A stretch of DNA of 64,000 bases from Nymphaea colorata (taxonomy: Eukaryota; Streptophyta; Magnoliopsida; Nymphaeales; Nymphaeaceae). Positions 1-64,000 of the stretch are shown here, in pieces (the first letter of the stretch is position 1; each line of letters opens with the position of its first letter). Under the pieces are notes generated by a model. That model did not search any database, was not told where the DNA came from, and saw only the letters and a list, made by a program, of their open reading frames with translations. Made by a program: the position numbers and the translations under genes. The stretch spans positions 21,262,848-21,326,847 of the forward strand of contig NC_045141.1 in NCBI RefSeq assembly GCF_008831285.2, given 5' to 3'.

Positions 1-219
1 CTGGTGACATCCTCTCTCAAACTAGACAATTTTGATGATGTGTTTATTCACGTCTCACTTGAGTGTCTCAAACACACTCTAAAGATGCAGCTTAATTAAA
101 TTGTAGATATATCTCATCTATATTTTTTTTCCCCAAAAACGAATACAATAAAAACAGAGCAAATGATGGTCTTTGTCGTCTACCGTGATCAATGGTGCCA
201 CCATTCGTCTCTCCCACTT

Positions 220-250
<31 letters not shown>

Positions 251-640
251 AATTAAAAACAATGACCCTGGCCATCCAAAATAACCCAGCTCACTCATCC
301 TTCATGAAAAATAATTGAAGAGAAAAAAAAGGAAAATATGATGAGTATCTTCATCATCCATAATTAGTTCACACTTTTTTTTTTAAATTTTTTTTCTCAA
401 AAATCCATCTGGATGAATCTGATGGCTGTTATGAGTGAGCTGGTCAGTCATGATTTAAGTTGTCATATAATTTGTAAACACTATTTTCATGTTTTTAAGA
501 GCATATTCCTCTTTCTCTATCTCTCTCTCATTTTTTGCGTTCTTAGTGACTACTTGCTCCGGCTACTTGCCACTCAATTTTATGGGGTAGGAACTCATAT
601 TACCTTGAAATGAGGTCCGCTTGTAAAATTGTAGATACAA
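1..640. other. 5' flank of GH31 copy 1
   Basis: No gene is seen here. The stretch aligns with 17,599-18,235 upstream of the second GH31 gene, so it is the left part of the tandem unit; homology starts at the first base of the window, so the true left edge may lie outside. It holds a (TA)n microsatellite at about 220-245, longer at 17,836-17,879 in the other copy, and pyrimidine-rich runs. No TATA box could be chosen with confidence. Confidence 0.7.
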
Positions 641-644
641 AATG

Positions 645-915
645 GGTTCTAAATGAAAGTATTCCTACCAGCGGGAAGAATTAGAAGGGCCGTTGACAAA
701 TATTTGGTGCAATCATCTTCTTCTCCTCAGTCGACGGCTTCTTCTTGTCCGAGCTCTTCCATTTTATGCGTCCGTTTCCGCCACGCTCCTCCATCTTGTA
801 CGTGTCTGTGCTTCAGGCGGCGGTGCTCACTTGTGAAAGATATCGTGATCTTGAACCGGAGTCCCTTCGGTTGCTTTTGTTTTCCGCTGGACAATGCGTG
901 ATCTCCTAAGGGTCT
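645..915 (+). other. Probable 5' leader exon of GH31 copy 1
   Basis: This stretch is strongly conserved with 18,238-18,505 in front of the second GH31 gene, more so than the intron-like DNA after it. It is C/T-rich and contains a short open frame that ends before any plausible splice to the coding exons. I read it as a mostly untranslated first exon with a long leader intron up to 2,039. The donor site is not certain, and an upstream start codon in this exon cannot be excluded. Confidence 0.4.
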
Positions 916-2107
916 CGGTTTTGCTGCTTCCCATTTGTTATTCGAATGGATTTGGTTGCTTTGTTGTTGCGAATTGCGATATCCTTTCTTTGGAACAAAG
1001 TGGTTTCGGAGTATATCGGGAAACCTGATCCTACCTGCCTCTTCTTCCTCTTCTTCTTTCTTTTGGCTTGACTGATTTTTTTTAACAAAATTCCGTATGG
1101 ATGATTGGTAGGCCAGTTCTCCAAGTACTTATTCTTCTTTTCTTCCAAAATCTGGGTAGTCATTGTTAAGAAACGGTTCTGCAACATTTACATTGCTTCT
1201 AGTCGATTGCGTTTGTACAAAATTTATGGCTACAACGCTGTCTACATCATTGAGTGGAACTGCATTTAATCTTCTCCGTTTCCAGGATTTGAAGTTCATC
1301 ACCCGATTTGAGTAGACATAAGGTTATTCTGAGTCTGGTTATCTCTGCACTAGCTAAACAACGGAAGCCTTTAACAATTTTTGGGTTGCTGATGATGTTC
1401 ATGTTCGTAGCTAACTTGCCTTAGTGTCTCTAAAGATATTGTATGTTTGTGCGTGCAAATATGCAGGGTAATATTTAGTTATGTACAGCAGGGGTATATA
1501 GATCTTTGAAGATAATCTTTCAAGCAGTTTCACAGTTTAAGGCTAACAATTCAAACTTTAGTTATCACCTGCTTTTGAGACAACCACAAATATATCCTAA
1601 GCCACAAAAGTGAAGCATTCGCTTCATACATGCTAGAAATTATATTTTTATGGATGTTGATAAAAAAAATTTGCAATAAAACGTAAACCATTACAACCGC
1701 ATAAGCATTCTTGGCATCAAGTTATGGAAGAATTTGTATTTTGCTTGAATTTCTGGATCTATATGGAAGGTTATGTTCTGGAGAGTTCCTAGAGTTTTTC
1801 ATTGAAATGATTAGTTCTGCATTACATGAAGTACATAACTAGTTTTTAAGTTGCTTGATATGTTAAGGATATGAATATCTTTTAAGTTTTGAGTAATGAT
1901 CGTTATGTTTAATAGCTTACCTCTTGCTTAAATGCCAAGCTGTTATCGTAATTGTCTCAAAGTGTTACTAATATGTGACCAGTCTGAGAAATGGAATATC
2001 AAATTCAACAAAGTGCCTGACATGAACTTTTGTCTGCAGAATCAGATCTTAGAAAAGCAGCGAGAAGACTGAAAAATTTGATGAAAGCAGATTTGTTGAT
2101 GCCTAGG

Positions 2108-5100
2108 ATGGCTAAACATGAATGTGAAATGAATGCAACAGAGAATAAGCCTAAAAGGATGGTTTGCCAGCCTATTATTGGGGAGGGAATTTTTAGATTT
2201 GATTGTTCTGAGCATGCAAGGGATGCATCATATCCTAGTTTTTCATTTGCTAATGTTAAAGATAGAGAAGCGGGTATCACAACGTGCAGGTCACCTGAAT
2301 ATATTCCAGTTTACCTGCATTCAAATGGTCAACAGATTGTTACGGTCAAGGTCTGCAGCCATTCTCTCCAATAGGACCAATACATCAATCAAGTTCTTTG
2401 TCATTATTTAACTGTATTCCGTCTGCATATATTTGGATCATGAATTGAGATTTGTTTTTTCTTTCCACTTTTCTAAAGCTTCCAGTTGGAACTTTTTTCT
2501 ATGGGACTGGAGAAGTAAGTGGGCCACTAGAACGAACTGGGAAAAGAGTAAGAAAAATACAATTTTAAGTGCATCGATTTTACTAGCGTTAACTGCCTAA
2601 ATTGTGATCATGTTTCAGGTGTTTACATGGAACACCAATGCGTTTGGTTATGGATCAGGAACTACATCATTGTACCAATCACATCCTTGGGTCCTAGCTC
2701 TTCTTCCAAGTGGAGATGCCTATGGAATTCTTGCTGATACAACTTATCGCTGCGAGGTCTATTTTGTATTTTCGTTCTACTCAAGGCTGTAACTTCATAC
2801 TTCATAGAAGATCCAAAATTTTGACCCTTTCTATGCATTTCTTAGGTAGTTTGCAACTCCCTTTGCAGGTTGATCTATGTGAAGCATCAATGATAAGATT
2901 CGTGGCTCCTGCTGTGTATCCTGTTGTGACATTTGGCCCATTTGCATCTCCTTACCAAATTTTGGCATCTCTGTATCATGCAATTGGTAAATAGGCTTTC
3001 ATTGATTTGCCAGGCTCCATCATATATTTCTGACAGAAAGTAAACATATAATTTGATTCTTATTTAGCATTTTCATAGTTGGTCAGTATGGATCCTTGCA
3101 TTTGAAACAATTTTTTAGCACTGAAGAAATTGCATGTCTCCAGTGTAAGGTATCTCATAGAATTTTCATTATTCTGCTAAATTACAGCTTATAATAGCTT
3201 GAGTTGTATGTCATTCATGTTTTCAGCCTTCATGTGGGATGTGGATTTGCAGCGCTACCCGCTTGAGGGATTGCAAGACCTGTACGCTAGCCCATCTTAG
3301 GTTGTAAACGGGATTGGATTAATCCCAATTTTGACAAGCTTGATCTAACTAGATGAGGTGATGAGTTGGTCAAGTGAAGACCGTATAAATTGGTGATATG
3401 ATTGTGAACTTAGCCAAATCAACTTCTTGGCTAATCCGATCAAATATTGTTGTTCTTGTTCCAAGCTACTGATGTATGTTGTATCTTTTTAACTTTACCC
3501 GTTCTACAGGAAATGTGTTTATGCCACCAAAGTGGTCTTTAGGCTATCATCAATGCCGTTACAGTTATGACTCGGATGAGAGGGTCCTTAAGGTAGGTAA
3601 AATTTTCTTGCCAATGTGCACATTCATGCATTAAAACAATTTAATACAAATTGAATAGTTGAAATAACTATACTTGTTGCTTCACATGAACATTCGAGGA
3701 AAAACATTTACATTGGACACCTAAAGAGGACATCATCTAATTCTAACACATCCTTTTCATGTTCAGAACGTGTTATTTATGCATAAATTGAAGAAATATT
3801 TTCCAACCGCTAGTAAGCTCGAGCTTGACTAAAAAGAAACCAACAATTATTGGTTGCAAATGTGTCACCTTCTTTTTGGTTACATTGCCTCCTGTCTAAC
3901 TGCTTGTAAGCTAGTTTGACTAGCAATTTAGAGCTACCACGTCCTAAGAGCTAATAATCTAGTAAAAAATGAGCTTTTGATAGAAAATACCAAGCAAAAA
4001 AAAAGAAAAAAGAAAAAATTAGCTTATGCTTCAAGCATAGTCTATCTGATCTAGTAAGTCCTAGCAAGTGTACTTTTGCCTCATAATTGCAAAAAGCACA
4101 ATTTTGTTACACTGTACCTTTAATATAAGGAAGTAGTTAAGACGAGTATTTGAAATTATTCTTTAGGGGAGCACCATGTTTCATGAATCTGTCCCAACCT
4201 TTAGGGCAGATTCATGGAACACTTGCTTTCCAAACAATGCAGCATTTCTGCTACCTAGGAGATTACTGAGAGTACAACATGAATCTTATCGGACTCCGAC
4301 AGTGGTTACTGGGAAATGCTGATTGCTGAAAACATAATGCCTTTGACAGTGGTGCTAGGAACAGGTTCTGCATTTGGTTGTTGGTTTTCGATTTAGAAAC
4401 AGTGTTGTATTAGAAGTGCATCCTTCACCGTCAGATCTTTGGACATCTACTGTACCCGTCTTTGTTTTGCATTCACTCTCTTCTTGGCATGCGCAGGTGG
4501 CCAAAACATTTCGTGAAAAAGGTATCCCTTGTGATGTCATGTGGATGGACATTGACTACATGGATAGCTTCCGCTGTTTTACCTTTGATCAAGTATGCTG
4601 TTCTTTTCATCTACCCATTTTGATAAAAGCCATCGTTCGGCTATAAATTTTCAAACTCTGTTTCTGGAGTACTTTTATCCACTTGAACCCACCTTCTGCC
4701 ATTGCACCGGAAGGCAGTGAGCCAATGACCTGCCACATGCGTTTGATATTTACTATAATCTGTCTTTAATGGTTATTGGTGTTTTTGTGTCCATAAGATG
4801 GTATTTTATTATTATGTTCTGTGATGTTTCAGTTTTAGTTATTTTCTCTGCAGCTTCTTGTAATCCATACAAGAAATTTGTTGAGAAGATTTAACATCTA
4901 AATGTCTGATTTTTTTCTTCAATTTTCTTGCCAGGAGCGTTTCGCAGATCCAAAGTCTTTGGTGGATAAGCTCCATACGAGTGGCTTCAAAGCCATCTGG
5001 ATCCTTGATCCAGGCATTAAATGTGAGGAAGGTTATTCTGTTTATGATAGTGGCTGCGAGAATGACGTCTGGGTCTTGCAAGCAGATGGGAAACCTTTTG

Positions 5101-8100
5101 TTGGTAATGTCACATAAATGCGTGGGCTTTTCCTGTACGTTTACGCTGTGGACCAAGAAATGTCTGTTGTTTGTTGCATGTTGCTCGATATTATCTCTCG
5201 TACGTACTGTGTAGGTGAGGTGTGGCCAGCACAGAGCGTCTTTCCTGATTTTACGCAAGCAAAAGTACGTCACTGGTGGGCTAACTTGGTTAAGGATTTT
5301 ATCTGTAATGGTGCTGATGGCATATGGAATGACAGGAATGAGCCCGATATCCCTAAGGTGATATTGTTACCGTGCTTCACACTTTTGGGCAGTTTTGAAG
5401 ATTACATTTTTCCCATACCGATTTCTTTCCTTTATTCAGGTTATAACAAAAACTATGCCAGAGAGCAACATCCATAGGGGGGATAATGAGCTCGGGGGAT
5501 GGCAGAGCCACTCACATTATCACAATGTAAATCCTGTAACCTTAAGATGGAATGGTCCAGTCAACTGGAACATAAGCCTATAATCCTTTTCTGATGCTGA
5601 TATGTATATATACCGATGCAGGTGTTTATGTGTTCTAACAGCTTAGTTATGTACAGGTTTATGGAATGTTGATGGCAAAGTCTACATATGAAGGAATGAA
5701 ATTGGCTACCAGAAAGAAGCGGCCTTTCGTTCTAACAAGGGCTGGTTATATTGGCAGCCAAAGATATGCTGCTACATGGACTGGAGACAACCTCTCCACT
5801 TGGGAGCACTTGCACATGAGCATACAGATGGTTCTTTCCTTGGTAAGTGCGGATCATAATGAACTATCCCAGATACCATGTTGAATACTCTACTGACCAC
5901 ACTGCCAGATGACAAGATATCCCCGTCTCCGGGGAAAATTCTCCCGGTGAACGACCTTCCTAGTACGTGCTGGACGTTGGCACGAGAGCTACTTTAAATG
6001 AGACTGGACGAAGTGCGTCAATTTCTTTTTCTATGCAGAAAAAAACTGAAGCCTAACACCGCAAAGATCAAAAGTGATAAGAAATGACACGTGTTCGCCA
6101 AATTGAATCAGACAGATGATACAAGGAGATAAATGATACATGATACATGACGGAAACTTACTCAATAGGCTCTCTAGGACCTACATTTTGGGCTGGAGAA
6201 AATGATACATGACTCGAGCCTTGACCGCGTGTGTTGCGAGCGACCATAAACGTTAAAAAATCCCCATGTAATGCATCACCCTTCCTATCATGTCTTGAAT
6301 AGGTTGAACAAAATCTTAACGAATTTTTATACAGGGGCAACAGTTTAAGTTAATTATCTGATAGTTGAGTATGTTTCTTTCATCGGCTGTGGTTTTGACA
6401 ATGAAGTTCTCAAGAATTTTTTGTTCAAGGCCAATAAGAGCTCGCTTTATCTGGTCAGCGGTTCCAGTTTAAGAACTGCAAGTTGAACAGGTGAAAATAT
6501 TTCTCTTAGCATAACCTGGCATTTATCCATCTGATTCCCTGCTTGCAACCCCACCACTGCCCACAAAAAAAAAAAAAAAGAAAAAAAAAGGAAAAGGAAA
6601 AATGAAAGAAAAAATGTCCTTCAGAACCATGTTATATGGGTTTTTGTTACTTGTATATTTGAGTTGGTTTTTCTGATCACAATGGAAGAAGAAATTATAT
6701 AAAGCACACAAGTTCTGTTTCTACTTTCTCCTCTCCTGTTTAGGGGCTAAGTGGACAGCCATTAGCAGGACCGGATATTGGTGGTTTTGGTGGGAATGCA
6801 ACACCAAGGCTTTTTGGAAGGTGGATGGGGATCGCTGCCATGTTTCCGTTCTGTCGTGGACATACAGACTCTGGAACTATCGATCACGAACCATGGGCTT
6901 TTGGCCAAGAGGTTTGTCCTGAGTTCATACTATTTTAAGGCTAGTCCATGACTGCATTATTTATTTCACTTTCTTAATTGTCTATCGAGTGAAACGCTAC
7001 TCCTTCCGTCAAAAACAAAGCCTGTCTGGCCACATGGATCAGTTACTGTTTCTTGGGATATCAAGCTGCACTTCATTTATTAAGCGCAGGGTTCTTAAAA
7101 AAACTAATCAACTTTCACAACTTTTATGATCATAATGTGATTTAGTGGACCGAAAGCTACGTCCAAAATGATAATTAAAATCGTAAAAGAGATCTTCCAT
7201 GGCATCTATTATACGGTTTCTTATGTTTGGCTTGCGGTACTTTAGGTAATGTTTATTTCTTTTGTTAATTCACGAAGTGATTTTTACATTATCTTTGCAT
7301 TGGTCTTGTTCCTTTCTACATATTCCTCATTTTCATTTTGTTTTCTCCTCTTTTCTTTGTTTGTGATAAGCTTGCTGTGACAGAAAACTAACTCATTTTG
7401 TTATCTTCTAGTGTGAGGAAGTGTGCCGCTTGGCACTGTTGAGGCGCTACCAGCTTCTACCATACATTTATACTCTGTTTTACATGTCTCATACGAAGGG
7501 TGCTCCTGTTGTTGCTCCAATTTTTTTTGCAGGTATAATCAGCGATTTCAGGAAGCTTTTTTTGGCACCTGATGCTGTGGAACTATGTAGATCTAATGGA
7601 ACTTTCTTCTTTTGCAGATTCTAAGGACAAGAATTTGAGGAAAATTGAAAACGAATTTCTTTTGGGATCTATATTAGTATGTGCTAGGTATCGCCCTTCT
7701 GTTCATTTCAGACGCATGAGATACTGCTTATATCCTGATAACTGATCTTGTGCAAGTTCCTTTTATGTAAACCTCGTAGAACTGATTTGCAGTTACTTTT
7801 TCATCTGAGTTCTTGTCTGTGGCCTTATTTTAGTTTCAATGTAGAAAGTAACACTATCTCTCTTGGTACAAAATGCAGCACTCTACCAGACAAAGGATCG
7901 AACCAGATACAGTTTGTCCTGCCAAAGGGAAGTTGGTTGCAGTTTGATTTTGGGGATTCACATCCTGTAAGTGTTTCCAGTTGATTGGGAAAGTTAAGCT
8001 ATCGGTGATTCTGATACTTTTCTGGCGTTTCTTGAACAATGCAGGATTTGCCTCTGTTGTATCTACAAGGTGGATCAATTGTTCCTGTAGGTCGTCCCAT

Positions 8101-11100
8101 TCAGTACGTTGGGGAAGAAAGCCTATCGGATGACTTAATTCTCATCATAGCCTTGGATGAACACGGTAAACTTGAGAGTTGTTTTACAAATTTATCTTGT
8201 TCCTCTCTGTACTTGTGCTGATTGATCATTTTTTCAAAATCCTAACTACTCTTAGGTGTGAATATTACTTTGTTTGAAGATCTCTTTTTGTTTGACATGA
8301 AAGGGACATCATTGGCCTTAGTATATGGGTACAACCTGTTTCTGAACCTTAACCTCTGTCTTTAAGTGTGACCTAGAGCTGTATCTTGCCCAACAGGAAA
8401 AGCAAATGGCATCCTATACGAGGATGCTGGCGACGGATATGATTTCTGTGAGGGCGAATTCCTTCTATCTTATTATGAGGCCGAACTTAAATCTTCAGTC
8501 GTTACGGTCAGAGTATCCAGAAGCGAAGGGTCATGGAGAAGACCACGACGTGCTTTGCTTGTCCATTTATTGTTGGGCTTTGGAGCAAAGGTAGGTTCTG
8601 ATTTTCAAACTGCGTTCAGTGGGTGGGAACTGCTTGAAATTCGCAAATATCGGCAATATTTAAAAAATTTATAGCGATAATATCACAAAACATTTGAAAA
8701 AGGAACTTTTATCGCACTATTTCTGGTATATTGACATTCCAATTTCAAGCAAAGACATCATGCCATCTTTTTGATATTTAATGACTATGTTGAACTTGCA
8801 TGAATGTTTCATACCAAAATTAGTAAAGAAGCCATTATTTCATGAAAATTTTTAATCATTCTTTTATGTGTTTAAAATTTTAAATTTCTCAGGTTTTTCT
8901 GAGAATAAATTTCTTATTAATGCCCGTGACAACTCTCGCCCAACGCTAGTATGCTAAGAAAATTAGTTGCCTCTTGCAGGTTGACGCTGTTGGTGTGGAT
9001 GGAGAAGAATTGGACATAGTTATGCCACCAGCTTCTGAGATCTCCAGCTTATTAGCTGAAGCCGAAAGCCGGTATAGAGCGATGATGGGTATGCTGCTGC
9101 TTTCTTCCCATTTTAGGTAGTTATATGACATGTTTCATCCGGTCCTCACTTCCTTCGTGAAGTTACGAAATTTGTCCTTCTAGCCTTTACGTTCTGAATT
9201 GTTCTTGCTTTTCCAATTTCCAATACTTAGTTTGTAGCTACTTTATGGATTTTTATTCAACTTCTGGCTGCCATTTTATGCAGAAAGTGCCAACCCAATT
9301 CCAGATTCTCAGCCTCCGGAGCTTCTTCTATGCAAAGGAACAGAATTGTCGAGGATTCCTGTTGAACTCGAGAGCAGTGATTGGGTACTTCATATAGTCC
9401 CTTGGATTGGGGGTAGAATAATCTCCATGTTGCATGCTCCTTCTGGTATGGTTCATATTTCTACATATGATGGACTTTAGGATGAGCTCCTGCTGTAGAC
9501 TAGTCTCTATTTCCATGCTAGTGCTGGTATAATTTGTGCATATATCTACATATGACGGACTTCATGATGAGCTCCTGCTTAATCTCCCCGTCCATGCTAG
9601 TTCTGGTATAATTCGTGTATCCATTTACTATGCAACCCATTACGTCGTGTTATCTCTCCATTACTGAAGCATTTCGACTACATATTAGTCAAATGCCAAA
9701 CCCTGGTAAAATTTTATGAACGTAAAAAGGAAGAAAATTGATGGCTGCAATTTTATGGCGACGAGGGGATGGGTTTGCAAACCAACCACACATCTGGCAC
9801 ATCAAAATGCACTAAGAACCTGCCCAACCTGCACGGACTTGGATTGCCGGTGTGCAGTTTGGGTTATCTTGGACCATGAAAATCTAGTCCTGACAATTCG
9901 TGGTGTTATTTTTCTTACGTCGTGCAAAGTTGGTTTCGACCCTTAACTAATTGTCTAAACTTGTTTTCCTTGTCTCTAAAAGCCTCTATCGACACGTTTT
10001 ACTCAAAGAGTAGGCGACGTTGCGGCGCTTCCAAAACTCATGGATCCTGTTTAGCTTCTGATGAGCATCGTTTGCTGCAGGGAAGCAATGGCTTCAAGCT
10101 GAGATTGAAATTGGTGGATATGAAGAATATAGTGGAGTTGAATATCAGTCTGCTGGCCGCTCAGAGAAATACTCTGTAGTTGAGTGAGTTTTGAGCTCTG
10201 TTTTCTCTTATACATCATATCGAACTAAAAAAAGACCAGAAGTTTTTTCTGTAATCGTCCAATTGGCGCCTACTTTTTCACATACAAGTGTCTCCTCGTT
10301 CCGGTGACCTCAAAGCACATCCAGTTTCTGACCGCTTTCCTGATTGAACATGTCGACTCCTCGGTCCTTTGTTGCAAGACGGACCGGGGTTCTACATGAA
10401 TTCAAGTTGGCTCATGTGTAAAACCACGAACCTCCTATGGCTGTCGTCATCCTCTGGCCCATTAATACTTTTTGCTGGTACCATCAAGGCTCCATTGACA
10501 AGGCATCTTCCTCGTATTACTTAGGTGAATCTGATTATTTGTGTTTTCAATTTTGAACAGGAGGAATCTTGAGCAGCCCGACGAGGAAGAAACCATCAGT
10601 TTAAAAGGCGATATTGGAGGCGGACTGGTTCTTCTCCGATGCATTTCACTTCCAAAAGAAAAACCAGAGGTTTTACGAATCAGCTCTAGAATCGTAGCAG
10701 AGAATCTTGATCCTGGTTCCGGAGGCTTCTCAAGGTATGAAAATTGGTTTTCTGTTCATCATATTGTGGTTCGTTATGAACGGTGAGAAGTTACTTGAAA
10801 AAGGTTTCCTTCTGGATATTAGGGTCGTTTGTCTGCGTGTGCATCCAACATTTACTGTTCAGCATCCGACGGAGGTTTATGTTGCATTCACTTCTATGGT
10901 TGGGTCTATGTTTGAATTTCGGCCGGAATCCGGTGACCTAACCTTTGAAGGAGACGGCCGTCCAAATGGTAAGTTTGTTACTGCTTCGATTATATAAGAC
11001 AACTTTCAAACTTCGTTGATGCTTGAGGATCTTGGGTACGTAAATTTTCTGCGTTGTTCGTGTTCGACAAGGGTGTGCGTGGGGTCCTTTTATTTAGCTC

Positions 11101-11667
11101 CTGGATGAAGTAGCGTTTATGTGTTTCCGATTTTATCTTATTTTGTTAATTTTTTAATAGATGCAGCTAGAAACAGAAAGAAAGGGAAGAAGAAGAGAAA
11201 AATGGAAAAAAGTGAACAGAAGAGAGAAAAGAGAGAACAGGAGGTGGTATGCGAGAGAGAGAGAGAGAGGGTACCTTGTTCATCGTCACGTAGTTTTTAA
11301 CTTTCCCGCCACGAGCGACTGCTACACGGAAAGAGAGTGGGATATTGTCGTTTCATCAAGGTCTTTCTGTGAAACTGTATATTTATCTGCCATGAAATCA
11401 GTATCTGCATGTTTCTGACTTTGCAATTTTGCTGCTTCCATTTCTTATTGCTATAATCTTACTGAAATTTCCACAGGAGAATGGATGCTGGTCGATCGAC
11501 GTGCAGGTTTTGGTCTGGTTAACAGGTTTGATAAAGACGATGTGCAGAAATGCATGATTCGTTGGAGGACAGGTATTTGTAACTTGGAGCTTTTCTCTGC
11601 AGAAAGACCAGTTTCGAAGGATGCTCCCTTGCAAATTTCTCATGAATATGAGGTAATGCCTCTCTAG
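2108..11667 (+). CDS. HGL1: GH31 heteroglycan alpha-glucosidase, tandem copy 1
   Basis: Twenty-two exons keep phase throughout: 2108-2350, 2479-2547, 2619-2756, 2869-2986, 3510-3592, 4497-4592, 4935-5103, 5215-5357, 5440-5526, 5657-5842, 6744-6911, 7412-7532, 7618-7687, 7879-7966, 8045-8165, 8397-8590, 8980-9088, 9284-9445, 10081-10183, 10561-10734, 10823-10968, 11477-11667. The product is 992 aa, close to the Arabidopsis HGL1 length as I remember it. GH31 landmarks are WMDIDYMD, the nucleophile Asp345 in WNDRNEP, the acid/base Asp426 in WTGDN, and GPDIGGF. No signal peptide is seen, fitting a cytosolic enzyme acting on heteroglycan. The start is the ATG best matching the family; in-frame ATGs at 2081 and 2099 would add 9 or 3 residues. 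Exon 8 is odd: residues that are GPC and MNEPAVS in copy 2 are AQS and RNEPDIP here. The enzyme may be weakened or changed although the frame is whole. Confidence 0.88.
5215..5357 (+). other. Altered nucleophile exon of GH31 copy 1
   Basis: Exon 8 encodes residues 306-353. The catalytic Asp345 codon (5331-5333) is kept. The next residue, Met in the GH31 signature W-x-D-M-N-E, is Arg (codon 5334-5336). Ala-Val-Ser after NEP is Asp-Ile-Pro, and the WPGPC motif reads WPAQS. Copy 2 keeps the family residues at 22,767-22,909. Neighbouring exons show far fewer replacements. Confidence 0.85.
5500..9690. repeat. Near-identical conversion tract, GH31 copy 1
   Basis: From exon 9 to intron 18 the two GH31 genes read almost the same in introns as well as exons; for example exon 10 plus the following intron start, and the 7,748-7,980 and 8,946-9,130 stretches, show no or almost no change. 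Matching part in copy 2: about 23,050-27,200. Upstream and downstream the introns carry many indels. The start-to-start offset is 17,520-17,521 for exons 12-21 but wanders from 17,549 to 17,574 across exons 1-10. Confidence 0.7.
9440..9615. repeat. Diverged short tandem repeat in GH31 intron 18
   Basis: A segment of about 90 bp (a CTGGTAT start, then TCTACATATGA and GAGCTCCTGCT) occurs twice in a row with changes, with a third partial start. The first unit overlaps the end of exon 18 and its donor. The same structure is in copy 2 (about 26,961-27,136), so it is older than the gene duplication or has been homogenised. Confidence 0.6.
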
Positions 11668-12955
11668 TTGAGAGAGAGCAATAAACATATTTTCAGTCAA
11701 GAACGAGTAATTAATGTTTGGGGCAACCTGCTCATTCATTTCTATGCATGTTTATTAAAGAATAAGGCCCTTCTTCTTTAGATACTGGGACCTAGCAGAC
11801 ATTTACTATTGATTTGTTGCTTACTCCTGTATCGCATTGTGAGCGGAGGTACTGGTATTTAGCTCATGATTTACTGCATGAGAAATTGAAAGTGGTTCTC
11901 ATAATCCTCTTGTTTTGTTGATCAATGGGCCAATGATTTTGACGAAATCTCACACTATGAGAGATGTATGTGATAATCTTCAACAAAGAGACAGGATGAT
12001 TAATGAATATGTTGCCGAAGTGGATCGACCTTGAGACGAAATGACAATGCTTGGACCGTTTCATTTCCTTCTTTCTTTATTTCTTTCATCTGTTGGCTAA
12101 TTTCATGCATCACCGTGATGCTTTTTTGATTAAACCATGGGAATTACCTGACAGCTTAAAAATTTCGGATGAATTTTTACGATAAAGATGGGTCCTAAGT
12201 AAAAATAAAGAAAAACTCCATATATTTCCTTTGAAAGGAAGAAGAAAAGAGAAAAAAACAAAAGAATGCCAGGCCGAGGTTACCAAAAATTCTGATGTAA
12301 CTTGCAAAAAATAAAGCAAAAATATTGAATGTTAACTGTCTTCTAAACATAGCTGCTTTTGTCTGGCAAGCTCTGGAGATGGGAGTGTTATCTATTTATG
12401 AGGATTGGCTTATGATCTTCCTGGCACCAAGGTTTGAGTCCCTCCATCTCACAAAAGAAAAGGAAGAACGACAAAGCTAGAGTAGAATTAAGAATTTGAA
12501 AGGCAGCATTTCGTTGATTTTTCTCTGCATAAGCTTTGAATTTGAGTCGCCATTACTTTTAACAGTTCTTCCTTAGACAGTAGAGCAACTACCATTGAGG
12601 TGAGAGACCTGACCATTCTTGCACTTTTAACAGTTTACTTTTTATAAAAGTTAGGGTTCTCACCTACATGCAATTGGACACTTCATTCCTACTTTATCAA
12701 GGTTGACGAATTCATCCTTAACACTTCAACCGTGATTAGGAGCTTCGCATTGCCATATGCATAATAAGATGTGGTTTATCATTTGACAAATGCTTGTGTA
12801 GTTTGGCAACCGGCTTTTTGTGATTCATATTATCAATTTTTAAATAAAATTATGAAGTTTTTTTTTCCTATAGGTCGAATTTTTACTTTAAGAAAAGGAA
12901 ATTCATTTTTGTTTTATTTCCTTGAAGAAAATTTACAATCCATGACCCGAATATG
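11668..12955. other. 3' flank of GH31 copy 1
   Basis: No further gene is seen. This flank aligns with 29,205-30,555 after copy 2: closely up to about 12,514/30,053, more loosely to about 12,955/30,555, where the second copy runs into the TSR2 leader and the first into a copia fossil. The right edge of the duplicated unit therefore lies next to the TSR2 promoter. Confidence 0.65.
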
Positions 12956-12959
12956 AAAG

Positions 12960-15900
12960 GCTTTGAAGTTAAGTTTGTCAAATGATTCAAAGAGAAGATA
13001 CTCAAAGAAAAGTTATGAATCGCCCAGTGAAGAAGGTCATAAAAAATGGCGTGTCTGGCTCGCTATGAATCTAATGCCCCAAGAATTGATTCAAAAAGTC
13101 AAAACAGAGAATATTTTTCAATGGAATAGAAGCAAGCTCTAGTGCTTGTATTGCAAGAAAACAGGTCATGTTCGAGAGAAGCGCTTGTATTGCAAGAAAA
13201 CAGGTCGAGAGAAATGACGGGAGCTTGTTGGCAAGCCTTTGGAAGAGAAAACACAGTCTTCACAAGCTGATCATGCCAACTTTGTTACCAAAGATGATTT
13301 AGAGAAATTCTTTCAGAAGTTCTCTCAAACTATTCTTATCTCCTCTCATCCTATTGGTAAATCTATAGAAGGTAACAATCTTGCCATTTTTGTTCATTCC
13401 AGTAATTATGTTTGGGTCATTGATATTGGCACGGTTGATCACATGGCAAATGATTCATCAATATTGACTGCTATTGATAAAGACAAGAACAAATCTATTT
13501 TTTCAACTGATGGGTCACATATTACTATAGAGGGTACTGGTGAACTCCCTTTTTTTGAAAATGGACAGCCGACTAATGTTCTGTATGTTCCCAAGATCTC
13601 TGCAAACCTTATGTACGTTAGTAAAATCACCATCTAATTGTATGGCTGTTTTTTTTTTCCAAGAATGCGATTTTTTAGAATATGAAATGAAGAGGGAGAA
13701 TGGTAGAGGTCATCAGCACAATAAGTTGTATGTGATGGAGCCTTGTGGAAAAAAGAACAAAGTATCAAACATGGCATGCCAAACTTGGACACATATCTCA
13801 CAAGAGCATAAAGATGCTAGTTCATAACCTCATTGTAGATGATCATCCCTCTGACGCCTATGAATTATCAAAGTCCACTAGGATGTCATTTCAACCATCT
13901 AGAACGATCCTCTGAACTCTTTGAATTGGTGCACTTTGATGTTTGGGGTCATATATGTGGGTTACATGTACTATGTATCTTTCATTGAAGATAAAGCTTG
14001 TATGTAATGGATATTCTTTCTTTGAAATAAAAATGAAGTTTTTATTTTTTTTCAAGAATATTTTAACATGGTGAGCACTCAATGTGGAGCAAAAATTAAA
14101 AACTCTGGTCTTCAAAAGGTGGGGAGAATGTAAATCAAAAATTTGAGAAGTTTATGAAAAAAAAGGGCTACTACCTTAGCTCACTTGCGTCGGTACACCA
14201 CTGCAAAATGGAGTTGTAGAAAGGAAAAATAGAAGCTCCTTACCGTTGCTCTTTCTCTCATAATTTGTATAAATGTTCATCACTGTTTTTGGGCAGACGC
14301 TATTGGTATCATTCGTTATCTTGTTAATAGAATTCCAAACTCAAGTATTGAAAATTGTATTCATCTTGAGTTACTTCAGAGAGTTGTTTCTATCTAGTGC
14401 ATAAAGGTTTTTGGATGCAAGTTTTTTGTGCAAATGCAAGAAAAATTCAAAAATAAACTTGAAAAATGAGCTTTGAAATGTATTTTCTGTAGATACTCAA
14501 GCAGAAAAAGGTACAAATGTCTTGATCCAAACTCGAAAAGGTTATTTGTAACCCAGGATGTCAAAATTTTTGACAATGAACCTTACTAGGAGGTATTGAT
14601 CCAGGGGAAGAACTAAAGCTCCACACCTAAACCGACGATTGATGCTCGTCCTTTAGTTGATATATTTGAAAACACCTCCACCACTTACCAAATCAAAAAC
14701 GTCACCCCACTAGTGATCTTGTTGCATTTAAAAACTAAAACCAAATAAATGGTCCTCAATTATCTCAATCCAATGAAATCAATTATCATCAGACCGTCAA
14801 ATAAAATCAAACAACTAAACAACCTCTTAGACCAACTCGTCCCTCCAAACCATCTAAGATATTAGCAACTTCTATACCTACGTATCAACCCAATACAACC
14901 ATTACATAGGTAAATTTTTTACTCTTGACACCATAACCAATCCATACAAGTCCTGTATGCTGAACACTTATTCTCGCCTTGAGCTTCAAACCTATAAGGA
15001 AGTCTGTAGAAGCCCAAATTGGCAAAAAACTATAAAAGAAGAGTTGTTACCTTTAGGAAAAAATTAAACATGAGATTTGATTTTGCTATTGTCTGGTGGG
15101 TGACATGAAAAAATACCACACTAGTGATGAAACAATTGAACTATACAAATCCCGTTTGGTAGCTAAAGGTTTCACTCAAACCGAAGTAGTCAACTACAAT
15201 GAGACCTTCACTCTAGTTGCCAAGATGAACACCATAAGGATCTTTCTCTCTGTAACATCCAACAAAAGATAAAAACTTGCTCAACATCACGTTAAAAATA
15301 TTTTCCTTCATGAAAAACTTAAAAAGGAAGTGCACATAAAAATTCCTCAAAAGCAAAAAATGAAAAAAGGTATGTTTTTAGCTTAATAAGGCCCTATATG
15401 GCCTAAAGCAATCTCCTAGGGTATGGTTTTCACGCTTAAGCGAGGCTCTTATTAATATTGGCTTTATGTGAAGAACTGCATATTACACTATGTTTACTGC
15501 TCGGTCTTCAAATATAATCATTTTATTTGTGCATGTAGATGATATTATATTGATAGGTAATGGTGAAAAGTTCATGTCACAAATAAAGGCTTATGTCAAC
15601 AAACTATTTGAAATTAAAGGTCAAAGAATTTTAAGGTATTTTTTAGGCATCGAAGTTTTGCATTTTGAACATGAAGTTTTTATATGCCAAAGAAAATATG
15701 TCCTTGATCTCCAAACAGAGACATGGTGTTTGGGTGCTAAGGCCATAGATGTCTCTCTTGAGATGAACTGCAAATTAAAGAAAGAGGAAGGAGAAAAGAT
15801 TGAAAATATTCAAATCATCCAAAAATTATTGTAAAAGTTATCTATTTAAATGTCACTTGACCTTATATTACTCATGCAGTTCAGTCCATGCATAAACCAC

Positions 15901-16650
15901 AGTCAAGTCATGTAGAGGTTGCAACAGAAGAATTTTGATGAAGCATGACCAGCTAATGGAAGTGATTGGGTATTGTGATGTCAACTGGGCAGGTAATCCA
16001 AACAATAGAAAATCTACATCATGCTACTATGTTATTGTGGGAGGAAATTTGGTGACTAGAAAAAGTAAAAAACAATCACCGATCAAGTGTAGAGGCAGGA
16101 TATAGAGTTGTGACTTCAAGTACATGTGAGTTAATATGGGTTAAAGCACTGTTAAAAGATATGGGCATTGAAATAAAGGAATCTTTGAATCTGATGTTTG
16201 AAGCTGATGTGTAACAATATGGTAGCCATATGCATAGGAGCTAATCCAATCTTTTATGAGCATGCTAAACATATTGAAGTTGACTGTCATTTTATTAAAG
16301 AAAATGAAACGATTCAGACACCACATGACAAAAGCGAGTTTTAATTGGTTGATATATTCACTCGATCTTTGCTCACCAACTTGAGGGTGATACTGTTCGT
16401 GAGTCAGGGAATCAACTGCAAAATAGTAATTTAGAGAATCCGCTATTTTCGGGAGGAGATAATAATTGATCAGTTTCATAATCTCCATCGCTCTTTGTGG
16501 GATTCACAAAATCTAATAGGTTTTGTTAAGCCAAATCTTTAACGAATTCTTCATTATCTTCCATCTTGGGTGTCCATCTAGTTTTATATAAACTTAGTTA
16601 TATCCCTGCGATAATGTATCTCCTGTGATAATATCAATGGAAAATAGAAT
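12960..16650 (+). mobile_element. Ty1/copia retrotransposon fossil
   Basis: Parts are recognised in copia order: a gag-type zinc knuckle near 13,150, an aspartic protease-like region near 13,410-13,620, integrase-like scraps near 13,700-14,300, a reverse transcriptase region with the VDDI motif near 15,490-15,830, and an RNase H-like region near 15,950-16,350. The element is old and broken in many places. No clean LTR pair was found; the AT-rich DNA at about 16,460-16,650 may be a remnant of the 3' LTR. It lies between the two GH31 units. Confidence 0.85.
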
Positions 16651-16739
16651 GACTCCTTTTTTCTCGTGGATGTAGGCAAGTTAGCCGAACCATATTATCT
16701 CTTTGCCTTGTGTTTCCTATTATCCATGTTTCTTAACAA

Positions 16740-17598
16740 CTTCTCTTGGTTCAGGCTGGTTCTTGGTCGACAGGGCCTAGGTTGGACATGGATCAGATCA
16801 TCTAGTTCTTGCACCAGCATTTTGCAAATCACATCAGATCTGCACTCTCATGGATCCCTGCGCAACTCGAAAGCTGTTGTGTTCCTTTTCAATCCACTGT
16901 GAAGCTTGGCAGGTAAGATACTGACAGTTTGTGCTTGTCCTATCTCCTTCCCACTCCAACCAGGGAAAAAAAGAAAGACCAAATAAGAAAAAAGTGGAAG
17001 ATAAGGAACTCAGTCTTCAATTGCCATTGGACATTAAGCAGAGCTTCCCGAGAGCTTCCCGACAACTTGTTATGCCGCAGACATGGAAAATCTTCTTCCG
17101 ATTGTAATTTGGACGCATTTTTGTCATTTTACAAAGAACAATATGACCACTTTTGCCCTTATAAGAAGGGGTTTTTTATTTAGCCTCCTAGGGCATTTTG
17201 GTCATTAACTTCCTGCTTCCAACATTGCTATAACATATATATGAGCTCCCCAATAATTCCTCTACCTGCCAATGGCGGCTAAGGTGATTTGAATATCAAC
17301 CTGAAAATTGGTGCTAGCAGCAACTTGCAAATTAATTTTAGGGGAACGGCAGGAAAAATATTAGATTATCAGAAACTTTATGGAATTAGGTGGAACCGAA
17401 AGCTAGAAGAAAGTCGATTAAACAAATTTTGGAAGTGGGGGTGGGTTTCATAAAAACTTGAAAAAATGAACTTGATGGAAGAGTTTCAAATAAAGTGCAT
17501 ATTCGTTTTTGATAACTTAGAAAAATGGTTTAAAATTTGCCTATACATTTAAATATTTTATTCAAAGTGAAACAAATGGAACGCAAGAAATGAGATGC
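16740..17598. repeat. Dispersed upstream repeat, copy 1
   Basis: No gene is seen. The stretch resembles about 48,790-49,480 upstream of PLR-D over its whole length, with shared landmarks in the same order: CTTGCACCAGCATTTTGCA, TCTCATGGATCC, GATAAGGAACTC, ATGCCGCAGACA, GCATTTTGGTCATT, CAGCAACTTGC. Parts are also seen near 44,925-45,200 and 56,740-56,920. It directly precedes the second GH31 unit. I do not recognise the family and see no coding frame. Confidence 0.6.
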
Positions 17599-17832
17599 AC
17601 TGGTGACATCCTCTCTCAAACTAGACACGTTAGATGATGTGTTATGCACGTCTCGCTTGAGTGTCTCAAACACCCTTTAAACATGCAGCGTAATTAAATT
17701 GTAGATATTTCATCTAGAATTTTTTTCTCAAAAACCAATAGAATATAAAAGCAGAGAAATGATAGTCTTTGTCGTCTACTATGATCAATCAACCAGCGGG
17801 CTTCCGGTGTCACCATTCGTCTCTCCCACTTT

Positions 17833-17884
<52 letters not shown>

Positions 17885-18237
17885 TTAAAAATAATGATTC
17901 TGACCGTCCAAAATAACCCAGATCACTCATCCTTCATGAGAGATAATTGAAGAGAAAAAAAAAGAAAAATATGTCATCATTCATAATTAGTTCACATTTT
18001 CTTTCTTTTTTCAAAAATCCATCTGGATGAATCTGATGGCTCTTATGGAGTGAGCTGGTGAGCCATCATTTAAGTTGTCATATAATTTGTAAACACTATT
18101 TTCATGTTTTTATAGAGTATATTTCTCTCTCTCTCTCTCTCTCTCTTTTTGTGTTCTTTAGTGACTACTTGCTCTTTGGGTAGAAACTCGTATTACCTTG
18201 AAATGAGGTCCGCTTGTAAAATTATAAGAACAAAATG
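17599..18237. other. 5' flank of GH31 copy 2
   Basis: Homologous to 1-640 and starting with the same bases, this marks the left end of the second tandem unit. It holds a long (TA)n tract at about 17,836-17,879 and a (CT)n run near 18,125-18,147. No gene is seen. Confidence 0.7.
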
Positions 18238-18505
18238 GGTTCTAAATGAAAATATTCCTACCAGCGGGAAAAATTAGAAGGGCCGTTGACAAATATTTGG
18301 TGCAATCATCTTCTTCTACGCAGTCGACGGCTTCTTCTTGTCCGAGCTCTTCCATTTTATGCGTCCGTTTCCTCCACGCTCCTCCATCTTGTACGTGTCT
18401 GTGCTTCAGGCGGCGGTGCTCACTTGTGAAAGATATCGTGATCTTGAACCGGAGTACCTTCGGTTGCTTTTGTTTTCCGCTGGACAATGCGTGATCTCGT
18501 AAGGG
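18238..18505 (+). other. Probable 5' leader exon of GH31 copy 2
   Basis: Conserved partner of 645-915 with only scattered substitutions. It is read as a mainly untranslated first exon, with the same doubt about the donor site. Confidence 0.4.
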
Positions 18506-19656
18506 TCTCGGTTTTGCTGCTTCCCATTTGTTATTTGAATTGATTTGGTTGCTTTGTTGTTGCGATATCCTTTCTTTGGAACAACGTGGTTTCGGAGTAT
18601 CAGAAAACCTGATCCTACCTGCCTCTTCTTCCTCTTCTTCTTTCTTTTGGTCGACTGATTTTTTGAACAAAATTCCGTATCGAGGATTGGTGGGCCGGTT
18701 TTCCAAGTACTTATTCTTCTTTTCTTGAAAACTCCGGGTAGTCATTGTTAAGAAACGGTTCTGCAACATTTACATTGTTTCTAGTCGATTGCGTTTCTAC
18801 AAAATTTATGGCTACAAGGCTGTCTACATCAATGAGTGGAACTGCATTTAATCTTCTCTGTTTCCAGGATTTGACTTCCATCACGCGATTTGAGTAGACA
18901 TAAAGTTATTCTGATTCTGGTTATCTCTGCACTAGTTAAACAACGAAAACCTTCAACAATTTTGCGGTTGCTGATGAAGTTCATGTTCGTAGCTAACTTG
19001 TCATAATGTCTCAAAAGATATTGCATGTTTGTGTGTGTAAATATTTAGGATGATATGTACAGCATGGGCATATAGATCTTTGATGATATCTTTCAAGTAG
19101 TTTGACTGTTTGACGCTAACAATTCAAACTCTAATTATCACCAGCTTTTGAGACGACCACAAATAACTTATATCCTAAGCCACAAAAGTGAAGCATTCGC
19201 TATTTTTATGGATGTTGATAAAATAAATTTGCATTAAAACCTAGGCCATTGCAACCGCATCAGCATTCTTGGCATCAAGTTATGGAAGAATTTGCTTGAA
19301 TTTTTGGATCTCTGTGGAAGGTTATGTTCTGGAGAGTTCCTAGAGTTTTTCATTGAAATGATTAATTCTGCATTACATGAAGTACGTCAATAATTTTAAG
19401 TTGCTTGATATGTTAAGGATATGAATATGTTTTACGTTTTAAGTAATGCTTGTTATGTTTAATAGCTTACCTCTTGCTTAAATGCTGAACTGTTACTGTA
19501 ATTGTTTCAAAGCGTTACTAATACGTGACCAGTCTGAGAAATGGAATATCAAATTCAACAAAGTTCCTGACAAGAACTTTGTGTGCAGAATCAGATCTTA
19601 GAAAAGCAGCGAGGAGACTGAAAAATCTGATGGATGCAGATCTGTTGACGCCTAGG

Positions 19657-22600
19657 ATGGCTAAACTTGAATGTGAAATGAATGCAACGGACAATAAGCC
19701 TAAAAGGATGGTTTGCCAGCCTATTATTGGGGAGGGAATTTTTAGATTTGATTGTTCTGAGCATACGAGGGATGCAGCATATCCTAGTTTTTCATTTGCT
19801 AATGTTAAAGATAGAGAAGCAGATATCACAACGTGCAGGTCACCTGAATATATTCCAGTTTACCTGCATTCAAATGGTCAACAGATTGTTACGGTCGAGG
19901 TCTGCAGCCATTCTCTTCAATAGGACCAATACATCAATCACGTTCTTTGTCATTATTTAACTGTATTCCGTGCGCATATATTTGGATCATGCATTGAGAT
20001 TTGTTTTTTTCTTTCCTTTTTTTCTAAAGCTTCCAGTTGGAACATTTTTCTATGGGACCGGAGAAGTAAGTGGGCCACTAGAACGAACTGGCAAAAGAGT
20101 AAGAAAAGTTCAAATTTAACTGCATTGATATTTCTAATTTGCTAGCGTTAACTGTCTAAATTGTGATCATGTTTCAGGTGTTTACATGGAATACCGATGC
20201 CTTTGGTTATGGATCAGGAACTACATCATTGTACCAATCACATCCTTGGGTCCTAGCTCTTCTTCCAAATGGAGATGCCTATGGAATTCTTGCTGATACA
20301 ACTTATCGCTGCGAGGTCTATTTTCTATTTTTGTTCTACTCAAGGCTGTAACTTCATACTTCATAGAAGATCGAAAATGTTGACCCTTTCTATGCATTTC
20401 TTAGGTAGTTTGCAACTCCCTTTGCAGGTTGATCTATGTGAAGCATCAATGATAAGATTCGTCGCTCCTGCCGTGTATCCTGTTGTGACATTTGGCCCAT
20501 TTGCATCTCCTTTCCAAATTTTGGCATCTCTGTATCATGCAATTGGTAAATAGGCTTTTATTGATTTGCCAGGCTCCATCATATATTTCTGATAGAAAGT
20601 AACATCTTCTAATATGATTCTTATTTGGCATTTTCTTAGTTGGTCAGTATGGATCCTTGAATTTGAAACAATTTTTTAGCACTGAATAAATTTCATGTCT
20701 TCAGTGCAAGGTGTATCATGGAATTTTCATTATTCTGCTAAATTACAGCTTATAATAGCTTCATTTGTATGTCATTCATGTTTTCAGCCTTCATGTGGGA
20801 TGTGGACTTGCTGCGTTTCCCGCTTGAGGGATTGCAAGACCTGTATGCTAGCCCATCTTTGGGCGTAAACGGGATTGGATAAATCCCAATTTGACAAGCT
20901 TGGTCTAACTAGCTGAGGTGATGAGTAGGTCAAGTGAAGACCACATAAATTGATATGATTGTGAACTTAGCCAAATCAACTTCTTGGCTAACCAAATCAA
21001 ATATTGTTGTTCTTGTTTCAAATTACTGATGTATGTTGTGTCTTTTTAACTTTACCCCTTCTACAGGAAATGTGTTTATGCCTCCAAAGTGGTCTTTAGG
21101 TTATCATCAATGCCGTTACAGTTATGGGTCAGATGAAAGGGTTCTTAAGGTAGGTAAATTTTCTTGCTAATGTGCACATTCATGCATTAAAACAATTTAA
21201 TACAAATTGAATAATTGAAATAACTTTATTTTTTGCTTCACGTGAACATTCAAGGAAAAACATTTACGTTGGACACCTAAAGAGGACATCATCTAATTCT
21301 AACACATCCTTTTCATGTTCAGAACATGTTATTTATGCATAACTTGGAGAAATATTTTCCAATCGTAAGTAAACAATTATTGGTTGCAAATGTGTCATCT
21401 TCTTTTTGGTTACGTTGCCTCCTCTCTCTAGGTAGTAGCACATGCACAATGACCAGCTTTAAGAGTCTAACTGCTTGTAAGCCAGTTTGACTAGCAATTT
21501 CTAGCACTACCACGTCCTAAGAGCTAATAATCTAGTAAAAAAAGAGCTTTTGATAGAAAATACAAAGCAGAAACAAAAAAAGAGAAGAAGAAAACATAGA
21601 TTATGCTTCAAGCATAATTTATCCATCTGGTAAGTCCTAACAAGTGTACTTTGCCTCATAATTGCAAAAGCACAATTTTGTTACACTGTACCTTTAATAT
21701 AAGGAAGTAGTTAAGACGAGTATTTGAAATTATTCTTTAGGGGAGCACCATGTTCCATGAATCTGTCCCAACCTTTAGGGTAGATTCATGGAACACTTGC
21801 TTTCCAAACAATGCAGCATTGCTGCTACCTAGGGGATTACTGAGAGTACAACATGAATCTTATCGGACTCCGACAGTGGTTACTGGGAAATGCTGATTGC
21901 TGAAAACATAATGCCTTTGACAGTGGTGCTAGGAACAGGTTCTGCATTTGGTTGTTGGTTTTCGATTTATAAACAGTGTTGTATTAGAAGTGCATCCTTC
22001 ACCATCAGATCTTTGGACATCTACTGTACCCGTCTTTGTTTTGCATTCACTCTCTTCTTGGCATGCGCAGGTGGCCAAAACATTTCGTGAAAAAGGTATC
22101 CCTTGTGATGTCATGTGGATGGACATTGACTACATGGATAGCTTCCGCTGTTTTACATTTGATCAAGTATGCTGTTCTTTTCATCCACCCATTTTGATAC
22201 AAGTCATCGTTCGGCTATATATTTTAGTACTTTTATCACTTGAACCCACCTTCTGCCATTGAACCGGATGGCAGTGAGCCAATGACCAGCCACATGCGTT
22301 TGATACTATAATCTGTCTTTAATGGTTACTGGTGTTTTTGTGTCTATAAGATGGTATTTGATTATTATGTTCTGTGATTTTCAGTTTTAGTTATTTTCTC
22401 TGCAGCTTCTAGTAATCTGTACAAGAAAATTGTTGAGAAGATTTAACATCTAAATGTCTGATTTTTTCTTCAATTTTCTTGCCAGGAGCGTTTCGCAGAT
22501 CCAAAGTCTTTGGTGGATAAGCTCCATACAAGTGGCTTCAAAGCTATCTGGATCCTTGATCCAGGCATTAAATGTGAGGAAGGTTATTCTGTTTATGATA

Positions 22601-25600
22601 GTGGCTGCGAGAATGACGTCTGGGTCTTGCAAGCAGATGGAAAACCTTTTGTTGGTAATGCCACTTAAAATGCGTGGGCTGTTCCTATACGTTTACATTG
22701 TGGACCAAGAAATGTTTGTTGTTTGTTGCATGTTGCTCAATATTATCTCTCGTGCGTACTATTTAGGTGAGGTGTGGCCAGGACCGTGCGTCTTTCCTGA
22801 TTTTACGCAAGCAAAAGTACGTCACTGGTGGGCTAACTTGGTTAAGGATTTTATCTGTAATGGTGCTGATGGCATATGGAATGACATGAATGAGCCCGCT
22901 GTCTCTAAGGTGACATTGCTACCATGCTTCACACTCTTGGGCAGTTTTGAAGATTATATTGTTCCCATTACGGATTTCTGTCCTCTGTTCAGGTTAGAAC
23001 AAAAACTATGCCGGAGAGCAACATCCATAGGGGGGATAAGGAGCTCGGGGGCTGGCAGAGCCACTCACATTATCACAATGTAAATCCTGTAACCTTAAGA
23101 TGGAATGGTCCAGTCAACTGGAACATAAGCCTATAATCCTTTTCTGATGCTGATATGTATATATACCGATGCAGGTGTTTATGTGTTCTAACAGCTTAGT
23201 TATGTACAGGTTTATGGAATGTTGATGGCAAAGTCTACATATGAAGGAATGAAATTGGCTACCAGAAAGAAGCGGCCTTTCGTTCTAACAAGGGCTGGTT
23301 ATATTGGCAGCCAAAGATATGCTGCTACATGGACTGGAGACAACCTCTCCACTTGGGAGCACTTGCACATGAGCATACAGATGGTTCTTTCCTTGGTAAG
23401 TGCGGATCATAATGAACTATCCCAGATACCATGTTGAATACTCTACTGACCACACTGCCAGATGACAAGATATCCCCGTCTCCGGGGAAAATTCTCCCGG
23501 TGAACGACCTTCCTAGTACGTGCTGGACGTTGGCACGAGAGCTACTTTAAATGAGACTGGACGAAGTGCGTCAATTTCTTTTTCTATGCAGAAAAAAACT
23601 GAAGCCTAACACCGCAAAGATCAAAAGTGATAAGAAATGACACGTGTTCGCCAAATTGAATCAGACAGATGAAACAAGGAGATAAATGATACATGATACA
23701 TGACGGAAACTTACTCAATAGGCTCTCTAGGACCTACATTGGGCTGGAGAAAATGATACATGACTCGAGCCTTGACCGCCTGTGTTGCGAGCGACCATAA
23801 ACGTTAAAAAATCCCCATGTAATGCATCACCCTTCCTATCATGTCTTGAATAGGTTGAACAAAATCTTAACGAATTTTTATACAGGGGCAACAGTTTAAG
23901 TTAATTATCTGATAGTTGAGCATGTTTCTTTCATCGGCTGTGGTTTTGACAATGAAGTTCTCAAGAATTTTTGTTCAAGGCCAATAAGAGCTCGCTTTAT
24001 CTGGTCAGCGGTTCCAGTTTAAGAACTGCAAGTTGAACAGGTGAAAATATTTCTCTTAGCATAACCTGGCATTTATCCATCTGATTCCCTGCTTGCAACC
24101 CCACCACTGCCCACAAAAAAAAAAAAGAAAAAAAAAGAAAAGGAAAAATGAAAGAAAAAATGTCCTATGGGTTTTTGTTACTTGTATATTTGAGTTGGTT
24201 TTTCTGATCAAAATGGAAGAAGAAATTATATAAAGCACACAAGTTCTGTTTCTCCTCTCCTGTTTAGGGGCTAAGTGGACAGCCATTAGCAGGACCGGAT
24301 ATTGGTGGTTTTGGTGGGAATGCAACAGCAAGGCTTTTTGGAAGGTGGATGGGGATCGCTGCCATGTTTCCGTTCTGTCGTGGACATACAGACTCTGGAA
24401 CTATCGATCACGAGCCATGGGCTTTTGGCCAAGAGGTTTGTCCTGAGTTCATACTATTTTAAGGCTAGTCCATGACTGCATCATTTATTTCACTTTCTTA
24501 ATTGTCTATCGAGTGAAACGCTACTCCTTCCGTCAAAAACAAAGCCTGTCCAAAATGGATCAGTTACTGTTTCTTGGGATATCAAGCTGCACTTCATTTA
24601 TTAAGCGCAGGGTTCTTAAAAAACTAATCAACTTTCACAACTTTTATGATCATAATGTGATTTAGTGGACCGAAAGCTACGTCCAAAATGATAATTAAAA
24701 TCGTAAAAGAGATCTTCCATGGCATCTATTATACGGTTTCTTATGTTTGGCTTGCGGTACTTTAGGTAATGTTTATTTCTTTTGTTAATTCACGAAGTGA
24801 TTTTTACATTATCTTTGCATTGGTCTTGTTCCTTTCTACATATTCCTCATTTTCATTTTGTTTTCTCCTCTTTTCTTTGTTTGTGATAAGCTTGCTGTGA
24901 CAGAAAACTAACTCATTTTGTTATCTTCTAGTGTGAGGAAGTGTGCCGCTTGGCACTGTTGAGGCGCTACCAGCTTCTACCATACATTTATACTCTGTTT
25001 TACATGTCTCATACGAAGGGTGCTCCTGTTGTTGCTCCAATTTTTTTTGCAGGTATAATCAGCGATTTCAGGAAGCTGTTTTTTGGCACCTGATGCTGTG
25101 GAACTATGTAGATCTAATGGAACTTTCTTCTTTTGCAGATTCTAAGGACAAGAATTTGAGGAAAATTGAAAACGAATTTCTTTTGGGATCTATATTAGTA
25201 TGTGCTAGGTATCGCCCTTCTGTTCATTTCAGACGCATGAGATACTGCTTATATCCTGATACCTGATCTTGTGCAAGTTCCTTTTATGTAAACCTCGTAG
25301 AACTGATTTGCAGTTACTTTTTCATCTGAGTTCTTGTCTGTGGCCTTATTTTAGTTTCAATGTAGAAAGTAACACTATCTCTCTTGGTACAAAATGCAGC
25401 ACTCTACCAGACAAAGGATCGAACCAGATACAGTTTGTCTTGCCAAAGGGAAGTTGGTTGCAGTTTGATTTTGGGGATTCACATCCTGTAAGTGTTTCCA
25501 GTTGATTGGGAAAGTTAAGCTATCGGTGATTCTGATACTTTTCTGGCGTTTCTTGAACAATGCAGGATTTGCCTCTGTTGTATCTACAAGGTGGATCAAT

Positions 25601-28600
25601 TGTTCCTGTAGGTCGTCCCATTCAGTACGTTGGGGAAGAAAGCCTATCGGATGACTTAATTCTCATCATAGCCTTGGATGAACACGGTAAACTTGAGAGT
25701 TGTTTTACAAATTTAGCTCGTTCCTCTCTGTACTTGTGCTGATTGATCATTTTTTCAAAATCCTAACTACTCTTAGGTGTGAATATTACTTTGTTTGAAG
25801 ATCTCTTTTTGTTTGACATGAAAGGGACATCATTGGCCTTAGTATATGGGTACAACCTGTTTCTGAACCTTAACCTCTGTCTTTAAGTGTGACCTAGAGC
25901 TGTATCTTGCCCAACAGGAAAAGCAAATGGTATCCTATACGAGGATGCTGGCGACGGATATGATTTCTGTGAGGGCGAATTCCTTCTATCTTATTATGAG
26001 GCCGAACTTAAATCTTCAGTCGTTACGGTCAGAGTATCCAGAAGCGAAGGGTCATGGAGAAGACCACGACGTGCTTTGCTTGTCCATTTATTGTTGGGCT
26101 TTGGAGCAAAGGTAGGTTCTGATTTTCAAACTGCGTTCAGTGGGTGGGAGCTGCTTGAAATTCGCAAATATCGGCAATATTTAAAAAACTTATAGCGATA
26201 ATATCACAAAACATTTGAAAAAGGAACTTTTATCGCACTATTTCTGGTATATTGACATTCCAATTTCAAGCAAAGACATCATGCCATCTTTTTGATATTT
26301 AATGACTATGTTGAACTTGCATGAATGTTTCATACCAAAATTAGTAAAGAAGCCATTATTTCATGAAAATTTTTAATCATTCTTTTATGTGTTTAAAATT
26401 TTAAATTTCTCAGGTTTTTCTGAGAATAAATTTCTTATTAATGCCCGTGACAACTCTCGCCCAACGCTAGTATGCTAAGAAAATTAGTTGCCTCTTGCAG
26501 GTTGACGCTGTTGGTGTGGATGGAGAAGAATTGGACATAGTTATGCCACCAGCTTCTGAGATCTCCAGCTTATTAGCTGAAGCCGAAAGCCGGTATAGAG
26601 CGATGATGGGTATGCTGCTGCTTTCTTCCCATTTTAGGTAGTTATATGACATGTTTCATCCGGTCCTCACTTCCTTCGTGAAGTTACGAAATTTGTCCTT
26701 CTAGCCTTTACGTTCTGAATTGTTCTTGCTTTTCCAATTTCCAATACTTAGTTTGTAGCTACTTTATGGATTTTTATTCAACTTCTGGCTGCCATTTTAT
26801 GCAGAAAGTGCCAACCCAATTCCAGATTCTCAGCCTCCGGAGCTTCTTCTATGCAAAGGAACAGAATTGTCGAGGATTCCTGTTGAACTCGAGAGCAGTG
26901 ATTGGGTACTTCATATAGTCCCTTGGATTGGGGGTAGAATAATCTCCATGTTGCATGCTCCTTCTGGTATGGTTCATATTTCTACATATGATGGACTTTA
27001 GGATGAGCTCCTGCTGTAGACTAGTCTCTATTTCCATGCTAGTGCTGGTATAATTTGTGCATATATCTACATATGACGGACTTCATTATGAGCTCCTGCT
27101 TAATCTCCCCGTCCATGCTAGTTCTGGTATAATTCGTGTATCCATTTACTATGCAACCCATTACGTCGTGTTATCTCTCCATTACTGAAGCATTTCGACT
27201 ACATTAGTCAAATGCCAAACCCTCGTAAAATTTCCTGAACGTAAAAAGGAAGAAAATTGATGGCAGCAACAATTTTATGGCGACGAGGGAATGGGTTTGC
27301 AAACCAACCACACATCTGGCACAGCAAAATGCACTAAGAACCTGCCCAAGCAGCACGAACTTGGATTGCCGGTGTGCAGTTTGGGTTATCTTGGACCATG
27401 AGAATATAATCCTGACAATTCGTGGTGTTATTTTTCTTACGTCGTGCAAAGTTGGTTTCGACCCTTACTAATTGTCTAATCTTGTTTTCCTTGCCTTTGA
27501 TAGCCTCTATCGACACGTTTTACTCAAAGAGTAGGCAACGTTGCGGCGCTTCTGAAACTTATGGATCCTGTTTAGCTTCTGATGAGCATCGTTTTCTACA
27601 GGGATGCAATGGCTTCAAGGTGAGATTGAAATTGGTGGATATGAAGAATATAGTGGAGTTGAATATCAGTCTGCTGGCCGCTCAGAGAAATACTCTGTAG
27701 TTGCGTGAGTTTTGAGCTCTGTTTTCTCTTATACATCATATCGAACTAAAAAAAGACCAGAAGTTTTTCCTGTAATCGTCCAATTGGCGCCTACTTTTTC
27801 ACATACAAGTGTCTCCTCGTTCCGGAGACCTCAAAGCACATCCAGTTTCTGACCGCTTTCCTGATTGAACATGTCGACTCCTCGGTCCTTTGTCGCAAGA
27901 CGGACCGGGGTTCTACATGAATTCAAGTTGGCTCATGTGTAAAACCACGAACCTCCTATGGCTGTCGTCATCCTCTGGCCCATTAATACTTTTTGCTGGT
28001 ACCATCAAGGCTCCATTGACAAGGCATCTTCTTCGTATTACTTAGGTGAATCTGATTATTTGTGTTTTCAATTTTGAACAGGAGGAATCTTGAGCAGCCC
28101 GACGAGGAAGAAACCATCAGTTTAAAAGGCGATATTGGAGGCGGACTGGTTCTTCTCCGATGCATTTCACTTCCAAAAGAAAAACCAGAGGTTTTACGAA
28201 TCAGCTCTAGAATCGTAGCAGAGAATCTTGGTCCTGGTTCCGGAGGCTTCTCAAGGTATGAAAATTGGTTTTCTGTTCATCATATTGTGGTTCGTTATGA
28301 ACGGTGAGAAGTTACTTGAAAGAGGTTTCCTTCTGGATATTAGGGTCGTTTGTCTGCGTGTGCATCCAACATTTACTGTTCAGCATCCGACGGAGGTTTA
28401 TGTTGCATTCACTTCTATGGTTGGGTCTAAGTTTGAATTTCGGCCGGAATCCGGTGACCTAACCTTTGAAGGAGACGGCCGTCCAAATGGTAAGTTTGTT
28501 ACAGCTCCTATTATATTAGACAACTTTCTGGCTTCATTGATGCTTTAGGATTTTGGGTACGTAAATTTGCTGCGTTGTTCGTATTCGACAAGGGTGTTCG

Positions 28601-29204
28601 TGGGGTCCTTTCATTTAGCTCCTGGATGAAGCTAGCGTTTATGTGCTTCCGATTTTATCTTCTTTTGTTAATTTTTTAATAGATGCAGCTAGAAACAGAA
28701 AGAAAGGGAAGAAGAAGAGAAAAATAGAAAAAAGTGAACAGAAAAAAAGTAGAGAGAGAACACGGAGGTGGTATGGGAGAGAGAGAGGGGGTACCTTGTT
28801 CATCGTCACTTAGTTTTTAACTTTCCCACCACGAGCGACTGCTATAAGGAAAGAGAGTGAGATATTGTCGTTCCATCAGGGTCTTTCTGTGAAACTGTAT
28901 ATATATCTGCCATGAAATCCGTATCTGTAACTTTCTTTTCTACATGTTTCCGACTTTGCAATTTTGCTGCTTTCATTTCTTATGCTGTAATCTTCCTGAA
29001 ATTTCCACAGGAGAATGGATGTTGGTCGATCGACGTGCAGGTTTTGGTCTGGTTAACAGGTTTGATAAAGACGATGTGCAGAAATGCATGATTCGTTGGA
29101 GGACAGGTATTTGTAACTTGGAGCTCTTCTCTGCAGAAAGACCAGTTTCGAAGGATGCTCCCTTGCAAATTTCTCATGAATATGAGGTAATACCTCTCCA
29201 GTAG
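19657..29204 (+). CDS. HGL1: GH31 heteroglycan alpha-glucosidase, tandem copy 2
   Basis: Twenty-two exons match copy 1 one for one: 19657-19899, 20030-20098, 20178-20315, 20428-20545, 21067-21149, 22071-22166, 22486-22654, 22767-22909, 22993-23079, 23210-23395, 24268-24435, 24932-25052, 25139-25208, 25400-25487, 25566-25686, 25918-26111, 26501-26609, 26805-26966, 27602-27704, 28082-28255, 28344-28489, 29011-29204. The product is 993 aa; a Gln codon before the stop makes it one longer. The nucleophile motif is intact (WNDMNEPAV, Asp345), as are the acid/base [14 protein letters not shown] and GPDIGGF. One replacement looks derived: [12 protein letters not shown], where copy 1 and the family have [12 protein letters not shown]. 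Probable role: hydrolysis of alpha-linked glucose from cytosolic heteroglycan, downstream of starch breakdown. This copy is the better candidate for the working enzyme. An in-frame ATG at 19,630 would add 9 residues. Confidence 0.9.
23050..27200. repeat. Near-identical conversion tract, GH31 copy 2
   Basis: Partner of 5,500-9,690. The left edge falls inside exon 9: four differences are visible at the start of that exon, then none for several hundred bases. The right edge falls in intron 18, where substitutions and small indels reappear at about 27,200. Confidence 0.7.
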
Positions 29205-30555
29205 AGAGAGAGCAATAAACATATTTTCAGTCAAGAACGAGTAATCAATCTTTGGGGCAACCTGCTCGTTCATTTATATGCATGTTTATTAAAGAATAAG
29301 GCCCTTCTTCCTTAGATGCTGGGATCTAGCAAACATTTACTGTTGATTCGTTGTTTACTTCTGTATCGAATTGTGAGAGGGGTACTGGTATTTACCTCAT
29401 GATTTACTGCATGAGAAATTGAAAGAGGCTCTCAGAATCCTCTTGTTTTGTTGATCAATGGGCCAATGATTTTGGACGAAATCTCACAGTATGAGAGATG
29501 TATGTGATAATCTTCAACAAAGAGACAGGATGATTAATGAATATGTTGCCGAAGTGGATCGAACTTGAGACGAAATGACAATGATTGGCCTGTTTCATTT
29601 CCTTTATTTCTTTCATCTGTTGGCTAATTTCATGCATCACCGTGATGCTCTTTTGAGTAAATCATGGGAATTACCTGACAGATTTAAATAGTTCGGATGA
29701 ATTCTTACGATAAAGAAGGATCCTAAGTAGAAACAAAGAAAAAACTTTATATATTTCCTTTGAAAGGAAGAAGAAAAGAGAAAAAAAATAAAAGAATGCG
29801 AGGCCAAGGTTACCAAAAATTCTGAAGTAACTTGCAGAAAATAAATAAAAAATATTGGATGTTAACTGTCTTCTGCCACATACCTGCTTTTGTCTAGCAA
29901 GCTCTGGAGACGTGGGTTTCGGCATCGGAGTGTTATCTATTTATGAGGATTGGCTTATGATCTTCCTGGTACCAAGGTTTGAGTCCCTCCATTACACAAA
30001 AGAAAAGGAAGAACGACAAAGCTAGAGTAGAATTAAGAATTTGAAAGGCAGCCTTTCGTTTGCCTTGAGTAGGGCAATGGGATAAGTCAGGACAATGATA
30101 GGTAGGACTAAGTAAAATATCATATCAAATTTAAGAACATTCCTTCTCTTGGCAACTTAACATATCAACAGCAAGTTGATTACAAAAAACCATGGATGAA
30201 CCAGGTCATAGATACTACCAGAACCTTTTGGATCCGATTTAACCCGATTAAAACTGCGTTATTCTTGCAATACAGAAACCGTGTAGTGCACACCTTCAAA
30301 CCATATTAAGCCGGTCGATCCCTTCTTTTTTTACTGACCTTCTCTTTGTACTTAGCTGATTCAGATCTATCCCTCGAATTGAAGCTAGGAATACCCTTTA
30401 ATTTGGCACAGGCTTTTTGTGATTGTAGTGACAACTTTTAATAAAATTTTGAAGTTTTATGTTTGGCTATAGGTCAAAAGATTTACGTTAAGAGAAGGCA
30501 ATGCATTTTTGGTTTATTTCCTTGAAAAGAAAAGTTAGAGTTCATGAATCATGAA
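29205..30555. other. 3' flank of GH31 copy 2 up to the TSR2 leader
   Basis: No gene is seen. It aligns with 11,668-12,955; about 30,054-30,400 holds DNA with little counterpart in the first unit. The homology ends just before the TSR2 promoter. Confidence 0.6.
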
Positions 30556-30662
30556 TCGAATCCGAGTCACATCAGAGCGCGGCCTCCTCCTCCAAGTCTC
30601 AAACAACCGGATATTGACCCGGTCAAGCATCCCCCTCTGTCTCTCGCTCTCTCTCAGGAACG

Positions 30663-30670
30663 CTATATAT
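30663..30670 (+). promoter_or_regulatory. TATA box of TSR2
   Basis: A CTATATAT motif lies 72 bp upstream of the TSR2 ATG (30,742), after a pyrimidine-rich stretch. This spacing allows a leader of about 45 nt. Confidence 0.6.
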
Positions 30671-30741
30671 GGAGGACGGACTTCGAAAAACAGTTGAGGG
30701 GAAAGAACGAAACCAAAGGCGGTTGGGCATTCTCCTCCTCC

Positions 30742-32676
30742 ATGGACGCGTTGAGCAGAGGTGGAGTGGGGAGGCTTCCTTCCTCTCAGAGGCTGCTGCA
30801 GGCTGAGTCCCTCTCTCTCTTCGCAGAGGCCGTCCATCTGGTTCTCTCCGGGTGGACCGCCCTGCGCCTCGCTGTCCACAACGAGTGGGGTGGTGGCAAC
30901 TCCCGCCAGAAATATGAACAATTGGTCCAAGACCTTGTCTCCTGGTTTATTTCGTCAAATGGTAAAGATGGTCTTCCTTCTTTCTACATGCGAATGCCTA
31001 TTCCTTTTCTTCTTCTGCTTGGTTGCTGGCATGATTATGTTACGTGGGTGCCTGCAGCTTCTTTTTTCCTCTCTCATTTTTCTCCTTCGTATGTTGGTGA
31101 ATGAGTTTTTGTTGATTTGGGGAAGTTGACGGTCATGCTGCGATTGATTTTTGGCTTATGTGTTTGAGATAGATCAGTTGGTGATGCATGTTTACGAACC
31201 ATGCTACCTCTTCGTTTTAATATTTTGATACGTATGTTGTACCTAATCTGGTGTGTGATGTTCAAAGCATCAGAAGGAGCATTTGGAATATTTGGTGAGA
31301 TATGAATGGGCTCAAAATCTGGGAGCTTTTTTTTGTGCATCACAGAGATATGTAAAAAGTTTCAAGAATGCAGAGCCTATTTCTTGATCAGATCAACTTA
31401 TGGGTTAAATTATGCTTGTTTGGTCAAGATTCTGATCATTTGCAGAACTTGTGATTGTGTCGCGCCCCTTTCTCGCATCATTCATAATATTCAAGTGTAA
31501 TTCCAGAAACAGATATTTTGTATTCAAAGGATAAGCAAAACGGTAGAGAACCTACCCTTTCTAGAGTGAAGAAAAACCGAGGAGGTGAGTGCGTCAAGCT
31601 CGCATATAATCTACAGCGGCCAAATTTTCTTACTTTTTGTCTTCTCGAGGCATCAGTATGGAAGACCTTCAAGGAAAAAATGACAGGGGTGAGCCAACCA
31701 CCAAGCTTAGCGGGGATGACAGTATGGGAAACAGGGTCATTTTTGTTATGCAAAAAAATTTTGAGAAGAATTACTGCTAAGGTAATCTACAACAGACAGA
31801 ACATCTAAAAGAAGTATCATTTGAATTGAACTACCATGAAAATGTTTGTTTCTATAGGATCCAAGAATTTGCTAATTTTGAAGCTCATAGGCCTTGTTTA
31901 TTTTCCTGATCTTTTGCTGCATAAATGGAAGTGTGTATTAAAGTACAATAATGCATGAATTGGGCATTTTGGCTGCAAAACAAGCAGCTCAGACTTTATT
32001 TTGTCCGGAAGGTTGAATACTGCGAAAGTGGCCAACCTTCTTCCTGCTTACAATGTTGCTTTATCCTGAGAAATGTCTTCACATCTTAGAAATTAGAATT
32101 AGATTGGAAAATTTTCCGAATATGAGATCTCCAACTTATTCACCTGGGTGGTCAGACCTTGATTTTGAGGCAGCCAAATTTGTAATTGATTTCATTTGCC
32201 TGATATGATGACGCCAGAGAGAATATGAACATTTTGTTTTCTCTTGGTTTTCAGCTCCCATTCATATAGACGAGTTGGAAATGATGCTTGATGAGAAGAT
32301 GGTGCTTTGTTTCAATACAGAAATTGAAGATGGTAGTGTTGAGGAGGTATGCATATTCTGAACCATTTCCTTCTACCGAGTTGAACTTCTCTGGGTTATT
32401 CTCTACTACGAAGCTCTTATGTGGCAGATGTCTTCTTCTTTCTAATTAAAGTTACCACATTGTTGGTGTGTGTGGCTGCCTTGAAAAGTCTTGTCCATGT
32501 GCACCCAAGTGTACTAATTGGTTATGATGGAGCAGGTGGCGGAACAATTAATGACTATACATGAAGATTGTCTTGAAGGGAATTATGACTCGGTGTCTAA
32601 GCTGAGGAAACCTTGCAAGGAATGGCTGCAAACTTTTCAAAGCAAAGAGGTAAATTTCAACTCACTGGTTATGCAA

Positions 32677-32752
<76 letters not shown>

Positions 32753-33790
32753 GCTTTTGTGGAAGTCACCCTTGTCCCTTGTGAACACCATAGAGATATG
32801 CTGAACTTGAAATAGGAAATGCAGTTGCATTTTAATCTTACAGTTGAAGAAGTCCATCTATTAGTGCTTTTGCTTAGGATGTGTCGTTACGTTATGCCAG
32901 GAATTTTGTCAGGCCTTTTCGTGTATTAGGTCAAGGTGAGATAGCTGCTCTTAGAATTGAAGAGGTTAGACAAGTTGATCATATGGTCTGAATAAACTGC
33001 ATCACAATCAGCCTGATACAAAAGCATTGGCCGAGGAAATGCATGAGGCAAAAAGAACTCTCGTTTCACTAGAGTTCTTCTATCTAGAACAGTTAACATG
33101 AATTGCCCTCGATGATGTAAGCTGCCTTTTTTATGCTCCAATCAATGAGCACTTCTATGTCTAGGAGGGAATGAACATAGTAAAGATCAGTAGTATGAAC
33201 TCCATTCAGTTACAATCTCAAATGCTATCTGTTCTTTGCTGGAGCTTTGCTTGTTTCGGTTGTCATATTTCCTGGGCTCAATTTAACATCATATCAGGTA
33301 ACTGAATCACATTTTCAATTGAGTGACGCTTCTAGGAGGTATATGCTGGTATCTGATTGTAAGCTAAGGAGGCTTTTAGCGGGAAGGAGCAGATCAGCTA
33401 CCCATTAGGTCCAACTTCCGACTCATCTTTGAATACTCCTATGAGCTTTGTGCCATCAAGTAAGATGGAATATACCCAGCTTTTCCATGTTGCATTACTT
33501 AGGAAACAAAAGAGGATTAAATAATTTGTGGCCTGAGTTTTAGCTACTGGCTGATTAAGTCTTTATATAAGTATGTAATGGTGGTAATTGGCAAGTATCT
33601 TCTGTTCAACTCACTTTCTCCCTTTCTGTGTGCCTATAGTTTTGACATGATCTCCTTGTGCCAGTTAATTGACAGGAATGCGGATGGAAGTTCTGACGAG
33701 GAATATGAGCCGGCATTAGATGATGAATTGGATCCGCTGCAAGATGAGCCAGGAGATGTTGGTAGATGGCCTGTTATTTTTGCAGGGTGA
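30742..33790 (+). CDS. TSR2: Pre-rRNA-processing protein TSR2
   Basis: Four exons: 30742-30961, 32255-32346, 32536-32649, 33665-33790, with consistent phases, giving 183 aa. Residues 21-75 hold the TSR2 core with the WGG motif (Trp49-Gly-Gly), then the IDELEMMLDE and NTEIEDGSVEEVAEQL helices typical of the family, and an acidic C-terminal part. In yeast TSR2 is needed for 20S pre-rRNA processing and acts as a chaperone for ribosomal protein eS26; a nuclear/nucleolar role is expected here. The frame is open upstream of the ATG, but the TATA box at 30,663 favours this start. The last residues do not look like family ends, so the final exon may be spliced further (candidate acceptor near 33,844). 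Intron 3 carries a (CT)n(TA)n tract. Exon 3 plus part of intron 3 is duplicated in front of PLR-A. Confidence 0.85.
32679..32748. repeat. (CT)n-(TA)n microsatellite in TSR2 intron 3
   Basis: About 11 CT units run straight into about 24 TA units. The duplicated TSR2 piece at 38,933-39,021 has the same compound repeat with the lengths reversed: long CT, short TA. Confidence 0.9.
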
Positions 33791-35727
33791 AATAGTGAGT
33801 AGGCTGAAGGTCTCTCGATATCCTGTATGTATTTGCCTTACTGCAGTCTCAAGGCATGCACGATGCTTGATGGAGGATGGTTGTCTTCTCCATCAAGTCA
33901 AGATGAGTCTTCAGCGAAAGTGAATTTGGCAGAGTTCATGGCCTCAACTATAGGGCGCACGATTTTAGCCTCGTTTCACCAAACGAGAGTTTCCGCTTTT
34001 CTCTTCTTGTCTGTCGCATTCTTTCGCTGTATGCTTTCTCGTCCTTTTCAGGGAAGGGACCAACTTTCACCAGAATCATTGGGTTAAGGTACATCCAACT
34101 GGTTTCGAAGGACAATGGTAATGAATTTCTGCAGTTTAATTTGCGAAGTTCATCTCTTTCCTCCGTTTCTTTGGAGTCGCAGCGGTCCTTGTTCAGAGAT
34201 TTCCTACCTATTCGTTGGTTGATTATTGGCTTAACGCAGGAAACTGGAGCTCCAAGGCTTGAGATTTAGGTGGCAATTCGTTCTTCCTATTCGCGTTTGA
34301 TGCCGTTTCTCGTGCGACTCAGAGAGAATTCCAAGAGAGCGCTACCAAACTAGGAGTTCGCATTCGATTTAGACCTTTTCATCTCGCGGATAAAATCAGG
34401 AAAATGGAGCTAAATTCCTGATCTTTGACCGCTATAATTGACGTTTGTTATTGAAGGAAACCACGTTTTGATCTTGGGATCTAAAATCTCAATCTTGTGC
34501 TCTCACTATACAGGTTTTTGTATCTAACATGTAGCCGTTTGGAACTCGTACGTTTGCAATGCACGTCATGCAACTTTCTTCCTGTGCTGTCAAAAAATTG
34601 GAGCGCGATGTAACAAATCACAGCACAATGTATTTCAGAAGTAAAGGTTTCGTGCTTACTCGAGAAACGTAATCAAATCCTAGAAGGTAGATATAGCTAG
34701 GTTCTTCAATCAGTTTATGTGCATGATGCATGAGAAGGGCCTTATAATCTATAGCATTTCAAAGACCTTACACCACAGATACATTTTATCCATATTGTAA
34801 ATGAAATAAGGGAAGCACAAAAAGGTTGGTCAATAAATGCAAAGTTTCTTGTGCGATTGTATTGCTTCCGACCCATTCTTCCATCATTTCTAGAGCAACA
34901 ATTCACGTCTAAAGTTCGATACTGAGGGTTTCTTCAGAGCTGTTCTTTTCCACCAGCAATGGCCTCTCTCTCTCTCTCCCTCTCTTTCTCTCTCAATCAA
35001 ACATACACACACACGCACACACATATTGCTTTTGCTGCTGCGCGTACTTGCATTATTTTGAAAATACACTCTTTGAAATAATTCAACACGTTAGGTGTGT
35101 TTTATAATTGTCGGTAGTAGGTAAAGAGTCATTGCTAAATTGATAGAAATAATGATCTCGTGAGCTTTCAAATTAGTAACGGAAAATTTTAGGTGATTTT
35201 AATATGAAATATCCAAAGCTTAGCTAAGTATGGTGCTATGATCACCTACAGTTAGGCATTTCTCCAAATCTGAAACTGAAGCTGCTACTTTGTAAATGTC
35301 AAGAAAGCATGGCTCAACTCATGAATGTTTTTACATATATAGTCATTTGGTCAAACTAATAAAAAGATGGCATGCATTATTTACTTGATGATATATTCAA
35401 GATGCATGTGTTTGTATTCACAATCTAACAATTAATAAAGTTTGGTGATCTTGTTGACTGTCATTCTCCGAATTAAATGCCTGGGAATCCTGCTCCTCTT
35501 TATGGGTCCCGTGGTTCAAAGGTTGGCCTGTACTCAATTGACCATAAAAGTTACACCGACAGAGTCACCACTGATTAAGCAATTCAAAACGACAAGATTT
35601 GACATTGATATGACCATAGACATATAAAGCCAATTTGGATCCCAACCTTGTTTTGAAAGTGACGTACCAGGTCGGGCGAAACAACAGTTTCATTAAATAT
35701 TTTCGATTTGGAACGAAGTCATACAAC
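33791..35727. other. Intergenic between TSR2 and tRNA-Ser
   Basis: The first 300 bp may be TSR2 3' UTR or a further exon. The rest shows no coding frame with family resemblance. It has a (CT)n/(AC)n-rich patch near 34,966-35,025 and AT-rich DNA. I see no mobile element with clear ends. Confidence 0.5.
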
Positions 35728-35809
35728 GACGCTTTGGCCGAGTGGTTAAGGCGTGTGCCTGCTAAGTACATGGGGTTTCCCCGCGAGAGTTCGAATCTCT
35801 CAGGCGTCG
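35728..35809 (+). tRNA. tRNA-Ser (GCT anticodon)
   Basis: An 82-nt class II tRNA. The 7-bp acceptor stem (GACGCTT with AGGCGTC, one G-T pair) closes it. The D arm has GGCCGAGTGGTTAAGGC, which doubles as the A box. The anticodon loop CTGCTAA gives GCT. A long variable arm follows, then a T arm with GTTCGAATC (B box) and discriminator G809. A T-run at about 35,823 fits a Pol III terminator. The sequence is close to the plant tRNA-Ser(GCT) I remember. It lies about 60 bp before the first PLR repeat block. Confidence 0.95.
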
Positions 35810-35869
35810 TCTTAAATGCCCATTTTTATACTTTTATATCTTCCTAGGCCGACAACTACTCTCTTTCTT

Positions 35870-36886
35870 GCGACCTAGAAGGGCTTAGTGGCCCCAGTTT
35901 TTTTATTTCGCCGAAGCACATCCCCTGTCTCACTGGAAAAAAATATGAGGGATTTCCAGCACTTTTTCCTTTTATTTGGGCAATCAAATCATTTTCTTCC
36001 GCTTGCTCATTGGGTACACCAATGATGAAACTATTTTGCCATCCAGTACTCTTTAATTTAACTTATATGCAGACATACAACTCGTACCCAGTCTGTGAAC
36101 TGTCGAGGGCAGGGGCGGAACCAGAATTTTCTTTAGGAACGAGTCGGCAGTCCGACTTCTGGATCCGAATAGGGCTAAACTGAATTCTAATACAAAAAAT
36201 ATATTACATAATTAAAAAATATTATTTTTTTTCAATGTAAAAAAAAAAAAATTCATTGGCTAGGGTGGGGCCATGGCTTAAGCGGGCCGCCCCTTCCCTC
36301 TGCCCCAGGTCGAGGGTAGACCAGTGTACTCAACTCCTATGTTACGGTTCTCCATCGGCAATTCCTTTCCCGACGGCTCTGACCAGCTTTTGGCGATGGC
36401 TAGGGCCATCGGGAAAACTTTAAAATGTTGCAGTGACCATTTCCATCTCATTGAAGTAGCCTGCCTAGGGTGTTATTGCAATCGATCGTATATCCGGGCC
36501 AATGCATTGGATCCTATCACAGTTTGGACGGTCCAATAATAATTACATGTGTATTATATACTAGTACTTTGATTTAATATGAGATGAACAAGAAGCGGTT
36601 CCATAGTTTTTGGTTCATTTGCATAATCAAATGTTCACTGATTATTCAATGTAAGATTATCAATGGCAAAACTCTTCAACAAATTAAGCTAACAACGAGT
36701 TGCAGATCAAGCAAGCGACAATCATACAGCTTTACTTTTAGCATTATCATCAACAGTCACATAGTAGGAAAGGGACAGTACTCCTTTCCTTAGCATCACG
36801 ATAAGGTAGCTTTTATTTCTAAAATCTCAACAGCCCTTCTAATTTCTTCATCCATTCCATACAATACACACGCTCATGCGGGTGCA
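35870..36886. repeat. PLR downstream block, copy A
   Basis: This flank on the 3' side of PLR-A is repeated at 39,512-40,060 (copy B) and 41,413-42,241 (copy C). Shared landmarks are GCACATCCCCTG, the AACTGTCGAGGG site and ATTGCAATCGATCGTATATCC. It has no coding frame. Copy A carries a MITE insertion that the other two lack. Confidence 0.85.
36110..36308. mobile_element. hAT-type MITE with proven empty sites
   Basis: A 199-bp element with imperfect inverted ends (CAGGGGCGGA at left, CTGGGGCAGA read inward from the right) is flanked by the 8-bp direct repeat GTCGAGGG at 36,102-36,109 and 36,309-36,316. The paralogous blocks have a single GTCGAGGG at 39,756-39,763 and 41,658-41,665 with no insertion. 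The interior is AT-rich and non-coding. Eight-base target duplications and CAGGGGCGG-type ends are typical of hAT elements. Confidence 0.9.
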
Positions 36887-38776
36887 TCATAGATAGCGTT
36901 TTAGACAATCTTCAACCCTTGTATATACAACTTCAGGGTACAACTTGGAGGCCTCTTCTCCATCCTCTCCAATTTCAAAGTTGGTAAGGCAACCCTCATG
37001 GAATATGTGGTAGTAAAGATCTATCGTTCCCTGCACTATCTCGTCTGCAGCTGTGAGAGAGAGTGAGAGAGAGAGAATGATCAGTGAATTAATGAATTAC
37101 TTAATATTGTAATACAGTATTCCTTGATTTGCCCAACATGTCCAATTAACTTCTCATTGTGTTAATTCGCCTCGCAGTTATTTTATACTTACATGTTCAT
37201 TTAACTTTGCACTAACTTGCTTTGTGTACCATTTCTTACCGTCGAAGATTTTCATGACAGAAGACTTTCAGTTCGGTGGAAAAACGTGCAAGCTAGTAAG
37301 AACTTGTAAGATTTTCGAAACCTCTAGAAAATATTGCATGATTTGAAAACGTTAGTACTAAAAGTGACATGAACTCGTCTTAAAACCCTAATAAAGTTAA
37401 AAAAAATAGATAGAAAGATAAAAAGGAAATTATAAAAATATAAAATGTACATATTTTTGTAAAAAGAAATTAAAATACCCCAACTTCCCTTTGTTTCACG
37501 CACATAAGTAATTTGTTCATGCACATCAGTATGCACGCAACTTGATGCTAGTCACATGAATCGAACAGAAGTTGATTTTGTACCCACTTTTCTTTGAAGC
37601 AAGGAACTCCTCCTCGGAGATGGAAGTCTTCTCTAGTCGTTTTCCTATGAGATTCTCCCATATCTCCACCATCTCCATTTGTGACATGATATTTTCCGGT
37701 TGACGGAGATAAAGTGTCTTGTTGAGAGTCCGGGGGTCGTCAGCGGCCTTGATTGTATATGTGCCAACGTCATCCTCATCCACAAATACAGCTAAAAGAA
37801 AATATGCAAAGAAATGGCTAATTAGTGTACCAGTTGAAATAAACGATATCGGTCACTGAGATAAGCAAAGGAACACCTGCAGGCGCTTGACCCTGTCACA
37901 ATTCAATCTCTGGGAGGAGTTCAGATCTCTTATCCTTATCATATTTGTTAAAGAACTCATGAAGAAACGATCTCCTTTCAGAATATTGTTGTTATAGATA
38001 AGGCTAATCAGATGGATATGAAAAGAAAACGATATTCTTGCCTGAAATCTTACCCTTGATGCCGCCATCCCCATGCAAATAGATGCGATCCCGTGGTGGT
38101 AGCAAGGTTCTGGGCTGGCACAGGCCTCCGACGAAGTATCCGGCACAGCAGTTGGCGGAGATGTAGGTGTGAGGGATGCCGGCGTCCTCAATCGCCTTCC
38201 GCGCAACCATCTTCTCCTCAAGTGTTCTTCTGAAAGGTGAAAGTACTGCATGCGCCATGCGAGCAAGATCCATTCCATACTCGGAAGGCACAAACCTCTG
38301 TGAATTAAAAAAAAAAAAAAAAAAAAAAAATCTTGTTTCAGCCTCTTTCTTGGTTTGGTGGTACCGAATTCCACGCAGAGTTACCTTTCTTGCTTTCTCA
38401 TTGAATTTGACCTCATAAAGAGGTTTTTTTTTTTATGTGTATATACCTTAATGTTCCCGGCTTCTTTGATAGCATCAACAAGCTTTAGTTGCATCAAGGT
38501 ACTGTGGCCGCGGTGATGAACACCGGACACTGCACAAACGACGACATCGACGAGCTTCACGGCATCGACGAGGCTCCGGTGGTCGGAAAATGAGGCCTCG
38601 ACGAGACGAGCTCCCTGCTGCTTGAAGTCCAGCAGAATTTCAATCTTCTCGATGTCTAGGCCAATCTCCCGCCTCTGGAGAACGTAGGTGGGGTGGCCGA
38701 GCGCCAAGCTTGCCTTCACCAACCTCCTCCCCATGTACCCAGAGCCACCCACGATCAGGACTCTGCTCTTCTCCAT
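36887..38776 (-). CDS. PLR: Pinoresinol-lariciresinol reductase, copy A
   Basis: Four exons on the minus strand: 38447-38776, 38054-38297, 37588-37791, 36887-37050, total 313 aa with consistent phases. The atypical-SDR NADPH motif is GGSGYMGRR at residues 10-18 (Met where the other copies have Ile). The catalytic Lys is Lys139 in EEKMVARKAIE. The DEDDVGTYTIKA segment and the NFEIG end match PLR. PLRs reduce pinoresinol to lariciresinol and then secoisolariciresinol with NADPH, in the cytosol. The loop before the catalytic Lys reads SPFRRTLEEK instead of the usual PGRxTFDEK, one residue longer. The upstream promoter is gone: about 20 bp before the ATG the sequence becomes a duplicated TSR2 piece. 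Gene body closest to PLR-D, 3' flank closest to PLR-C. Probably a silent or rewired copy. Confidence 0.85.
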
Positions 38777-38794
38777 TTCTTTTTTGCTATTGAT

Positions 38795-38929
38795 GGCGGA
38801 ACAATTAATGACTATACATGAAGATTGTCTTGAAGGGAATTATGACTCGGTGTCTAAGCTTAGGAAACCTTTCAAGGAATGGCAGCAAACTTTTCAAAGC
38901 AAAGAGCTAAATTTCAACTCAGTCGTTAT

Positions 38930-38999
<70 letters not shown>

Positions 39000-39371
39000 A
39001 AATATATATATATATATATATGTGAAAGCATTTATGGAAGGCACCCTTGACTCTTGTGAACACCATAGCGATATGCACCATAGCGATATGCTGAACTTGA
39101 AATAGGAAATGCAGTTGCAATTTAATCTTACAGTCGAAGAAGTCCATCTTTTAGTGCTTTTGCTTAGGATGTGTTGTCACGTTATGCCAGGAATTGCAAT
39201 TTAATCTTACAGTTGAAGAAGTCCATCTATTAGTGCTTTTGCTTAGAATGTGTCGTCACGTTATGCCAGGAACTTCGTCAGGCTCTTGCGTGTATTAGGT
39301 CAAGGTGAGATAGCTGCTCTTAGGATCGAAGTGATTAGACCAGTTGATCATATGTTCTGACTAATCTGCAT
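38795..39371 (+). pseudogene. Duplicated TSR2 exon 3 and intron 3 fragment
   Basis: From TGGCGGAACA the sequence follows TSR2 exon 3 (32,538-32,649) and then intron 3 to about 33,010. The exon donor GAG|GTAAAT has changed to GAGCTAAAT, so it would not splice. It has a long (CT)n at 38,933-38,996, a 15-bp duplication near 39,061-39,090 and a 79-bp tandem duplication at 39,115-39,193/39,194-39,272, neither of which is in the parent gene. It lies head to head with PLR-A and replaces its promoter. Confidence 0.88.
39115..39272. repeat. 79-bp tandem duplication
   Basis: Two adjacent 79-bp units (39,115-39,193 and 39,194-39,272) of TSR2 intron 3 sequence, differing at a few bases. The parent at about 32,824-32,902 has a single copy, so the duplication happened after the fragment was copied. 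Confidence 0.85.
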
Positions 39372-39447
39372 CACAATAGGACTTTACATGAACTTAGGTG
39401 AGACATAATGAACTTAGAACCAGAAAAACCATTCTCTAATGCATTTG

Positions 39448-39492
<45 letters not shown>

Positions 39493-40069
39493 AGTATCGT
39501 CTACTGCATTAGAGAGCTAAAAAGGCTTAATGGCCGCCAATTCTTCATTTCATCTATGCACATCCCCTGCCTCAGTGAAAAAATATGTGGGTTTTCCAGC
39601 ATTTTTTCCTTTTATTTGGACCATCATTTTCTTCGCTACACTCCACTTTAATCCCCTTGCTCATTGGGAACACCAATGGTGAAACGATTTTGGCATCCAG
39701 TACTCCTTAATTTAACCAATATGGAGACATACAACTCACAACCAGTCTGTGAACTGTCGAGGGTGGACCAGTGTACTACTCCTATGTTATGGTTCTCCAT
39801 CTGTGCCGTCGGCAATTCCTTTCCCGACAGCTCTGACCAGCTTTTGCCGACTGCTAGGGCCACCGGGAAAACTTTAAAATGTTGCAGTGACCATTTCCAT
39901 CTCATTGAAGTAGCCTGCCTAGGGTGTTATTGCAATCGATCGTATATCCGGGCCAATGCATTGGATCCTATCACAGTTTTGACGGCCCAAAGGGATAAAA
40001 TAATAATTACATGTGTGTACATACTAGTACTTAGATTTGATATGAGATGAACAAGAAGGGGTTCCATAT
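39372..40069. repeat. PLR downstream block, copy B
   Basis: Starts with a (GA)n run at 39,451-39,490 preceded by sequence also found at 41,110-41,165. The body matches 35,870-36,580 and 41,413-41,960. At about 40,065 it jumps straight into PLR intron 2 sequence, showing that PLR exons 3 and 4 of this unit were deleted. Confidence 0.75.
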
Positions 40070-40620
40070 TTGTGGGAGGAGTTCACATCTCTTATCCTTT
40101 TAATATTTGTTAAAAAACTCATGGAGAACGGTCTCCTTTCAGAATATTGTTGTTATAGATAACGCTTATCAGTTAAATATGAAAAGAAACGGATCTTCTT
40201 GCCTGCAATCTTACCCTTGATGACGCCATCCCCGTGCAAATAGATGCGATCCCCTGGTGGTAGCAAGTTTTTAGGCTGGCACAGGCCTCCGACGAAGTAT
40301 CCGGCACTGCAGTTGGCGGAGATGTAGTGAGGGATGCCGGCGTCCTCAATCGCCTTCCGCACAACCAGCTTCTCCTCAACTGTTCTCCTAAAAGGTGAAA
40401 GTACTGCATGCGCCATGCGAGCAAGATCCATTCCATATTCCGAAGGCACAAACCTCTGCCTTTTTTTTAAAAGAAAAAAGAATCTTGGTTCAGTTTGTTT
40501 CTTGGTTTGGTGGACCGAATTCCAAGCAAAGTTACCTTTCTTCCTTTCTCATTGAATTTGTCCTCATAAAGAGGCATTTTTTGTTTTTTTTATCTGTGCA
40601 TACCCGGCTTCTTTGATGGC
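40070..40620 (-). pseudogene. PLR copy B fragment (exon 2 only)
   Basis: Only exon 2 is complete (40,215-40,455, 241 bp), with flanking intron DNA and the last 17-18 bp of exon 1 near 40,603-40,620, where the donor has been lost. Exon 2 is in frame, with catalytic Lys in VEEKLVVRKAIE, but one codon is missing (GIPHYIS against GIPHTYIS). Exons 3, 4 and nearly all of exon 1 are absent. It cannot encode a reductase. Confidence 0.88.
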
Positions 40621-41412
40621 AAAAGTGGGAGCTCCCCAGCCTTTTCAACTTGAGCACATCTGAAATAGCATCAACTTTTGATCCCCAAGACTAGATGACT
40701 AGATGGTGTGATGATTCCTAAACAAGCTTTGCGGACTTTATTGTAGAATTATGATTATGTAGCACCCACATTTTGAAAATTCCAAGGCTTCCTTCAATAG
40801 TTAATTCTAAAACAATATATAACTGCAACCCCTTAAGATCTAGCAAGAATATTGTGAAACCCCAAGAAGCTCTGCCTTGAAATCGTCCACATCTCCTCCA
40901 TTCCTTTTGCCTTAGCATGCTAAACACTTAACATTATATACATAAGCAGATCAGCATGTGCTAAAGCACAACAATAGAAAATTCATGGTTGCTTCATTAA
41001 ATCCATGGTACCCAATGAATGATCCTTAGTGAATATGCTTTATACATCTACCTCTTTGGATTATCTGACTGCCATTGTAGACCATGCTTCATAGTTTATA
41101 TAGGGATCTAGATGAGACATAATGAGCTTAGAACCTGAAAAACGATTCTCTAATGCATTTGCAAGAGAGAGAGAAAGGGAGAGAGAGAGAGAGAGCTATA
41201 CGTAACTGTTCCTGGTAAGTTGATGACAAAAGAAAAGTTACAGCACATGGAAAGACGAAAGAAGGACCACATGGTATGGATAACATAATCATTATACCAT
41301 GTCACTTTTATGAACATGGGGTTTCTTACTCTTTTCCTCTTTCATTTCCGCCCCTTACGTGAGTAACTGTTCAGCCAAATAGTTTTACCATATCAATATC
41401 GTCTACTGCATT
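40621..41412. other. Unassigned DNA between PLR-B and block C
   Basis: It breaks into the PLR-B exon 1 remnant at 40,620. No coding frame or terminal repeats were recognised. From about 41,110 it resembles 39,390-39,450, followed by a short (GA)n tract at about 41,163-41,195, then about 200 bp missing from block B. Confidence 0.5.
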
Positions 41413-42241
41413 AGAGAGCTAAAAAAGCTTAATGGCCCCCAATTCTTTATTTCGTCGATGCACATCCCCTGTCTCACTGAAAAAATATGAGGGTTTCCCG
41501 GCTTCTTTTCCTTTTATTTGGACCATCATTTTCTTCGCTACACACCACTTTAATCCCCTTGCTCATTGGGAACACCAATAATGGAACTATTTTGGCATCC
41601 AGTACTCCTTAATTTAACCTATATGGAGACATACAACTCACAACCAGTCTGTGAACTGTCGAGGGTGGACCAGTGTACAACTCCTATGTTACGGTTCTCC
41701 ATCTGTGCCATCGGCAATTCCTTTCACGACGGCTCTGACCAGCTTTTGCCGATTGCTAGGGCCATCGGGAAAACTTTAAAATGTTGCAGTGACCATTTCC
41801 ATTTCATTGAAGTAGCCTGCCTAGGGTGTTATTGCAATCGATCGTATATCCGGGCCAATGCATTGGATCCTATCACAGTTTTGACGGTCCAATAATAATT
41901 ACATGTGTATTATATACTAGTACTTAGATTTAATATGAGATGAACAAGAAGGGGTTCCATAGTTTTTGGTTCATTTGCATAATCAATTGTTCACTGATTA
42001 TTCAATGTAAGATTATCAATGGCAAAACTCTTCAACAAATTAAGCTAACAACGAGTTGCAGGTCAAGCAAGCGACAATCATACAGCTTTACTTTTAGCAT
42101 TAGCATCAACAGTCACATGGTAGGAAAGGGATAGTACTCCTTTCCTTAGCTTCACGATAAGGTAGCTTTTATTTCTAAATCTCAATAGCCCTTCTAATTT
42201 CTTCATCCATTCCATAGAATACACACACACATGCGGGTGCA
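41413..42241. repeat. PLR downstream block, copy C
   Basis: Uninterrupted version of the block, with the empty MITE site GTCGAGGG at 41,658-41,665. About 41,940-42,200 is very like 36,584-36,850 downstream of PLR-A. No gene is seen. Confidence 0.8.
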
Positions 42242-43928
42242 TCACAGATAGCGCTTTAGATAATCTTCTACCCTTGTATACACAACTTCAGGGTACAAAT
42301 TGGAGGCTTCTTCTTCATCCTCTCCAATTTCAAAGTTGGTAAGGCGACCCTCGTGGAATATGTGGTAGTAAAGATCTATCGTTGCTTGCACCTTCTCGTC
42401 TGCAGCTGTGAGAGAAAGAGGGAGAGATCAGTAAGTTGATGAATTACTTGATTATGACACTGTATTCTTTGTCTTGCCCAACTTAACTAAGTTCTTATTG
42501 AGTCAATTCGTCTCGCCGTTCATCAGTTTATCATAGCTTTACACTAACTTGTTTTGTGTGCCATTTCTTATTTGTTATGGAAGATTTTCATGACAGAGCA
42601 CTTTCAGTTCGGTGGAAAAACGTACAAGCTAGGAAGAACTCTGTAAGATGTTGAAAACCTCCAGAAAATATTGCATGATTTGAGAACGTTAGTCTTAAAC
42701 GTCACGTGACTGTTCTTAGCGCTGCAGTCATGTGAAGAATAGAACAGAAGTTGATTTTGTACGTACTTTTCTTTGAAGCGAGGTACTCCTCCTCGGAGAT
42801 GGAAATCTTCTCTAGTCGTTTTCCTATGAGGTTCTCCCATATCTTCACCAGCTCGATTTGAGACATGATATTTTGCGGTGGCCGGAGATATAGTGTCTTA
42901 TTGAGAGTCTGGGGGTCGTCAACGGCCTTGATTGTATATGTGCCAACGTCATCCTCAGCCACAAACACAGCTAAAAGAAATACGTAAAGAAACGGAAAAT
43001 TAGTGTACCAGTTCAAATTTCGTTATCGACCACTAAGATGACCAAAAAAACGCCTGCTGCAGCTTCAGTACCCTATCAGAATTCAATCTCTTGGAGGAGA
43101 TCGTATCTCTTATCTCTGTAATATTTGTCAAAAAACTGATGGAGAAACAGTTTCCTTTGAAAATATTGTTGCAGATGAGGCTCATCAGATGGATATGAAA
43201 AGAAAAGGATATTATTGCCTGAAAGGCTGAAACTTACCCTTGATGCCACCATCCCCATGCAAATAGACGCGATCCCTCGGTGGTACCAAGGCTTTGCCCT
43301 GGCACAGGCTTCCGACGAAGTATCCCGCACTGCAGTTGGCGGAGACGTAGGTGTGGGGGATGCCCGCGTCCACAATCGCCTTCCTCACAACCATCTTATC
43401 CTCAATTGTTTTTCTAAAATTTGGAAGTACTACACTCGCCATGTGAGCAGGATCCATCCCAAACTCCGAAGGCACAAATCTCTGTAAATTAAAAGAAAAA
43501 AAGGTTCGTATTTCGGTTTCCTTCTTCAAAGTTGCATTTATTGCTTTCTCATTGAACGTGTCCTTATAGAGAGGCTTTTTTATGTGTATATACCTTAATG
43601 TTGCCGGCTTCTTTGATGGCATCAACAAGCTTTAGTTGCATCAAGATACTGTGGCCGCGGTGATGAACACCGGACACTGCACAAACGACGACATCGACGA
43701 GCTTCACGGCCTCGACGAGGCTTGGGTGGTCGGAAAATGAGGCCTCGACGAGACGAGCTCCCTGCTGCTTGAAGTCCAGCAGAATTTCAATATTCTCGAT
43801 GTCTAGGCCAATCCAATCTCCCGCCTTTGCAGAACGTAGGTGGGGTGGCCGAGCGCCAAGCTTGCCTTCACCAACCTCCTCCCTATGTACCCAGAGCCAC
43901 CCACGATCAGGACTCTGCTCTTCTCCAT
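42242..43928 (-). pseudogene. PLR copy C, frameshifted
   Basis: Exon equivalents on the minus strand: 43594-43928, 43238-43481, 42767-42970, 42242-42405. Exons 2-4 keep splice sites and phases. Exon 1 is 335 bp instead of 330: a 5-bp direct duplication (CCAAT CCAAT on the plus strand, near 43,810-43,820) shifts the frame after about residue 40 and leads to a stop. Exon 3 also reads VFVAEDDVG where the others have VFVDEDDVG. The promoter region is split from the ATG by an LTR-like insertion and its TATA equivalent is degraded (TGTAAATA). A shortened product starting within exon 1 would lack the nucleotide-binding motif. Most likely a recent pseudogene. Confidence 0.82.
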
Positions 43929-43965
43929 CTTCTCTCCTTCCTCTAGCTAAAAGGGAAGGGCACCA

Positions 43966-44471
43966 TGATACCCAACAGGGGGGGGGGAAGAGAGGAGAGA
44001 TTCCTTGTGGCAGCACAGCAAGAGGAGAGAAAGAGAAGAGGAAAGGAGAGAAGAAAAAGAAGAAGACAAGGAAGAGAAGGTTGCGAGCACTTGGCTCGAG
44101 CAAGATTCGATTCTAATGAAAAAGCCAAACGCATCTCCTCTCAATCCATCGGTGATATTTTCTTGTTTTCTCATATAGTTTTGATGAGTTATTATTGTTT
44201 GAGGGTTGGCTTTGTGTAGCTCATCGTAGGATAACTTATATCATTGATTATAGTGGATTGAGTTTGGGTCGTAGTACCCCGTAGTTTTTATCCTCATTAT
44301 TTTTAAGGGGTTTTTCACGTAAAAATCTTCTTGTGCAGTTTGTGATTGTGATTACTTTGCTTGGATTGCTTGGTCGTTGATTTGTTGCTCATTACATGAT
44401 CGACTTGAAATATATTTGATTGTTGAATCAATTTTAGTAGATTGGTGTTCTATCCATTTTTATCCCAACAT
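43966..44471 (+). mobile_element. Solo LTR-like fossil (copia type) in PLR-C promoter
   Basis: Compared with PLR-D, about 500 bp of extra DNA separates the ATG from the promoter equivalent (44,487-44,510 against 48,465-48,490). The right part has features of a copia LTR: a GGGGTTTTTCACGTAAAAATC stretch and an end in CCCAACA exactly at the junction. The left end is unclear and no target duplication was found. It is old and incomplete or solo. Confidence 0.5.
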
Positions 44472-44479
44472 AGGTCTCC

Positions 44480-46140
44480 TTGCTCAACTTTATTTACAGC
44501 TAAACGACATTGAAAACGGCATGCCCATGACATTGTCATGTTCGCCGCCGATGTGGAGAGCTGAGCCCCTAGGATATTAAAACAAAATAAAAGAAAAGCA
44601 AATGAGCAAGCAACCGTCCGTCCAAGTCTGGCTGTTCTTGATGGTATTCAAGTTCTACTTCTCTTCTAAACATCCAACGTATATATATAAAGAGACAGAA
44701 AGAGTTTTCCCTTAAACCAAACAATTGACTTAAGGGTACATAACAGGTTAGACCGCTTTCTCAGCATTATATGCACGGTTTTTAACGCGTGGCTAAACAA
44801 ACTGGGGATCTGATCTTTCATGATATAATCTTTTACCGGATCGAGGCTCAACCCAAAGTCCCATATGTTGAGACCCAAAATTGTTGATGAGAAAGGCCAA
44901 AAAAGACTTCGATACTTGTCCCGGTATAGGCTGGTTTTGGATCGACGGCCACCTCTGTGGGAGATGGATCCAGCCGTCTAGTTCTTGCACCAGTGTTTTA
45001 TAGAAAGAATCAGATCTGGGATCTCATGGATCACGTGCAGTTCAAAAACTTGTGGACCAAACCCTCCCATCCTGTCACTGGAGGAGGCGAAAGAAGAATG
45101 GCAAAATAAAGAGAGAGAGGAAGATAATTAAGCTAAGCTGGTCAAAGAAGAATGGCAAAAACCATGTTCCCACGTTTTAATCGGCTGGACAATTTTTTAT
45201 TATTTTTATTAGAGGGGTCTTTCGTTTAAGTCAATAAAGTCATTCTAGTATATAACACTTAGTTCATATTCAGGGCTGCACAATTAGTTGAGCTAACTTG
45301 ATCTCAACTTTCACTAGGTTAAGCTCGACGAAACATAAATAAAAGTCCAGCTCGAGTTTAGTTGACAACTTGAGCTTGTAATGGGTCAAGGTTCGAATTC
45401 GGCTAGGTTAAACTCAAGTATGTTAGTTCTATCCAAACGACCTTTACTTTTGTTGCAATTTTCGAGCCTAAGTACATAAAGAAAGATCAAGTTAAATGGG
45501 GAATTGGTAAACAAGTTAAGCTCAAGTTAGGACTCAGTCTACCGAGTCAAGCTTGAGCTGCACTTCTTATACAGTTCGAGTCAAACAACATATGAGCTGC
45601 ACTTCTTATACGGTCAGCTGATATACGACCAATGTGAACTGGCCCTTGCTGTAAAAACCTACCGATTAAGGCGAGTGAAATAGCAAATTAAAGAAAGGGT
45701 ACTAGCAGGGAAGAGCAAATTATGCTTAAAGAGCACGAAAACAACATATTCAAGGGACATTCACAAAGTATCTTTGCCACCAAACTACTCCTAAAAGTCC
45801 TTTGACAAAACCCATTTTCTCTTCAAAATCTTGCTTAATTAATTGCTTTCAACTAGTTTTTAGTTTCATATTCAAATTCCATTGTTTATGATCTAACATT
45901 TTTTTTTAGCATTTATGTTGCCTACTCTTAGATCGCACGTCGCTGCTCCACTCACCTATAACGTAACCAGGATGTAAGTGTCTTAGTTGTTAGGCATGTG
46001 ATGCACATAGTTCGCTAATACCCGACTTATTGGTGTTTCTCCTCACTACCCATAAGAGCTCTTTTCAAGTAAATCAGGAAAAACTTCTTGTGCCAATTTC
46101 CTATTACTTAGGAACAAACTTGAAAGATATCCAATTAACT
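44480..46140. other. Distal upstream region of PLR-C
   Basis: No gene is seen. About 44,925-45,200 has diverged pieces of the dispersed upstream repeat (the CTTGCACCAG...TCTCATGGATC landmarks). 45,271-45,600 is a degraded relative of the hAT element at 51,071. The rest is AT-rich and unassigned. Confidence 0.5.
45271..45600. mobile_element. Degraded hAT-type MITE relative
   Basis: Begins CAGGGCTGCACAATTAGT, matching the left end of the 51,071 element (TAGGGCTGCACAATGAGT), and continues with the same degenerate GAGTCAAGCTTGAGCT-type interior. No matching right end or target duplication is visible, and the last 70 bp contain a short local repeat (GAGCTGCACTTCTTATAC twice). Confidence 0.6.
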
Positions 46141-46501
46141 AAACAATATTTACATGTATATACGAATTTATATTATACGTAATGAAGTTAGATAATAAGA
46201 GATGAACAAAGAAGAAGGGATTCCACATTCTTTGAGTCGTTTGCGTAATCAATTGTTGACTAATTATTCGGTTTAAGATTATCAAGGTACGAGAATAGGC
46301 TAAAGAAATGGCAAGAGCTCCTCAACAAATTAAACTAACAGAGAGTTGCAGATCAAGAAAGCAACCATCATACACCTTTACTTGCAGCATTATCATCAAC
46401 AGTCACATAGTTGGAAAGGGGATAGCTTTTATTTCTAAATCTCAATAGCCCTTCTAATTTCTTCATCCATTCCATACAATACACACGCTCATGCGGGTGC
46501 A

Positions 46502-48371
46502 TCATAGATAGCGTTTTAGATAATTTTCAACCCTTGTATACACAACTTCAGGGTACAACTTGGAGGCCTCTTCTCCATCCTCTCCAATTTCGAAGTTGGT
46601 AAGGCAACCCTCGTGGAATATGTGGTAGTAAAGATCTATCGTTGCCTGCACTATCTCGTCTGCAGCTGTGAGAGAGAGAGAGAGAGAGATCAGTGAGTTG
46701 ATGAATTACTTAATATTATAATACAGTATTCCTCGATTTCCCCAACTTGTCTAATTAACTTCTCATTGAGTTAATTCGCCTCGCAGTTATTTTATACTTA
46801 AATGCTCATTTAACTTTGCACTAACTTGCTTTGTGTACCATATCTTACCGTGGAAGATTTTCATGACAGAAGACTTTCAGTTCGGTGGAAAAACGTGCAA
46901 GCTAGTAAGAACTCGTAAGATTTTCGAAACCTCTAGAAAATATTGCATGATCTGAAAGCGTCAGTACTAAATGTGACATGAACTCGTCTTAAAACCCTAA
47001 TAATTTTTTTTTTAAAAAAAAGATAGAAAGACGGTTATAAAAATATAAAATGTACATATTTTTGTAAAAAATAAAATACCCCAACTTCCATTCTTTCTTT
47101 GTTTTCTAGTGCATATTTGTTTCATGCACATAACTATGCACTCAAGTTGATGCTAGTCACATGAAAAACAGAAGTTGATTTTGTACCTACTTTTCTTTGA
47201 AACGAGGAAGTCCTCTTCGGAGATGGAAATCTTCTCTAGTCGTTTTCCTATGAGATTCTCCCATATCTCCACCATCGCCATTTGTGACATGATATTTTCC
47301 GGTGGGCGGAGATAAAGTGTCTTGTTGAGAGTCCGGGGGTCGTCAGCGGCCTTGATTGTATATGTGCCAACGTCATCCTCATCCACAAATACAGCTAAAA
47401 GAAAATATGCAAAGAAAGCTAATTAGTGTACCAGTTGAAATAAACGATATCGGTCACTGAGATAAGCAAAGGAACACCTGCAGGCGCTTGACCCTGTCAC
47501 AATTCAATCTCTGGGAGGAGTTCAGATCTCTTATCCTTATCATATTTGTTAAAGAACTCATGAAGAAACGATCTCCTTTCAGAATATTGTTGTTATAGAT
47601 AAGGCTAATCAGATGGATATGAAAAGAAAACGATATTCTTGCCTGAAATCTTACCCTTGATGCCGCCATCCCCATGCAAATAGATGCGATCCCGTGGTGG
47701 TAGCAAGGTTCTGGGCTGGCACAGGCCTCCGACGAAGTATCCGGCACAGCAGTTGGCGGAGATGTAGGTGTGAGGGATGCCGGCGTCCTCAATCGCCTTC
47801 CGCACAACCATCTTCTCCTCAAGTGTTGTTCTGAAAGGTGAAAGTACTGCATGCGCCATGCGAGCAAGATCCATTCCATACTCGGAAGGCACAAACCTCT
47901 GTGAATTAAAATAAAAAATAAAAAATCTTGTTTCAGCCTCTTTCTTGGTTTGGTGGTACCGAATTCCACGCAGAGTTACCTTTCTTGCTTTCTCATTGAA
48001 TTTGTCCTCATAAAGAGGTTTTTTTTTTTATGTGTATATACCTTAATGTTCCCGGCTTCTTTGATAGCATCAACAAGCTTTAGTTGCATCAAGGTACTGT
48101 GGCCGCGGTGATGAACACCGGACACTGCACAAACGACGACATCGACGAGCTTCACGGCATCGACGAGGCTCCGGTGGTCGGAAAATGAGGCCTCCACAAG
48201 ACGCGCCCCCTGCTGCTTGAAGTCCAGCAGAATTTCAATCTTCTCGATGTCTAGGCCAATCTCCCGCCTCTGGAGAATGTAGGTGGGGTGGCCGAGCGCC
48301 AAGCTTGCCTTCACCAACCTCCTCCCTATGTACCCTGAGCCACCCACGATCAGGACGCTGCTTGTCCCCAT
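46502..48371 (-). CDS. PLR: Pinoresinol-lariciresinol reductase, copy D
   Basis: Four exons on the minus strand: 48042-48371, 47655-47898, 47191-47394, 46502-46665, 313 aa. It starts [18 protein letters not shown] rather than MEKSRVLI. The catalytic Lys139 lies in EEKMVVRKAIEDAGIPHTYIS. The rest of the body, introns included, is almost the same as PLR-A; for example the exon 2 and intron 2 stretch 47,454-47,969 against 37,853-38,374. It has its own promoter with a TATA box about 98 bp upstream. Like A it has the SPFRTTLEEK loop and CCAGYF where PLR-E has CFAGYF, so substrate preference may differ from classical PLR. Assignment to PLR rather than a related phenylcoumaran benzylic ether or isoflavone reductase rests on the overall family match. 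Confidence 0.88.
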
Positions 48372-48468
48372 TTCTTGATGCTTCTCCCCTTCCTCTAGCT
48401 AGCCACTCTCGTTGCAGGATCTACAGATAAGGTACGGAAGATGAAATAAACCAGGGTCTACCCACGTC

Positions 48469-48476
48469 TATTTATA
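48469..48476 (-). promoter_or_regulatory. TATA box of PLR-D
   Basis: TATAAATA on the minus strand, 93-102 bp before the ATG, followed a few bases downstream by an ACGTGG core. The homologous place in PLR-C reads TGTAAATA. Confidence 0.65.
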
Positions 48477-48789
48477 GCTTAACGACATTGAACACTGCCA
48501 AGCCCACGAAGTAGTCGATAGACCAATCTAAGGGTGTCATCATGACACGTACCAAACCCGATAGGGTCTGGTTTTATGAATTAAAGATCATTCTTTGCAT
48601 AAAGCCTTGTGAGGTTAACCAGGTGTGGGCAACTGCCGACCCCCGCCCGTGTAAATCTGTCTAAGTGTTTTATTATGAGGATGTTGGACTCAGGCTTATT
48701 TACATGTGGTGTCTACATCAGGCACACAGGCCAATGCCTTGTCCAATTTCATTGCAATAATGAAATGGTTCAGTGCTCCTCCTCAGCTA

Positions 48790-49480
48790 AAACTTTTTAT
48801 CTCCGCCGTCTACATCTTGCACCAGCATTTTGCAGAATCAGAGCTGGGCTCTCATGGATCCTCGGCAATTCAAATACTGCTGCGACGCATTTCATAAGCC
48901 TGGTAGCCGAGGGCAGGTAAGGTACTGCAGCCTTATGCTTGTCCTGTCGCCTTCCCATTTCAACCGGGGAAAAAAGAGAAGGAACAAATAAGAAAAAAAA
49001 AAAAAGAAAAAGATAAGGAACTCGGTCTTCAGTAGTCGACAATAAAGAGAGCTCCGCGACAAGTAGTAATGCCGCAGACAGGGAAAACCGTGTTCGCATT
49101 TTAAACAAGGGGAATTTCTGTCATTTTTACAAGCACATTAATTTTGGCCCATACCACTTTTGCCGTCATAAAAAGGGGGTTTTTGATTCAGCCATCAAAT
49201 GCATTTTGGTCATTTTCGGCTTAACAACATGCAACGTATCTAACCCGCTCCAGAGCTCTGCATCTGATTCCTCTACCTACCGATGGCGGGGAAGGAGATT
49301 TGAATATCAAAATTGAAAAATGGTACTAGCAGCAACTTGCGAATGACTACTCTGAGTAAGGGAACAGCATGGTAAGAAAAATATTAGATCATCAGTAACT
49401 CCATAGAATTTGGTGAAACAGAAAACTAGGGGACAATCGATTAAACAAACTTTGGAAGTGGGGGTGGGTTTACTATAAAC
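48790..49480. repeat. Dispersed upstream repeat, copy 2
   Basis: Homologous along its length to 16,780-17,470 upstream of GH31 copy 2, in the same plus-strand orientation. It has no coding frame and no recognised ends. It lies about 420 bp upstream of PLR-D. Confidence 0.6.
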
Positions 49481-49499
49481 TTGTGCAAATTTGTGCATT

Positions 49500-51062
49500 T
49501 AGAAACAGTGAACTTTAAGTTGCGAAAATGGTTCTCACGCTTCTCAACATTCCAGAAAAATGAAATGGTTGTCCACTTCTGTCAAACGGGACTAAAAGCT
49601 CGGTCGTGCGAGCCAAACGCTGACATAACTCTTCGTTTTAGTATTTGGCAGACCCAACAAAGAGTTTCAATATGAGAAGATATATATCAATTTGCGTGTG
49701 CTGCGCTGCAAACTGTAAGTCCCGGCCACAGATGTTAGGTTTTTTACAGGCCATTGATGCTTTGGTGTCCACAACCCTGCATAGGAAACAGCAACTGGTT
49801 ATGTATTCACCTGGAGTGACCATTTTGCAAGAATTTGCTCAGAACTGATCGTTTAAAATAGTTTCCAAATTAAGCTTTAGTGACGGCTTTTATCTAATAT
49901 TATTCTAGAATAACAATGTTCTATCTTAAGTTTGCAGGAATTTGATTACATAAAATAACTTAAGGTTCTAAATTAACTACGTTGTTCCATATTCTTTAAT
50001 TAAGATGGTTGTCATGAAGGTAATAGTAGCACTCTGATATGAACTGTTATGCTCGCATAATTTGACGTGAAACTTTGTTTAACTATTTCGCCAAATCCTA
50101 ATACCTGGAACAGGATGCTGATTAATGGTATCCAGAGGCTAGAATTTCGTGGAATGCTACATGGTAATCTTTGGCGATGACAGGGAGTGGCTGTAGGAGC
50201 AAGGGCGGCTGTGATTGTAACTCTGTAATTAACTTCTTCCTCTCTCTCTGCATGTCCTCAGCATATTCCATTTCTCTAATAATTTGCAATCTGGTCTTAC
50301 AAAGGATTCTGATTACTCTTTTCATACTTTTCTTCCTGGTCTGCTCAAGAAACCAAGTTGAGGTTGCAAACTAGAGGACATGATTGGCAGTGGAATCATT
50401 GCTGCTGAGAAAGATTTGCCAGATTCCTGAAGAAACTGCACAAGTCCTGGTAATAGAACAGGTTTACAACCTTATCAGGTGCATGAGTTTCTAGTACTAT
50501 GCTGCATGCAGTGGAAAATTCCTTCAGTGTTCATTTACCGGGTGCGACTGCATGGATCTTGTGCTCTATACCCATTTTTTGACAAATAAATGTTTGTTGT
50601 GCTTTCTTTTTTTCTTTTGTGGATTAATGTCTGGCCGGTACTCTTATTGTTAAAAGTGATAATATGAAGTATTAGGAACGGCTGAGATAATCATTCCTAT
50701 CAATGTTGTTAAGTGCATTGATGAAAAGAGATGCACCAAACCTATGAAGTGACATGTAGAGCCGATACACAATGATGCCTAAGCATTAAGACAAAAAAAT
50801 GTCAAGCATATAATATTTACAAAAGTAATGTCAAAAGTGAACAGTAACAATCAAAATAACGTAAATAAAACATAAAATATAACTCTTCATTGTACAAGCA
50901 TAGTGAAATTATAAGCATAAATATGCAATTCACAAGGGTGGACTTCCATATGCAAACGAAAGCAAGGTTAGGTATAAATTGCTCCCTAACTTATTTGGTT
51001 AAACAATGTTTTTCATTAATGGTTTCACCTGAGATATTGTAAAGTTAAAGAACAATAATACC
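49500..51062. other. Intergenic, nothing recognised
   Basis: No gene model could be supported. A minus-strand stretch at 50,122-50,325 encodes a charged helix-like peptide but has no family resemblance or exon partners that I can name. The rest is AT-rich. Confidence 0.4.
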
Positions 51063-51070
51063 TTTACACG

Positions 51071-51515
51071 TAGGGCTGCACAATGAGTCCAACCAGAGCT
51101 GATCTCGAACTCACTCATTTAAACTTGACTAGTTTATAAATGAGTCGAGCTCGAGTTCAAGCACATGCTCAAAATGTTAAACGGTTAAACGAGTCAAGTT
51201 CGAGTTGTAAGAACTCAATTCATTTAAATTCGACTCCACTCGGCTTGGCTCCTACATAATAAATGTTGAACTATAATGAGAAATAGTTAAATGAGTAGCA
51301 ACTACACGAGTTAATCGAGTTAAACGAGTTAATTAGTTAAAAAAAACAAGATTTACTTAACATAAACGAGTTAAAGGAGCCGAGTTCGACCTCATTGTCG
51401 TATTGTCAAGTCGAGTTCAAACTTGTTCTGTCGAGAGCTAGTTTTCTGAGTTGAGTCAAGCTAGTTTTCTGAGTTGAGTCAAGCTTGAACTTAACTCGGC
51501 TCATATGCAACCCTA
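51071..51515. mobile_element. hAT-type MITE with intact 8-bp target duplication
   Basis: A 445-bp non-coding element with short inverted ends: TAGGGCTGCA at left and TGCAACCCTA at right. It is flanked by perfect 8-bp repeats TTTACACG at 51,063-51,070 and 51,516-51,523. The interior is a degenerate run of GAGTCGAGCTCGAG- and AAACGAGTTAA-like motifs. A degraded relative lies at 45,271. The intact flanks suggest a fairly young insertion. Confidence 0.9.
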
Positions 51516-51523
51516 TTTACACG

Positions 51524-52340
51524 GTGTCATTAAGATCAGCAAATGTGATATGCTAAAGGCTATAACAGCTACATTTTGTGCAACTTTCAACATTTAAAAC
51601 CTTTCAGTCGTTTCAACAAACATCAAAAACTTTCTACATTTGCCCACAAGTCACTGACATTAATAACATGCACAACATTATGACATGATAATTGTATATC
51701 GTGCTTCACAATATTTATTTTAATTTCAATTAGTAAAAAAAAAGGCGATAACGACTTTTTTCTGAGAAAAAAAAATATGTGACCACCATGGCAACTCAAG
51801 TAGCCTGGAGTTGGTTAAAAAAGAAAAGCAGCCGGCTGTGCAAAGCTCACGTCGACGGTGGTTGAGCCATCTGAAGGGCGGTGGGCGGTTGGAATCGTTA
51901 CCGTGGAACAGTGAAAGGGAGAAATGGGAGCATGAGAGAAGTGGAGAATTAAAATCTAACGCGCCGTTCGGTGCAAACAACCAACATCGCCAAAAGAAAA
52001 AAGGAGACATTTTTGAAATTATTAAAAAAATATTCTTTTGAGTCTTTTTCATGTTTTTTTACTTCCATTTTTGTCTTTACAGAAAATTTCTTTTTCCCAT
52101 TAAACAGAGGTTAACTACACGAAATTCTCTTGCACACGTATATAACGAACCTGCTTTGTTAATAAAGACATTAGCAATAGTTTCTACTATTGCACAATAC
52201 CTAGAGTTAGCGACAGATTCGTTCATCGCCTAACAGATTAACACAATATGCATTGGCGACAAATTTGGCCGTTATTGTCTTTTAACATTGGCAGACGAAG
52301 GTAGCACGGTAATAAATAACTGTATGGCTGCAAAGCATAG
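51524..52340. other. Intergenic, nothing recognised
   Basis: AT-rich DNA without a supported gene. TTAGCGACAGATTCG near 52,206 and ATTGGCGACAAATTTGGCC near 52,252 look like the terminal motifs of some plant DNA transposons, but no element could be delimited. Confidence 0.35.
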
Positions 52341-52354
52341 CAACCTCAGAGAGC

Positions 52355-52470
52355 AAAAACTTCCACATCATAAAGTGGAGGGACCTTTGCAAACCAAAGA
52401 AGGAGGGTAGAGTGGCCATTCCCCACATCCACGAGATGAATCGAGCTAACACGGCTCTTCCAGCCCTCCA
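52355..52470 (+). mobile_element. LINE (non-LTR) reverse transcriptase fragment
   Basis: One frame reads FHIIKWRDLCKPKKEG followed by an IPHIHEMN-type segment. This matches the stretch after the reverse transcriptase core of plant L1-type LINEs, usually W-x-x-[IL]-C-x-P-K-x-x-G-G-L-G-I-R. Only about 35 residues remain. Usual Gly-Leu-Gly is replaced by Arg-Val-Ala. No other LINE part is nearby. Confidence 0.65.
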
Positions 52471-52663
52471 AGTGAGACAATTCTCAAGTCAATAAACTAA
52501 CAACTCCCACCTGAAATATCTTGAAAGCAGTTCAGTCCGGCTAAAGATCTTATATATCAAGCGATCAAGTGAGACAATTCTCAAGTCAATAAACTAACAA
52601 CTCCCACCTGAAATATCTTGAGAGCAGTTCAGTCCGACTAAAGATCTTATATATCAAGCGATC
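52470..52663. repeat. 97-bp direct tandem repeat, two units
   Basis: Units 52,470-52,566 and 52,567-52,663 start AAGTGAGACAATTCTC and end ATCAAGCGATC, with only a couple of differences. It directly follows the LINE fragment. Confidence 0.95.
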
Positions 52664-53859
52664 ATATACTTGGACACTTTCAGAGACATTCCCTTGGTGA
52701 AGGAGGGAAACCAAGCGATGGCTCCATATGGATCCACAGTGGCTGGTTTCCACAGGAACCCACTAAGTGAACAGGGGAATTAAGTAGAAAATGAGCAGTC
52801 TTGGAGATGAGAGATAACAAGAGATGGTGTTGAGAATGGGAGGAAGAAGTAGAAAATCGAAAGGATGAAGACTGAAGAAGAACAAGGAGCTCTATTGAGA
52901 GAGAAGATCGATTACAACTCGACTGGACTTCATCCATCATGCAGAAACCCCTATTTATCGGGTGCTTATTGTCGGTGGCTGTACAGAGAAGGTAGTTCTA
53001 GAACGATGGTGAATGAAGCTTTCAAGTAGTTTCTACGAAGGTTCTACATTAATGTCGGTGTGTGAAGCTTCTACGAAGTCATTGATGACTTCTCTATAAA
53101 AGTCCAGTTGCTCTGGTCATTTCTTCAACAGATGGGCAGCATGGACAATTGCTTCCATGGCCTTATTGATGAGGATTACCTTGAACTGCACTTGGTGGAA
53201 CAAGGCAGCCTGCCACTGAATTGGGATAAAGTCACAAGTAGCGGAACGTTGGTAATTAATGTCTATGATACTCAGTCTCAAACACCTTTGCAAGACAGAC
53301 AATGTGAAAGGGGGCTGCTGATCAGTGTACATCAGTCATTTTTTGTGAACAATAAAGTTTGGAAAGTTTGATTAACTTAATTTAAGGGGACAATCTTGTA
53401 ACTTACTCATTTAATCGTTCAGAAGCGGCTGCTTGTGAGTTGATTGACAAGTTAGGCGCCTAATTTTAATGTCATTCAAAAGTTGGGCAGCCATTAATTT
53501 GCCCATTTTGGGCGGTTATGTAGACTGTAAGAGATGAATTTGAAAAGGTTCCAAGATAAAAGAAATAGAATTTATATTTACAATTCATGCGTGATGCAGT
53601 TAAATATGAACTGAACAAAAAAAAATCACGGTATGTTTTTAATCGTAGTATAAAGAGTATCAGTGATATGACTGGTTTGAAGATTAACATGATTAACATA
53701 GAGATCAAGATCTCAGTACACCACAAGATCATAACAAAAGCAACATACAGCTTTAAGCAGTACTATGGATGGTACCCAAATTTTCCTTAGCCTTGTGATC
53801 AGATTGGTCGCATTCTTTCTTCTTCCATTCCATAGAGTACACAGGCACATACAGGTGCA
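52664..53859. other. Region downstream of PLR-E, with possible LTR scrap
   Basis: No gene is seen. On the minus strand about 52,690-52,960 looks like LTR leader DNA: a GATAAATAGGGG promoter-like motif followed by a pyrimidine-rich tract. No ends or paired copy were found, so it is not called an element. From about 53,800 the DNA is PLR 3' flank. Confidence 0.4.
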
Positions 53860-56367
53860 TCATAGATAGCGTTTTAGATAATCTTCAACCCTTGTATACA
53901 CAACTTCAGGGTACAACTTGGAGGCCTCTGCTCCATCCTCTCCGATTTCAAAGTTGGTAAGGCAACCTTCATAGAATATGTGGTAGAAATGATCCATTCC
54001 TGCCTGCACTATCTCGTCTGCAGCTGTGAGAGAGAGAGAGAGAGGGAGACGAAAATTGATGAATCCGATCTATAGGAACAAATAACAGGAACTTGTCTTT
54101 CATTGTCGCTTGCAAAGGAAACTATTAAAAGCAAACCAAGGAGAAAAGAGAGATGGGAGAGAGAGAGAAGATTCTTCAATCTAGAACAAATTGAAAGATT
54201 TTGAAATCTTATAAGGCTTATATGTGAGATTAATTATATTGATTAAGGTAGTCACGTGAAGAACAGAAATGGAGTTGATTTTGTACTGTGTTACCTTTCT
54301 TTGAAGCCAGGAACTCCTCTTCAGAGATGGAAATCTTCTCTAATTGTTTCCCTATGAGTTTCTCCCATTTCTTCACCAGTTCCATTTGAGACATGACGTT
54401 CTCTGGCGGCCGGATATAAAGTGTCTTGTTGAGAGTCCGGGGATCATCAACGGCCTTGATTGTGTATGTGCCGACGTCATCCTCGTCCACAAATACAGCT
54501 ACCCAATAGGTAGAGATAAAATGATTAATCAGTAAGTTAATTCTGATTTAACAAAAGAAAACGCTATTAGTCACAAAAATGGAGCTTGGCATTATCTAAA
54601 ACCAATCTTTCTTAGGATTCATGTATAGATATTTGCCAACTTCTGCCTATTTTCCCTTTCCTGATGAAGAAAAAGATCTCAAAGCAATTTAACAACTAAA
54701 AACATATGGAGAGCTGTATTGGCCAGCGTCGTATCAGCAGGGGCGGCGATCAGATACATAATAAATAGAACGATATGGGTTCATAGCTCCGGTATTCGGG
54801 GAAAATTTAGGAAAACGCAAACTGGACGATGGGATTGAAGACGAGCATAATGAATCTATGGTAGCCCATGTGGAAGATGAGTTCAGTATAGAGGCAATCG
54901 TGCCCTCGCTGTCGACGCTCTAGTGCGGTATAAACACAAAAAAGAACAATGAAAGAAGATTTACATTAACATATCCCTTCACGCCTCGCTTCGGTTTCAT
55001 AATCCCAGGACATTCTTTCCCTAGTAGAGAGCACTAGGAGGGGAAGTACTTCCTGCCCATCAAACAGGAACTTTTCCTGCGTATCCAGCAGTCCCTAATG
55101 AGCATCGCGATATGTTGGAGACAAGTCAACCGCTTGTTCCATCAGACCATCGTCAGAAAATTCTGGAGTATGGCAACAGCTTCTTCGATCAGATCATTGT
55201 CAGAAAATTGTGGAGTTCACGATCTTGGTCATGGCATTGAGAATCGGATGAACGCCCCAAGTACCAATGGTTTTGTTTGGCACGGCCGAGTTCGTGATTC
55301 TTTTGGTTTCAACATCCAATCACTCACCGGAAAAAAAGTGAGGGGGCAGGGGGAGTGGTGGGCGGGGGGAAATCTTACCTTTAACGCTGCCATCCCCATG
55401 CAAATGGACGCGATCCCTTGTTGGTATAAGGGGCCTGAGCTGGCACAGGGCTCCGACGAAGTATCCGGCAAAGCAGTTGGCAGAGACGTAGGTGTGGGGG
55501 ATACCGGCGTCCTCAATCGCCTTCCTCACGACCATCTTCTCATCAAAAGTGTTCCTACCAGGTGAAAGGGCATCTGCCATGCGAGCAGGATCGATTCCAA
55601 ACTCAGAAGGTACAAATCTCTGTAAATTAAAAGACAATTCATGTTCCAGTTTCCTTATTCTGATGGTACAGAATCCCACACTGATCTGCGACATCTATAA
55701 GTCCCAATTGAGCCTGAAGTTTGAATTTAGTTTGGGGAAAGCCATTTGCAGTGCTTTTCGAGGTAGTAGCAGGGTTTGGCTGATTTTAAAGAGGGCGGTA
55801 ACTTTCGAAGAACAACTGGGGGTTGATATCCATACCATTCATTTTGATAGAGACAAACACCAACAACGGGATCTGTAAAAGTGCCAGATGCTTCATGCTT
55901 CTATAAGTGCTTATATACTATTAACTGTTAAGTAAGCAAATTAGCAAACATGAGATGTTCGAAATAGACCATCTGCAGAAGAATTGGGTCACGGACGGTG
56001 GCATATATATATATATATATATACACACACACCTTACCTTAATGTTCCCGGCTTCTTTGATGGCATCAATGAGCTTTAGTTGCATCAAGATACTGTGGCC
56101 GCGGTGATGGACACCGGACATGGCACAGACGACTACATCGACGAGCTTCACGGCATCGACGAGGCTCCGGTGGTCGGAAAATGAAGCCTCCACAAGACGC
56201 GCCCCCTGCTGCTTGAAGTCCAGCAGAATTTGAATCTTCTCGATGTCTAGGCCAATCTCCCGCCTCTGGAGAACGTAGGTGGGGTGGCCGAGCGCCAAGC
56301 TTGCCTTCACCAACCTCCTCCCTATGTACCCGGAGCCACCCACGATCAGGACTCTGCTCTTCTCCAT
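53860..56367 (-). CDS. PLR: Pinoresinol-lariciresinol reductase, copy E
   Basis: Four exons on the minus strand: 56038-56367, 55379-55619, 54295-54498, 53860-54023, giving 312 aa. NADPH motif GGSGYIGRR. Exon 2 reads SPGRNTFDEKMVVRKAIEDAGIP, with catalytic Lys138 in the classical spacing, and NCFAGYF; both match characterised PLRs better than copies A-D. The KTLYIRPPENVMSQMELV segment and the NFEIGEDG end are also typical. Expected reaction: NADPH-dependent reduction of pinoresinol/lariciresinol in lignan synthesis. Intron 2 is long (880 bp) and intron 1 carries a (TA)n tract near 56,003-56,022. The start is the MEKSRVL codon shared with other copies; the frame stays open upstream but has no ATG there. 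TATA box about 104 bp upstream. Most likely the least changed member of the array. Confidence 0.9.
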
Positions 56368-56470
56368 TCTTTTTGCTTCTCCCCTTCCTCTAGCCAACCG
56401 GGCGACTTGATTTTAGGTGAGATGCAGCTGATGAAACGAAATGATGAATGGGGGCTACCCACCCAACTCC

Positions 56471-56477
56471 ATTTATA
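56471..56477 (-). promoter_or_regulatory. TATA box of PLR-E
   Basis: TATAAAT on the minus strand, about 104 bp before the ATG at 56,367, at a spacing like that in PLR-D. Confidence 0.6.
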
Positions 56478-56479
56478 GC

Positions 56480-59079
56480 GAAAACCAAAGTCCACGTACC
56501 AAACCCGGCTGCATTTGTTTCTACGGCCAAGCAAGGTTAAACTCCTGCATGTAGAGTCGTGTCACAGTTCAACAACTCTCTCTCTATATATATATATATG
56601 GAGCAGTTCAGGGAAGGTGATGAAATGCCAGTTAGACTTACTTTCCTGCTTGGGCGAAGCTGGTAGGCTTGATTGGTAGGTTTACTCGTTTTGTCCACTG
56701 TAGAGCTCACTTACCGATTACTGTGTAGGTGAAGTGGCTTAGTAAAGAAAAAGATTGGTACTGGCAGCGACGTGCAGACTAAGAGTATGAAAGCGGAGCT
56801 GCAATTTTTTCCAAAAATATTCGATTATCATGTTCAATGGAATTCGATGAAACAGAAAACTAGTTGATAGCAATTAACAAATTTTGGAAACAGGGGAGTA
56901 GTTTTGGAAATAACTTCTGTGTTTAGGAAAAAAGTAATAAAGATGTTTCCAGTTAAGGGCTTATATTTAAAAAATTTAAAAAAAGGTGTGCATGCTCCTC
57001 AACTACTTAAGGGTGGAAGGGTGGAGGGAAGGGAAGGCTGGGAGAGACTATCCTTCGTTAACGGTCAAAATTATATGAAACCCTAGTGTAGATGAGATGC
57101 AGAAGATTAGACGAGATTATGCGAATACCAAATCTAGTTTTATGATATAAGGTTCATTCCTTGCATAAAGACCCAGGCTAACATGAATCCTGCTAGGGCG
57201 CGGAGATATGTAGGGTTTTTGTGGGGATACGACCAGTGGCAGAGCTACACCAGTCTTTTAAAAATTCTTTATGGTTATCTTTAAACAGTAATATATATAT
57301 ATATATAACGTCGTGAATTAGCTACTTTAAAAATATTTGAGTTTTTTTTTTTACAAATTTCCAGTGTTTTCCCCAAATTTTAATTTTAAAAATATTTTTA
57401 TCTGATTTAGAACCGATTCAGTGGATCAGTCGGCTGATCTGGTTCCTCTTACCAGTTTTTATTGTTCGTTGTAATTTAACTACAGAAGGTATCAGCTATA
57501 CATGATAATTTAATGTCATTTACTTTCTGGATTAGTGCGCTTCTTTCTTTATGAGTCTGCCATGCTTCACTGAAATAATTTGCAGTTTGACGAAAGAAAG
57601 TTGGGAAAATGAAACAAAGGAGTTGTTGATAAATAGTTGGAGAAAAGGTTGGGAGGTTTGATAGTTCTACTCAACATGGTCTTCTTTGAACATATGTGCT
57701 TGTCACCTGTTTGGTAAATGAAACAGTTTGTAACTTTTTTATGAAACTGTTTGAAAAAATGGAGTAGATTCATAAAATATTTTATAAGCTGTTCCATAAA
57801 TCTGCCCTAACAATTTCATACTGTTCTATTTGCCAATGGACAACTAAAATATATGTTCCAAACTGCCATCTTCTTATTTCAAGAAACATGACGTGATTTT
57901 GTTTGCTTTGTAGCTTTTTAAGTATGTTTTGCGAGAACATGCGTCATTATAACGCAATACAGATGTCACCAACTGCAAACTCACCACCTCATCTCCACAG
58001 TTCTACTAAGTAAAATTCAGAACTGTATGACATCCATTTCATCCACCAAATTCATGGATCTCTAATGGTTGAAACATGCATGGATTATAAATTCTTGGGT
58101 AACTTTTGCTTCTCTCCAAAATTTTAATTTCCTTGTTGAAATGCATCAATACGAAAATTTCAAATGTGGGAAACTAAGGTCCTTTTTAGGTACAAGGCGT
58201 GTTCGAGAACATGAAGGAAAAATGTCTCAAACAAAACAACAGGAAAATGACTGGTTGAAGAATGAGTATGCATGAAGACTTCACAATTAATTCGATTCAC
58301 ATGGGCGTTATGTTCATGGGCCATATGATTAATTTGATTCATGTGGGCATTATGTTCATGGACCATATCAAGTGGAGTACTCCGCCAAGGGCAAAAGGAA
58401 ACGGGTTCTAGCATGGGCCATGCCCTGGAAACATAAACATTTGAATGTTTTTAACATGGGCATATGTGAAAATTCTCAAAAAATATTTGTTTGGCCGCTG
58501 TACAAAATTTAAAAATATTATTCGGCCATCTTTAAAAAAAAACAAAAATTCTGACTCCATCCCTATAGAGCACAAGTTGACACTATGGTGACTCTATTTC
58601 AAACCCCAAATGTAGTTTTGAACCCAACAAGTGAATTTAAATCGAATGCATCTATTGAGATTTGAGCCATGCCGTGCATTCTATTGGCAAACATGCTCAA
58701 ATATGGTTTGCTTTTACTGCTCATGAGTTAAAAGAAACAAGAATGCATTATGCAATATTAATGGGCAAGTGAATTGAATGGACTCGAATAAAAAGGCTCT
58801 GCGAACCCAACTAATATAGGATTTGGTTTGGCTTTTACTGGATCCAACTTGTGGAACATGGATTTTGGTTCCATGTAGATCGGAGCCGGTATTAAATCAG
58901 ATCCATTGACTTGGGCTTCGGTATTAAATCGGGTCCGACCCGTTGACATCCCCACAGAAACTCCGATATCCCATTTCACGTTGGTAACGGGTACATTCCG
59001 GGTCTGGATCACGAGCCCGTTGAATAGGGCGCGGAGCGAGGGAAGTTTGCTGTCTCCCGGTCGATGGGGTTTATCCGCC
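56480..59079. other. Intergenic between PLR-E and POT1
   Basis: Divergent upstream regions of PLR-E (minus) and POT1 (plus). About 56,740-56,920 is a partial copy of the dispersed upstream repeat. CAGTGGCAGAGCTAC at about 57,234 and a GACTCCATCCCT end near 58,553-58,564 resemble hAT-type MITE ends, but no single element could be delimited. 58,281-58,370 has a short imperfect repeat (TTATGTTCATGG twice). No gene is supported. Confidence 0.45.
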
Positions 59080-59086
59080 TATAAAA
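59080..59086 (+). promoter_or_regulatory. TATA box of POT1
   Basis: TATAAAA, 83 bp upstream of the ATG at 59,169, followed by a (CT)n leader run at 59,113-59,132. Confidence 0.65.
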
Positions 59087-59133
59087 CCTCAACAAATTTA
59101 AATCCTCTGAAACTCTCTCTCTCTCTCTCTCTG

Positions 59134-59141
59134 TAGGGTTT
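59134..59141 (+). promoter_or_regulatory. Telo-box in the POT1 5' leader
   Basis: TAGGGTTT, the complement of the plant telo-box AAACCCTA, lies directly after the CT run and 28 bp before the ATG. Telo-boxes are common near plant transcription starts of growth and translation genes. Confidence 0.6.
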
Positions 59142-59168
59142 GCAGGCCAGCAGCAAAAGGAGGGAAGC

Positions 59169-62100
59169 ATGGGGGACGATTACGTCTATCTGCCTCTCCA
59201 AGATGCACTATCCACCGTTAACCAGAAGATTAATCTCTTCGCCGTCGTCGTCGAGTGCGGGCTTCCCAAAAAGAGCCGAGGATCAGGTCTCTCTGTCTCT
59301 GTCTCTCTCTCTGGGCATGTGTGTGTGATGTGTCTGTGTGTTTATCTCTCTCTGGGCATGCGTGTGTTATGTGTCTGTGTGCGTGCGCACTCTTCCGTGT
59401 TCTCATTTAGCTAGTTTTTACGGAAAAATGTCTGTACGAATTTGGTTGTTCGTTGTTCGTCGAGTGCATTTGGTCATGCAATTTCAATACGTCGTTTGAA
59501 GATACGTTAATTTTCTGCGTGGATATGTAAGTGGTCTCCATCTTTAACATTTTATCTGCTCGTGTTTGCTTATTTTGGAATGGCTTATATCTATTTCTGG
59601 TTACGTGCTTAAAGTATTGTGCTCCTGGTAATTCTTGCTCTCACTGGACTGTTTGTATCTACATGCATTAGCATCCCGATGCATGGCTTCTCTTTCCCAA
59701 ATCAGTTTCTTTTGTTTGCTAATTTCATCCCGACACTTTTGTCCTTGCTTCCGATCTATTCGGCATTTCTATGTGTTAATAGGCCACATGACTTGGGTTG
59801 TTCCGTTGCATCGTTCTTAAATTTATGCTAATCGACTGTGGTCCTTTCTTTAGACAAAGTGGTTGTGAGATTGTACAGTTATCATCTTAATCGTATTTCG
59901 TTTTTGATATGTGACTGCCGATAGATGTTTAAACAGTTTGGTTTGATTTGGGTTGTCAAACCGAGTGTGGAACACATTGTGTTGATTTAGCAGAAAACTC
60001 TGGGCCTGATCAATGATCAGGTTTGGATGGTGTGTGGTGTATGCAGTACCTTACCAAATTTCTTGTTGATCCACGTAGGAATATAAGTAACTTTGGGATT
60101 CCATATCATAGCCAAATTTGTAATTTTATTCTTAAAGATTCACGTCCAAATCTTAATCCAACTCCAAAAATGGATTATGTTCAATTCTGCAAAATTGGAC
60201 AAGGTAATCCCTGAGTCCATACCAAATCCGAGCTGTTTTGCATCCCTAACCATTGAGCAGATCTTCACTTTGATGAACTGATTTTCTTCTTTAACTTTGG
60301 GAACTCATGGGTGAACTTCATCCTGCTTCATCAATTACTTGCTGCAGATTATTTTTGCTCTCTGAAGATAATGGATGAATCGTTTCAACAGTGTGGTGTG
60401 ACTGTTAACTTCTTTGCTCATCAGGCGCAAAATCTTCCACATGTCAACTCAGCAGGAGACATAATTCGTCTACATCGAATCCTGGTAATTGGTCAGTCCA
60501 CTATGGCTGGGCGTTGCATGATGTCCTAAGTTTTTCATTCAAAATATTTCACCTTCTTTTTTTCAGTCTTGACAATAAAAGCCTTTGCTTCTTTCTTGCT
60601 GTCTGGGAATATGCCTGCAGAGGTGCTAATTTGGATTCTTTTCATAGGCCATATAGCTCCAGTCATGCTTCTTTCAGATGAGCTGTTGTTCATATATCCA
60701 ATTTCCGCTTAAGCATGGTTGTGGGATTGAGAAGAAACTTGGGTGCAGGTGTGTCTCTATATAGTGTTTGCATATATATATATATATATGTACATTTGCA
60801 TGTGTACGTGTATTTGATATTTAACATAAAGAGCATATGTAGTAGAAACACTAGGTGGCATACCCACAAGAAGGCATGGGACAACAACAAAAGGGGGGAA
60901 GAAAAATGGTTGGGAAGTGTCTCTATCCTTTTCACTTCTTATTACTCTTCATTTAGGAAAAGGGTCAAAGTGGGGGTTTTAGAAAAGCTCCACCTTAATT
61001 ACTGCATTTATCCGAGTGATCCACAAACAATGAAAATCTCGCTTTTGCCTTCCTCTATCCCTATGGCTGGAAACCAAAGCCCTTATTTTCTATTGGAATA
61101 CCAGTTTGAGTAAGTCTTGAATGAGCTCCTCAAAAGCTTGATGCAAATAAACGAATTTTTCTTCAATGCCTCTGTGCAATATATCAATGTCTAACTCTTA
61201 ATATGCTAGAAAATAAGGCAAAGGAATTAAGTTTTAGGATTGAAAATTAAAAAAGATTGACTAGATGCCTAGTTGTGGGGTTTTAGGATACAATCCTGCA
61301 ACTAAGCTGGAGACTAGTTGTGTCTTTTACTGTAAAATTAATAAATCGTTAATGCCATTGTTTGCTATGCAAACGATCTATGTTATGTAATGACACGATT
61401 GATGGATCCCAACCTGCCCCCTAACACGTTAGTTCCAATACCAAAAAAAGCTAAAAACCATGACAGCTAATCACTTAGCAACTCCCTTTACAAGTACTCC
61501 AAGATTCTTCACAATCTTAGGTACATAACTAAACTTTTGGGATGTTATAATCTGGTATACACATCTGTGTGTGTGGGACCCCATATACGAGTGTTGAACC
61601 GGCACTGATACTACTGTAATGACCCGACTGACGGAACCAAACCCATCCCCTAGTAGTTTTGATTCCAACCCCAAAAAGGCTAGAAAATAGGACAAGCAAT
61701 CACAATCACTTAACAACCCCCTTTATAAGTCCCCTAAGATTCTTCATAATATTAGATACAGGATTAAACTTTTGGGATGTTACAATAGTAGACTCCTTAG
61801 GGCCCGCCATGTGAAAACTAATTTCTCAAATTGTGGATGATGACTAACTAGTAATTCGGCTTCATAAAATTACACCTGATATTGCATGATTTTGATGAAT
61901 CCTTGTTGTGTAGAAGGCTCTTCATTTTCGTTTTATGAAAATGATGCTGCCCTAGGTTTGGAGCATGAGGTAATATTTTTAGTATTTTTGTTTTTTTTAT
62001 TTAGTAATCTTGTTACTCAAACCTCATATTTTTCTTGTTATAGTTTGGCTGAGTTCTTCACACACACTTGCGCTTCACATGTTAAGGGTATCAAATGAAC

Positions 62101-64000
62101 TCATCTTGGATTTTATCAAGTTTTCTTTTTTATACTATGAAGATGTTTTCATTCAAAATCCATTCTATTTGCCTTGTTCCATTGTGGCCTTATACCATTT
62201 CAGCTTTGTTTAGTACACTTTCTGGTATCCTGTCAATTTGATATGTTAGGGATGTTGTTGATGGGGATGGTGGTGGTCCCCTTTTCCCAAGCCTCACTAT
62301 TCCAAGATATGGTACTTTGACTGAGCTCGCAGTGGCAAATTTAAATTTTTAAATAACCAATTCAACTTTTAAATAGTTTACTTTTTTTTAATGTGGTTTG
62401 CTTTGCTGTATTAGTGTTTGGCTTTGTGCAACTTTAGCTGTATTAGTGTATGGCTTTCTCCAACTTTAGCTTGCCCGGATCAGGTTATGAACTTATGAGA
62501 ATTTGAATGTATCTATAAAATAGTAAGTAAACATTAAGTAAATATAATTAATTTAATTATAATGAACACAATTACATAACTACAAAATAATAACAACTAA
62601 TAAACGACTTGGACTGAATTAGTTTAATCATAACAACCAACTATAGTTTATAGTGATATTGGGTGATAGTTAGAATTGGTGCTAAATAAAAAATATTCTA
62701 GATTTGGGTGATCTTAGGCCGATTCAACCTATTCAGCTGATTTGGCAAATCCAGGACTGAGTCCTCGAGGATTTGGTTGCATTTGGGTCAACACTTAACT
62801 GGTGATCCAGTTTGCTAAGAATGCTTGCATATTGGACTTGGCCATTTCCCAAGTCGACTCCCTGGGTTTGATAAGAATGCTAGCAACTTTGTGTAACTAT
62901 ATGGTCAGTTGCAGAACCAGAAAGCTTTTGAAGGAGTACTCTGAACATTCACGGCAGCTCCAGCTTTTGTGCACTTGATGTCTTTTGTGGTCAGATACAG
63001 AACCAGAATTTGTTTTTTGCAGGAAAGACAATTTACCCCTTTCTGAACTTTTAAGAGAAACCTTGAATAACTTTTCAAAAACTTTGAACTCAATATGCAA
63101 GATGGATGTCAATTTCATTTTGTAAGGTTGTGAGATCTTGAAAATTTGTTTTTCTCTTTAACAGTTTTGCTTATTTTACTCATGCTGATAATAATGGGTC
63201 TGCTCTTTTTCTTCTGTTCCTTATGTTTGATTCAAAAAGGACCTGCAAATTCCAACTCTGAGGTTGTTAAATTGGTTGTATTGATAGGAGTTTGAACTTG
63301 ATAACCTTGTTTCAGATAGGATGGATAGCAATCTGGACCTGCATTTTCTCTTGTTATTGCTTGGGTGTCCTTTGTTTTTTAATTTTTATACATCTACTTG
63401 CACGATTTTATTTATGTTGGTTTATAATGTTGGTCTCTCTTTTCCATTTTCGATCTTTGTGGTTCTGGAAGCACTGTGTTCAGTTTGACTCAGTATATTT
63501 TGTGATGCAAATAATTCCCTTCAATGATTGTAGATGAAAATCCATAAGCAAGAGGTTCTTGGTCACTACAACAAGAAGTTTTCTTCGTTTGCACTGTTTG
63601 AGGGAAGGTCTGGAAAAGACTTTTCTCCATATCAAGCTTCTTCTCGTTTCCAGGTTACTAAGCATGACAAGGTCTGCATTGAGAAACTCAGAACCTGGTT
63701 GGCCACTCACAATTATGATTCAGGTAATCATCTTTCATAAAGATAGATGTAAAATGTTACTTCATGGCTACTAATGTCAAGTCATAGATTTGGTTTATCA
63801 ACTTGGGATGCATGACAACAAAATTTCTTCTTTAGCTTCACAAATGGTTAATTTCTGTATGTGTGTCTCTGATTCAATGACTGATTAATTGCAAGGCATG
63901 GGCCTCAAGGCAGGCTAGATAGTACCCTTCTGTAGAAAAAAATTAAAAGGTTGCAAAGTTGCTGACAAAGTCATCCAAGAAAAGAAAAAGAAGGGGAAGT
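59169..64000 (+). CDS. POT1: POT1 telomere-protection protein, N-terminal part
   Basis: Three exons are visible: 59169-59286, 60348-60484, 63534-63723, with phases 1, 0 and 1, giving the first 148 residues. The gene runs off the right edge of the window. The protein starts [20 protein letters not shown]; then come [41 protein letters not shown] and [12 protein letters not shown], the order seen in the first OB fold of plant POT1. In vertebrates and yeasts POT1 binds single-stranded telomeric DNA; in plants POT1 proteins support telomerase and telomere maintenance in the nucleus. Intron 2 is 3 kb and holds a TRIM-like fossil. The second OB fold and C-terminus lie outside the window, so completeness cannot be judged. 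Confidence 0.9.
61386..61784. mobile_element. TRIM-like LTR fossil in POT1 intron 2
   Basis: Two diverged direct repeats, about 61,386-61,549 and 61,615-61,784, both begin TGTAATGAC and end at GGGATGTTA[TC]A. They are separated by about 65 bp that starts with CTGGTAT, like a primer-binding site. The layout suggests a terminal-repeat retrotransposon in miniature without coding capacity. It is old, judging by the many differences between the two ends. Confidence 0.5.
61785..63533. other. Rest of POT1 intron 2
   Basis: No exon-like segment with POT1 or other family resemblance was found. AT-rich; one patch near 62,400-62,470 repeats GCTGTATTAGTGT-like words twice. The first part of the intron (60,485-61,385) also shows nothing beyond a short TA run near 60,773-60,789. 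Confidence 0.45.
63724..64000. other. POT1 intron 3, start
   Basis: Begins with donor GTAATC after the phase-1 end of exon 3. No further exon is seen before the window ends. Confidence 0.6.

Follow-up and report, generated by a model that had tools for sequence, protein, structure and literature searches.

A 64,000-nt stretch of the Nymphaea colorata genome (referred to here as the window) carries a tandem array of pinoresinol/lariciresinol-reductase-like (PLR) genes on the minus strand. One of its members, PLR-A, is joined at its 5' end to DNA derived from the neighbouring gene TSR2, which raises the question of whether this DNA serves PLR-A as a new promoter or whether PLR-A is a copy that has simply lost its own.

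PLR-A (36887..38776) consists of four exons (38776-38447, 38297-38054, 37791-37588, and 37050-36887) with GT-AG introns and a start codon at 38776, and its frame of 313 aa is open, as the initial annotation had proposed, whereas PLR-B and PLR-C are broken. Exon 1 of PLR-B (42242-43928) contains a 5-bp frameshifting insertion, and PLR-C (40073..40621) is a remnant that retains exon 2 and the last part of exon 1, exons 3 and 4 being missing. We took the PLR-D and PLR-E of the initial annotation to be the array members at 46.5-48.4 and 53.9-56.4 kb (46502-48371 and 53860-56367, respectively). The donor sequence of intron 3 is GTGGGT in PLR-A, GTAGGT in PLR-D, GTACGT in PLR-B, and GTAACA in PLR-E. 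As judged from its sequence, the PLR-A protein, which matches Pfam NmrA (184 bits), is closest to solved pinoresinol reductases rather than to PCBER, IFR, or eugenol synthase: among 18 matched sequences, the PLR/PrR chains scored 411, 411, 386, and 353 bits and PCBER 291 bits, and the remaining 13 scored 256 bits or less. We take its N-terminal GGSGYMG to be the NADPH glycine motif, and K139, located within EEKMVARK, is presumably the catalytic lysine. A tRNA-Ser gene (anticodon gct) is present at 35727-35811, just to the left of the position (35872) where the homology of unit 1 to the other array units starts.

The TSR2 gene (30742..33790, plus strand) adjoins the array on the left. It has an open frame in four exons (30742-30961, 32255-32346, 32536-32649, and 33665-33790), and its product matches Pfam WGG/TSR2 (PF10273) with 89.4 bits. 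A 472-bp stretch of this gene (32537..33008, plus strand), which extends from the second base of exon 3 into the first part of intron 3, has a copy ~5.8 kb away at 38794..39377 (plus strand), in the presumptive 5' upstream region of PLR-A. BLAST aligned the copy to the donor on the same strand in two pieces split by a 79-bp duplication, namely 38794-39195 with 32537-32905 (84.1% identity, 458 bits, E 5.9e-130) and 39194-39377 with 32825-33008 (91.3% identity, 260 bits, E 8.8e-71), and this similarity is far beyond chance. The 37-aa exon piece in the copy, taken alone, matched no Pfam family in a Pfam search, and the identity of the copy therefore rests on the DNA match. Because PLR-A is on the minus strand and the TSR2 copy on the plus strand, the two are arranged head to head. 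Both the presence of a TSR2 exon 3/intron 3 piece beside PLR-A and its orientation had been noted in the initial annotation and are confirmed by these matches.

The changes that the initial annotation had listed for this piece were also recovered. The splice donor GAG/GTAAAT of TSR2 has become GAGCTAAAT at 38904-38912, two tandem duplications are present at 39061..39272 (an exact one of 15 bp at 39061-39090 and one of 79 bp, 95% alike, at 39115-39272), each of which is single in the donor, and the CT tract has expanded to 64 nt (38933-38996) from 26 nt in the donor (32677-32702). The AT tract beside it has changed from 46 nt in the donor to 20 nt in the copy. The two tracts, both from TSR2 intron 3, together occupy 38933..39021 (plus strand) and, on the PLR-A strand, read as a TATA-like run followed by (GA)n. 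Together with a GA tract at 39450-39490, ~0.45 kb apart, the CT tract also forms an inverted repeat, which is perfect over 41 nt in several registers. Copy and donor differ at 26 of 284 sites in the intron part (K 0.098, s.e. 0.020) and at 3 of 113 sites in the exon part. Judging from the intron divergence (K about 0.10), the copy is old.

Upstream of the start codon, the family sequence of PLR-A continues for only about 12 nt (38777-38788), and the ~20 bp of retained leader claimed earlier is thus not borne out. This 12-nt leader differs from that of PLR-E by a one-base indel and fits that of PLR-D less well. The sequence switches from PLR to TSR2 between 38788 and 38794 (leader and junction, 38777..38793, minus strand), and the join is readable in two ways: it may hold 5 nt of filler, or 9 bp may have been deleted between TGG repeats across the intron-2 acceptor of TSR2.

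Beyond this point, none of the promoter features seen in the relatives are retained. PLR-D (48470..48560, minus strand) has TATAAAT at -105 and a 15-nt ACGTG block, CGGGTTTGGTACGTG, at -189, and PLR-E (56471..56507, minus strand) has TATAAAT at -110 and the same block at -140. Both the TATAAAT and the 15-nt block are absent from the 700 nt upstream of PLR-A. In addition, the 700-nt upstream regions of PLR-A and PLR-D have no common word of 10 nt or longer, and the eight longest common words listed for PLR-A and PLR-E over the same distance all consist of AT or GA microsatellite. Because the best fits in PLR-A to the 15-nt block and to a 23-nt block have 7 and 10 mismatches, respectively, this comparison shows that PLR-A no longer has the family promoter. 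The initial annotation was therefore right that PLR-A has lost the upstream region common to its relatives. In PLR-B, the 23-nt D-like block is kept with 2 mismatches and is displaced by 465 nt to -585; no TATAWAW is present in the 700 nt upstream of this gene. The ~465 nt of extra DNA that separates the PLR-B leader from this block (43950-44490) may resemble a retrotransposon LTR.

The position of the TSR2 copy relative to the array units bears on how the promoter was lost. The copy fills a unit boundary, with the PLR-A leader on one side and the 3' flank of the next unit on the other. The left end of this next unit, a 3' flank common to unit 3, spans 39395..40075 (minus strand), and the homology between units 2 and 3 (39395 with 41109) begins 17-18 nt past the end of the copy. 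Between the PLR-C exon 1 remnant and the unit 3 flank lies another piece of boundary DNA, 487 bp in length (40622..41108), for which no other match was found within the window (E 0.01). A kinship of the two boundary segments (38790-39395 and 40622-41109) was considered and rejected, their common words being just 8-9 nt long. We infer that both segments are DNA captured at breakpoints of the array. Given its location at a unit boundary, the TSR2 copy looks like junction DNA from a local duplication or from break repair. The earlier wording, that PLR-A lost its promoter to a TSR2 fragment, suggests an invading piece, while the boundary position is in keeping with junction or repair DNA; the loss itself stands.

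Two origins of the junction come into consideration. A break repair that copied nearby TSR2 DNA has about even chances of being the correct explanation and fits the size of the copy and the structure of the junction. A tandem duplication whose left end fell within TSR2 and which then underwent a deletion is a serious possibility with somewhat less than even chances and would account for the donor's adjacency as well as for orientation and order. For the flanks of units 1 and 2, K is 0.18 (0.03) over one stretch but 0.05 (0.01) over another, and the ages are thus inconsistent. A retrocopy was rejected, as intron 3 is kept in the TSR2 copy.

Both origins have counterparts in known systems. In vertebrates, repair-mediated duplication produces short copies of nearby DNA, up to 619 bp, whose joins show filler, deletion, or microhomology (PMC2671141); the 472-bp copy from a nearby donor resembles these events, and its left join can be read as filler or as a deletion. 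It differs from their proximal class, in which the donor lies within 5 kb (PMC2671141), in that the donor is ~5.8 kb distant, the organism is a plant, and the copy is at an array boundary. In Drosophila yakuba, chimeric and partial tandem duplicates shuffle regulatory DNA, and duplication followed by secondary deletion has also been described (PMC5460883). PLR-A has the structure of a chimeric tandem duplicate in that foreign DNA is joined to it where the upstream homology ends, and it resembles the D. yakuba chimeras in that a duplication ignoring gene boundaries would have joined a gene to foreign 5' DNA. However, most of those chimeras, for which RNA-seq was used as the readout, consist of the 5' end of one gene fused to the 3' part of a second (PMC5460883), whereas the DNA upstream of PLR-A is an old antisense exon/intron piece in a plant array. 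The PLR-A/TSR2 junction appears from its sequence to be real and of an ordinary kind. No description of this locus, or of any PLR copy joined to TSR2, was found among the open-access literature matches listed.

The coding region of PLR-A has a history of its own, and comparison with the other copies indicates that the gene has a mosaic structure. In the 3' flank (36560-36699), it shares 98% identity with PLR-B and 76% with PLR-D, and the first 177 bp of its exon 1 contain 4 differences from PLR-B and 11 from PLR-D. In contrast to these parts, a tract of ~0.9 kb (37704..38599, minus strand) is nearly identical to PLR-D (47307-48194), introns included. This tract contains 5 differences in 888 columns, compared with 43 in 782 (about 5%) in four other compared stretches, where the tract boundaries were chosen after inspection and the poorly aligned intron 3 segment 37383-37587 was excluded from the latter count. 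With or without 37383-37587, none of 20000 permutations reached the longest identical run between the two genes (497 columns), and intron 2 is identical in 261 of 261 columns. The alignment shows this tract to be the product of recent gene conversion or a similar exchange. Its near identity indicates that the exchange occurred long after the copying of TSR2, the TSR2 copy (~10% divergence) being far older. Since the tract spans exon 2 together with portions of exons 1 and 3, the PLR-A frame looks intact at least partly because of the exchange with PLR-D, and the open frame is therefore weak evidence of expression.

The changes that are unique to PLR-A were also inspected for signs of selection. 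There are seven such changes in the coding sequence, six replacement and one silent, against a neutral expectation of 74% replacement, and the replacement share is 8 of 10 in PLR-D and 27 of 61 in PLR-E; PLR-C, which lacks exons 3 and 4, was left out of this comparison, and PLR-B was used as an outgroup only. The ratios gave p 0.051 for PLR-A versus PLR-E and p 1.0 for PLR-A versus PLR-D, and the test thus does not single out PLR-A. Likewise, PLR-D, in which the promoter features are present, also shows a ratio of 8:2, so that the ratio does not mark PLR-A as silent. PLR-A's own changes reveal no detectable constraint in a test that is weak because of the small number of changes and the behaviour of the control, PLR-D. 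Pairwise dN/dS values (0.37 for A-D, or 0.26 in exons 1 and 4; 0.25 for A-E; and 0.27 for D-E) speak for some constraint during the history of the PLR family. Four of the six replacements (A142, Q222, G267, and C308) fall where three aligned solved reductases keep the ancestral residue type (V/V/I, P, A, and Y, respectively). T247 is present in all three of these reductases and M15 in one. Sites specific to PLR-A are found at 38732, 38203, 37701, 37626, 37029, 36926, and 36906.

Taken as a whole, this sequence evidence suggests that PLR-A is probably an ordinary 5'-truncated chimeric tandem copy that lacks an effective promoter and is expressed weakly or not at all. The truncated end of PLR-A was joined to the next array unit via the 472-bp TSR2-derived copy, presumably either by break repair with TSR2 DNA as filler or through a duplication endpoint inside TSR2 and a subsequent deletion. 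The captured DNA then drifted, and the frame looks intact at least in part owing to the later exchange with PLR-D. Several points run counter to a silent copy, namely the open frame with its GT-AG introns, the A-D dN/dS below 1, the equivalent unique-change ratio of PLR-D, and the finding that two of the six PLR-A replacements occur in solved reductases. If PLR-A is such a copy, it would show, in well-preserved form, how tandem arrays yield copies whose reading frame survives although their promoter does not. Such a locus would also illustrate that an open frame in a tandem array is poor evidence of expression, because sister copies can maintain the frame by exchange.

The promoter swap considered possible in the initial annotation is unlikely. 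In such a swap, TSR2 intron-3 DNA would drive PLR-A in a new expression pattern. The AT tract, near -240, could take the role of a TATA-like element and the (GA)n tract could provide a GAGA-type element or the leader, and the open 313-aa frame, the TATA-like run at -244 to -232 with the GA tract downstream, and the A-D dN/dS are compatible with this proposal. In D. yakuba, moreover, 24 of 76 chimeras formed by tandem duplication were upregulated (PMC5460883). However, the TATAWAW matches in the 700 nt upstream of PLR-A lie solely in the AT microsatellite, and at least one such match occurs in 953 of 2536 windows of 600 nt, a background rate at which the TATA search is uninformative. Furthermore, the TSR2 piece is antisense exon 3 and intron 3 rather than the TSR2 promoter, an upstream ORF of 4 codons starts at -43, and the argument from the frame is weakened by the PLR-D exchange and because no constraint is detectable in PLR-A's own changes. 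The proposal that TSR2 DNA is a replacement promoter is therefore not supported, and the gain of a new promoter by PLR-A appears unlikely from the sequence features examined.

An assembly error in the repetitive array could in principle have made the join, as the near-identical ~0.9 kb of PLR-A and PLR-D is the type of repeat that confuses assembly. This explanation is very improbable: the join lies outside the near-identical stretch, the TSR2 copy runs rightward to within 17 nt of array DNA, and the differences from the donor at 26 of 284 intron sites identify the copy as a separate locus.

Transcription of PLR-A from the captured TSR2 DNA, in which the AT tract would serve as TATA and the GA tract as leader and the 5' leader would act as a trans-antisense to TSR2 mRNA, is also very improbable. 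The putative leader is antisense to TSR2 exon 3 over 67 nt perfectly and over 113 nt with 3 mismatches, and the predicted duplex has an energy of -217 kcal/mol, compared with a mean of -85 and a lowest value of -97 for 20 shuffled leaders. As in pseudogene-derived trans-antisense transcripts (PMC2984423), a transcript from the other strand of a duplicated piece would be antisense to the parent mRNA, but the antisense piece would here be the leader of another protein-coding gene. If this were true, the leader would couple the expression of a lignan enzyme to a ribosome-biogenesis factor via double-stranded or small RNA, and a single junction would have created a regulatory link in addition to a new promoter. 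Either a promoter swap or an antisense link, if demonstrated, would make the locus a natural test of intronic microsatellite DNA becoming a promoter.

Gene-fragment capture by Pack-MULE-type elements is known in plants, but the transport of the TSR2 piece to the 5' end of PLR-A by such an element is highly improbable even though an intron-bearing gene fragment adjoins the 5' end of a gene, as the 25 longest of the 43 inverted repeats in 38600-39700 all consist of CT/GA microsatellite, no terminal inverted repeats were seen among these 25, and the donor is the neighbouring gene.

Other duplications are present in the window. To the left of TSR2, the segments 1-12515 and 17600-30060 form a 12.5-kb duplication (93.6% identical), the ORFs of which presumably belong to an alpha-glucosidase gene. 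Between these two copies, 16801-17460 is 72% identical to 48809-49483, upstream of the PLR-D promoter, and this pair is perhaps a repeat element. A tandem duplication of ~97 bp, 98% alike, is located at 52469-52664.
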